From NCBI RefSeq assembly GCF_026151205.1, contig NC_087072.1, forward strand, positions 25,571,799 to 25,635,798: 64,000 nt of DNA. The letters are read 5' to 3'. Origin of the DNA: Bolinopsis microptera (lineage: Eukaryota > Ctenophora > Tentaculata > Lobata > Bolinopsidae). The notes beneath the pieces are model-generated. The model worked only from the letters and a program-made list of their open reading frames with translations. It was not told the DNA's origin and made no database searches. The position numbers and the translations under genes were made by a program. Within the stretch, counting starts at the first letter, position 1, and each line of letters begins with the position of its first letter. Shown piece after piece: positions 1 to 64,000 of this stretch.

Positions 1-1284
1 TACGAACTCGCATATTGCCTCCTCACAGCTTCTAACAGACACAAAGAGTAATGCTAATACAAGGAAAGTCTTCATAGCATCACCAAACTTACTATCGAAA
101 TGTAACACAAGACATAAGAAATATTCGTACTATCTTCGTTATTTATTTTTTCTACTTTTCACTATTTAGTTCCGTATTTTACTCCATACTGCTATTACAT
201 TGCATCCTGTTGTTGTTACTCAACAGACGTATTGCCCCACTACCAACTACGCAGTAAAGTTACTTCACACGAGTACAATCAATACATTCACCGAAATGTT
301 ACTGTAAATACCTACATTGAGAGTTGACACTGCTCTTTACTACATTTTATATTGTAACCGTTAATTGCATACAGTAATATGCTCAACTTCAGCTGTACTC
401 GATCGAGATCATAAAACCAGACAAACAGGGAAGTAGCTTATCTAGGGACCCAAGACCTTAGTGGTCATACACAGTACACACTTAGCCCGCTGGTGGATAT
501 AAGGCAGAGTGATAGGCTGAGCGCTGCCAAGTAAGAAGAACAAGGTAGTCTCTTGATCAGGAGTTGTTAGAAAAGTCATAGTTGCTTCGTGCGCACTTAA
601 CGTACTTTTAAAACATAACGCACATAACGTACGAAAAAACGTAAAACGCACTTTTACCTACCCTCGCTGGGCCATTTGCGGTTTTTTCATTTTTGAATAC
701 ACAGTTCAAAACATCAGACAGTGTTATTTCCAAGATTTCACATAAACTGTCAGTGTCATTGTGAGCCTTACAGTAGCTATTTTTGGAATGCCAGTGTGCG
801 TGTGCAGTGTTGCGGGCGTTGCCTCTGGCTTCAACGTGTAAAGCACTTGCGACAACAAAAAGAGATTGTACTGGAAGTTCCTTACTTAAATATATTGAAA
901 AGAAACTATAAATTGTAAGAGAAATAAATGTAATTTATTCGCTATGTAATCTTTAAGAACGTTATTCATGTGTTTTAATTGTTTGTCTCTACAGTCTACA
1001 GAAAATGCTGGTGAATTCAACGGTAAACGAACTTAAACGCACTTTTAACGCACGAAATAATTCAAACGCACTTTACGTACTTTTCCCGAAAAATTGACGC
1101 ACGAACCAACTATGAGAAAAGTACAAGGAGAAGTTTTTAACTGTCTAGTGTTCGAATATGAATGTGAAGTTACCAATTTTTTTATCGGTTATACTATTAC
1201 TTATAGGTTGTGAAATAAAAAACTAATTGAAATTTTGAAATAAATGTATTTAATTTTAATATCGACAATCAATATTATTGGGTA

Positions 1285-1462
1285 CAATAACTGTACAGTG
1301 TACAACAGGGAAAAAAGAAAATCGCGATTATTTTGGCCAAAAATCGCGATACCGCGACAATACAAGCCAAACAGACGACATATAAAATTTGTTGCAAAGA
1401 ATGGGAAAAATCGCGATCCCGCACATGCTGCGATTTTCTTTTGTCCCTGGTGTACAAATACA
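1285..1462. repeat. Foldback/MITE-like inverted repeat
   Basis: The left end reads GTGTACAACAGGGAAAAAAG followed by AAAATCGCG. The right end reads CGATTTTCTTTTGTCCCTGG followed by TGTAC. These are imperfect inverted copies of each other about 170 bases apart. The interior is full of the palindromic word TCGCGA. It carries no coding capacity, so a non-autonomous hairpin-type element is the likely explanation. Confidence 0.45.
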
Positions 1463-1908
1463 AATAGTACTGTAATCTAGTTCGAAGAGCATCAACTAAA
1501 ATCAACATATATATAATACCCAAAACCTATTAAAGGAAGTGTATACTGTGTATTACTAGAAATTAAATTGAGCATTGGGCGAAATTGCTTTCTTAAAAAA
1601 TAATAAAAATGACATTTAGGATGAATGGAAGTTTTTCGGAATTCGGAAATGAGTTATGTTAGGTACAATGTACATACATCTAAGTTTTCAAACAGCAGGA
1701 CAGTCGATTTTGATACTACGCCATTGATACCTGAACCACAGCCTTAGATCTTTAACCAGTAAATTTAGAAACGTTAGTGTAAAATTAACGGGTGATACTC
1801 GTAAAATATTTGTTTCAAATACAAGGGATGATAATTAATCACTCTACACTCGACTATCACGTGACTTTTTCAACCCGTTCTCTAGCTAGTCCTGAACGAC
1901 TATTCGAA

Positions 1909-1990
1909 ACCCTAACCCTCTTATCTGATCCCAATCCTAACCCTAACCCAATCCTTAACAAAAGCATATGCTGAAACCCTAACCCTAACG
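1909..1990. repeat. Interstitial telomere-like CCCTAA words
   Basis: Several CCCTAA words appear, some in tandem pairs (AACCCTAACCC), broken by other sequence. The TTAGGG type is the usual animal telomere repeat. The tract is short and interrupted, so it is an interstitial relic rather than a telomere. Confidence 0.5.
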
Positions 1991-3251
1991 AGAAATTAGA
2001 CTAACTTCCTTATACGGTCATATCACGTGATCGAGACAGTTTTTCGCCTATATCTCGTCAGGGGAGCATTTTAACCCTATGTCATGGGAGGTGATTCGGA
2101 ATCAGCGTCCGAAAATACATCGATTGACGTTGGTTTCAACTGTCGGGGGCCCTTTTAGAACAATCTCGAAGATCGACTATAGAGTGATTTAGTACGCTCG
2201 AAATACAAGACCGTTATAACTAAAAGACCGTCGACGAGTCAACTCGGCGCGCGTCTTACTCTTAGTAGGTTATAAACCTACAAGTGTAAACATATTTGAG
2301 AATCAACTAGCTCCCGAACATCAGATCGTGCTCAGAAGAACGATGTAACAGCAGTCCAAGAATGCTATCCTCATTTCTCCTAATCCTCTTCTCAACTTTC
2401 TTTTGGTGTTTCTGATCAGTTTGAGATACTTGAATTGTTGAACTAAAAGAAGTCTTGTTGTGTTTGCGTAATGGCTTAGTAATACAAAAATTAGAGTTAG
2501 GTATGTATAGCAAGGCCGGATTATTATTATCAATTTTATGTTTTGAGATAAACAAATAAAACCATCGGCTACTTTCTAAAACTGTATTTGTGCTATCTAT
2601 ATTAGTATATTCTATAGTTTGAAATAAGAAGAGGAGAATGATCAGTTAAAGAGTATGCCTGTGCAATATCGAAATACTCTGAAAGTTCAAAAATATTGTC
2701 CCCAAAACATAAAATATTGTTCGATTCCCACTGCAGAGCTGATTGATTATTTGAAGTTTTTTTAGTAAATAAGTCTGTTGATATAAGTTTAAGTTGGTAT
2801 ATCCTGCATCAAGTTGCTTTGCCTTTCTAACCAATAACTTTATCTCTGAAAATAAAACAATGTGTTACATTTAACTGATCTTAAACGAAATTTTGGAATC
2901 AAAGCGGGCGGCGGCTCATTCATTTCTTATTAAACTTTGTTTTTAAATAGATCATTTGTACTTATTTTTAAAACTATAAAATTGGAATGTAAAGCTTAAT
3001 AAGATCAGCGGTCAGAGGTAAATCTTTAAATGGAACTGGCGAAGAAGATAAGCAAAGTTTCCTATCCCACAGAAATGAAAACTTCAAGGGACACACCCCT
3101 CATTCACATACAGTCGCGTCTCTAAACAGCTAACAGCATAATTGTAAAGAATGTAATATGCTTTACTAATACTTGAATAGCTTCAAGTTAAATACAGGTG
3201 TGTAGCTGTGTATCTGACGTTTACCCAGCGAAGTGAATCTACGAAGGAGCA

Positions 3252-3325
3252 TGGAGGGGCTGCAGTCGAACCCTCGACCTTTCTATTACAAGCAGTGTGA
3301 TCCGTCACTCACTACCATTATTAAC
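3252..3325 (-). repeat. Possible tRNA-derived SINE fragment
   Basis: On the minus strand a box-A-like word (TGGTAGTGAGTGACGG) is followed about 35 bases later by a box-B-like word (GGGTTCGACTGC), the layout of an internal RNA polymerase III promoter. No tRNA cloverleaf or 3' tail could be confirmed. The flanks are a transposon fossil and unassigned DNA. Confidence 0.3.
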
Positions 3326-3327
3326 TA

Positions 3328-4029
3328 CCTTATCGGACCTTATTTGGACGGACATTACATGAACGGACATAATTGTGAACGGACATTAATATGAACGCTC
3401 GAAGGCATTCAAAACCATCAAAAATCCGAATTTTTTAAAATTTTAGACGTTTTTTTAATTTCAGCAAATGATTTTTTAATCCACTTTTTATACAGTAAGT
3501 AAGAATAGCAGTCATTAAGCAGTAAAAATGTTAAAATATGTGTACATGATCAGTGTCTAATATTACATATCATCTTCACTAAATAGGTTTTCGTGCATGA
3601 AATAGTCCATGCTTAAACAAGCATCAGTGATTTCTAGCTTTGTGGAAACCTTTTTTATCAAACTACCCTGGTCCTGCATTTCAGTGTTAACTTTTACAAG
3701 CCATTCGGCGTGAAGTGGTTTTATCTTAGACAACTTAAGGTTAACCTTAACATCACGTGGAGCTTTCCTAGCACTGTTTCATTACCTCCCCTCAGTAATA
3801 TGAACTATAAAAACGTCGGACAATGTCCTTGGCAACACGATTTACCGTATTATCTAGAGGCTGGAACAAGTTTGTCATGTTGGCGGGGACTAGCTCATGA
3901 ACTATGTTGTTGAGTGTCATGATTTCGTTGACTTTTTCCGCCAAGTGACCCTTGAAAACATCATATACTAGTATGATGTTAGGGCCTCCAGCGTTCAAGT
4001 AATGTCCGTCCAAATAAGGTCCGATAAGG
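3328..4029 (-). mobile_element. Pogo/Tc1-like DNA transposon fossil, copy 1
   Basis: The ends are inverted repeats beginning CCTTATCGGACCTTATTTGG, and the element is flanked by TA on both sides, the target duplication of Tc1/mariner/pogo elements. Inside, on the minus strand, an open frame (about 3792-4046) contains DVFKGHLAEKVNEIM, VPANMTNLFQPLDNTVN and AKDIVRRF, which match the second half of a DDE transposase catalytic core. The frame then breaks into stops. The catalytic N-terminal half is missing, so it is an internally deleted, inactive copy. GAACGGACAT words near the left end are subterminal repeats. Confidence 0.75.
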
Positions 4030-4031
4030 TA

Positions 4032-5363
4032 ATACAACAAGTACAAAGTGCAAGTATCTCAAATACTACATGTACCAGTATCCCAAACACAAATGAGAAA
4101 TGTCAGTAATAATCCTTCCGAGCAGCTTGAGCGCAGGAGTAACGCAGCAATACGAAAATGTTGGATTCAATATTAGCAATTAGTAGTCAAACATTAACAC
4201 ATAATGAGATGAGAGGTACTGATATGATGTTATTGACAGCTGCAAGCACAACACAGGTGACCAGTTTACATGCACGGAGTATGGAAAAATGAAACTTGGT
4301 TTACATATGACACAGAGACACAAAACGATGAATGTTTTATTACAGTGGCACGAGATTTTCTCCCTTTCAGTTTTCGTTTGTTTGGTTGGAAGAAAAAAGC
4401 TCCTCCGCGGATATCTAGCACAACATCTTCACTATCTTTATCTGATAAATTTCAACAAAAGTTTAACCTCTACAATAATTACCGCGATCATATTTATAAA
4501 GACTACAATTACAAAAAGACTACAATTACAAAAACCACTTCGACACTAACATCAGACTAACTACCCTATCATGACCCTTAAAGAAGAGTCTAACACTAAG
4601 CTATTGGCTGATAGGGCAGTGATAGCGAAACAATGTGTACTTTTTAACGAAGTGTTGAGGTCACCGGATTCTGCTGCCCGCCTCGCTCGAGCTCGCGAAC
4701 GCCCCCCTTTCGTCAGTTTTCGTTTGTTAGGTTGAAAGAAAAACCCTCCTCCGCCTCGAGCTTCTAATTCAACCTCTTCAGCTGGAGAATTGACAAATTT
4801 TTAAATTTAATGTATGGCTCCCGGCTTAGAAAATGTAGTCTTATTAGAGCTGTTCTGTCTTTATGTTTTAAAAACTCTGCTTTTGTTGAACACATTAATG
4901 CAGCATAATAACAGCAAATTACATGCTCTCAGCTTACAAAACTGTGGAAAATTTAGGCTACTGAGGTTAGTCTGCCACGAAATCAGGCCTGCAGTTCCTT
5001 ATGACAGCCTTGAGAACACTTGCTATATATTATATATATAATATATATTATTACATATAATTTAGTGATTGGCAAAACTGCTGAAATTGGGAAATCTCAC
5101 TGCGGCTTTGTCATTACCCTTGAACACATTCACAATTCATGAGAAAACATGTCTATTTTATGTTTAGTAGACTATCCTTGTTGTGCTGTCCGTGTTGATC
5201 AGCAACGAAGAAGAAACCTGAATTTTCGCCATATCAGACGGTAATATAGTGCTACAGTTGTGACTATAGTTAGTATTTTTATGACGTTTTCACGTAAACA
5301 TGTTTCTAAACTTAACGGTCAACAAGTAAAAATGTATACATGTATATTGTTTGCGATTTCTAG
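4032..5363. other. Intergenic DNA with local duplications
   Basis: No gene is supported. The stretch near 4360-4410 (TTTTCGTTTGTTTGGTTGGA, then an AAGAAAAAA run and GCTCCTCCGC) is repeated in diverged form near 4715-4760, so the 96-codon open frame at 4270-4560 is probably part of a repeat. A TA-rich microsatellite lies at 5025-5060. Confidence 0.4.
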
Positions 5364-5603
5364 GTTCACATTCATCAGTACACAGAAATGATCAGACAGA
5401 TTGAGAATGAAGCGACACTTCTTATGAAGGACGTTATTAAAGAAAATAGCAGAAGAAGGTCAGATTGGCTATCATGGTGTGTTCCAGCCGAGAGTTCAAA
5501 TCCATTCTATCCTCGTCGAACTAATGATGCCTTGCACGAGATTGTTAGAAAGGTAAAGTATGTAAAAAGCCTGTGCCCAGACAAAAAAACGGTAGAAGAA
5601 GAG
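5364..5603 (+). CDS. Isolated coding exon, unknown protein
   Basis: An 80-codon open exon, phase 0 at both ends, is preceded by the acceptor TTTCTAG and ends at the donor GAG/GTTAGT. It encodes VHIHQYTEMIRQIENEATLL, then an Arg/Lys-rich stretch, a short Trp/Cys/Pro segment (DWLSWCVPAESSNPFYPRR) and ends in KKTVEEE. The amphipathic, charged character looks like real coding sequence, possibly helical. I do not recognise the family and could not find matching exons on either side. The inverted-repeat element beginning at 5613 sits only 9 bases past the splice donor. Confidence 0.45.
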
Positions 5604-5612
5604 GTTAGTGCT

Positions 5613-6377
5613 TTATAAACCCCTCCGGGATAGAATAAGATTCTGATAATCCCGGCTCCCGCTAAATAGATTTTGATAATCCCGGCTCCCGCTGTTAGTT
5701 TTTTCCCGCTGAATAAATAACCCCGGCACAGTTTCTATAATCCCGTCCCGCTAATTTGGCTCAACAAGATTTGTTTTATTTTGATATTCCATGAGAATTT
5801 CAACCGCGCACTGTCACGTGTTTTGATGACGTGTATCACGTGACTAACTACTACGACGCGCATTGGTAAAAAATGTCACGTGACCTATGGCTTAACGTAA
5901 GAACTATAAATACACTTGATCTATCATCTACGTATCGGTCTAATTGCAGGCGCTGGCAAAACTCCAGCACACTGCTTACATTACTTAAACTCTTACATTT
6001 ATTGGACCAGTTCCAGAACTTGTCTCGACGGTTACATTTGTCCGGTCAATTTTGTCGTGTTTGGTATAAGCCATGTATTATAGTCGTCTACTTTGATGAA
6101 CTTCATGACACGATATCATTATTAGCTCCACCTTTTATCGCTTGCCAGGCTTAACTCGACGCCCCTTATCGATATTCATTCAACGTTCTGACTGAGGAAT
6201 AATGTTATTGTTTAGATATAACGCCAATTTCAAATGTCATAGTACCTTATTAGTTGTATTTATTTGGTAGTCCCCAATTCCATTTCATATTTTCCATACT
6301 GATCTCATGTAATAGCTAGAATAAAGAGTAAAATGTCAAATTTGTTGGTCCTTGCACTAACCCGGAGGGGTTTATAA
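5613..6377. mobile_element. 765-base TIR element, copy 1
   Basis: The ends are perfect 17-base inverted repeats (TTATAAACCCCTCCGGG and its complement). The interior has no transposase. It repeats words such as AATCCCGGCTCCCGC near its left end. Diverged copies lie near 49020-49795 (opposite orientation) and 52586-53390 (same orientation). In all three copies the right end continues into the same hairpin-rich tail (6378-6545 here), so the mobile unit may be the longer one, about 930 bases. Confidence 0.7.
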
Positions 6378-6545
6378 CACATAACACCGGCACGCTTAAG
6401 TTATATTAAAATAACCCCTCGTGCTAAAGCACGTCGGGGTTATTTTCATAATAATCCCTCGTGCTTCGCACTCGAAATTATTATAAATTTTTCCCGCGCG
6501 TCGCGGGAAAAATTGAAATATAATCCCTGCGCATGCCGGGGTTGT
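6378..6545. repeat. Hairpin-rich tail of the TIR element
   Basis: A run of imperfect hairpins: ATAACCCCTCGTGC opposite GCACGTCGGGGTTAT, ATAATCCCTCGTGC opposite GCACTCGAAATTAT, and AATTTTTCCCGCG opposite CGCGGGAAAAATT. The same series follows the other two copies of the element, which shows that it travels with it. Confidence 0.6.
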
Positions 6546-6611
6546 GTGTGTTAGAATAGGGAAAACCAGTTTCGATTCTAAACCATAAAAAAAGGTGGCT
6601 CACATTAACCT

Positions 6612-7076
6612 CTAAAATAATGTGCGACTTAATTCGCCTCCATCAAAAGAAAATTTGTTCTTCTTTCGAGGACGTTTTCTACGACCATCATCTGGAACAA
6701 AAAAGAAGCCATCTTGCCCTGTTGGCGGTCTAGTATCTTTGCCACCCTTTTTATACATATATTCTGGAAAAGGGAAATAAAAGTATGTATTATGACAATA
6801 AGATCCGAGTAATCGTATGGTTGATATAGTGTAGGAATAACACTAACAGTTTCAGCGAAACTTACCAGCTCCCTTTTCTTCGAGGGCAATTATATTTTCC
6901 AACCTTTCTTCTAACTCTGTCATATCTTCGTTATCTCTGTTTTCTAACTCTAAATCTAGAACAACCTCATCCTCCTCCCTCTTCTCCAGCACCACAACCT
7001 CGTTATCCCCGGCTAAATCTGAGTCTAATGAGCGGGCATCTGAATGAAGAGAACTTTGTGATGATGTTATTGACAT
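6612..7076 (-). CDS. Small two-exon gene, acidic/basic protein
   Basis: Exon 1 (7076-6866) starts with ATG and ends G/GTAAGT in phase 1. Exon 2 (6763-6612) follows a TTCCAG acceptor in the matching phase and ends in TAG, giving 120 residues. The first 70 residues are Ser- and acid-rich (runs of Glu/Asp such as EKREEDEVVLDLELE), probably disordered or helical. The second part has DTRPPTGQDGFFFVPDDG followed by the basic cluster RRKRPRKKNK, a plausible nuclear localisation signal. The family is unknown to me. The consistent reading frame across the intron is the main support. The start may not be the true first exon. Confidence 0.5.
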
Positions 7077-7142
7077 GTTACTGATTTTAGTTTCGATACA
7101 TCAAACTTACCTAAATAGTAAATACAAAGTAGTAAACAATTC

Positions 7143-7330
7143 TTAGGGGTCGTTCACATATTACGTTATCAGCTGAGGGGGGGGGGGGGGGTTTCCGAAT
7201 GATTACGCTAGTGTAATTTTGACTCAATAGCTATGTGTAGAACTGATTACGCAGGGGGGGGGGGGGGGGGGGAGGGGGGGGGGGGTAAAAATGTTCCAAA
7301 AATGATTACGTAATATGTGAACGACCCCTT
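7143..7330. mobile_element. Short MITE with poly-G interior
   Basis: The ends GGGGTCGTTCACATATTACG and its complement form an inverted repeat of about 22 bases flanked by TTA on both sides. The 185-base interior contains two long G runs and no coding sequence. It is a non-autonomous miniature inverted-repeat element; the lengths of the G runs are unreliable. Confidence 0.65.
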
Positions 7331-8995
7331 ATCGTTGCATTACGGGCCATTTAAATTAAATTTAAAAAGACAAATTCAGTACTACTTACAACACAGAGAA
7401 ATCAGAGCCAAAAACCTGAAATAATTTGTTAAATATTTTTGATTGAGAGAAAAGTAATTTGTGAAATGGGAACTGAGAGTTTAATATTTATATTAAACTC
7501 TGAATTCGTTATATCGAATTAAGAGTTCAGTTTTAGTTATGCATTTAGACAATAACGCAGCTAGCTTGAAAAATTATTGAGGCTTACCCGATGAAAACTG
7601 TCTTACTGTGACGATCACCAATCATTTTTAAAATCTTCTGCAGATAGTATTAGTAAAGTAGTAACGATTACATATTAGTTATTTAAGGATCATTGATTTT
7701 ATTCCACAGTATTTATTGAAAGTTGTAAAACCAATCGACTTTTAGATTCAAACCCTCCGTGATCATAGGTTAAAGAGTAAGACCGGCTAACTGTAAGTCT
7801 GTGATTCATTATGTCAATTGTACAATGATCTTTTGTTATCAATTATCTTTGACTTTCCACATCAATGAGATTAGTTACAAATAGTTCGTATAAATTAAGC
7901 ATCAATTGCTACTCATTTGAGTTCATTAAAAATTTGAAAACAAATCACAAAATATTGCGGAATGCGGCGCGACCGATAATATTACACATTTACTAAAGTC
8001 CAAACCTAGAAATCATGCAAGCAATACACAACTGCTCATCTTTATTCACACACAAGAATAAAGATGAGCAACCCCATGAACGGAGAAGGGGACTAATTAA
8101 GCGACTCATTTAAGGGGTTGTTAATGATTGTAATAGGCCTAACCAGGCCCCACGGCCCAACGGGGTTGTTGCTCTCAAGTAGTGAGTGGACGGTTATTAA
8201 CGGCTATTAAAGTGCAACTAAACGAACTTCACTCAAAATAAAACACCGTTATAATTTGGGTTAAAGGTCAATCAAGTCTTTGATGGACGATTTGATCAAT
8301 GATCAACCTTTAATTCGCCGTTTACTTCATTATAATGATGATAATCAACTTAATTATTTGGTGGCCGAATCATTCAGCCACAAAGCTATTAGGTGAATTC
8401 ACTAATTCAGTTGGAACCTGAAATTTATAATGTAACAGGTCAATTTTAATTCAGTCTTAAAATCTGTGATCTGATTCAATGGACCAAATAAAAATATAAG
8501 ACTAACATTCCATAAGTTATAATTACAACAACGTTTGGAATTTAGAATTACGTTAGATTTGATCGAAAACAAAATTTGCAGTATTTTAGAATCAAAATCC
8601 TCTCAGCTGCAAATGAAGACAAAGCTGAACTGCAAACTAGAAAGCGGCAAACCCCTTATTGAGTGACTTTATAAATGGTTGGCTTTGCAATAGTGATGGG
8701 CACGGACTGCATCAGATAGTTCGGACAACCAACCAAACAAAGAGAAGTAGCATTATTCCTTGTATCGGCCAGTGTCTGGCTCGCTTTGTTCCGATACAAG
8801 AGAACAGATCAATGTTATTTCGATATTCTACCGGATTCCATCACAGGGAAATTTGTTGAAGAATGTCAGATGAGGATTTAAGACAATGGTTGAAATTTCA
8901 CAATCCCTTCGCATTTATTTACTACATTCTGTATGGTGATTCTGAAGAAGGGGTGGTAGACGGGAAGAAATTAAAGTACTAGTATTTCTTAGGGC
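7331..8995. other. Intergenic DNA, nothing recognised
   Basis: AT-rich DNA with no convincing exon, RNA gene or repeat family. The short open frame at 8659-8859 has no supporting splice sites or similarity that I can see. Confidence 0.4.
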
Positions 8996-9006
8996 GTGCC
9001 ACTTGC

Positions 9007-9190
9007 CACTTCCTGGAAAAACGTACCACTTCCTGGAAAAATGTACCACTTCCTGGAAAAATGTACCACTTCCTGGAAAAATGTACCACTTCCTGGAAAA
9101 ATGTACCACTTCCTGCAAAAACGTACCACTTCCTGGAAAAATGTACCACTTCCTGCAAAAACGTACCACTTCTTGGAAATACGTACCACG
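9007..9190. repeat. 20-base minisatellite, about 9 copies
   Basis: The unit is CCACTTCCTGGAAAAATGTA, repeated about nine times with single-base variants (CTGC for CTGG, ACG for ATG). Each intact copy contains TTCCTGGAA, a palindromic word of the STAT-site type TTCNNNGAA. Open frames through the array on both strands arise only because the repeat lacks stops, so they are not called as genes. Confidence 0.85.
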
Positions 9191-9807
9191 TACGCACGCG
9201 CACAAAGCGAGTTTTATTTCTCCCCTTTTCAATGTCAAGACTTACAATACAAGACATTGCTCTCCTGTAATTGAGTCAAAAGTGGCCTTTCAGACTCGAT
9301 CAAATGAAAATCAAAACCGTGGACTGGTCTAAAAACTCTTTGTTAGATTTTGGATGCATAGTTGATAGTGCATGCGCCACCAAGAATAAGATTGGGACAT
9401 GATTTCTTGTCAATTAAAAAACTAGACGTATCCTATTCTATAGGACATCCATCAGAAAGTTCATATGGTATCTATTTTGAATTGTATGTGTCACATGTGA
9501 CACATACAATCAGTAAACATTCGTTAAGATTTGTGATCAATTATTGTCTAGATACCAGCCAAACTCTGGTTTGAGTAAATGTAATATATGAACAATTTCT
9601 AAGTCGGACTTACAAACAATATTTTCAATTTTGTCATCAATTTATGGTTGGAAACTAGAAACTGGAAAGCCCCACTGATCCTTTTCCTTACGTCATGACT
9701 CAATACTCTTAAGTCTTAATGTAAGTAGATACTACGCAATAACACATCATTATCAAGGATACATGTTTTCAGGAATTTGTATGAAGAAAAGTGAACGATT
9801 TGAGAGC

Positions 9808-10127
9808 TACAGCACCTGATCACTTATCAGGAGATATTGAACTTAACTACAGCACCTGATCACTTATCAGGAGATATTGAACTTAACTGCAGCACCTGAT
9901 CACTTATCAGGAGATATTGAACTTAACTACAGCACCTGATCACTTATCAGGAGATATTGAACTTAACTACAGCACCTGATCACTTATCAGGAGATATTGA
10001 ACTTAACTACAGCACCTGATCACTTATCAGGAGATATTGAACTTAACTACAGCACCTGATCACTTATCAGGAGATATTGAACTTAACTACAGCACCTGAT
10101 CACTTATCAGGAGATATTGAACTTAAC
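9808..10127. repeat. 40-base minisatellite, 8 near-identical copies
   Basis: Eight head-to-tail copies of a 40-base unit that contains CCTGATCACTTATCAGG, an inverted repeat with 6-base arms and a 5-base loop. The copies are practically identical (a C/T-type variant in TACAGC/TGCAGC), so the array is young or homogenised. A partial ninth copy follows. Confidence 0.9.
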
Positions 10128-10132
10128 TGCAG

Positions 10133-12456
10133 CAATTGTAACAGCCGAAGTATTTCAGTTCGCTCATGACTGATTGTGCTTGTGGATTGTTTCTATTTTG
10201 TATTTGTCTCCTTATTACAACAATCTACTATATAACTTTACCATTTGTATGAGAATCCACTGTTTCTGTGCATGTAAAATGATGGAAATTATTAAAGTAC
10301 ACAATGACATAAGGGACTGGGAGTGAAATGATATTTTAACAACCAATTTAAGTGAATACCGAGCTCGATATTGTTCATTAATACATGCAGCAAGTTAGGG
10401 CGACGGAGTTGTATTTATAGAAGCAATATAATATGATATAAAATCAATCAGGCTGAGCTGAAAGATCCATTAAGGCCATCCATGTGATTACTCAATACTT
10501 ATAGTTATATATGCCATGACGGGACTCCAACAAAATCGAATAAATTTATTATATATATACAGCAAAAGTCGCGTCGACCGCATTTCATTTATTGATTTGA
10601 ATTCTATCTGATATGTGTCAATGCCGAATGGTTTATTGAGGTTAGCATTTCAACACGTGATATCAATAACGGATTGATCTATTAGCAAACCCTCATTTTA
10701 AGTGAAAACGGCAGGTTACGGCAATTTTCATGTCAGCACGTATCAAAGTTGACATATTCATTATCGATATAGTTTCCTATCGCATCGATTCATTTTCTCG
10801 TATTGAAGGAGGAGATGATCATTGATCAATAAACTTCAACTTCAAGTATAACATGCTTCAAGTTATTATATTTTCAATATCCTCGTGATTGCGAAATTTG
10901 GGATAAATTTTAGTTTCAACTGTTGTTAGCGTCATTATTGCTGTTTAGGGAAAATAGAGATCAATTAGCTTTAAATTCGAATAATGGAATCCTTTCAAAA
11001 TCAAGCATCACAAGATTAGAAGCACTTTAAAATGATATTAGCCGAATCATTAACAGCAAATTAATGTTTTAAATTTTCGATCCATATGTTTGCTTGAAAG
11101 TGCAGTGAAATTTCTGACCCCGGACCAAAAATAATATTAATTATAAGAATTACCGTTAGAAAGGAAAATTTTCCAAAGTTTAAAAAGTTTGGTATCTAAA
11201 GGGTCTGTAACATATAATTTGGTCGGAATTATAATAATAATATCGGAATTGTTCTTTGTCGGGTTAGTCCAGTCCATGAAGATGAATAAGGAAACGTCAA
11301 ACCACGTGATACTGATATACTAATAGTAATACTAATACAGTGTAGTGCGCAAATTCCGCACAAAATTAAAGTCATGAAAAAATGCTTAAATTTTGTACTG
11401 TCGACAAATCTGTGCTTAAATTGCAGTGTTTATGATGTTGTGGCACTCAGCCTACCTACATCGAGGTTACGTAAAAGACGTTTATATAATGAGGTCCCTC
11501 TGGTGTAGGACACGAATCATGTCCTAACTTTCTAACATTAGTCTTAGATTCCAATAACAATACATTATCATGTATTGTATACAATTACAAGCTAAAATGC
11601 AGTGCCTGTAAACTACAGTATTATGTGATTGTACCTATATATATATATATTACAATGTATCTAATTGTGAATAAAGTGACTCGATTTCAATCTGTTATTA
11701 CGACCCTAAATATATATCACCTTCTTTTGTCATTTTATCAATCATCGATAATTAATAGTATTAGTATTAAAATGTCCTTTCCTGATTTCTAAATGTATAA
11801 TTTCTTTTGTCTTTCCAGTGTTTTTGATGTCACGTCATGAAAAACGTTTGACCCTAACCATGGCCATAGTTATGGGCATTGCATGTAATCATGTGACATG
11901 TGGTCGATCTTAATCTTATCTCATTGCACACAGCAGTACCAAGAACTCAAATCTGATAGACTTAGAGCGCATAACGGTGCAGCGATAAAGTGCGGGATTA
12001 GGGTAACAGTGCGACTCCGCACCCTTTTCTAAAGCTCGAGTATCATTTCAATTATTCTTAAAAACGATTTCTAATAAATTGACATTTCTGGTACAAATCA
12101 TTTTTCATCCCAATGGCTGATCAAGACTGCTTCTGATAGAGATCATACTTTGTCTTTAGAGTACTATACAATCAAACTTCACATGTGACATTGTATTGTG
12201 ACTGCTTAGTTATCTTTATAATACGCGAAATCATAGTGTTTGTAAAATTGTAGTGTTTTAAACTAATTACAACACTACGAATCTATTACATTTATTGAGA
12301 ATCATGTAACGTAACGTGATGGAAATATTGTAAACGGGCATATCCTGTCCAAACCCAGGATGCACTACATGAAGAGTTCGTTGTAACTTTGTTTGAAAAG
12401 CATTAATTAATAGTTTACTCCTTATCTAGTTATATCTTCTTATCCTAACTTTGCAG
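10133..12456. other. Intergenic DNA upstream of the homeobox gene
   Basis: No gene is supported. TA-rich microsatellites lie near 10545-10560 and 11636-11652. Around 11965-12030 a segment with AGCGCATAACGGTGCAGCG and GGGTAACAGTGCGACTCC weakly resembles the A and B boxes of a tRNA-derived SINE. The region upstream of 12457 would hold the promoter and any first exon of the homeobox gene, but I can pick out no firm signal. Confidence 0.35.
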
Positions 12457-12462
12457 ATTCTG

Positions 12463-15400
12463 ATGATTATGAAGTCAAGTTCAAATTTTTCTATCGACTT
12501 CCTGTTAAGTAGCAGTACTGCTACTAGCGGTAGTAAATCAGGTGAAGTTACACGAACGGAAATGGCAACTAACCCTTTAGCTCCAATTGGGAGAGATTCT
12601 CGAGGGTCGTCTTATCCACAGCAATATGATCTGGTTAGTTGGTCGAAATGGGGGGTTTTTTTCTCGTTTGATCAGATCCAGTACTCAAGTTCAACATTTG
12701 TCAAGTATGCAATGGCGCAGTCTGGGCCAGTGGCTGAACTCAAAGTATAGTATTAGTACTATCGGTTTTAATTGTATTGTATCTCCATTCTAGCTATAGT
12801 GATACTAATAGTGATTGACTATTTATGCATCATAATTCTATAATTCTAGAAGCCTTGTCCTTCAGCGAGAAAACGAACATATAGGATTTACTGGTTTCGA
12901 TGAGAAGACTGCAAATGAGTTCACAATTCCAGGTATTTCCCCAAACTATTTATCACCGTCTAGATATACTGTGCAGGTACTGTTATAGTAGTATGACATG
13001 TATGATGTAGTTTACATCCCCTTATAGTTATATTCAATAGGGTTAAATATAACATATTGCTTTATAACGTTTCATTTTGGATACAGTTCAGAAGATCAAA
13101 GGAAGATCAAATTATCAATAATCTGCATTTTGTACTGTTTATAATTATATACCTTATCGGACCTTATTTGGACGGACATAATTATGAACGGACATTAATA
13201 TAAACGCTCGAAGGCATTCAAAACCATCAAAAATCCGAATTTTTTTGACGTTTTTTAAATTTCAGCAAATGATTTTTAAATCCATTTTTTATACAGTAAG
13301 TAAGAAAAGCAGTCATTAAGCAGTAAAAATGTTAAAATATGTGTACATGATCAGTTTCTAATATCACATATCATTGCATCTTCATCAAATGGGTTTTCGC
13401 GCATGAAATAGTCCATGCTTAAAGCATCAGTGATTTCTAGCTTTATGGAAACCTTTTTTATCAAACTACCCCGGTCCTGCATTTCAGTGTTAACTTTTAC
13501 AAGCCATTCGGCGTGAAGTGGTTTTATCTTAGACAACTTAAGGTTAACCTTAACATCACGCGGAGCTTTCTTAGCACTGTTTCATTACCGCTCCCGAGTA
13601 ATATGAACTGTAACAACTTCGGACAATGTCCTTGGCAACACGATTTACCGTTATATCTAGAGCTCTGGAACAAGTTTGTAATGTTGGCGGGGACTAGCTT
13701 ATGAACTATGTTGTGGAGTGCCATAATTTCGTTGAAAACATTATATACTTGTAGAGTTTTCTGTGCCTCCGGAACCTTTCCGTCGTTAACTTACGGCACA
13801 ATAAAGTTTTCAAAGTTGTCATATTCTGGACAAAAAGTTGGAAATGGAAAAATTTTGGAAAAATTTCAACGGACTTTAACTTGGACGGACATTAATTGAA
13901 CAGACTTTATTTGAACGGACATTAAGATGAACGCTAGGGCCTCCAGCGTTCAAGTAATGTCCGTCCAATTAAGGTCCGATAAGGTATGGATTAATTAGTC
14001 CCTATTTTTACTCTATCGGCATAAATACTCTGTAAAACTCAGGATGCGACAATCAGGAGATTCCGACGCTAGGAAGTTATCTCACTACAGATCAGATGAT
14101 GTTAATGTACCCAGCCACACGGTTTAACGGACACCATCACGGCTATAGCCATGCAGCTTACGATCAATCTGGTAAATTCTAGCAGCATACAGCTCCTATA
14201 GTCCTAAATATAATCTGCGGACCTTCGACTTCCTTGTAGTTGTTACCATACAATTTAACTCCAAAATTTGGAATATCATTATTCATCCATTTTATGTTAA
14301 GATTTTTTCTAAGATTAAGACGGAAAATTGAATAGGCATTGAATTTGAAATGACATGGCATTATAGCGGAACCGGGAACAGCAGCTCACTGAATTGTGGA
14401 CACACGTTGCAACTTGCAACCCCTTTTCGCGCGCGAATTGCAGAGTTGGAGCTCATCGAATTTCTATATAACCAATAACCCTGTTATGCGATGTCACTTT
14501 CAAAGCATATAATAGGGCAGTTATCATTACGTCTCTGAATTGCTTATAGTTATTAGTTATCGTTAAATTAGGCCCCGGCCCCCGACCTCCCCTAACTCCC
14601 TAATTTATTCATTATTCTGCTTTTATAATATTAGTGCAGCTGAGTGGCTTTGTGGCTTCATGTCACGTACAAATTTAATAGGAATTTTGGTATTATCACT
14701 TACTTTCAATATGTCTTAAAATATTGCGACATAATGCTCATTTAGTTGGTCCCATGACTTGATTTCTATTTGTATATAGCATCTAAATCTAATAATGCTT
14801 GAGATTCATGACAAATGGAGTAAAATTGGAGCAGAAATAAATTCATTTTGATCGATCCTGTCGTGAAACCAGGTATTTAATACAGGTCAGCAAGTCAAAT
14901 CCAATAGAGAATTAATTTCAGTATTAGACACTTACGTCAACCGGGTGGCGGTCAGAAACCTGGATCCTTACAGACCTCATCCAAGGAAACGGCGCAGACT
15001 TAATTCGGTAAAACTAAACCTATCTTCAACTTTTCAATACTTTCAAATCATGCATTCACACATGTCACATGTGATCTGTGGCTGTGTATTACTGTCTTCG
15101 TAATAATTTACTGGGCCGCGCTCAGCCTGTCATTCCGCATAATCTTTATGTTTATAAACATGATAGCCTGAGGTCCCCAGGTAACGTAATAATATGTAGA
15201 TGACAAGAGCTCCACTAACCCAGGCCCAGATTCTAAAGCTAGAGCAGTGTTACACGGATCAAGCCTACCTGTCAACTAGAGACAGGTATAACCTGGCAAA
15301 GACTCTCGGACTGACTGAAACGCAGGTTTGTAGCTTTCGTCTCAGATACCCTATTACATGTATGTCTCATTTTAGTTGTAGAGATCTAGTGAAACATTGA

Positions 15401-15637
15401 GAGTTGGGACCGAAATTACTATTTCTGGTCACTACAGCTCACTGCCGCATAATAGCGTAATATAATATAACCATAGGCATTTAAAAATCATTGTAATTGT
15501 ATTGCCTCATTTCTGCTAGTTTAGAACTGATATTACGCAAACATGCTTCATTTCAGGTCAAAATTTGGTTTCAAAATCGACGAGCGAAATCAAAACGAGC
15601 GAAGGCGGATCTCGATATAAGCAAGAGTCATGGTTGA
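12463..15637 (+). CDS. ANTP-class (NK/Msx-like) homeobox gene
   Basis: A sequence-specific nuclear transcription factor. Supported exons: 12457-12633 (start ATG at 12463 or 12469), 14043-14171, 14886-15007, 15200-15325 and 15557-15637; the last four join in consistent phase. Exon 1 encodes NFSIDFLLSSS, an eh1-like Groucho-binding motif. The fourth listed exon and the last encode the homeodomain, with L16, Y20, W48, F49, Q50, N51 and R53 all present; its helix 3 is VKIWFQNRRAKSKRAK. The intron between homeodomain residues 44 and 45 is a position known in ANTP-class genes. LTETQVKIWFQNRRAK and the eh1 motif point to the NK-like subclass, closest to Msx by eye, but helix 1 is divergent. The protein ends 11 residues after the homeodomain. 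The join between exon 1 and 14043 is unresolved: an open segment at 12851-12976 may be an exon, but its phase does not fit simply. Confidence 0.8.
13152..13984 (-). mobile_element. Pogo/Tc1-like transposon fossil, copy 2
   Basis: This is the same element as at 3328-4029: ends CCTTATCGGACCTTATTTGG and its near complement, flanked by TA, with GAACGGACAT subterminal words. Minus-strand fragments include SKIKPLHAEWLVKVNTEMQD (C-terminal transposase segment) and HKLVPANITNLFQ. Frameshifts and stops separate the pieces, so it is dead. It lies inside the homeobox transcription unit, in an intron. Confidence 0.75.
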
Positions 15638-16464
15638 AGTGGAGATATTAGGATGGAAAACCTCCACTGTTAATCAGACATGCCATAATTATCATTAGCC
15701 TGTGTTGGAGAAAATCATAAGATAACGGTTCCATGTTCGACATTCATGCTGAATAAGCTGATTTTATTTGTACTACTACTATATATGGTGATCTCTCTTA
15801 ATTTTCCATTGTCAGTACAGACAAATCCGTCTGAAAATGGATTTGCCGACACAATTACAAGAAGCTTTTCAGGATTTTTGAGGGTTTTGAGTTCCACTAA
15901 ATAGTTAATAATAGATAATAGTTTATATTTGATAATAAATGTCCTTTTAACCAGACCAACGCTTCCACTATTATGCGTGGATTTTGTTTTTCCAGATGCT
16001 TTAGATATTTGTTTAAAATAAAATTCAGAAAAACTTCTTTTCACTGAATTATAATGTACAAAGCGAAAATCAACATGATGTACGGTCTTACACAACCATC
16101 GGAAACGTAAAAAGTTTTGATGAAAATCCAATTATAACTTAAATAGAGGGCCCCGTGAGTTAAATAAATATCCGTGAATCTTCTAATGCTACTTTAAAAT
16201 GGGTCACGGCTCAGATCTCGGATATAAAATTGGAATAAAAAGCCGAAAGTAGACACTTGAAGTGGGGTAGCGAGCACATTATAAATATCTAATAGGGTAA
16301 CGAAATTGTTTTAACAAGATAATATTCCCGTGAAAGAGGTGTACTGTTAAGTCTATTAAGTTCCAAGTTCACAACTTCCTAAATCTAACTTCGAGACGAG
16401 AATACATCAATTAAATCCCACTGAAGCAGCATTATTTTCATCACCGAGTGTCTGGTTGACGGGA
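15638..16464. other. Intergenic DNA between convergent genes
   Basis: This is the probable 3' untranslated sequence of the homeobox gene (+) and of cytochrome c1 (-). A 138-codon minus-strand open frame (16131-15715) has no recognisable domain or splice context; I leave it uncalled. Confidence 0.4.
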
Positions 16465-19400
16465 TTAACGTTTCATCTTTGCGATAGAATCATCTACTTC
16501 CTTGTACTTGGTAAAGTTGTTGACGACTCCGTTTTTCGTGATCGATTTATCGTGTCCTGGGACGGTGAAGTGAATCTGTCTGGATCGGATACCATTCCGC
16601 CTCGTCCGCATCGCTATGTACGATATAATGACCAGTGCTGCTGCACTTGCCACGGCCTGAATTTGAAAGAGGTGTTAGGTCTTCGGAAAATATGTGTTTT
16701 CTGTGTAGTGTAAGTGCACATTAATTATACACATTCTAGGAACAAAATCTTTCACAAAATTGTTATTGCAGTTTACTGCAATAACCATAAACAATGGTGC
16801 CTATCTGATTGTACACTTTCCACAATTTACTTTTCCATGTGGCTGTTACTTATTCCCATTAAATCCCAATTGGTTTATTTCTTGTTGGTTCTAGAACTGT
16901 CAAATGGTAATTCATCTTCAAAACTTACAAAGAACCAGTTATCAGTTACCAGTTACCAGTTACCAGTAACCAGCAACCAGTAACCAGTAACCAGTTACCA
17001 GTAACCAGTAACCAGTAACCAGTAACCAGTTACCGGTAACCAGTTACCAGTTACCGGTTACCAGAGTATCACTCATTACATCAGAATCGTATGAGGTGTT
17101 GTTTAATCGCATTGATAATTTGTTACTGTAACAACTGAGATGATCCGATACATCGAACATTAACACTTAATGATTGTTCAGCCGATGCTTTCTTCGGTTA
17201 ATGTAGGCGTAATCTTGTAAGTAAAAGTCTTTCAATTGAATATTGTGTATTAAATATAGTCTTACTAAACGTTGTAGGCAGTCGTTTTAATTAATTTAGA
17301 GTATTAAATCTAACTGTTGAATCTTGGCACAGGTAACATAGAGCTAATTAAATCTACCTCAAAGGACCTTGTGTCGACTGTCGACGTAGCAAATTTAGAT
17401 ACTCGGTTTGAACGTGTATACATTAACTTCTTGCTAACGACATCACACTGAATCTCAAGGTGCTACATAAGACACCTGGTGGAAACCAAATTGACTAACT
17501 CCCTTGCTCCGCATTTGACACTCAACTCTATTTCGAAATCCTGCCCGATTTAACACGTAGCAAGATGTTGTTGCTGCTTGCTTTTCTAATCAGTACAGCC
17601 GCGGGGGACTTGGCAGACCTTTCCGCGTACCATAAGTGCACCAAAGTTAATGGGATATCTGGTGCTTGCAATCTTCGTCTGAATTACTTTACACTTGCAG
17701 GTAAGGTGCTGCTCCAGCTTTGCCAAATACTCATTTTAAATTCTATTTAATTAGCGCGGTTACTGTTGAGTACTTCCTCCAGCTCAATATATTCCCCCGA
17801 CCCAGGTACTCACAACTCTGGAGCAGGAGCTAATGGGCTGCTGTACTGGTACAGTGGACTACCAGCTCCTAGCTGCCTGGTGCGGAACCAGGACAAGTCA
17901 ATCACAGAGCAGCTGGAACTAGGGATCAGATACTTCGACCTGGATCTGGCTCACATCTCAGAGGACAGTGGAGATTGGTGGGAGAAGGGTCTGGTGCTAG
18001 CTCATTGTAACGAGAATATCGGCTGTGCTTACTCCCACTCTCTTAAGAGGGCTCTGTTGGAGATTGAGGAGTTCATGGGACAAAACAGGGACGAGATAGT
18101 TCTCATACGGTTTAAAGATCACGCGGAAACTTCTAGAGAATACATCAAGAAACATATGGCTAATGAGATATTATCCATATTCCGAACATCTTCTAAAGTC
18201 AGGATCAACCCTGACTCTAATCCACGTCTGGGGGACGCCATAACCAGTAATAAGAGGCTACTTATACACACTAACGGTGGTTTCTGGATGGGCAAACCCT
18301 TTAATAGTTTGAGTCAAGTAGAATCATTCAGAGGAGGAGGGGCCACATCTGCCTGTTTCTCTAAGAAAGAAATCATGGATGTTTTTAAGAGTGATTGGTA
18401 TCGAGTAACAGACGACTACTTCCCAGTTCAGGTGATTTGGATAACTCAGCAACTGTAAAATTACGAAATTTTTAGATTTTTTAGAAATTCTAATGATGAC
18501 TGGTTTGTGATCCATAACAACATCCATTAAAATATTTCAGGTGGACTGGTATTTCACTTTTGGATTGTGCCTGTGGGACTTGGCCGGACTATGTGACGGA
18601 ACAGAGTTACACACCATTGTACAGATCAACAGGGAGCTAGTGCATGAAGCACATCGACCTGTCAACTTAGTTCTTATAGACTACGCAGGTCGAGGAGTCA
18701 CCAGACTGTCAGAATTTGTCAGGGAAATCAACGAAGAAAATGTCAAGATATTCACTTAATCTATTTTCCAAGTTACAGATAAACTGAGTTTTACTTTGTA
18801 AAGAGTAAGGGTTGAGCAGGAAAAGTAATTTAAAGTTGGTTCCAGTTTTAGGCTTTAAGTGTAAAAGAGGTATGCCTTAAAAGTGCATGATTTGCCCTTT
18901 AACAGTCACTAGCGATACCAAAATGTAAAAGGAATATTATTTACATTTTAACTCTAAATAAACAAACCTTCATTCCATACATAGACATTTCGTCCATCCA
19001 AGGATGAGCGGTCCAGGCCAGATACTGGATAATATCCTTTGCGATTTGAGACTGGTACGGGATAGTGCCTGGAAATAAAGTGAGTCAGAGGATCGTAAAA
19101 GCTATTCTGATGTATAAACTCCATATTTGATAATTCACGTTTCTTTTTTCCAGTACGAGGCAGCAACGAGTTTGATGAGTAATTAAATTCCACAGTCAAA
19201 ACAAAGCTACATATAAGAAATCCTTCTTACCATCCTCATAGTCGACAGATTCGTTGTAAAGCTGCTGCGCCATGCCGATATAGTATCCGTGGAAGTAAGG
19301 GTTATAAGCCTGTCCCTCTGCTGGCTCAGCCTGACCAGGAGGCACATCTTCGTATCCGGTCAACAGACTAAACAAGTAATCCTCGTTTCCTTCCCGAGCA

Positions 19401-22400
19401 ACATTAATCAAGGTCAGGTCAGGTGGATGGGCGCCATTGTTAGCGAGACGGGCCTTAATCTCGTTATCGTAGGGTGCCGGCATGAAGTCCTGGATGTCAC
19501 CTTGTCGTTCAATTGCGTTACCTTCATCGTCCACATCCGGATACATGTACTGAGAATTTAATTTACTTAAAATAAAAAACAACGTAGTCTCAATGTTAGG
19601 AGGATATTGTAAGTTGTAAAATTTTTCACCGAAAATGAAAGCGTACCCGAATAAAAAGTCAGCACTATTAAGTGTTGTGCTTTGGAACAATTTACACTTT
19701 ACAGTTTATCATATTATTTAATAATAAATACGTAATACGTAACAAAAGTACCTCAGCTGCCATCTCTTTAACTTCCTCCTTCGTGTGAGTCACATCAATG
19801 TGCATTCTCCAGTAGAAGTATTGCATACTGTGACATGCCTGACAAACCTCCTTGTAAACTTGGAAACCACGCCGTAATCTGTTGGATTTTATCATTAAAA
19901 TGCAATACTGAGATTATATGCATCTTAAAGATTAAAATTATAACTGGTTTGGAAAATCTTAAATTCTCAGAATAAATCTACGGAAATTCAGAAAAAGAGT
20001 ACGAACTCACGCTTTGTGGTCATACGACTTGTTCCACTCCTTGTGCTCCCAGTGCATGTGCCCGTGAGCAAGCTCCAACTCATCAGCACTAATCTGACCG
20101 TCGTTCAGAGCAACTCCAACACTGCACACAGCAGCTCCCAGCAACCCAACAAATCCATAACTCTGAAATGTTAGAATGTTATCAGAGCAACTCCAACACT
20201 GCACACAGCAGCTCCCAGCAACCCAACAAATCCATAACTCTGAAATGTTGAATGTTATCAGCAACTCCAACACTGCACACAGCAGCTCCCAGCAACCCAA
20301 CAAATCCATAACTCTGAAATGTTAGAATGTTATCAGAGCAACTCCAACACTGCACACAGCAGCTCCCAGCAACCCAACAAATCCATAACTCTGAAATGTT
20401 GGAACGTTATCAGAGCAACTCCAACACTGCACACAGCAGCTCCCAGCAACCCAACAAATCCATAACTCTGAAATGTTAGAATGTTATCAGAGCAACTCCA
20501 ACACTGCACACAGCAGCTCCCAGCAACCCAACAAATCCATAACTCTGAAATGTTAGAATGTTATCAGTGCAACTCCAACACTGCACACAGCAGCTCCCAG
20601 CAACCCAACAAATCCATAACTCTGAAATGTAGAATGTTATCAGTGCAACTCCAACACTGCACACAGCAGCTCCCAGCAACCCAACAAATCCATAACTCTG
20701 AAATGTTAGAATGTTATCAGAGCAACTCCAACACTGCACACAGCAGCTCCCAGCAACCCAACAAATCCATAACTCTGAAATGTTGGAACGTTATCAGAGC
20801 AACTCCAACACTGCACACAGCAGCTCCCAGCAACCCAACAAATCCATAACTCTGAAATGTTAGAATGTTATCAGAGCAACTCCAACACTGCACACAGCAG
20901 CTCCCAGCAACCCAACAAATCCATAACTCTGAAATGTTAGAATGTTATCAGAGCAACTCCAACACTGCACACAGCAGCTCCCAGCAACCCTACAAATCCA
21001 TAACTCTGAAATGTTAGAATGTTATCAGTGCAACTCCAACACTGCACACAGCTGCTCCCAGCAACCCAACAAATCCATAACTCTGAAATGTTAGAATGTT
21101 ATCAGTGCAACTCCAACACTGCACACAGCTGCTCCCAGCAACCCAACAAATCCATAACTCTGAAATGTTAGAATGTTATCAGTGCAACTCCAACACTGCA
21201 CACAGCAGCTCCCAGCAACCCAACAAATCCATAACTCTGAAATGTTGGAATGTTATCAGAGCAACTCCAACACTGCACACAGCAGCTCCCAGCAACCCAA
21301 CAAATCCATAACTCTGAAATGTTAGAATGTTATCAGAGCAACTCCAACACTGCACACAGCAGCTCCCAGCAACCCAACAAATCCATAACTCTGAAATGTT
21401 AGAATGTTATCAGAGCAACTCCAACACTGCACACAGCAGCTCCCAGCAACCCAACAAATCCATAACTCTGAAATGTTGGAACGTTAGCAACTCCAACACT
21501 GCACACAGCAGCCCCCAGCAACCCAACAAATCCATAACTCTGAAATGTTAGAATGTTATCAGAGCAACTCCAACACTGCACACAGCTGCTCCCAGCAACC
21601 CAACAAATCCATAACTCTGAAATGTTAGAATGTTATCAGTGCAACTCCAACACTGCACACAGCAGCTCCCAGCAACCCAACAAATCCATAACTCTGAAAT
21701 GTTGGAATGTTATCAGAGCAACTCCAACACTGCACACAGCAGCTCCCAGCAACCCAACAAATCCATAACTCTGAAATGTTAGAATGTTATCAGTGCAACT
21801 CCAACACTGCACACAGCAGCTCCCAGCAACCCAACAAATCCATAACTCTGAAATGTTAGAATGTTATCAGTGCAACTCCAACACTGCACACAGCAGCTCC
21901 CAGCAACCCAACAAATCCATAACTCTGAAATGTTGGAATGTTATCAGAGCAACTCCAACACTGCACACAGCAGCTCCCAGCAACCCAACAAATCCATAAC
22001 TCTGAAATGTTAGAATGTTATCAGAGCAACTCCAACACTGCACACAGCAGCTCCCAGCAACCCAACAAATCCATAACTCTGAAATGTTAGAATGTTATCA
22101 GAGCAACTCCAACACTGCACACAGCAGCTCCCAGCAACCCAACAAATCCATAACTCTGAAATGTTAGAATGTTATCAGTGCAACTCCAACACTGCACACA
22201 GCAGCTCCCAGCAACCCAACAAATCCATAACTCTGAAATGTTAGAATGTTATCAGAGCAACTCCAACACTGCACACAGCAGCTCCCAGCAACCCAACAAA
22301 TCCATAACTCTGAAATGTTAGAATGTTATCAGAGCAACTCCAACACTGCACACAGCAGCTCCCAGCAACCCAACAAATCCATAACTCTGAAATGTTAGAA

Positions 22401-25400
22401 TGTTATCAGAGCAACTCCAACACTGCACACAGCAGCTCCCAGCAACCCAACAAATCCATAACTCTGAAATGTTGGAACGTTAGCAACTCCAACACTGCAC
22501 ACAGCAGCTCCCAGCAACCCAACAAATCCATAACTCTGAAATGTTAGAATGTTATCAGAGCAACTCCAACACTGCACACAGCAGCTCCCAGCAACCCAAC
22601 AAATCCATAACTCTGAAATGTTAGAATGTTATCAGAGCAACTCCAACACTGCACACAGCAGCTCCCAGCAACCCAACAAATCCATAACTCTGAAATGTTG
22701 GAACGTTATCAGAGCAACTCCAACACTGCACACAGCAGCTCCCCAGCAACCCAACAAATCCATAACTCTGAAATGTTAGAATGTTATCAGAGCAACTCCA
22801 ACACTGCACACAGCAGCCCCCAGCAACCCAACAAATCCATAACTCTGAAATGTTGGAACGTTATCAGAGCAACTCCAACACTGCACACAGCAGCTCCCAG
22901 CAACCCAACAAATCCATAACTCTGAAATGTTGGAACGTTATCAGAGCAACTCCAACACTGCACACAGCAGCTCCCAGCAACCCAACAAATCCATAACTCT
23001 GAAATGTTAGAATGTTATCAGAGCAACTCCAACACTGCACACAGCAGCCCCCAGCAACCCAACAAATCCATAACTCTGAAATGTTAGAATGTTATCAGTG
23101 CAACTCCAACACTGCACACAGCAGCTCCCAGCAACCCTACAAATCCATAACTCTGAAATGTTGGAACGTTATCAGAGCAACTCCAACACTGCACACAGCA
23201 GCTCCCAGCAACCCAACAAATCCATAACTCTGAAATGTTAGAATGTTATCAGAGCAACTCCAACACTGCACACAGCAGCCCCCAGCAACCCAACAAATCC
23301 ATAACTCTGAAATGTTAGAATGTTATCAACTCCAACACTGCACACAGCAGCTCCCAGCAACCCAACAAATCCATAACTCTGAAATGTCGGAACGTTATCA
23401 GAGCAACTCCAACACTGCACACAGCAGCCCCCAGCAACCCAACAAATCCATAACTCTGAAATGTTAGAATGTTATCAGTGCAACTCCAACACTGCACACA
23501 GCAGCTCCCAGCAACCCAACAAATCCATAACTCTGAAATGTTGCAATGTTATCAACTCCAACACTGCACACAGCAGCCCCCAGCAACCCAACAAATCCAT
23601 AACTCTGAAATGTTGGAACGTTAGCAGTGGCGCAACTCCAACACTGCACACAGCAGCTCCCAGCAACCCAACAAATCCATAACTCTGAAATGTTAGAGAT
23701 GTTTATCAGTGGCGCGAAGAGCAACTCCAACACTGCACACATGCAGCTCCCAGCAACCCAACAATCCATAACTCTGAAATGTTGCAATGTTATCAACTCC
23801 AACACTGCACACAGCAGCCCCCAGCAACCCAACAAATCCATAACTCTGAAATGTTGGGAATGTTATCAGAGCAACTCCAACACTGCACACAGCAGCTCCC
23901 AGCAACCCAACAAATCCATAACTCTGAAATGTTAGAATGTTATCAGAGCAAACTCCAACACTGCACACAGCAGCTCCCAGCAACCCAACAAATCCATAAC
24001 TCTGAAATGTTAGAATGTTATCAGAGCAACTCCAACACTGCACACAGCAGCTCCCAGCAACCCAACAAATCCATAACTCTGAAATGTTAGAATTTTTTGC
24101 GGCAACCCAAAACACTGCCACAGCAGCCCCAAAACCCCCAACAAATCCAAAACTTAAAATTTTGGGAAACTTTTAGAAATCCAACACTGCACACAGAGCC
24201 CCCAGAAAACCAACAAATCCATAACCTAAAAAGTAGAATTTTTTCAGGCAACCCAACCGGGCACACAGCAGCCCCGCAACCCAACAAATCCATAATTTAA
24301 AATGTTAGAATGTTATAGGCAACTCCAACACGGGAAACACAGCGCCCCCACCCCCCAAAAAATCCAAACCTGAAATGTTAAAATTTTGGATCAGAGCAAT
24401 CCACTGCACACGCGCTCCAGCAACCCAAACAAATCCTAACCGAATGGGGGAACGTATCAAGCAACCCCAACACCCCAAACCAGCCCCAGCAACCCCCAAA
24501 CCCCTAACCGAAATGTTGAATGTTATCAGAGCAACCCCAAAACCTGCACACGCACCCGAACCCAACAAACCCAAAACCCTGAATGTTGGAAACGTTATCA
24601 GAGCAACTCCAACACTGCACACAGCAGCTCCCAGCAACCCAACAAATCCATAACTCTGAAATGTTAGAATGTTATCAGAGCAACTCCAACACTGCACACA
24701 GCAGCTCCCAGCAACCCAACAAATCCATAACTCTGAAATGTTGGGAACGTTATCAGAGCAACTCCAACACTGCACACAGCAGCTCCCAGCAACCCAACAA
24801 ATCCATAACTCTGAAATGTTAGAATGGTATCAGAGCAACTCCAACACTGCACACAGCAGCTCCCAGCAACCCAACAAATCCATAACTCTGAAATGTGGAA
24901 CGTTATCAGAGCAACTCCAACACTGCACACAGCTGCTCCCAGCAACCCTACAAATCCATAACTCTGAAATGTTAGAACGTTATCAGTGGCGCGAACTCCA
25001 ACACTGCACACAGCAGCTCCCAGCAACCCAACAAATCCTAACTCTGAAATGTTAGAATGTTATCAGTGCAACTCCAACACTGCAACAGCAGCTCCAGCAA
25101 ACCTACAAATCCATAACTCTGAAATGTGGGAATGTTATCAGTGCAACCCCAACACTGCACACAGCAGCTCCCAGCAACCCAACAAATCCATAACTCTGAA
25201 ATGTTAGAATGTTATCAGAGCACACTCAACACTGCACACTAAGCAGCTCCCAGCAATCCCAACAAATCCATAACTCTGAAATGTTAGAATGTTATCAGGG
25301 CAACTCCAACACTGCACACAGCAGCTCCCAGCAACCCTACAAATCCATAACTCTGAAATGTTAGAATGTTATCAAGTGCAACTCCAAACACTGCACACAG

Positions 25401-26897
25401 CAGCTCCAGCAACCCTACAAATCCTAACTCTGAAATGTTGGAACGTTATCAGAGCAACTCCAACACTGCACACAGACTCTCCCAGCAACCCAACAAATCC
25501 ATACTCTGAAATGTTGGAATGTTATCAGTTCAGAGCAACTCCAACACTGCACACAGCAGCTCCCAGCAACCCAACAAATCCAGAACTCTGAAATGTTAGA
25601 ATGGTTTCAGTGCAACTCCATCCACTGCACACAGCTGCTCCCAGCAACCCAACAAATCCATAACTCTGAAATGTTGCAATGTTATCTACTGCCAACACTG
25701 CACACTGCTGCTTCCAGCAACCCACAAATCCATAACTTCTGAATGTAGATGGTTATCAGTGGCAACTCCAACACTGCACACAGCAGCTCCCAGCAACCTA
25801 GCAAATCCATAACTCTGAAATGTTGGAACGTTATCAGTGGGCGCGAAGAGGACGGTCAATCAGATAGCGGCAGCACGTTAGTTTGAAGTAGGATGAATGT
25901 ATAAACCAACAAGTTTTTGGGACTGGGAGATGAGGAAAGCAACAGCTGGAATGTCGACAAATTTGTTCCGGATGTGAGATAGCTGGAACTTTACCATGAA
26001 GGAGCTACTCATATTATTAGTCTGTTTTTAATCCTTTTTTAAAAACAACAGCGGACATATTTCCTATGAAGGGGTAAAGATAAACTAGGAACTCAGAAGT
26101 CGTATTGATTTTTATGAAGAAGGCACCTGTCATGTCACGTAACCATGATCGAGTAGAGTCTCATTACCGCGCGTCAAATACGCGCGTAACGTGATGCTAA
26201 AATTTCACTCTCGCTACAACTTACAAACTGTGCGTTTTCCATGACGTAGAGTGAAAATTTCCGACCTTCTAGACATAGGTCTATTTTTCGGAGAGAAAAC
26301 TCGTTAAAAATTTAAGAAATTCATAGACTCGTGGAATATAAATAACATAGATTGAAAAAACTTGTCGCAAAACATATCTAGTAAATCGAAATGCTGAATG
26401 CTTCATGTTTGATTAAATTTTCCGTCGACAGGAACGAATAATTTTCAGAGTTTTGGATAACCGTTAGCTACGATGACTTAAATACCATGCTAAACTCACA
26501 TAGTTGAATTTGGGACCAGAACCACCTGATTGGCCGCCTTGTCTCCAACCAGAAAAACTAGGAAGGAATGCTCTCTGAAAATAGACCTGGTTAGCAAGTT
26601 AGTGGTATTTACGCTGACTGAAATCTTTTAAAAAGATAAAGCAAAGATTGCTAGAATGATTTGCATGCCAAGTTGACTTAATATCAGAGTACACTGTATA
26701 CACTACAGTATACTCTGCACTGTATACACTGGTATACACAGTATACACGAACCGAGGTTTGTGCAAAATTGCGAGAGGACGTTTGAGCCAACAAGCGGGT
26801 ACACTGAGATATCAGAGTCATCCTACTAGGAGAGGGTTAGTAAGTAAACTGAATTAAAACTCAAAGTAACAAGACAATTTACACGCGCTGAATTCAT
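16465..26897 (-). CDS. CYC1: Cytochrome c1, complex III haem subunit
   Basis: The haem-bearing subunit of the ubiquinol-cytochrome c reductase complex in the inner mitochondrial membrane; it passes electrons to cytochrome c. Exons on the minus strand: 26897-26883 (15 bases, tentative), 26574-26500, 20162-20011, 19878-19752, 19549-19231, 19068-18968 and 16656-16465. All phases fit, giving 326 residues (human: 325). Visible landmarks: a hydrophobic presequence segment GFVGLLGAAVCSVGVAL, LRRGFQVYKEVCQACHS with the CxxCH haem site, NNGAHPPDL, EDYLFSLLTGY, NPYFHGYYIGMAQ with the axial Met, QIAKDIIQYLAW, and the C-terminal anchor AVASAAALVIISYIAMRTRR. The tail after the anchor is longer than in vertebrates. 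The last intron (18967-16657) encloses a complete PI-PLC-like gene on the other strand. The intron before 20162 carries the 77-base array derived from that exon. The first tiny exon (MNSAR) is the weakest part of the model. Confidence 0.9.
16935..17065. repeat. Heptamer repeat CCAGTAA/CCAGTTA
   Basis: About 18 tandem 7-base units alternate between CCAGTTA and CCAGTAA, with two CCGGTAA/CCGGTTA variants. Adjacent units create the word TAACCAGTTA. It lies in the last intron of cytochrome c1, 0.5 kb upstream of the nested gene. Confidence 0.85.
17565..18759 (+). CDS. Secreted PI-PLC X-domain protein
   Basis: Three exons in consistent phase: 17565-17700, 17806-18431 and 18541-18759, with introns of only 105 and 109 bases; 326 residues. 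A signal peptide (MLLLLAFLISTAAG) suggests secretion. The PI-PLC X-domain pattern is clear: GTHNSGA with the first catalytic His (about residue 48), QLELGIRYFDLDLAH with the Asp-rich strand, LAHCNENIGC with the second His, and NLVLIDYAGRG near the end. Known relatives cleave phosphatidylinositol or are inactive PLCXD-type proteins; substrate and activity cannot be read from the sequence. The whole gene lies inside the last intron of cytochrome c1, on the opposite strand. The start ATG is chosen because it begins the signal peptide. Confidence 0.85.
20163..25838 (-). repeat. 77-base minisatellite from a CYC1 exon start
   Basis: About 74 head-to-tail copies of a 77-base unit lie in the second intron of cytochrome c1. 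Read on the minus strand, each unit carries CTAACATTTCAG (a 3' splice acceptor) followed by the first 57 coding bases of the exon that starts at 20162 (SYGFVGLLGAAVCSVGVAL), then ATAACATT and the next acceptor. The true exon departs from the repeat after GTTGCTCTGA. The array copies have no donor site, and their frame reaches TAA soon after the duplicated segment. Variants (AGAGC/AGTGC, AGAATG/GGAACG) recur in blocks, indicating multi-unit duplications. Open frames on either strand are by-products of the repeat. Confidence 0.92.
24090..24590. repeat. Degraded patch within the 77-base array
   Basis: About six units here have many base changes and indels, mostly extra C and A or missing T and G, whereas units on both sides are almost perfect. 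That abrupt change is more typical of poor consensus sequence inside a collapsed repeat than of evolution. Confidence 0.6.
25839..26499. other. CYC1 intron sequence
   Basis: Non-repetitive intron DNA between the minisatellite and the second coding exon of cytochrome c1. Nothing else is recognised. Confidence 0.5.
26690..26755. repeat. Cluster of GTATAC palindromes
   Basis: Four GTATAC words and related GTATACT/GTATACA words sit in about 65 bases, making several overlapping short inverted repeats. It lies in the first intron proposed for cytochrome c1, near its presumed promoter. Confidence 0.5.
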
Positions 26898-27114
26898 CTC
26901 ATGATTGTTTTTCTGATTATTTTACTTTTCTGAAAATCGATGATAAAACAATAAAATACGCAAAATTAAGACCAATTTATCCATTACAACAATAGATACT
27001 AAAAAGTGTGTCAACTGAAATAGAAAACGCTTCGTCAATATGCTATGCATTATGCATTATATCACAAAATGATAATTATAATAATATAAGAAATCAACAT
27101 TTGTTACCAATTTA

Positions 27115-28678
27115 TCAATCTGAATCACTATCTGAATCATCAACTTTGAAAGGATCAAACTCGGTAAAAGATTTTCTGTACTGCTTAACTAATGTTCCTC
27201 TTGCTCTTAGATATTTTACATTCCTTCCAGCTAACTCTCCCTGGGCATATTGAGCAGTTCCTCAGATGCCAACACTTCCTGCCGAACTGAAGAGGAACCG
27301 GACTTTCTGAGAACACAAAAACACAGGTTTATCCGGTTTTCAAACTCAGCAATGAAGTAATCACTTCCAGGAGGTACCATTCCTTCCAATCCTCACCAAC
27401 CGGTATTTCCTGTACCTCTAGGTTATACTTATCAGCAAAGGTATAGAACACGTCCTTAATGTCGTTGACCGAGTACCGGGATACAGGTACAGCCTGTATC
27501 TGCATGTGTGACGTGGACAGACTGCGCTCAAAGAACACTGTCGGTTGATTTCTTGTTTGGTTCTGTTCAGGGTTCTTAAAGCTCGTTTGAACTTTTTCTA
27601 CGTCTTCTTGCTGGTTTGGTTCCAAGAATTGCGAACTTTAATGTGGTGGTCGGGACAATCATTACGGGGTCGTTGCTTAATGCGCCTTTTGCAAGCGCTA
27701 AATACATGCGAAGCACCAACAGATAGGACTAAATGTTGCTCAACATTTGGTGATTTCAAAACAGAACAGCAACATCTCTTTCTTCTTCTCCGTGCTGTCA
27801 GCACCACCGGGTGCAGCAGGTCATCTTGCGCTTGTCACCCCGTGCTGTAAAAGTGCTGCGGCTTCAAATCTCTACTTTGTTTTGCTCTTTTCAACCTCAA
27901 TGTAAGGGTTTTCTGTGGTTTCTGCAGGTTGTTTTCTCAGTTCCGCATCAGTAAGGTGTTTCATGGGAACGTAATTTAAAGCATACAACCACTACTCTTA
28001 GTTTTTATTTCCTGCACAGTCTAAGGAAAGGAAACGAGTACAATACGTTGCTTTCTCGTGCAGGATCTTGTGGTTGCGGTAGGGGAGTCGCTCATAGTAC
28101 GGGCCTGATACGAAGTGATACCGAGGTTTTATGGTGTTGACAAGATGTGACAACTCAGGAATACCCTCGGGTACTTTAAAATCTGGTTTTTTAACGTACC
28201 TCAGGACATCAGAGGGCCACTGACTAGTGATGAGAATATCAATACCATTCATAACACCTGACTGAGCCTGTAGAATGTTCAGATCTGTTTCAGTGTAACA
28301 GTGAGGCTCATTTGACATGCCATCTCCGAACACACCACTGATATAAGCTATAGATAATCCGTTAGGTGGTTGTGTACACACCTCTCCGTCCTAAATAAGT
28401 CACATTTTCTGTAACCTCCCCGTCTACCAATATGCGAGAAATAAGCGGTATGTGACTCTTTTGTAGCACCTAAAATATAAGTGGGAACATCCAGCTTGTA
28501 AGTGCCATCTCTGAGACTGAGCCAGGACTCAGCGTTATCTCCGATCACATGACCAGGGATGAGGAGAAGGTGAAATGGGCCCACTTTTTGAGTTGACAGT
28601 GTTTACACGTGAACAGAGCTGTTTGAAGTTTCCTTGCACACTTCCAGCCACCAGGATCTTCAGAGTTTCCTTTGACAT
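27115..28678 (-). pseudogene. CWF19L1: CWF19L1-like, intronless and frameshifted
   Basis: Collinear similarity to the whole of CWF19-like protein 1, a splicing-associated protein with a metallophosphoesterase-like N-terminus and a HIT-like CwfJ C-terminal domain. It starts MSKETLKILVAGSVQGNF. Further pieces in changing frames include LDVPTYILGATKESHTAYF, VTENVTYLGRRGV, IKPRYHFVSGPYYERLPYRN, TDAELRKQPAETTENPY, LKSPNVEQHLVLSVGAS, SHMQIQAVPVSRYSVNDIKD, PGSDYFIAEFEN and a C-terminal FTEFDPFKVDDSDSDSD before TGA. At least six frame changes or in-frame stops separate them, and there is no intron in 1.56 kb, about the length expected for the full coding sequence. Either it is a retrocopy/pseudogene or the assembly has clustered indels here. 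No poly(A) tract follows the stop, which does not favour a young retrocopy. Confidence 0.75.
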
Positions 28679-29467
28679 TCCTTTAAGATAATTGGGTCAA
28701 GGGAATGTGCGTTTGTAGTTGTTGGTGTATGATACAAAGCAAACATCGATGGAAACATTTATATTCCAGTCTAGGAAACATGTAACCATACTTGAGTCTT
28801 GGACTCAAGATGTTGTGAAATAATTTGTAATATAAATTCTGTTATCTTCATATTTCATTCTAATATTGTAGAACAGCATGAAGAGTAAATAAATTTATCT
28901 AACGGAACTGATGAATATATTATTGGTTTCATGTAAAGTAAACGTGATAATAAAATCAGAACATAAATATTTACAAAATACACAATATTGAACAAATTGT
29001 ACAATTGTTATCGAGTTCAACATTTGGTAAAATTACATTTCTCATTTTATCAAAAAGTGCCCATTTAAAATACACCTTTAAAATCAGTGTTAGGTATTTG
29101 AAATGCTAACATATTGCAAACCTAATACCCAGTATCCTAAAAACGTAGCTTCAATTTCAGATCTAAAAAATTAATTATGCAAGGTCTGATCAGTGTACAA
29201 AAAGGACCTGATATTTTGTAATTCTGTAAGGCTCTGAACGACAAAATAAATGATTAAAGTTCGAACACTGCGATTAACTTTGATTCAGGATCAATATCAA
29301 ACTTTCTCTGGTAATCTTCACAGAGTCTAATCGAAATTTTATCATATAAGGGAAGCATCAATAAAATAATTCATCGAATTTCCAAGCGATCAACTATGAA
29401 GTTATGTTCATATGAAACAAAGAATAATTCTAATTTCTGTAAGTTTCAGCAAGTTGCAGCCCAGTTC

Positions 29468-31116
29468 CTATCCAAGTGTTCGGACGAATGCTTCCCTGCT
29501 GGACTCCAGGTCGAATACCATCTGTCTGACCTGCTCTTCATCTAGCGGTATCTGTGCAGACAACTTGGTCCAGTTCCCCAACCCTGACCAAATTCAACTT
29601 GTTAAATACAACTTGTCCAGTTCCCCAACCCTGACCTAATTCAACTTGTTAATACAACTTGTCCAGTTCCCCAACCCTGACCAATTCAACTTGTTAAATA
29701 CAACTGTCCCAGTTCCCCAACCCTGAGCAAATTCAACTTGTTAAATTCAACTTGTTAAATGAGCTACCTTAAGAAAATAATTTAATATATTAAGCTCTTA
29801 CTCTCTTAGGATTATGACTGGAATTGGGCGGAGTTTTAATGTGAACCTGATTTTATGTTGAACAATTATTATTAAAGTGTTACATTTCCTTGGGCCTGAG
29901 GCTTTAGTTGTATATTTTTCCTTCTCGTAGTTGATGTACTGTGTATTTTGCAATATGCGATAGTCAAAAAGGAAAAAATCGAGTAATACTAAATACTTGG
30001 ACACAGAAATAACATAAAGAACTTACCAGAAATATACTTTCTTCGTGCCATCAAAGTCGGACGGTAGGTTACTCATCCGGTCTAGAACATCTGCCAAGCA
30101 TTTCAAATCGGTGTACAGCTCATCCTTAGCTCTCATATCCATTTGAAGTTTGTCACACAGAGTGATGTACAAAGATATCACATCAGCTATACTCTTGCTG
30201 ATATTTCCTGAAATGATTTGGATGATTAAATGTTTGGTAGTTTTTGGACAGCTGTGCTAAAAAACAGGACATTACTTTATTATATTTTTACATTATTTAG
30301 AATTAAGTTTTGTATTTACCTTGGTTATCCTGTATAGTGATTGGCTTGCCCTCCTCAATTCGCTGTAAGGCTGCAGGACAGTCCAGGTAATACTCCTTCA
30401 TAAATGTTGGTATGTCTGGGTAGGCACTCGATTTAACCAGGTTGAATGCTGCCTACGACAAAATATGTTACACTAAATTAATTAGATAATTCACTACTGA
30501 CACAGATAATTTTACAGTCCATGTTACAACAGTTCAGTTCATGTACTACAGAATGTCAGATATATAAATTAGGAAAGTATCCCAGCCCCCCCCCCCCCCC
30601 CCCCACCTAGCCTCAACAAATGAAGCTTGCCTACTCACGCTGACTTGTGCTAAAAGTTTGGAGCACGCCTCAGTGTATTCTTTAGCTGTAAGAGCATCTT
30701 TAATGTAAGCTTTTTCCAGGCACTGTAGTGTTTGGATGAGCGCAAACAAGTCAGCCATGTTGTCATACTTTTCCCTTTCACGAGCATTTCGGAACAACTT
30801 CACCTCCTGGCAAGTTTAATATATTACATGCTGAGTAGCAGACAAGATTAGCTTACAATAAGTTACTTGGGGTTGAGTGCAGACACAATTTTTATGAATT
30901 TTGGTGTCATCTCTTTAAAAAACAGAGTTTTTAAATACTCCGAAAATTTCGGAATAATCTAATTTAAAAGCAACAAATGCACAACATACTAAAATAGCAG
31001 TCTTTGGTTAAATAATGACTGGTGTTACTAATTGAAAATGCACCAACCTCATATAATTCAGGTCTGTTTGTGTCGAACCTTCTCTCATGACGTCTGCCAC
31101 TATTAGCTGAATACAT
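29468..31116 (-). CDS. VPS28: VPS28, ESCRT-I subunit
   Basis: A core subunit of ESCRT-I, which sorts ubiquitinated membrane proteins into multivesicular endosomes; cytosolic and endosomal. Exons on the minus strand: 31116-31048, 30806-30639, 30452-30320, 30207-30027 and 29588-29468, together 223 residues (human 221). Landmarks: [48 protein letters not shown] (N-terminal core), [31 protein letters not shown], and [20 protein letters not shown] (C-terminal four-helix domain). The last exon boundary is set by length and phase, but the assembled bases just before it (29590-29589 read on the minus strand) are TG rather than AG. A 46-base repeat copied from this junction lies directly upstream. Confidence 0.88.
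29555..29762 (-). repeat. 46-base repeat from the VPS28 last-exon junction
   Basis: About four copies of a 46-47-base unit. Read on the minus strand it holds GGTCAGGGTTGGGGAACTGG and ACAAGTTGAATT, so it includes the start of the last VPS28 exon (SGLGNWTKL) and its acceptor region. The copies differ at the acceptor: only the second copy (near 29637) has TTAG, the others have TG or TGC. Confidence 0.75.
30586..30606. repeat. Poly-C tract
   Basis: A run of about 17 C in the second intron of VPS28. Its length is likely to be inaccurate. Confidence 0.8.
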
Positions 31117-32135
31117 CCCTATAAACTATTATATATACAGAGGAAATGGTTTAACTTAATAATAATTTGTATAATTTGTAAAGTTCGTAGATTCCTCTAC
31201 AGGGTCATCGAATAGTTCGACCGCCCTTCACTTCATGAAAATAAATCTTTTCTAAGCAGTACAATGGCAATGTTAACAATGAAATACTGTTTGCATCAAG
31301 TTTTTTATTAAAGCTTTAGCTTAAATTATAATCATGCGCTGCAGATAAAAGTAGTTTCGGTTAAGAAACTCTTTTGTAGTTTAATGTCAGTTTATGAAAT
31401 CAGAAATCAGATAGTCAATTGCAGACACTGAAAATAAATTGTTAACATCAAATTCTGAACATAAATTAAAACACACTAAGATCATTATATTAAAAACACT
31501 TAGTTGCCAAGAAAACTGATAGGGACTTGGTATAAAGTCTGCAAGTTGATATTTATGTCACGTCCCCACTAGAAGTAGTCTCTATTCAACAAAAAATACT
31601 TTGCAGTAACTTTTTTGCATTCCCAAACTGTGTAGTCAAGCAAAAGTTTCTATCATATTTGCTTTTGGAAATCGTTTAAACAAATTTATAAAAATTATAA
31701 TAATTTGAATAATTGAAAAGCTTTGCTCTTGCCCCTTATTTCAGCTACTCATAAAAGATAAAAATTCAAATTTATTTAATGATTATTAATATCTTAATAA
31801 CGAGAATGGTCCTGCAAGAATATAAAAACAACAACAGCAGATCTTTCAATGTATATAGTTATCTCTTTAAAAATGTTTCTTAAATTTCTTATTATTATAC
31901 TCTTATCAAATTAATGAAGTATGATTAACTGTATGTCATTATCTGAAAAACAAATTTTAATGTTGGTAATTTATGCCTGTTATGATGAATTAATAACACT
32001 TTTACGAAATCTAACATTTTCAAGCACATTTTCTTACAACCAGCGCAGATCTATGCCAAGTAAAAATAGTGAAAAAACCGCCAGTACACTCAATGATTGC
32101 AATATAATAAGGAAGCACTTTATATTTAAAACATG
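31117..32135. other. Intergenic spacer, VPS28 to SMIM13-like
   Basis: One kilobase of AT-rich sequence that would hold the VPS28 promoter and the 3' untranslated region of the upstream microprotein gene. The 72-codon plus-strand frame at 31921-32139 has no supporting feature. Confidence 0.4.
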
Positions 32136-32478
32136 TTAATCAACTTTTCTGTTCCTTGCTTTCCCTGTTATAGGTGGAACAGCTGCCTGATCAGCTACAG
32201 TTTCTTCTCTGTCCAAACCAAACATGGCCCTAAAAACAGGCATTTTTGATAGAAGCAGCTTCCATAGGACAAACCACGCTGAAAAATGGTTTATACAAAT
32301 TATTGATAGGGAAGTACAAACGAAGTACAAACTGTGTCAGCTATCCGCAAATTATTTAAATATAGGGCTCACCTTTTGATAAACAAATCATTCTGTTACC
32401 TGAGCTTATGAAGATAGCAAGAACGATGAGAGATCCCAAAATTGAGGCAGCGGAAACAGCTATCAGATGGAGATCCAT
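32136..32478 (-). CDS. SMIM13-like single-pass microprotein
   Basis: Two exons in consistent phase (32478-32400 and 32278-32136) encode 73 residues. An N-terminal hydrophobic helix (HLIAVSAASILGSLIVLAIF) spans the junction region and is followed by AWFVLWKLLLSKMPVFRAMF, which lines up with the WYFVWHLFLSKFKFLREL block of vertebrate SMIM13, then an acidic and a basic tail ending in RNRKVD. The family is small, membrane-anchored and of unknown function. The resemblance is short but placed at the same point after a transmembrane segment in both. The ATG chosen is the one that starts directly before the hydrophobic helix. Confidence 0.6.
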
Positions 32479-32499
32479 TTCATACTTTGAGCAAGGGCA

Positions 32500-33390
32500 C
32501 TTTCCAATGGATTAACTACATGTAACATGCCATGGTGTATCTCCTAAATTATGGAAACAAACATAAGTTTAAAGTGATGAATAAGGTATCTACAATAGCT
32601 TGAAGTTTAAAGTTACAATTTATAAAATGATACATTTAATCAAATCAAGTTCCAATTAGCTGAGTACAATGCACAGCTAACGGAAATGGTCCATTGCTAT
32701 TAATATTATTTGCAACTTCAAGACTATGTTCATATATGTCCCCAAAAGAAGTATCAAGTGCTGCCCGAAATGTCCAAGCTATGTCAGTGTAACACCGATT
32801 CAAGAATAATGTCAACAGTCATATGATTCGCAAGATGAAATGAGATTAAATGGGCGACCAAACATGGTTTCATGGACTATACTATGCAGTCGACATACAA
32901 CACTTGCAAGACATTTCAAAAATATACAATGAACAAATTAATCGACTCCCAGTGTCACCTAGCCTGCCATAGGGAGCGAAGAAAAATGGCACATCTTCGT
33001 AACATAATGTCTCCTTGGTCGATTCAGCCGAATGACCGGTATCATGATTAAGGCTTTAAAGAAGATGGTATCTACAAAAAAATACAAAGTCCCCTTCTAA
33101 ACATCTACATTGTAGTGTACTGTTAACAAATCAATTCAAATCATAACACAATGATACATAAGATCATCACAAATATTCATAAAAATATCTTTAAAATTTA
33201 AATTACACCCAAACGGTTTAGTTCAGGTTAATAAACGTCTTCTTTGCTAGATAGGGAAGAAACCACAAATAATCATTAATCATTATGTTTACTTTATTTT
33301 CTAAATAATTATTTCCTTCAATTCTACTTATCACCTCATCACACACTTTCCAGAGATGATGAACACAATAAATTTTTGTATCACGTCGTG
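32500..33390. other. Upstream intergenic DNA
   Basis: AT-rich sequence without recognisable genes. The minus-strand frame at 33466-33218 runs partly into the GC-rich repeat described next and is not called. Confidence 0.4.
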
Positions 33391-34110
33391 ACCCCCACGG
33401 TCGTTTCACTGTATCGTCCTGAGGATACAGGGGGAGCAACGCACTCGTGCGCGGCGGGTCATACAACGTATGACAACTAACTGCTAGGCTGCCAACTGTT
33501 GCTCACTGCTGCAGTTAGTTAGCAGCAGTTTTATGCATGTTTTACTGTGTACTGCGTAGCGCACGACGCGTTCACATAGTACATGTATAGCCATGTGTCT
33601 AAACATACTGCGTGACGCGCTTGTTTCACGCGCTTATACTGCAAGCAAGAGGGCTCTGGTTAGAGCAACACGACGCGCGCAACTTTTGAAAACGGCTGCT
33701 CACTGCCGCTAACTGCTGCCCACTGCTGCTAACTGCTCCAAATAGCGCGTGCTTGTAAAACGATATTTCAGCTGTTCATGCTTTAGGATTCGAGTCAGTT
33801 TTTGTTTTAAAGTAATTGTGAAAATAGTATCAAGTATAAATATTTAAAATACAGATAATTTAACAATAATTAAATGTTTTCAATCCCTCACAGCTTGTAG
33901 CGCGATGCGTTACTAGTGTGCCGCGCCGAGCTGAGATGAATTGACATCGTCAATTAACTCACAGCTAGCTCGTATCGGTTCATAGTATAGTTATAGTACT
34001 AAATGCATACGTTGCGATATGTGGTTGCGATTAACGTTATATATTTGATGCAAGACTCCTTTATCGTCCTGACGATACAGGGGGAACCGCGCACTCGTGC
34101 GCGGCGGGGG
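33390..34110. repeat. CpG-rich dispersed repeat, copy 1
   Basis: Contains TATCGTCCTGAGGATACAGG and ACGCACTCGTGCGCGGCGGG near its left end, and almost the same pair again at 34065-34110, so the segment is bounded by direct repeats of about 50 bases. Between them are CTAACTGCTGC-type words (33480-33740) and GTAGCGCGATGC. Related sequence recurs at 46735-47280. It ends exactly where the 91-base satellite starts. Confidence 0.5.
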
Positions 34111-37100
34111 CTAATATTAAATACTAGTGGACTCTATGCAGGTCTCCCAGCGCCCCTAATTTTACTGATCTGGAGGTCACATTTTATTGAGCCAGTACAG
34201 GCTAATATTAAATACTAGTGGACTCTATGCAGGTCTCCCAGCGCCCCTAATTTTACTGATCTGGAGGTCACATTTTATTGAGCCAGTACAGGCTAATATT
34301 AAATACTAGTGGACTCTATGCAGGTCTCTCAGCGCCCCTAATTTTACTGATCTGGAGGTCACATTTTATTGAGCCAGTACAGGCTAATATTAAATACTAG
34401 TGGACTCTATGCAGGTCTCCCAGTGCCCCTAATTTTACTGATCTGGAGGTCACATTTTATTGAGCCAGTACAGGCTAATATTAAATACTAGTGGACTCTA
34501 TGCAGGTCTCCCAGCGCCCCTAATTTTACTGATCTGGAGGTCACATTTTATTGAGCCAGTACAGGCTAATATTAAATACTAGTGGACTCTATGCAGGTCT
34601 CCCAGCGCCCCTAATTTTACTGATCTGGAGGTCACATTTTATTGAGCCAGTACAGGCTAATATTAAATACTAGTGGACTCTATGCAGGTCTCCCAGCGCC
34701 CCTAATTTTACTGATCTGGAGGTCACATTTTATTGAGCCAGTACAGGCTAATATTAAATACTAGTGGACTCTATGCAGGTCTCCCAGCGCCCCTAATTTT
34801 ACTGATCTGGAGGTCACATTTTATTGAGCCAGTACAGGCTAATATTAAATACTAGTGGACTCTATGCAGGTCTCCCAGTGCCCCTAATTTTGCTGATCTG
34901 GAGGTCACATTTTATTGAGCCTATGCAGTATATGCAATTCTGTTTTAGACATTGAATTTATTTAAAAAAGGTCTCAGCGCCCCTAATTTTACTGATCTGG
35001 AGGTCACATTTTATTGAGCCAGTACAGGCTAATATTAAATACTAGTGGACTCTATGCAGGTCTCCCAGTGCCCCTAATTTTACTGATCTGGAGGTCACAT
35101 TTTATTGAGCCAGTACAGGCTAATATTAAATACTAGTGGACTCTATGCAGGTCTCCCAGCGCCCCTAATTTTACTGATCTGGAGGTCACATTTTATTGAG
35201 CCAGTACAGGCTAATATTAAATACTAGTGGACTCTATGCAGGTCTCCCAGCGCCCCTAATTTTACTGATCTGGAGGTCACATTTTATTGAGCCAGTACAG
35301 GCTAATATTAAATACTAGTGGACTCTATGCAGGTCTCTCAGCGCCCCTAATTTTACTGATCTGGAGGTCACATTTTATTGAGCCAGTACAGGCTAATATT
35401 AAATACTAGTGGACTCTATGCAGGTCTCCCAGTGCCCCTAATTTTACTGATCTGGAGGTCACATTTTATTGAGCCAGTACAGGCTAATATTAAATACTAG
35501 TGGACTCTATGCAGGTCTCCCAGCGCCCCTAATTTTACTGATCTGGAGGTCACATTTTATTGAGCCAGTACAGGCTAATATTAAATACTAGTGGACTCTA
35601 TGCAGGTCTCCCAGCGCCCCTAATTTTACTGATCTGGAGGTCACATTTTATTGAGCCAGTACAGGCTAATATTAAATACTAGTGGACTCTATGCAGGTCT
35701 CCCAGCGCCCCTAATTTTACTGATCTGGAGGTCACATTTTATTGAGCCAGTACAGGCTAATATTAAATACTAGTGGACTCTATGCAGGTCTCCCAGTGCC
35801 CCTAATTTTACTGATCTGGAGGTCACATTTTATTGAGCCAGTACAGGCTAATATTAAATACTAGTGGACTCTATGCAGGTCTCCCAGCGCCCCTAATTTT
35901 ACTGATCTGGAGGTCACATTTTATTGAGCCAGTACAGGCTAATATTAAATACTAGTGGACTCTATGCAGGTCTCCCAGCGCCCCTAATTTTACTGATCTG
36001 GAGGTCACATTTTATTGAGCCAGTACAGGCTAATATTAAATACTAGTGGACTCTATGCAGGTCTCCCAGTGCCCCTAATTTTGCTGATCTGGAGGTCACA
36101 TTTTATTGAGCCTATGCAGTATATGCAATTCTGTTTTAGACATTGAATTTATTTAAAAAAGGTCTCAGCGCCCCTAATTTTACTGATCTGGAGGTCACAT
36201 TTTATTGAGCCAGTACAGGCTAATATTAAATACTAGTGGACTCTATGCAGGTCTCCCAGTGCCCCTAATTTTACTGATCTGGAGGTCACATTTTATTGAG
36301 CCAGTACAGGCTAATATTAAATACTAGTGGACTCTATGCAGGTCTCCCAGCGCCCCTAATTTTACTGATCTGGAGGTCACATTTTATTGAGCCAGTACAG
36401 GCTAATATTAAATACTAGTGGACTCTATGCAGGTCTCCCAGCGCCCCTAATTTTACTGATCTGGAGGTCACATTTTATTGAGCCAGTACAGGCTAATATT
36501 AAATACTAGTGGACTCTATGCAGGTCTCTCAGCGCCCCTAATTTTACTGATCTGGAGGTCACATTTTATTGAGCCAGTACAGGCTAATATTAAATACTAG
36601 TGGACTCTATGCAGGTCTCCCAGTGCCCCTAATTTTACTGATCTGGAGGTCACATTTTATTGAGCCAGTACAGGCTAATATTAAATACTAGTGGACTCTA
36701 TGCAGGTCTCCCAGCGCCCCTAATTTTACTGATCTGGAGGTCACATTTTATTGAGCCAGTACAGGCTAATATTAAATACTAGTGGACTCTATGCAGGTCT
36801 CCCAGCGCCCCTAATTTTACTGATCTGGAGGTCACATTTTATTGAGCCAGTACAGGCTAATATTAAATACTAGTGGACTCTATGCAGGTCTCCCAGCGCC
36901 CCTAATTTTACTGATCTGGAGGTCACATTTTATTGAGCCAGTACAGGCTAATATTAAATACTAGTGGACTCTATGCAGGTCTCCCAGTGCCCCTAATTTT
37001 ACTGATCTGGAGGTCACATTTTATTGAGCCAGTACAGGCTAATATTAAATACTAGTGGACTCTATGCAGGTCTCCCAGCGCCCCTAATTTTACTGATCTG

Positions 37101-40100
37101 GAGGTCACATTTTATTGAGCCAGTACAGGCTAATATTAAATACTAGTGGACTCTATGCAGGTCTCCCAGCGCCCCTAATTTTACTGATCTGGAGGTCACA
37201 TTTTATTGAGCCAGTACAGGCTAATATTAAATACTAGTGGACTCTATGCAGGTCTCCCAGTGCCCCTAATTTTGCTGATCTGGAGGTCACATTTTATTGA
37301 GCCTATGCAGTATATGCAATTCTGTTTTAGACATTGAATTTATTTAAAAAGGTCTCAGCGCCCCTAATTTTACTGATCTGGAGGTCACATTTTATTGAGC
37401 CAGTACAGGCTAATATTAAATACTAGTGGACTCTATGCAGGTCTCCCAGTGCCCCTAATTTTACTGATCTGGAGGTCACATTTTATTGAGCCAGTACAGG
37501 CTAATATTAAATACTAGTGGACTCTATGCAGGTCTCCCAGCGCCCCTAATTTTACTGATCTGGAGGTCACATTTTATTGAGCCAGTACAGGCTAATATTA
37601 AATACTAGTGGACTCTATGCAGGTCTCCCAGCGCCCCTAATTTTACTGATCTGGAGGTCACATTTTATTGAGCCAGTACAGGCTAATATTAAATACTAGT
37701 GGACTCTATGCAGGTCTCTCAGCGCCCCTAATTTTACTGATCTGGAGGTCACATTTTATTGAGCCAGTACAGGCTAATATTAAATACTAGTGGACTCTAT
37801 GCAGGTCTCCCAGTGCCCCTAATTTTACTGATCTGGAGGTCACATTTTATTGAGCCAGTACAGGCTAATATTAAATACTAGTGGACTCTATGCAGGTCTC
37901 CCAGCGCCCCTAATTTTACTGATCTGGAGGTCACATTTTATTGAGCCAGTACAGGCTAATATTAAATACTAGTGGACTCTATGCAGGTCTCCCAGCGCCC
38001 CTAATTTTACTGATCTGGAGGTCACATTTTATTGAGCCAGTACAGGCTAATATTAAATACTAGTGGACTCTATGCAGGTCTCCCAGCGCCCCTAATTTTA
38101 CTGATCTGGAGGTCACATTTTATTGAGCCAGTACAGGCTAATATTAAATACTAGTGGACTCTATGCAGGTCTCCCAGTGCCCCTAATTTTACTGATCTGG
38201 AGGTCACATTTTATTGAGCCAGTACAGGCTAATATTAAATACTAGTGGACTCTATGCAGGTCTCCCAGCGCCCCTAATTTTACTGATCTGGAGGTCACAT
38301 TTTATTGAGCCAGTACAGGCTAATATTAAATACTAGTGGACTCTATGCAGGTCTCCCAGCGCCCCTAATTTTACTGATCTGGAGGGTCACATTTTATTGA
38401 GCCAGTACAGGCTAATATTAAATACTAGTGGACTCTATGCAGGTCTCCCAGTGCCCCTAATTTTGCTGATCTGGAGGTCACATTTTATTGAGCCTATGCA
38501 GTATATGCAATTCTGTTTTAGACATTGAATTTATTTAAAAAAGGTCTCAGCGCCCCTAATTTACTGATCTGGAGGTCACATTTTATTGAGCCAGTACAGG
38601 CTAATATTAAATACTAGTGGACTCTATGCAGGTCTCCCAGTGCCCCTAATTTTACTGATCTGGAGGTCACATTTTATTGAGCCAGTACAGGCTAATATTA
38701 AATACTAGTGGACTCTATGCAGGTCTCCCAGCGCCCCTAATTTTACTGATCTGGAGGTCACATTTTATTGAGCCAGTACAGGCTAATATTAAATACTAGT
38801 GGACTCTATGCAGGTCTCCCAGCGCCCCTAATTTTACTGATCTGGAGGTCACATTTTATTGAGCCAGTACAGGCTAATATTAAATACTAGTGGACTCTAT
38901 GCAGGTCTCTCAGCGCCCCTAATTTTACTGATCTGGAGGTCACATTTTATTGAGCCAGTACAGGCTAATATTAAATACTAGTGGACTCTATGCAGGTCTC
39001 CCAGTGCCCCTAATTTTTACTGATCTGGAGGTCACATTTTATTGAGCCAGTACAGGCTAATATTAAATACTAGTGGACTCTATGCAGGTCTCCAGCGCCC
39101 CTAATTTTACTGATCTGGAGGTCACATTTTATTGAGCCAGTACAGGCTAATATTAAATACTAGTGGACTCTATGCAGGTCTCCCAGCGCCCCTAATTTTA
39201 CTGATCTGGAGGTCACATTTTATTGAGCCAGTACAGGCTAATATTAAATACTAGTGGACTCTATGCAGGTCTCCCAGCGCCCCTAATTTTACTGATCTGG
39301 AGGTCACATTTTATTGAGCCAGTACAGGCTAATATTAAATACTAGTGGACTCTATGCAGGTCTCCCAGTGCCCCTAATTTTACTGATCTGGAGGTCACAT
39401 TTTATTGAGCCAGTACAGGCTAATATTAAATACTAGTGGACTCTATGCAGGTCTCCCAGCGCCCTAATTTTACTGATCTGGAGGTCACATTTTATTGAGC
39501 CAGTACAGGCTAATATTAAATACTAGTGGACTCTATGCAGGTCTCCCAGCGCCCCTAATTTTACTGATCTGGAGGTCACATTTTATTGAGCCAGTACAGG
39601 CTAATATTAAATACTAGTGGACTCTATGCAGGTCTCCCAGTGCCCCTAATTTTGCTGATCTGGAGGTCACATTTTATTGAGCCTATGCAGTATATGCAAT
39701 TCTGTTTTAGACATTGAATTTATTTAAAAAAGGTCTCAGCGCCCCTAATTTTACTGATCTGGAGGTCACATTTTATTGAGCCAGTACAGGCTAATATTAA
39801 ATACTAGTGGACTCTATGCAGGTCTCCCAGCGCCCCTAATTTTACTGATCTGGAGGTCACATTTTATTGAGCCAGTACAGGCTAATATTAAATACTAGTG
39901 GACTCTATGCAGGTCTCCCAGTGCCCCTAATTTTACTGATCTGGAGGTCACATTTTATTGAGCCAGTACAGGCTAATATTAAATACTAGTGGACTCTATG
40001 CAGGTCTCCCAGCGCCCCTAATTTTACTGATCTGGAGGTCACATTTTATTGAGCCAGTACAGGCTAATATTAAATACTAGTGGACTCTATGCAGGTCGCC

Positions 40101-40292
40101 CAGCGCCCCTAATTTTACTGATCTGGAGGTCACATTTTATTGAGCCAGTACAGGCTAATATTAATACTATAGTGGACTCTATGCAGGTCTCCCAGTGCCC
40201 TAATTTTGCTGATCTGGAGGTCACATTTTATTGAGCCTATGCAGTATATGCAATTCTGTTTTAGACATTGAATTTATTTAAAAAGGTCTCAC
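34110..40292. repeat. 91-base satellite with 1191-base higher-order repeat
   Basis: About 67 tandem monomers of 91 bases (start GCTAATATTAAATACTAGTG). Every thirteenth monomer is a 99-base variant in which the middle is replaced by TATGCAGTATATGCAATTCT and TTTAGACATTGAATTTATTT. The variants fall near 34921, 36111, 37302, 38493, 39682 and 40236, so the period of 1191 is twelve normal monomers plus one variant, until the last block is cut short. Copies of the 1191 block are almost identical and even share single-base variants (CTCTCAGCG, CCCAGTGCC, TTTTGCTG) at the same places. The right-hand edge is itself the variant sequence running into unique DNA. Confidence 0.93.
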
Positions 40293-41330
40293 CCTCTAAA
40301 AAACTCCATTGGAAATGTTTCTATTAATTTCACATTGGAAAACTTTCATTGTGTTTGACCTCAACTTAGATGTATTTGTTTTTTTGCTATTTTTTAGCAA
40401 CTCCAATTCTCTTTTGTAGAGCTGATTCTTGTTATATATAGAAGTACACTCGATACAGTTATCTTATATAAGAAATATATTGGACTGCCAAACTACTGGT
40501 ATATATCATTATATTGGGAAGAAAAATAATACAAGTTAGTATTCTTTTAAAAAATAACTGTTCATAACATTTACTTCATTTTAGGTATGTGTGGAATCAT
40601 CAGAACTGAATAATGGACCAGAGAATTCAGAGATCTTTGGTTACCTGTTTCCGGTTTCGTCGGTTCACATTGCTGCGTTCTGACCTAGCTTCGCCTGCAT
40701 CAGTAGATCATATTATAATATGCAAGAAGACTAAAGTTAAAAGTTTGGGAATTTGAAAGAGCACATGGTCGTGTTTCGAGTGTTTTTTTCACGCGTGTGA
40801 TTGGCAGCCCACATAAAGGGTTACCACTAATGGGTGCATTGCAAGTTGTCAATGCTGAAGCTATTTTTCGTCAGTGACTTTCCTTCTGCCTCATTGAGCA
40901 AAAACTGATAATAAAAAAGCAAGGAAACACAAAGGTTATTGGACTCCATATAAAAACATTGAAAACAGATATGACTGGCTTTAGGTTTAAGACGAAGTAT
41001 TTAAACCTCAAATTGTTATGATCAGGGTTAACAACTTCTATGATCCTTTATATAATAAATTAAAATTCAAAAAATATTAAAAACATTTTATATTTAAACT
41101 TATATAAAAATTCCGCTTTTTTTGATTGTAAATTCTGTTTTGTTTAAAACCCTTTTCCCCTAAAAATTATATAAAATCATTTTCTTCCCTTTTTATTGGT
41201 GTTGCAAACGATGAAACGATCACTAAATTTTGGCCATGTGAATTTTTTGGTTCACGAATAACACAAAATTACGTGTAGTTAAAATTTAAAATCAGCACTT
41301 ATATTTTTTTGTCCCCCTATCATTGTTTAC
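40293..41330. other. Unique intergenic DNA
   Basis: AT-rich sequence. A splice-like TTTTAG/GTATGTGTGG near 40585 is followed by a short open stretch, but no gene model can be built. Confidence 0.35.
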
Positions 41331-41339
41331 CCTGTCTTT

Positions 41340-42240
41340 ACTGTTCCTACATTTTTTTTAGTAATTACCCCCCATCAGTATTAACTCTCGTCTTCATCAG
41401 TGTAACTACATTTTTTTTCTAGTTATTCTCCCACCAGTATCAAATCTCTGTCTCTCAGTTTAAACCCACATTTCTCTCAGTAGTTATTCTCCCACCATTT
41501 TAATCCGTCTTTATCAGGGTTTTTACATTTCTCTCAGCATTATTCTTCCCCCAGTATTAAATCTTGTCTTCGTCAGTGTTATCTTTATATCCCCCAGTAC
41601 TACCCCCCCCACCAGTATTAAATCCTGTCTTTATCAGTGTAACCTACATTTTCTCAAGTATCTTTCCCCTCAGTTTTAACTCTCTGTCGCATCAGTGTTT
41701 CTCTACATTTCTCTCAATTAGTTTTTCCCCACTCAGTATTAACTCTCGTCTTTTTTCAGTGTTACTCATATTTACCCCAGTAGTTTCCTCACATGAGATT
41801 AACTTCGTCTTGGCAGTGTTACCTATATTGCTCAGTAGTTATTTTTCCCACTCGTATTAACTCTCGTCTTCGCAGTGTTACTCTCATTTTGCTCAGAGTT
41901 ATTCTCCCCAGTTTCCACTTAGTACAATCTCGTCTTTCCGTGTTATTTACATTTCCCCAGTAGTTATTTCCCCTCAGTGTTTTAAATCTCTGTCTTCATC
42001 AGTTTACTCAGACATTTCCTCAGTAATTTTTCTCCCACCAGACAATCTCTGTCTTCATCATGAACCTACTTTCTCTCTATTATTCTCCCCCCTCAGTATT
42101 AACTCTCTTCTTTATCATGTTTCTCACTTTCTTCAGCATTATTCTTCCCCTCAGTAATTTTCCCAGTCTTCGTCATGTTACTCTATATTTACCAGTAGTT
42201 TTCTCCCACTCAGTATTTAAATCTCGTCTTCATCTTTTCT
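41340..42240. repeat. Degenerate pyrimidine-rich minisatellite, block 1
   Basis: Repeated words CAGTATTAACTCTCTGTCTT, CATCAGTGTTACTCTACATT and TCAGTAGTTATTCTCCCAC define a unit of about 65 bases. Every copy differs by small indels, mostly in homopolymers. The open frames through it are not genes. Confidence 0.7.
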
Positions 42241-43540
42241 TTGTAGGGGCAGGGTTTTTTTACAAGGAATAATCAAAAAACCCTTAAGAGGACATTTAAG
42301 CCCCCGTGCTTACCCCGGGACATTAAACTGTAAGAAAACAAGGGTTAAGCCTTGTCCTCTCCACATTTGGAAAACGTTTGTTTCTTGTATAAACCCGGTC
42401 CCTTTGGGAAAGAAAATTTTCCCCTATTCTTTCCACGGGGTAGGAGTCAAAATATCCCCTCGTGGTAAGACCATTTCGGGGGACGACCCAAAAAAGTGGT
42501 TCTTGTCTCCCCTTTCATGAGACAGGTGGACGGTTTTTTGGGCCGTTGTCGGGTTTACTTATTTATGGGTAGTTTGTTCACAAAGTCCCCCGAGGAATTG
42601 TGTTGCTGTTCTTGTGCTCTCTTTGCCAAGTTTCGGGATTGTCTGGCGAATTTTTTTCCAACCGTTTTAAAGTGAGTGTGGGGTAAAATTTCCCTTTCCC
42701 TCATCTTCCGATGACTTATACCCGCAGGCTCCCTTCCATAATACTTTTTGGGATTGGTAGTTGCACTTGGCGGGGCCAGATTTTTGGGGGGCCCCTTTTT
42801 TTGGGAAAGAGTCTGCCCTTTTTTTGCCATGAGCCTTTGGGGGTGGTATCCATGAGAGGACTTTGATTGTCCCTTGCTATTTGGGTTTAGCTCCTTATAG
42901 CCGGGTGTGTTTAGATTGATTTGATGTTTTCCCTTGCCTTATTGTCGCCCGGCTATGATTTTGTTATTTTTCAGTTTTGGTCCAGATTCCCCAATATTTT
43001 GCCGCATGCCTACGGAAAGTTTTGGCCGGAAGCGGTTTAGTTTTATTCCCAGGTGGTTTGACTCCCCCACTGTGGGGTTTTCGTTGCCACAATTACACTC
43101 CGCCCCAACTTTTCATTCATTTTGGAGCCGCGTGTAAATTGTTAGTATTGGTGTCATTTTCGATTCCTCATACTCAAGAGTCGGGGAATTTTCTGTGTTT
43201 AAACCAATGTCAACATTCATGTGTTTTTTTGACTTGTCCCTTTAGAGTTGAGACTGATAGCCTTTAGTAACTGTTTATTAAATTTTGTGTGGGTGGTTAG
43301 GTTCCCTTTTTTGTTTACCCGCTCTATATCCATGGTTTTGGATTTGGTCGGGGAGCCGCTGCTCCCCCTTCCATCACCCGATCAAAGGATGATTCCGGTG
43401 ATGATGTCTATGCTGCTCCGGGGTCGAGGTAACCCTCCGTTTTGAGGATGTTCCCCACCGCTGTACACTGCTAAGGTTGTTAGGTTAGTTTTTTGGACCA
43501 CCATTGAGCCAATTGTCGCAGCGTAGAAGAAGGTCTGACA
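42241..43540 (-). mobile_element. Possible retroelement gag remnant
   Basis: On the minus strand, around 42830-42555, a Lys/Arg-rich stretch with YKSHRK-type, HTHFKTVGKKFARQ and RNLAKRAQEQQHNSS words resembles, in shifting frames, the zinc-knuckle end of a retrotransposon Gag protein. No intact knuckle, protease or reverse transcriptase is readable. The homopolymers look distorted, so this is a weak call. Confidence 0.25.
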
Positions 43541-43544
43541 ACGG

Positions 43545-44570
43545 CTGTATAAATATATACTCGTCTTCATCATGTTTCCTAGACATTCCTTCAGAATTAT
43601 TCTCCCCCTCGTATTTAACCTCTGTCTTCGTCAGTGTTACTCTAATTTTCCCCCAAGTATTCTTCCGCTCAGTATCAACCCCTGTTTCATCAGTGTTATT
43701 CTACATTTCCCTCATTTATTCTCCCACTCAGGTTAAATCTCTGTCTTCTCAATGTTTCTCTAGAATTTCCCTCATAATTTATTTTTCCACCAGTATCAAC
43801 TCTCTGCTTCTCAGTGAACCTACATTTTTTCAATTTTCCCACCAGTATTTTAATCTTGTCTTTATCGTGTTACTCTACATTTCTCTCAGCAGTATTTTCC
43901 ACCATATTAACTCCGCTTTGCAGTGTTACTTAATTTCCTCATATTATTTCCCCCAACTGTTAACTCCATCTTCATCAGTATTCTCTAACTTTCCTTCCAG
44001 AATTTTTTTTCCCACACTATTAACTCTCTGCCTTCATCAGGTTAAAACTACATTTTCCCCCATAGTTTTTCTCTCATTTTTGGTAACTCTCTGTCTTTAC
44101 AGTGTAATTACATTTCTCCAGAGTTATTCTCCCACTCATTTAACTCTCTGTCTTTATCAGTGTTTCCACATTTCTCTCCAGTTTTCTTTACCAGTATTAA
44201 CCTCTGCCTTGTCAGTTTTTCCTATATTTTCCCCCGTAGTTTTTCCCAAACGTGTTTAAACCCCTATCTTCTCAGTGTTTTAGACATTTTCCCTCAAATT
44301 ATTCTCCGACTCATATCAACTCCTGTTTCATCAGTGTAAATCACATTTTTCTCAGTATTTTTTCCCCACCAGTATTAACTCTCGCTTCACATGTTACTCT
44401 ACATTTTCTCACATTATTTTTCCACTCAGTATTAACTCTCTGACAAGTGACAATAGTAACGCACTATTTTCTTCAAAAAAGTAGACCAAGGGTTTTCCCC
44501 TTTTCCTCTCCGAGAACAGAAAATACTCTCTGTCTTGTCAGGTTACTTATATTTAGCTCAGTAGTTACTC
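43545..44570. repeat. Degenerate pyrimidine-rich minisatellite, block 2
   Basis: The same family as 41340-42240, resuming after a 1.3-kb interruption, again with copy-specific indels. The 251-codon frame at 43504-44259 is only the absence of stops in pyrimidine-rich sequence. Confidence 0.7.
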
Positions 44571-45194
44571 CTTACACATTATATTGCAAGGCAAATTTCG
44601 GGGAAACGAGTATTTTTTGTAGTAAAATTTTTAATATAAAGCACAAAATATTTTGTTTTTCTCTTTGGGTTTGATTTTTTAATAAAAAGCCGTAATTTTA
44701 GAAGGTAACGGGGAAACAAAGTGGCAAAGGGCGTTGAGGAGATTCCTGTGAAATCCTCTCACCAGTCTGAGCCCACCAACGAAAATCAGAGGACCAACTG
44801 CACCCCAGAAACTTCAGCAGGCTCACATCCCCTGCAGACATATTTTTCAAGCATCGATGATGGTTTTAATGAAATGGGAGGGCAACCCCGAAATTAAGAA
44901 ACATACCGTTCTTGTAAAAGAAAAGGCTGTTAAATTTTATCGTAGCATGTTTACTTCCAAATTTTAATGCAAAAAATTTTAGGTTATAACTCGTTCATGT
45001 CTATGGCCGTGCGTCCGCGGCGAGTAGGGGGGTTTGGACCTGCTTTAGAGAAAATATGAAGTTTCCACAGTAAATATTATTATCAATATCAAAGGCAGGC
45101 ATTACTTTTGACCCCCGAGGGGAGGGACCGTGTGGACTTGGTTGTTATCAGGGGTTTGGAAAACAAAGATAATTTTGTCGTTTTTAAACGGGTT

Positions 45195-45480
45195 ATCACC
45201 CGTGCGTAACGTTTTCCGTTGGCGCCCCCCCGCCCAAAAAAGCGCCCCCCTGTTGGCCCCCTCCCCTTTTGTGCCCCTCCCAAAATTTAACAAATTGCTG
45301 ATTTTAAAGAAAAAACGCCGGGAAAAAACTCTAAAAAAATGTGATCTAGAGCAAAAACGCGCAGTTTTGTAGTACTTTTTTAAGTTTTCGAAAAGTCCAC
45401 ATTCAAACGACGATTTGGCGCCCCCCCAAGACGGCGCCCCCCTGCACCGGGGGCAGCAGGGCCTTTTGTTACGCCATGGG
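45195..45480. repeat. Dispersed GCGCCCCC-rich repeat, copy 1
   Basis: Starts near CGTAACGTTTTCCGTTGGCG and has GCGCCCCCCTGTTGG, then CCCCTCCCAAAATTTAACAA and an A-rich part with CTCTAAAAAAATGTGA. The same order of words recurs at 48025-48180, so it is a dispersed element. No coding sequence is apparent. Confidence 0.6.
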
Positions 45481-45959
45481 TTTCACTCCTGCATCAAGTC
45501 AAATCCATTTTGCAGGGTTTTTTCAAGGTTTTTCCCCATTGCTTTGCTTCCAATTCTTTTTAAAAAGTCAAAAATATAAAATCCGATATTATTTTTTCAG
45601 GGAAAGGGTATTGGGGGTTGGCCGCTGATGCAGAGTAAAAAAATGCCGATTTTCCAGCATCAAAGACGAGGGGAAGAATAAAGAGATGAGGTTTGGGGAA
45701 ATGGGGATAAAAGAAAGAAGAAAGGGGAAAAGACATATAAAGGGATTGGCGGGAGCTTCAAACAGAATATTTCCTCGTTAAGTCCCGAGTTTGACGTATG
45801 GCGATGTGTCCGTGCATTAATTAATAAAAACTGCAGAACCCCCATGATGTGGCATCCCATATTTCAAAAAAACTAAATTTGAAAAAATAGATAATTAGTT
45901 TGAATTAAAATTTCTTTAAAAGCCGGCAATCATTTTAATATTTGATATTAAACTAAATA

Positions 45960-46470
45960 TTATGATATTTTCCGTCAACTATTCGATCTGTCACCATCCC
46001 TATTCAATCGTCTCAACGTTATTCTCTGTTTTTAAATATTCAACTCTGTCTCGTTTCATTTTTTTGTTTAACTATTTTAATCTTTGTCTCAGCGTTCATT
46101 TTCTGTCTCGACTTCATTTTTCCCTCTGACTATTTAATTGTCTCAATGTCTTCTCGTCTCGACTTCATTCTGGCTCCATTTAATCTGTCTCAATGTTCTT
46201 CTCGTTCGACGTTCATTCTCCCTCTCAATATTTCTGTCTCAATTCTTAGGTTTAAAAATATTCAACCTTCTCAGTGATCATTTCGTTAAAAAAAAATCAC
46301 TGTTTATTCCCGCCGACGTTATTTCCCCTCTCATTATTTAATCCTCCTCGGTTCTTCCATTTTAGAGTTATTTTTTGTCTTACCCTTTTTAAACTTTCTC
46401 GGTGTTATTCCTGCTACTGTTAATTTTTTGCTCACTGCCATTCCTGTCTCGCGTCAAAACTTCATGTTTT
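45960..46470. repeat. Degenerate CTGTCTC minisatellite
   Basis: Repeats of a unit of about 32 bases with TCTGTCTCAACGTTATTCTC and TATTCAATCT-like words, heavily varied by small indels. It resembles the two pyrimidine-rich blocks upstream in style but has a different unit. Confidence 0.6.
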
Positions 46471-46734
46471 CATGTTTTTTCAAAGTGTTACAGGACAAAG
46501 GGGACCGAATATATTGTTTTAAAATAAAAAGCTTTTTTGTCCGCTTTATTAAGTGTATTAAAACTTACAACACCCTGATTATAAATTTTTGATTTTGTTA
46601 CAAAAAAAATTTGGACAGGAATTTGATGGTTTTTTCTAATAATACAAAGATACAAAGTGAGGGGGACATTAAAAATTTTTTAATTGCCCGCGCATTTTTA
46701 CTTTGCCGCGGCTCCACTAGTTTTTAACGTCTAC

Positions 46735-47280
46735 CCGCGGCGGGTCATACAGCGTATGACAACCCGGCGCGCGCTACTTCGTAGCACTTGCCGTCGAGAA
46801 GAAAGCGGCGCGCGCTACGTTGAAGAAATTTAGACGAGTAATATCCGTCAATGGGTTTGTATGTTTATAACCTACCAGGACGCGCGCAGAGTTGGACTCG
46901 TCGACAAATATCGGAACAAATATTTTACGAGTATCACCCGTTAATCAATGGGTATAATTAATCAAATTTTACATTTTAATGTTTAAATTACTGTCAATTC
47001 TATACTTCAATTAATGTCACTTGTTTTATTTTTATTGACGATGTCAACCCTTCGAGATCGTTGGTCTGCGAAGCAAAGCAACGTTCTGCGTTGTTGGTTG
47101 TAGTGCGATGCACTACTGGGTCGCGCCGCGCATATTCTCGCAACCTTCCGTAGATCGGCGAGATGCACCACTGGGGCTCGCCGAGCTACTAAAAAGGATT
47201 GACATTGTGAATCAACGTTCTGCGAAGCAGAAATTATAGTTCTCGTTGACTGATGTTACTCGAAGCGGCGACGTCCTCCA
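46735..47280. repeat. CpG-rich dispersed repeat, copy 2
   Basis: Shares CGCGGCGGGTCATAC, CGTATGACAAC, GTAGTGCGATGC and a following GATTGACATTGTGAATCAAC-type stretch with the segment at 33390-34110. The interior differs, with runs of GCGCGC and GCGAAGC. Confidence 0.5.
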
Positions 47281-48020
47281 ATTTTTCTTTAAATCATAAC
47301 ATTTAAGGTCGGCTTACAGGAATTTCTAATTTTTATTATAAATACTGTTGAAAATTTGTTGCATCAATTGCATTTTTGTATTGATCACTTTATTTTACAA
47401 TATTGAAAATACTTCAAATAACTTTTTACATCAAAATGTCTTATCAGCTATAAAACGTCTTATCAGCTAGTTAAAACATTCTGCCACCTTATGTTAGGTG
47501 TTATTGATTTGAAATTGATCTTTAGGAACTAATCTATATAATGTCTTAGTAGACAGAGGCAACTTCTGTGTCAGATATAGCTTTGGAGGGAGTAAATTAT
47601 ACCGAGACATAGAATATTTGCATAATAAAGGAGGATCATGATAAATAACTTGACCATTTCGACCACCAATGTCCTATTGTGAGTTGGTATTAACAACAAT
47701 TATAATTATTAGTATAGATTAAGACAATTGTAATTCTTTACATTACACATGTAATTGTACTCCTACAAGTTCTAAGGTCGTTTGGTAAGAATACTCCTGA
47801 TTTATTATTAATGAATGAATTATGAATTTAATCCTCAATAATATCAATCTGGTAAATTAACCGCAGGATAATTGTAACCATCTAATAATGACGTTCTTGG
47901 CACACCTCTGGGTGTGCATTAATGAGTGTGTTGCCTCGAAGCAGTAAAGTAGAGTAGTAGATGCAGTAAAGTAGATGCTAAAAATGATGGTATCATCATT
48001 ATATCTGATTTTGCCCGTCA
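47281..48020. other. Unassigned intergenic DNA
   Basis: AT-rich sequence without a supported gene or RNA. Short direct duplications occur (GTCTTATCAGCTA twice near 47437-47470; AGTAAAGTAGA words near 47945-47975). Confidence 0.35.
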
Positions 48021-48024
48021 CAGC

Positions 48025-48180
48025 CAGTGGCGTAACGTTGCCTGTTGGCGCCCCCGCCGAAAAAGCGCCCCCCTGTTGGCACCCCCTCCCCTGTTGGTGC
48101 CCCTCCCTAAAATTGAACAAATTAGGTGATTTTAGAGAATACGTCGGTAAAATCTCTAAAAAAGTGTGTACAGAGCAAAA
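48025..48180. repeat. Dispersed GCGCCCCC-rich repeat, copy 2
   Basis: GTTGGCGCCCCCGCCGAAAA, GCGCCCCCCTGTTGGCACCC and CCCTAAAATTGAACAAATTA follow in the same order as at 45195-45360. It abuts the left edge of the large palindrome. Confidence 0.65.
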
Positions 48181-49019
48181 CATTACAATATATTTGGAAA
48201 CAAACCACACTCCTAGTTAAACATCCCACACAGTCACGGAAGTGTGTTATGACGCACAGCACCTGTTTATTATGACGTTATTTAATATGGGATGGGAGTC
48301 CAGTATTTTGTACCGGGATTGACAGGGCCGTGTAAGTAAAGTTTGAAGAGTTTTACTGTTGAATCATGCTACGTGGTGCGACTGAATCGTTTCAGGCAGT
48401 TAGATTGGAAATAAAGGTGAAGAAAGTGTGTTTTTCAGTATCGAATAACGTATAAATTATAACAAAAAGGCGTTTTGATTTCAGAGATTATTAAGTGTAA
48501 CACGTGTAGTTCCTGGCAAATGTTCAGTATTGTACTTAATTTTGGTGAGAAGTTTCTTTTCAGTATCGCATATTATCCTAAATTCGATCAAAAAGGCGTT
48601 TGATTTCTGAATTATTCAGGTTAAACACCTGGCAGATTCTCAACGGAGAAGTCTTGTACATAATTGTAAAAGTAATAATAGAATTTGTACGGTTACATCT
48701 CGTATTACCGAGAGAATTTCTACACTTATCAATTAAATCTCCGACAGGTCTGATGAGAGACGGTGGTATGTAATTACGTTACCGGTAGATCAGTTAATCT
48801 CGATAATTATTGATGAAAAGAGTATTATACAGCACACAAGCTTAACCCCTGGCAATGCGCAGGGATTATAATTCAATTTTCCCGAGCGACGCGCGGAATA
48901 ATTTATAATAATTCGAGTGCGAAGCACGAGTGATTAGTATGAAAATAACCCCAGACGTGCTTAGCACGAGGGATATTTCTAATAGAACTTTAGCGTGCCG
49001 GGTTATGTGTTTATAAACC

Positions 49020-49795
49020 GCCTCCGTTTAGTGCTATGGTCCCACAGAATCTGACATTTTACCTTAATGTCTAGCTATATGAGATCTGTAATTGAAAATA
49101 TGAAATTGGAGATAAGGTGACTACCTACAAAATCAATAGTAATACAATGTTACAACTAATGATAGCTATGACATTTTGAAATTGCGTTATATCTAAACAT
49201 TATTCCCTCAGTCAGAACGTGAATGAATATCGGCTAAGTCGTCGAGTTAAGCCTGGCAAGCGATAAAAGGTGGAGTCTAAATCTGTGATATCGAGTCATG
49301 AAGTTCAATCCAATTAACCGACTATATTACATGGCTTATATCAAGACACGACAAAATTAACCGACAAAATAAAATTTAACCGGTCCGAGACAAGTTCTGG
49401 AAACTGTTCCAATACAATTAATGTAAAGTTTAAGTTATGTAAGCTAGTGGTGGTTGGAGTTTTGCCACAGCCTGCAATAAGACCGATAGCGTAGATCACG
49501 TGTATTATAGTTCCATACGTTAAGGCCATAGGTCAAGTTACTTTTGTACCAATGCCGTCGTAGTATTAGTCACTGCTACACATCATCAAAACAAGTGGCA
49601 GTGCGCGAGTTAGAATTCTCGTGATAATCAAAACAAAACAAATCTATGTTGAGCAAATAGGCGGGCGGATTATAGAAACTATGCCCGGGGTTATACATTC
49701 ACGGGAAAAACTAACAGCGGAGCGGATAATCAATAATCTATTTTAGCGGAGCCGGGATATCATAAGCTTATTCTCTCCCGGAGGGGTTTAATAAC
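49020..49795. mobile_element. TIR element, copy 2 (inverted)
   Basis: A diverged reverse-orientation copy of 5613-6377, from TTATAAACCGCCTCCG to CCCGGAGGGGTTTAATAA, with the hairpin tail on its left side (about 48850-49015). It shares the AGTTTCTATAATCC-type and GTGCGCGGTTGAAATTC-type internal words in complement. Confidence 0.7.
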
Positions 49796-52585
49796 TTTGT
49801 ACACACAGGGGGAATTGACTAACGGCATGTTGAATGAAGACAGGTTGAGAACTGTGAATATAAACTATATAAAACAATAGGTTTGACAAATGAGCTGCCA
49901 AAAGTTTTTAAATTAAATCATATTTAAGATTACAGCAACACCTTATACCGCATCAAAACAGCGCTATCATACTACACTAACACTATTGTGGAATATATGA
50001 AAATTATGGCTCAATAATAAATACCACGACCAACTGATGAAATTCTCAGATTCTCAGAGTCTACAACCTTAATCATCTGACACCGACGCTTCACTGAAAA
50101 TTGTAAAAGATAAATAAGCAAGCAAATAAGCAATTAAACAGCGGCATGGTGAAAACTTGAGTAATGGAGTAATAAAGGCATGGATAATTGCTCTTTTTAT
50201 ACGGTGGGGGACGTCGTGCGAGGTCAGCCTCTTAGGCAGGCTGGACATCTGAAACGCAAGAAGCACCTACAATCAGCAGTCCCTTGAGAGGTTTACTCAG
50301 GTCTCCATGAGGACGTATGTTAGGGAAGACCACAAACAATTGCTAAAGCCAGATTTAATAAACAAGTTCCGTCAAGAACACGTATTTATTTGGAGGGACG
50401 CCGGAACGGTCAGCCAATGACAAGGTCAGGATTTAGTCAGTGGTAATAGCAACAAGCCGGGTTGTTTTTTGTTAGGGTTTACCTTTTTTAGGAGAACGAG
50501 GAGTTGCCGGATTTGGTTGTAGTAATTGTTATTTGAAGCTGAGTTATGTTATCAGCTGAGCAACAATTCCTGGAAATCTTGTTTGCGTAAAAATAGCCTT
50601 AGTTACGGAGCGTAAAATAGATCAATGCAACTGAATCCACTGAATATGTTGAGTGGAGTCGTGAGAAAATAAGATTGGAAATTAGTTGTTTCTATTTGTC
50701 CCTCTGCTTTTGCGAAACGATCCTTTGCAAACTTTGTTTAAAGTCTACAGTTTTTTCGTAGAACAGGAAATGTTCGTCACATTTCTACGAATTGCGAGAG
50801 AACTTTTACCTTACGAGTGGACAATATTATTAGTGATTGACATAAGTTTCCGGTGATTTAAATTGATTGGAAAACGAAAAAATATGGAAATTTTTAACCT
50901 AAAAACCGTCAACATTTTCGTGACACCCAAATTAATCAAGGTTGTTTGGGATTTTGTTCATCTCCTTAGTTTACAAAATGAAGGGCCTTAACTTACTTAT
51001 GCTCCTGCCAGAGGTATAGAGACCGACAGTTTGTGTTATCTATCCACTAGATGGCAACTAATCCCGAAATTTCACCGGCCATGGCCAATAAGGTTATTGA
51101 CAGAGCTTGCCTGATTTTTAAAGGAACGTGTCCCAATTGTTTTAAAGCAACTCAATGATGCGAATACTAGTGGTTCATTAAATTGTTTGATGAATCAATA
51201 ATTTATAACTTACTATAATTGATGAGAGATTAGATATGAAATCGCGTATAATGAATTCATAATAAAGGGCCTTCTGATCGACGAGATTTCTGAAGCTTTT
51301 GTGAGAATAGCGTAAGAAATTAATATGCGAAAATAAGTATGTTGACCTAAATTTTGAGTAGTCTAAATATGAATTTTTTTTCTGCGAAAAAACCACCGAC
51401 TTTCGTACCATTTAAATAAGTCCGTAAGGTACCTACAGGTTTATTACTAAGGTGAGGTTCGTGTCAACACTATTCTAAAGTACTCGTTACTATAAAACTT
51501 TCTATGTCAAGAAACAGAAATATTCTCTAAGGGAAACGTTCTCTCGCAATTCGTAGAAATGTGCACGAACAGTTTCCTGTTCTATCAACGAAAAAGCTTG
51601 TCAACTTTAAACAAAGTGTTGCAAAGGATCGTTTTCGCAGAAACTTCCGAGGGACAAATTGAATCATAAATTCAATCGTTAGATTTTCTCCGCACTCCTT
51701 AAATATCAGTTGGATTCAGTTCATTGATCTATTTACGCTGGCCGTAACTAAGAGCTATGTTTGACGCAAACAAGATTGTCCGATAATTGTTGGCTCAGCC
51801 CTGCATAACATAATACAGGCTCAACAACCACTTAAAGCAACCAAGTCCCGGGCCAAACTCCCCGCGTCTCTCCCTGTAAAAAAAGGTAACCATCCGGCCT
51901 TGGTTGCTATTACACCTGAACTAACTGGACCTTGCCATTGGCTGACCGTTCCGGCGTCCCTCCAAATAAATACGTGTTCTTGACGGAACTTGTTTATTAA
52001 ATCTGGCTTTACCATTGTTATGTGCCCCTACATACTTTCCCTCACTGGAATGACCTGATTTAACATCTCACGGGACTGTGCTGATGTCTATGGATGCATC
52101 TTGCGTGTCATGTCCAGCCTGCTACAGGTGACCTCGCACTACGTCCCCCACCGTATAAAATGCTCAAATATCATGACCTTTACTTACTCATGCTGTAACC
52201 AAGTTTACCCTTCGGCTGTTTATGTGCTTATTTGCTTGCTTATATCTTTTTTAAATATACTAGGTGATAGCGTTGGTTCCGATGATTATGGTTTACGTCA
52301 TGCCTCTTGAGAATCGGAGAATTTCCTAATTGGTCCGTGTTTATTTGATTATGAGCACATAATTCATAAACCACAATAGGGTTCGTTAGTGTTAGGTAGA
52401 TTAATAGCGCTGTTTAGCTGAGGTATAAGTATGTGCTGTAATTACTTATATGTTAATTTAACACTGGGTTTGGCAGGCGCATTGTCAAACCTATTGTTTT
52501 ATATTCCTTGTTTATATTCACAACTTCGTCAACCTGTTCATTCTCAACATGAGCCGTTAGTCAATACCACTGAGTGGTACAAAAG

Positions 52586-53390
52586 TTATGAAACCCCTAT
52601 CCGGATAGAATAAGATCTGATAATCCCGGCCTCCGCTGCTAAAAAAATTTAAAAATCCCGGTCTCCCGCTGTTATTTATTCGCTCTGATGAATAACCACC
52701 GGCAATAGTTTCTATAGATCCGTCCCCTCTAATGTTGCTCCAACAAGATTTGATTTGAGTCTGATATTCCGACGAGAATTCAACCGCGCACTGTCACGTG
52801 TTTGATGATTTGTTTCACTGACGAACTACTACGACCGCATTGGTAAAAAATTCACTTGACCGTAATGGTGCTTAACGTAAGGAACAGTAAATAAACTTGA
52901 TCTACGGATCGGTCTAATAAGCAGGCCTGGCCAAAAAACTCCACCACACTGCTTACCTTACTTAAACTCTTTCATTAATATGTCTATTGGAACAGTTCCG
53001 GAACTGTCTCGAACGGTTTATACATTTGATTTTTCCGGATAATTTGTCTCGTGTTTGCTATAAGCCATGTATATAGTCGTCTACTTTGATGAACTGCAAG
53101 ACACGATATCATTAGTTAGCTCACCTTTAATCGCTTGCGCTAGGCTTAACTCGACTCCCCTGTACTCGGCGAGATCATTCATCGTTCTACTGAGGAGCGA
53201 ATAATTGTTAGATATAACGCCAATTTCAAATGTCATAGTACCATAGTTTTGGACTATGTATTTACTATGTATTGTGTAGGGTAGTTCCCCCATTTCCTTT
53301 CATATTTTCCATACTGAGCTCATATAGCTAGATATTACATAGAAGTAAAATGTCAAATTGTTTGGACCTACCACTAATCCCGGAGGGTTT
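52586..53390. mobile_element. TIR element, copy 3
   Basis: A same-orientation copy of 5613-6377: AAACCCCTATCCGGATAGAA at the left end, CAACCGCGCACTGTCACGTG inside, and TCCCGGAGGGTTTAG at the right, followed by the hairpin tail to about 53570. It is noisier than copy 1, with many single-base indels. Confidence 0.7.
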
Positions 53391-54240
53391 AGTACACAAA
53401 AAACACCGGCACGCTTAAGTTATACTTGAAAATAACCTCGCGCTAAAGCACGTCGGGGTATTTTCATAATAAGTCCCTCGTGCTTATCGCCACTCGAACA
53501 TAAAAATTTTTTCTCGCCGCCGCGTCGCGGAAAAATTTGAAATATACATCCCGTGCGCAGCCGGGGTTATTGTTGCTTATAAGTACTGCGTATTCCAAAG
53601 ACTCAAATTTAGCGAGCTTAACTGATCTGGTAACGCTAATTTTATCATCAACTGATCGTTGATTAATTGATAAGCTGATAGCAATTCATTCTCGTGTATA
53701 CGTGTGTAACCGAGTACAAATCTTTTATTAACTTTTTAGCGAAGTTATGTACAGAGACTTCCTCCGTAGAAGAATCTGCCAGGTGTTTAACCTGATATAA
53801 TTCAGAAATCAAAAGCCTTTTAGATCGAATTTAGAGATAAGAGGCGTACTGAAAGAACTGGCTACTTCTCACCTAAACAGTTAATACAATACGGAACATC
53901 TGCCAGGAACTACCAACGTGTTCAAATTTAATAATTCAGCAAATCAAAAAACGCCGTTTTATGATTTACATGTTATACGATTATATCGATACTGAATACA
54001 ACTTCCTCACTTTCATTGTTCCAATCTAAACTCCGCTGACGCGATTTCAAAGTCACACGTAGCAGATGCAAACGAAAAAACTCTTCAGAACTAATACCGT
54101 CCCTGTCCCCGGTACAAATACTCGACTCCATCCATATTAATTAACGGACATTATAAACAGTCTGTGCGTCCATAACACACTTTAGTGGACAGTGTGGGTA
54201 TGGTTTAACTAGGTAGTGTGGATTTGTTTCTCCAATTGTA

Positions 54241-55541
54241 GTCATTAAAGCAATGGTTTTGTCGTTGTCTTTTTGGATATGTCTCTTTTTCGTTCTGCGG
54301 AGCCCGTGCCTTATCTTGCTGAGTTTTGCGCTGATTTATATGTTTGAAACGATGTTTAATGTTTTGTTAATGGAAGTAAATGAACGCAGAGTGGAGTCGC
54401 TGGGGTAAGCATATTCTACTGACACTAATATCAGTAGCTGTAATAATATCTAACTAACCCTTTATTATACTTTTAGCTACAGACGCCAAAAAGATATGAC
54501 TACGTTTTTGTTCGACGTCGGATTCAGTCGAGAGGGTCAACTCGTGTAAGATTTATTGAAAATAATATTAAAGCTTGTTATACATAATAATATAAGTAAA
54601 TTAATATTAGTAATATTAGAATTTTTAGTGATTATAAATTTTATTGAGCATATTATGAGAAGTAATTATGTTGTGTATATCGTGTTTTTAGTAGCACCCG
54701 AGTCCATTGATTGGCTGATTGCTGAATCCAGCCTTATGACATTCGACCATATTGTCATAATTTTGCACATCCTCTTTGATAACATTCCATATTATTTCAG
54801 ATAAGATATGCATCAGTTGGTCCGACCAGTTTTGACGAATGTCTCCAAACAGGAACCCGTATGAGTGCGCGGGTTGCTTGGGGCGTTAGTTAAAATTTCA
54901 TTCATATTGCGATGTTACATAATTGTTAATAAACAGTAAAACTGTCTTGCTCTATACGGGTATTTCTAATACCGTGCATCACCTGGTTCTTTCCCCCGAA
55001 TGGCCCGGTATTAGAGATTTCACTGTAGTGTTTTTGAACCAGATTCAAAATTAGATAGTGCGATTGAATGGTGGGTTATGTTGGGGATGAGTCGTATAAG
55101 AAGGGGTCATCGAAACTCATTAGCACATAGTACTGTAGTGTTATTTATATCAAGTTAGTCACATGCGGAACATTGCTCCAATAATACAAAAATAAGTGGA
55201 AAAAATCTCACTAATACATGATAGAACTATAGCCCCCAACGGGGTAACCACGCATCCCCAATCATAGCTATTCCAGATTTGAAATCAGTTATCATTGCAC
55301 AATTTGCAGACGCTAAGGCCTAGCTATATTTGTCGGTCACTAATGATGATTGATCTAACAGGTCTCATGCAATCGATGGCTGCGCATCCTTGCACAGTTC
55401 CGGATACATAGTTGACTAAAATATTTTCATGAATTAATATATTTCCTGTATTAATCCTACGACCTCAGATAGCCGCTACGACCACCGGACTGGTTATGAT
55501 AATTGGGCGATAACCACTAACACGCTATCATTGATTTACAG
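54241..55541. other. Possible upstream exons of the next gene
   Basis: Two short open segments with splice-like edges lie here: 54479-54542 (after TTTTAG; GYRRQKDMTTFLFDVGFSRE) and 54801-54858 (after TTTCAG; IRYASVGPTSFDECLQTGT). They look like coding sequence and may belong to the gene at 55542-57086, but the phase of the second does not join the exon at 55542, so I leave them unassigned. Confidence 0.3.
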
Positions 55542-57086
55542 CGTAATCATCAAGAGACTATCGAAGAAATCGGTGTACGATTACAGTGTGCTAGGAGGTT
55601 AGTTGTTCATCTCTTGTTATGTTTGGTTACTTAGTTACTATATAACTACAGAAACAACATATGTATGTGGATAAGCATAACTTTCTGTCGGAAATGGTTA
55701 AATTTCCTGTTCTTTTAGGATTGGTTCTGAGGATGGAATTGCAAACATTTCCTGTTCTTCCTCTAAAGTCCGATGTAATGTAAAGTAGTTAGTATCTACG
55801 TCCAACGTTTCAAATAGGTTCAAACGTGACGTCTGACAAAATCTACTGATGTATTGATGTATAGATTTAGGAAGATAATGCTGTAAACAGTTATGTAAAT
55901 TAAAATACAGTCACGGCTCTGGAGATAAAATGTACAGCCATAGTAAAGGAAATACTTAGTAATTTCGCTTACTAGACGGAGACTCACAGACATGTTAGAA
56001 ATAAGTGAAAATCCGCTCCATACACTCCCCAAATTTAACAAAACGATGTTCGTTAATATACATATACCACGTGACGTTCATCAAAGCCACATGACGGTCA
56101 GCAAACGCACTAGACGCATCAAACCACGTAACTAATGAAATCACATGACGATCATCCCTAATGTAGTGATGCGAGCTACAGACAAGTGGCGGTGATGATA
56201 GCAGTTGGGCAGCATCCAAGAGGATTGGACAGATGTGTTAACCAACGCCGCCGACTGACGATTACGCTGACAGGCGCCGGAGATCAGTTAATTAGTAGAT
56301 ATATAATCTCTAATTATCTAACTCATTAGTTTAAGCATTAAATTTAACAGCATGAAGCAGTATGGCGGCAGTCCCTAGGGTATCGGATTGAAAATTGATT
56401 CGTTCGAATCATAAACGCGTTTTCTGAGACGAGCCCGATCTATACACATAGTATGGAATTTTGTGTGGCAGGATTGAAAAGTTGTAAATGCTATAACATC
56501 ACCGGTAAAAATTCAACTGTAACTACAGTAACAATACAACAACCAGGTTCCTGATGTTTGGTTTTACGCTACATGACGAAACAGAAGAGTGCAAGGCCAC
56601 TGACACTGACCCTAGCTCACAGTCACTTAACATACTGGCTAACAGACTGGTGCAGAAGAGAGGAATCCTGCCCGGCTCCGACCTGACACTAAACACCCAG
56701 GTATGTTGCATGAGTCTCAATATATCGCATTAATAGTCTAATTAAACCTCATTTGAAAGGAATTTTACGTGACCCCGCATCCACCTTTGAAGATAATATT
56801 GCAAACTGTAAATAACAATATTGATGTTTTGATTGTGGGCTTCTTGACATTTCGTCTGCCCCGATCCCCGCAAATTACGTAATGTATATCTTGCAAAGAT
56901 CCGATGACCCGGTATCACATGTATCGTCAAAACGACACACTATCTTTATAATCACCAAAGAATAAATGCATCTAACTAATTGTAATGTTTTCACGGTTAG
57001 AGGGCTCAAAAGTTAAATATGAAATAAAAATGTATCCAATATTATTTCAGGTGACAATAAGATTCGATGATAACGGAGACATCTAA
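55542..57086 (+). CDS. 3' part of an unrecognised gene
   Basis: Three exons with matching phases: 55542-55597, 56547-56700 and 57051-57086 (TAA). They encode RNHQETIEEIGVRLQCARR, then FLMFGFTLHDETEECKATD followed by SLNILANRLVQKRG and LPGSDLTLNTQ, and the end VTIRFDDNGDI. The pattern of alternating hydrophobic and charged segments suggests a small folded alpha/beta domain. I cannot assign a family. Earlier exons probably lie between 54.3 and 54.9 kb. The introns use GT-AG sites. Confidence 0.5.
56350..56415 (+). repeat. Weak SINE/tRNA-like segment
   Basis: TATGGCGGCAGTCCCTAGGG followed about 30 bases later by GATTCGTTCGAATC resembles the A- and B-box order of a pol III promoter. It is inside an intron of the unrecognised gene. 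A cloverleaf could not be drawn. Confidence 0.2.
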
Positions 57087-58397
57087 GACCGGTTGAGAAC
57101 CACACAGTGGTGCTGTCTACCCAGCATGATGCTCAAATTAACGCAGGTTCAACTGAGGAATGACATCATTTCAAGATTATGTAACTGATGTGAAGACTTT
57201 TTGACATGGGCTCTATCTTGGTATTGGATACCTTGATAATCTTCACAATATATAAACCACTGTTTTGACAGCTGCTATTTACTTACACTGGCTGCAGAGG
57301 GTCGTGCCCCTTGCTCGGCCCTAAGTTGTGGTAGTTTAACCACAATTTAACCACAGCTACACCGCATTTTTATGTAATCTAAGTATCATTTTAAACTAAT
57401 GCTGTAAGATAGCATGACACCTGTCCATGGAAAGGACCATGGAAAGAGCCAAGATGCAGCAGATGCTGCCCAATCTTACTTTACTCCAAAACCACAGTTG
57501 TAATCAACTATAATCAGAATCATGATTCTCCAAAATGTTACTCTTACCTCATTCACAGAAGAAGCCGGATGTAATAATCAATAATTAAACTGATCTGTGT
57601 ACTTTTGTTAAAACTTTCTAAGGCTACACCAGCGATATTATTCAAGAATGTACCTAACAGCTCACTAAAAATGTATCAGAATACGTACACTCCAATTTCA
57701 TCTCGCAATACCAATTGAAAGGCATTACACAAAACCTATTAAAATTAATTGTAGGAAACCAACACCTACGCTATCCTCCTCTGGTCTACCTCGCCAAGAA
57801 TTCATTAATTGCCAATTTGACGGCTGTATACATCCCATCAAGCACCTTGTATGTACTGTGTACTGTACAACTTGACTACATTGTATCCACTGTAATATTC
57901 AGTACATCTAATCATTGCATGCTTCGTTGATCTCTTGAAAACAACAGTGTCTGCCGAAGTTTCGATATTTTAGCTTCTGAGGAATTCTGGGTGATACGGA
58001 AAACAAAATCTCGTGGTTTTGAGCACTGCCCAGTTTAACCGACCAGTCTCATCAAATGTCTAGTCAAAAGTAGAAAGTTGACCCGTAGTGACGCTCCTAG
58101 GCGCAAATCTCTGATGTGAGATATCGTGAAATTAATATAGTTGCATGAAATTAATAAAGTTGTTGTGTTTTTAAAGCAAACTTTTCCTGGTTGGTAGATT
58201 TCCTTTATCATCGAATTCCCGTTGCTATAGGGGATTCCAGAACATTCAAACATTTCAAATACCAAGCGTCAATCATCTCCTCTCGTGCGAAAATGTCTGA
58301 ACAATATCGATATTGAGTAAATTCCTTTATTTTCAAGAATATTCTACAACCTTCTCGCTCAACAACCTTCTCGTTCTAACACTAATACTATTTGCAG
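57087..58397. other. Intergenic DNA between two plus-strand genes
   Basis: No exon can be supported. It should contain the end of the gene before it and any 5' exon and promoter of the gene after it. Confidence 0.4.
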
Positions 58398-58413
58398 GCC
58401 TCTGAAGCAGGAG

Positions 58414-61400
58414 ATGAGCGTGCTCTACAAGAACAAAGGAGGTCCGGTGATGAACAACCCGATAAAGGATAACTCTCATCTTCTGAAACACGATGAGAAC
58501 AATGACGTCATACACTTTCCTCCCAACAACACCAACACTGGGTTAGTTGTGACATGTTTAATAATTTACACTGGACTGGCTAATATTTTCAACAAAATAA
58601 TGCTGTTATTAGTCAGATTAATACTTTCGGTTTGAGATGAATTGATTTTGTGTTTAGATTTGATGACGCAGGTGTTACTAATATGTTACTGCAGGTGTTA
58701 CTATTGTGTTTAGATTTGATGACGCAGGTGTTACTAATATGTTACTATTCAATATAGTAGGCTTTCTTATTACAGTTCTATTGTAACCTTAAATACAATT
58801 TTTTGTATATAAAGCTAATTTGTAAAGCACAATAGCAGCTCTCTCCTTTGCTAAATTTCAAGGTGCCTCAATAATGCCTACCTACCGAATAAAGCCTGAT
58901 TACTGCAGTAATGAACAAAAAGCACCATCATGAACTCTGTACTGCTTAACCGCACCGATATCGCAATAGCTCCAATTATTATACAGAAAGTGAAGTCGAC
59001 CTATTTAAATTTTAAGTGGAAATGTCTCAACCTTTTACACCTCACTATTTACTAAACCCCATAACTCGGCTCACTTTACTCCCCCCTCTGAGTAGATATT
59101 ATAGTAGATATTATATCCTTCAAACTGATTAACATCTACCAGGTAATCAGGTATTTTACAGAATTCAAATTATCTTACTTAGTGCAGTGCCCTCTATTAT
59201 CCAATCTATCAAATTGTAGCCGTAGTTATAACGTTGCAGTTTTAATACTAAAATAAGAACTCGTACCAATCTGACTGGTATTACCTCTACCTTGTAAGTC
59301 TCCATTTCTCAGTGCTCGACTTTAACCGGGTGTGTTATCAGGGTGACCCCCCCCCCCCCCCCCCCCCCCCCTTAACCGGCCAGTATTTAGTCCTTTACCG
59401 GCATTCTGGTGAGAGGACCTCGACATGGTCTTTAATTCCCATTACCGGCCGCAGCTTGTTCTTCTCGGTATTCAAACCGTTACGTACTGTCCCTTTATAC
59501 GTCCTGGTTTATAGGTTGCTAACTGTGGGGTCGCCACATACAGTTAACTCGTGCAATTGCTGTGCGTCACGACCATAGAGCAGAACTTATAAGTACCATA
59601 TTTGTCTCGATATCATAGTAACCGTGAGGGTAGCACATATCGTTAAGACATTGGTAGGGACTAGGGGGATTAAAGGATCACATTGGTCTGAATTCTGCAG
59701 TTTTAAGTCCCCCTGTATGATAACTACAAACAATAACTCCTGCCTGTTTCAGGAGTACGTGGATGTTAGGTTTTATAGAACAGAACCCAGACTCGATAGG
59801 AGGAGGAGGAAGTAGGAGGATGCTGATCACACCTCAGTCCTACATGCACTCAGTTCGGTCCAGGTGTGGTTACGATACTTATCACAGTGTTCCTGGCAAA
59901 GACAGGTTGGTACTTTTTACTGGTTATTTACTTTGGATCCGTAGTACTGACGTCAGTTATGTTTTCTAGAAGATTCTTTTTGTATATATTGTGATAAATA
60001 ACGGTAAAAGTGTTGAAGATTTTCAAAAACCAAACAACAGTTGCAGTGGATACGATTCTGAGGTTGCGAGCATCATGTCTTCTAAAACTCCGATTTACGA
60101 GAACCTAGTTCCGTCCTCCAAGAACAGGATGCACAACTCCATCCCTCTCCAGCACCCCGTCTCCAGTCTCCAGCACCCTATCTCCAGCATGCAGCACCCT
60201 CTGGTTCACCACCCTATCTCCTCCGTCCAACATCCCATCACAACCATCCCCCACCATATGTCTGGGGTCCAGCACCCCATATCCAACATCCAGCACCCCA
60301 TATCCAGTTTACATCAGCACAGTATCCTCCACCACAATAACCCTATACTGACCAACCCCATGGTTTGGCAGCCACAACAGCTCAATCCTCCATCAGGTAT
60401 TACCTTGAATATAATAATTTCTGTTATCTTGTCGACAGTATTAAAATATGTTCTGTGATCATATATCAAATTTATATGAGTAACACAATGGTCGTAAATT
60501 TAGTGAGGCAATTAAAACTTAACAAATGTTATATATGTAAAATCCGGATTGGAATATTATTTATGAGTCGTATAGTTGAAATGATTTCTTGGGTAAATTT
60601 CTATTGATCCCGTTTGATGCGACAAGGAAAAGGCTCTTTTTATAAACTTTGAATTTTAAAATAACTTATATGAAATGAAAGTGTTTTCAGGACGTAACAG
60701 TGCGGATAGGCAGTACAATAATAACGACAGTTTATCAAGTAGTGGAGTTTACAGCGAGGAAGAGAGAAAACTCAACCTTAAAGCCAGGTATGTAACTTAC
60801 AGCGAGGAAGAGAGAAAACTCAACCTCAAAGCCAGGTATGTAACTTAAAGCTAGGTATGTAACTTAAAGCTAGGTATGTAACTTAAAGCTAGGTATGTAA
60901 CTTCATATAAAGCCAGGTATGTAACTTAAAGCTAGGTATGTAACTTAAAGCTAGGTATGTAACTTAAAGCTAGGTATGTAACTTAAAGCTAGGTATGTAA
61001 CTTAAAGCTAGGTATGTAACTTAAAGCTAGGTATGTAACTTCTCATTTCTCTCCAACAAATCTCATCTTCAAAGTAAGATATCAATATCATTCTCGACCT
61101 ATTCTAGGGTGTGGCAGCTCATAAATGGATAGTAGGAATAAGGAATTTACTGTCATTCTGGGAAATTTCTTGCTTTGCTGGACATGTTTGGTGTTGATTT
61201 GGAGTAAAGTTTACAGTAACATTTTAAACTTCTATATACCCATCTGAACGATGCTAAGTTTAATCATCAAATTTGGCCGAGTTAGCACAGCAATTAGTGG
61301 TTTATAACACATCCAAGATGACGATCCAACTAATCCATGTCGTAACCCATATTTTCAAGATAGCAGGAGCTCATTAGTAGACTAAATATTACCAGAATAT

Positions 61401-61914
61401 TATGAACATAATCCGACCACTACATATTTTCAGGTTGGAGTCAGAGTATGATAATCTAGAGGAGCCTAACTCAGACTCGACCCGCGCACCCCCAGAAGCC
61501 TCCCTATCTCCAGACTCCGATAACGGGGATATCTACGAGAACCTACCAACAGTTATCAAGCAGGGTCAGCAGGTACACAGTGATGGTCTCACCATGCAGA
61601 GCATCAATATTCAGGGACCCAAAGCTCGGTTTGACGGGAGTTTTGACGGCTCCTCTGCGCCAAACCAATCCTGGGATATGCTGCAGGGGAGTTTAAACTT
61701 TGCGTACGGTCCCCCAACCAGTCAGGAGAAGGAAAAGGATCCAAAAGAGGACACTAGCGATTACACAAGTCTCAAAGAGTTGGCTCCTGCCAAGCCGGTT
61801 CATCCTGTGGTGCCTGCTCGCACAGTCAGCACAGTCAAGAACAGTGGCTCACAGCACAGCCTCGCCAGCGCCTCACAGCTGACTGATGCTAACAGATTCC
61901 AGACTGATGTGTGA
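58414..61914 (+). CDS. 402-residue scaffold- or tail-like protein
   Basis: Five exons joined in consistent phase: 58398-58541 (ATG at 58414), 59753-59905, 60047-60396, 60691-60787 and 61434-61914; 402 residues from that ATG. No catalytic domain or transmembrane helix is visible. Features: SIGGGGSRR, CGYDTYHSVPGK, two Tyr motifs of the type (I)YENL (PIYENL, DIYENL) plus SEYDNLEEP and SDYTSL, which are candidate phosphotyrosine/SH2 sites; a His/Pro-rich tandem stretch with about eight QHPISS-like units; and a C-terminal TDV, a class I PDZ-ligand pattern. This looks like the cytoplasmic tail of an adhesion receptor or a disordered adaptor. The first exon is preceded by an acceptor (TTTGCAG), and its frame is open upstream of the ATG, so a longer N-terminus encoded further upstream is possible. 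Confidence 0.6.
59347..59371. repeat. Poly-C tract
   Basis: A C run of about 25 in the first intron of the 402-residue gene. Its exact length is unreliable. Confidence 0.8.
60788..61040 (+). repeat. Repeat made of a 5' splice site
   Basis: Directly after the exon ending at 60787, a 48-base unit repeats the last 31 or so coding bases plus the donor (AAAGCCAG/GTATGTAACTT). It is followed by about eleven 19-base units of AACTTAAAGCTAGGTATGT. Each unit keeps AG/GTATGT, so about a dozen potential donors stand in a row. Use of the second donor would add 16 codons in frame; the later ones run into TAA. Confidence 0.88.
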
Positions 61915-64000
61915 GACACTGGAAAAACAAGAGATTAAACCACTGAACGGTTTGTTGTGATAGAGATGAAGGTTTGCGCCCTGATGGAGTTGACGTCACG
62001 TGACTGGTTACGTCATATTGACTTACAGACTGTCGAGAGAGAGAGAGAGGAACTTGGAAGAGATAAACGAATTGTTGGCTTGCATGGAGGTTTATTGTTA
62101 ATATGTTAATTCAGATTTAATGGTTTGTATTTGAAAGAAAAAGCTATATATAATAATTATTATAGAAACTCCGATATATTAATACCTGACATACGTAGTA
62201 GCATGGTCTTTCATAACAAACATTTTAAATTCGTATTCTAGGGCTTTCAGAGTAATAAATTATTTCTTAAGCAACCACCCTTTTTAATGGTAAACATTTT
62301 TAATCGCTATTGTTTTATATTACAGCTGTAATACAACATTGCGTTGGAAATGTAGGCGACGCCATAGGAAGAGCTGACTGGTTCACCAGACAAAGCCAGT
62401 ATTGTTTTGTCTGGCTCAGTATCGGGACAAAAGAGTCAAATTTCACATTAAAATGGCACGCGCGAAATTATTTTCGTTGAAAAAAATTGCACATTTTCCT
62501 GCGCGCACACGCGTTTTTATTTCCAATTTCCTCACATGCATGCTTAAATTTAGGGCTGAAGCTGGGTTTGTTCGGGCTTAACAATGGAATTTGAGCTTGT
62601 AATTGGATTAACGGTAACGCAGAGACCTCTGAATCGATAAGAGACTGGTACCTACATTTCCAATACCTCGCTTATCATCAATCAGCTATTTTTATCCTAC
62701 TATACATACCTACAAGTACCGAGACATTACCGTCAGTATGAAAGAAACGGTTAAAATGTGACCCTGGCATGCCTCTACATGTTCCAAAAGATGCCTTAAT
62801 TACCTTCACGTTATTTGTTTAAGCAAAGCATTCGATTGCACTGTGTATTTGTTGTATAATGTACATAAAATTATGGTATTTAAAATCTGATCTTTGGTAC
62901 AAGATATAGTTGAAAAATGGCCAATTCTTCATCTGCATTTGACGTAAATGACTACTTCAAAATCACCGAATTGTTACTTGAGCATTCGTTTTTTATAAAA
63001 ATTTGATGTTACGGTAGCTGGTTTGGCCGAGAGCTGTTTTCTATCATTAATAAATATTTATATTTATTTGTAGGAAATTCGTCTTTTATTTTGTATCTGT
63101 TCTATTTAAAAAACCGGAGTTTTTTAGCTAGAAATCCTAACAAAAACCGGACATATTAGTGTACGGCTCATGAATAATACACAATTGATATGTCCTTCAA
63201 TTCGGGAAGATTTGAAAAACTTGTAATTGTGCAAGATGGGACCCCTAATAGCTAAGTAGAGCTACTTGAAGTAGGAGGTTATCACTGAACTGAGAAATTC
63301 TTTAACATGACCATTCTTGGTCGTATTATATATAGAAGGACTACCACACGGTTTTAGCCATCTTTAAATAACATCCGAAGCATGAGAGGCTATGTCAACA
63401 GACTTTTTAATAGGAAGTGCAAGGGTAAAAAGAAGCATTCATGGTAGATGGTACGTGCAAGCAATGCGTGCAGGCCATACTATCGCGCGCGCTCAGCTAG
63501 CAGCATGCATGCATATATGCACACTGGATTGATTTGTGCTACGTTCTGATACACTTTTATCACTAAAATTTGGATGGGCGCCGCGCGTTCCGTATATCCG
63601 CCAGTCAAAACACATGACAACAACAGTAAATGAGATAAGATCATCCTAGATCCCAATTCCCAGTACAGTGCGTCTCCCTTCGAATGAGCTTCTAATAACG
63701 ACGGTGTGATAAATTACAAATAACTCGTCCAAGAGAAACAACTTACTGCATACTAATTGATATGGTTATTCCATCAAAGTTCAAAGGAAAATTATAAGAA
63801 TCTTGTAATAAGCAATCATTAGTCAATATTTAATTTTATTTGGTAATGATGATCAAATAATCAAATAATTCGTCGAAAAAAAGTTAAAAATGTCTAAAAA
63901 TGCGTATGCCTAATATTTATAAACAATATTTAATGCATCAATCGAATGGTTATAAATTAAAATATGAATTCAACTCCTAGATAAGACAAAAAACTTGGTT
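61915..64000. other. 3' flank and intergenic DNA
   Basis: The 3' untranslated region of the 402-residue gene should start here. A GA microsatellite lies at 62036-62051, and an AATAAA signal occurs near 62253. Beyond this I see no gene, RNA or repeat family; a GCATGC-rich palindromic stretch lies near 63504-63520. Confidence 0.4.

Follow-up and report, generated by a model that had tools for sequence, protein, structure and literature searches.

A cytochrome c1 gene of the ctenophore Bolinopsis microptera carries, in front of one of its coding exons, a tandem array in which a 77-bp unit recurs about 75 times. The unit spans the exon-intron boundary, and the array offers dozens of intact splice acceptors, only one of which yields an open reading frame. 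We consider it probable that this array is a "mirage", a tandem duplication of the junction that expanded as a minisatellite and would be tolerated through exon definition and nonsense-mediated decay.

The acceptor array and its gene

The window, that is, the whole stretch of 64,000 nucleotides that was analysed, contains the following features around this gene:

1 to 32579, no strand: part of a block present twice; the other copy, inverted at C1:25255070 to about 25285600, is array-free (block alignment)
18968 to 19878, minus strand: three exons further downstream (19752-19878, 19231-19549, 18968-19068) and their intervening introns (PF02167; exon ends)
20011 to 20162, minus strand: cytochrome c1 exon, duplicated in its first part, between the true acceptor at 20162/20163 and the donor GTGAGTTC that follows 20011
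20105 to 25837, minus strand: acceptor array, about 75 copies of the 77-bp unit (Tandem Repeats Finder; unit listing)
about 24090 to 24590 (about 0.5 kb), minus strand: degraded array units resembling uncorrected sequence or reads (reading of the sequence; one 577-nt unsplit stretch)
20163 to 26499, minus strand: intron of 6337 nt, enlarged by the array (intron comparison)
26500 to 26574, minus strand: upstream coding exon, donor GTGAGTTT (exon reading)

The three exons that follow 20011-20162 match PF02167 (cytochrome c1), one of them with 122.3 bits against a cut-off of 22.8, in agreement with the gene identity given in the initial annotation, and the frame is open across all five listed exons, the boundary exon included. 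Tandem Repeats Finder reported a period of 77 and 75.1 copies (score 9291) over 20105-25837 and the unit listing agreed; the array previously described in front of this exon is thus present, at close to the 74 copies then proposed. As that description had it, each unit combines about 57 nt of the exon start with about 20 nt of the intron end, the latter consisting of a branch-point-like sequence and TTTCAG, terminating in ...TTCTAACATTTCAG on the minus strand. The unit therefore spans the boundary and carries a splice signal, two features of a mirage.

Exact acceptors (ACATTTCAG/AG) occur 67 times in the array, from 25814 to the true one at 20162, and would give exons of 152, 229, 303 ... 5804 nt, counted from the true acceptor upward. 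The exon-proximal acceptor alone (1 of 67) leaves the frame open, which bears out the earlier argument from stop codons. Equally well founded was the remark that the duplicated piece is a hydrophobic segment: it encodes SYGFVGLLGAAVCSVGVAL and precedes the cytochrome c1 domain. We take this peptide to be consistent with a sorting segment, a putative role. The term "pseudo-exon units" was not supported, since the best donor in the unit scored 2.4 (p 0.94 versus shuffles, with approximate matrix frequencies). Inclusion of pseudo-exons was rejected on this lack of a credible 5' splice site in the unit, and the copies could only lengthen the exon on its 5' side.

A genome-wide search with one unit gave at least 74 matches, a lower bound. 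Seventy-three of them lie in the array, counting the exon-adjacent copy, and the other (58 nt, 98%) falls at C1:25261755, in the homologous exon of another cytochrome c1 gene. The repeat is thus specific to this exon: at these minimum counts, neither its occurrence at many unrelated loci nor a dispersed repeat family found support. Adjacent units share variants beyond what is seen in shuffled order at lags 1-3 (p 0.002, 0.002 and 0.006; 70 of 73 segmented units, in a slightly shifted register), a pattern that a genuine array should show and random read error should not. The copy number itself is uncertain and the assembly is noisy at the array: 75 is an estimate, because about 0.5 kb of the array is degraded and a gene next to it, in the window copy, has accumulated 26 single-base indels in the assembly.

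The array-free copy

The second cytochrome c1 gene lies inverted 0.33 Mb away in the near-identical block and is either the other haplotype or a paralogue. Its version of the same intron has one acceptor and 666 nt versus 6337 nt, about a tenfold difference; the sequence around this acceptor matches that around the window acceptor, and the flanks of the array align on both sides with the other block copy. Two near-identical genes, be they haplotypes or paralogues, thus contrast one acceptor with about 75 copies, and the intron of the second gene is the natural empty site for the array. Intron gain by tandem genomic duplication was considered and set aside, as the array-free copy has the same intron. 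It had been stated that, this gene being essential, splicing must in every case pick the last acceptor or skip the array another way; the last acceptor is indeed the only one that leaves the frame open in this gene, but the necessity is weakened because the same assembly carries an array-free cytochrome c1.

Both genes are open across 774 nt, and 11 of their 13 differences are synonymous (P = 1.2e-6), a coding constraint that does not date the array and is assignable to one copy only with an outgroup. Both amino-acid differences fall in exon A, and no indels were found in the window cytochrome c1 exons relative to the other copy. The CWF19L1-like neighbour in the window copy has 26 single-base indels and about as few substitutions. 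A near-identical duplicate pair is also present on C2. Other arrays in the block likewise differ in length between its two copies.

Origin, splicing and alternative explanations

The 4-nt sequence CTGA is present at both edges of the duplicated piece. A tandem duplication would have joined exon to intron across this common CTGA, a junction that is seen in the sequence, and so copied the intron end together with the exon start. The structure suggests that slippage or unequal exchange then multiplied the 77-bp unit until there were about 75 copies, and that the intron, once about 666 nt long, reached 6337 nt. Correct mRNA would still be made because exon definition would pair the donor after 20011 with the nearest acceptor, 20162, to give the normal 152-nt exon, upstream acceptors defining ever longer ones (229, 303 ... 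nt). Splicing to any of the other intact acceptors introduces a premature stop with more exons downstream, and nonsense-mediated decay would therefore be expected to clear the mis-spliced transcripts. The array may thus be something that minisatellite mutation produced and the gene tolerates, any cost being no more than a quantitative one to expression. What makes this account the probable one is the unit anatomy, the array-free copy, the CTGA edges, the shared variants, the single open acceptor, the coding constraint, the other loci described below and the amphioxus mirages. Counting against it are the position of both amino-acid differences in exon A and the distance of 685 nt between the upstream donor and the first acceptor of the array. 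That distance is nearly the length of the array-free intron (666 nt), and under a first-come rule a wrong acceptor would be preferred.

The array could also persist if the gene that bears it were a dying or silent copy and the array-free cytochrome c1 supplied the protein. An intact second gene with one acceptor is at hand and the CWF19L1-like neighbour is full of frameshifts; however, the window cytochrome c1 exons are open and free of indels with mostly synonymous differences, the indels of the neighbour, accompanied by about as few substitutions, resemble read error rather than decay, and should the copies be haplotypes, some animals would need each of them to function. We therefore think this improbable. 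The same indels, together with the degraded stretch at 24090-24590, could be read as signs of an assembly artefact: the animal itself would have a far shorter array or none, and the array would have been inflated in a haplotype that was badly resolved and perhaps misplaced. The near-identical block, inverted on the very same contig, and the C2 pair do resemble retained haplotypes, and a BUSCO duplication rate of 4.7% is given for B. microptera in PMC11797021. Linked unit variants with neighbour similarity are unexpected from read error, though, both flanks align with the other copy, comparable arrays occur at other loci, and a misplaced haplotype would carry a real array anyway, which leaves this the least likely of the explanations.

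The array might instead act as a length-dependent splicing brake, with competition among acceptors sending some transcripts to decay and so tuning the cytochrome c1 level to array length. Such a role would fit the dozens of intact acceptors that introduce a stop if used, and the difference in array length between the gene copies and in other block arrays; yet the array shows no sign of conservation, and other types of array in the block show the same variation, which points to plain mutation and makes the brake very unlikely. An array of trans-splice acceptors was considered because trans-splicing is widespread in ctenophores (PMC8527503), and is unlikely, as the exons upstream would be lost from any transcript whose leader was attached within the array. 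The mirage reading remains the one we prefer.

Boundary arrays in this genome and in other animals

The window holds a second boundary array, of donor type:

60749 to 61041, plus strand: exon end ...YSEEERKLNLKAR, then GTATGTAAC; 48 bp x 2.2, then 19 bp x 11 (Tandem Repeats Finder; reading of the sequence)

Two neighbouring frames had no Pfam match. Genome-wide, triples of the donor octamer AGGTAAGT numbered 498+762 at gaps of 8-38, versus 11+0 for the reversed octamer, and 800+718 versus 1+1 at gaps of 39-69; these counts include overlapping matches within long arrays, so they show an excess of such arrays and not the number of loci. The single donor octamer and its reverse are about equally common (4 vs 3 in 244 kb). 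Among the matches listed of these 1260 and 1518, seven donor families were seen, the seventh being a 32-bp family at C1:36576 and C1:761375. Four of the six that were read (L026, L027, L035/L036, L037) sit at coding exon ends, and in the other two (L028; L029 with its copy L030) open frames revealed no exon that includes the repeat. Acceptor triples (TTTTCAGG) gave 220+153 versus 36+57, the single octamer being commoner than its reverse (20 vs 7). Three acceptor families (L031/L032, L033, L034) were seen and read among the matches listed of 373, most of which came from a single C3 locus present in two copies; reading of the sequence confirmed a coding exon start in none of the three. A general enrichment of donors in minisatellites was not supported: 5 of 55 arrays had a donor at p < 0.05 versus shuffles, namely 2 of 26 in ten 10-kb samples whose round-number coordinates were chosen by the authors, 2 of 16 in and around the second block, and 1 of 13 in the window and its 10-kb neighbour, the last two sets sharing homologous arrays.

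In a separate comparison, an iGluR ligand-binding segment (L011) was closest to ML032222a (129.8 bits) and 4zdm (90.5 bits), both ctenophore sequences, followed by CG3822 (74.9). This result fits the ctenophore origin of the genome, and an amphioxus origin, considered because of the mirages, was rejected on it. For longer stretches of two other iGluRs, no ctenophore-named chain occurred in the best 60 of 387 and 60 of 245.

Amphioxus mirages are reportedly the subject of Canestro 2002. Mirages of 5' or 3' type are minisatellite-like tandem duplications of an exon-intron boundary with splice signals in the units, as in our case; they occur in Adh3, the globins BflGb6 and BflGb9, TnC and PGBD5, reportedly leave regular splicing undisturbed, and vary in copy number (6 and 3 in different haplotypes for BflGb6; PMC3087553, PMC3902484). 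The present array differs in its ctenophore host, its copy number and the availability of an array-free version of the same intron, and its splicing outcome is inferred. The acceptor-array anatomy of the initial annotation accordingly stands, but as a kind already known from amphioxus and found at other genes of this genome. The human IFI6 (6-16) minisatellite (Turri 1995, via PMC4526556) also repeats splice sites within a gene; there, however, donors are repeated and used for protein isoforms, whereas here acceptors are repeated and the other copies would truncate the protein. Tandem repeats at boundaries also alter intron structure in human duplicated genes (PMC2812944) and in intron gain by tandem genomic duplication (PMC4974935, PMC2891723); in contrast to those cases, an existing intron only grew here. 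The literature searched contained no ctenophore report of boundary-spanning minisatellites.

It is conceivable, though unlikely, that a recurrent process in ctenophore genomes makes 5' and 3' boundary minisatellites, housekeeping genes included, under a strict exon-proximal rule and with array length perhaps tuning expression. Splice-site choice is usually examined where few sites compete. One genome that combines a single donor preceded by 67 near-identical acceptors, the same intron in an array-free version, and arrays of donor type in further genes offers a natural test of whether one splice site among equals is picked as the first transcribed, as the nearest to the donor or by exon size. 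The array further suggests that boundary minisatellites, known from amphioxus, form in a distant animal lineage as well, and that they may be a route for intron growth without protein change.

The cytochrome c1 array and the choice of acceptor

We searched the whole assembly (264.65 Mb, 232 contigs), in which the window lies at C1:25571799-25635798. The gene and its array were found at the following window positions:

26500-26574, 20011-20162, 19752-19878, 19231-19549 and 18968-19068, minus strand: cytochrome c1 exons
20105-25837, between the first two of these exons: array of period 77, 75.1 copies, score 9291

The last three of the five exons matched PF02167. The list is partial, since the coding sequence starts in an earlier exon upstream and the 3' end is located downstream of the last exon listed. 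On the coding strand, each array unit consists of the exon start AGTTATGG...GTTGCTCTGA followed by the intron end TAACATTCTAACATTTCAG. A genome search with a single unit gave at least 74 matches; 73 fall inside the array, and the remaining one hits a second cytochrome c1 gene.

The acceptor ACATTTCAG/AG (slash, splice boundary) is present in 67 copies, including the true one. Joined to the upstream exon, the frame stays open through the exon only with the acceptor at 20162, and a stop is met with the other 66. The exon would measure 152 nt with the last acceptor, 229 nt with the next and 5804 nt with the first. No array unit can be spliced in as an exon of its own, because we found no credible donor in the units. 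Exon definition and nonsense-mediated decay are the general-knowledge basis of the mechanism that we favor: the acceptor nearest the donor would win by exon definition, and transcripts using a wrong acceptor would be destroyed by nonsense-mediated decay. The main point against this mechanism is that a first-come rule would pick the wrong acceptor, since 685 nt separate the upstream donor from the first array acceptor, a distance similar to that in the array-free intron.

An array-free copy of the intron

The second gene lies 0.33 Mb from the window gene:

about C1:25261755-25262943, opposite strand: second cytochrome c1 gene

It is held in a block (C1:25255070 to about 25285600) that aligns, inverted, with the window from 32579 back to 1 and beyond it to about C1:25563054; identity across the collinear pieces is about 88-97%, and the aligned stretches contain no N bases. 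The intron of the second gene is 666 nt long, with a single acceptor preceded by TTCGCGCCACTGATAACGTTCCAACATTTCAG; in the window, TTCGCGCCACTGATAACGTTCCAACATTTCAG recurs with one additional base ahead of the array's outermost copy. Judged from this comparison of the two introns, the array is a tandem expansion within a pre-existing intron. The motif CTGA is common to both edges of the duplicated piece (exon GCCCTGAACG, intron CACTGATAAC), and this homology could have seeded the first duplication. Array lengths elsewhere in the block are also unequal between copies: a 19-bp repeat has 84.2 copies at 5193-6796 of locus L014 and 15.2 in the block's inverted counterpart. A 47-bp repeat shows no such length difference (4.2 vs 4.0).

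When the last acceptor is used, both gene copies form a single open frame over 774 nt. The pair has been under constraint, as 11 of the 13 differing sites are synonymous; so small a number of amino-acid changes has P = 1.2e-6, and both changes lie in exon A. This says neither when nor in which copy the array arose. The two copies may be retained haplotypes or paralogues. Upstream of the array, substitutions between them amount to 0.0-4.4% in bins of 250 bp; for the ctenophore Hormiphora, an overall single-nucleotide heterozygosity of 2% is reported (PMC8527503). Another pair of near-identical loci lies 57 kb apart at C2:2665400 (L029 1500-2031) and C2:2722400 (L030 1268-1324), with a 19-bp array of 28.0 vs 3.0 copies upstream of an open frame.

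A CwfJ-domain (CWF19L1-like) gene at window ~27000-28600 carries 26 single-base indels in 1476 nt, compared to its intact inverted copy, which are probably uncorrected sequencing error in an unpolished assembly. We read the degraded array units at ~24090-24590 in the same way, and the exact array copy number is therefore uncertain.

Boundary arrays and iGluR relatives elsewhere in the genome

One donor-type boundary array lies in the window itself:

60749-61041: array of a repeated exon end plus donor, YSEEERKLNLKAR/GTATGTAAC

Genome-wide, triples of AGGTAAGT gave 1260 matches at short spacing (11 for the reversed octamer) and 1518 at longer spacing (2 for the reversed octamer), counts that represent overlapping matches inside long arrays rather than loci. 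Single octamers were equally common (4 vs 3 in 244 kb). Among the matches listed were at least seven donor families; four of the six read are at coding exon ends, and no exon was seen within the repeat of the remaining two. An ADAM gene carries 8.2 units where an exon ends in GEECDCGTEE, with reprolysin before the array and disintegrin and ADAM_CR after it, all over cut-off. The array of an Img2/MRPL49-like gene has 43.7 units at VPPYPVRTVVNK/GTAAGT; the exon that follows it matched Img2 below the curated cut-off (E 4e-5), and the preceding exon had no match. The array of a sushi-domain gene, at 54-bp spacing, covers C1:428574-430927, the exon before it scoring below cut-off and two after it above. 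Finally, in a dynein-heavy-chain-like gene, the two exons that precede a short array match successive parts of AAA_9, each with a score below cut-off. At this locus (L037 484-1014, C1:884200-886600), an exon of dynein type that contains a tandem duplication in frame adjoins the short donor-type array. Only 5 of 55 surveyed arrays had a donor at p < 0.05, thus most minisatellites here are not of the boundary type.

Other repeats were also observed. L031 and L032 (C3:10522198-10525883; second copy from C3:10725660) hold a 47-bp array of TTTTCAG/GACAGCAATG units, each containing an acceptor and an ATG, which might be a putative array of trans-splice acceptors ahead of a start codon. A second long array in the window (34109-40237, 91 bp x 66.9) begins 1.5 kb past the end of the duplicated block and showed no exon or splice boundary at its edges. 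Degenerate 58-59-bp tandem repeats at window 41371-44438 are 63-78% alike, with many ACTCAG-like pyrimidine tracts.

The best matches of an iGluR ligand-binding segment (L011) were ML032222a (129.8 bits) and 4zdm (90.5 bits), which we take to be from Mnemiopsis and Pleurobrachia, respectively; the next chain scored 74.9. Two other iGluRs had no ctenophore-named chain among the 60 matches listed of 387 and of 245, and these queries covered longer stretches, where full-length chains score higher. Overall, a ctenophore source for this genome is very probable.

Comparison with known systems

The anatomy of the cytochrome c1 array is the same as that of amphioxus mirages, minisatellites made from an exon-intron boundary. 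Mirages exist in 5' and 3' forms, their copy number varies between haplotypes and splicing is said to be undisturbed (PMC3087553, PMC3902484). Related human cases are the repeat donors of IFI6 (PMC4526556) and duplicated genes with tandem repeats at their exon-intron boundaries (PMC2812944). We found no paper on boundary arrays in ctenophores among the open-access papers searched. We therefore regard the cytochrome c1 array as a case of this known kind that comes from a distant lineage and has unusually many copies.
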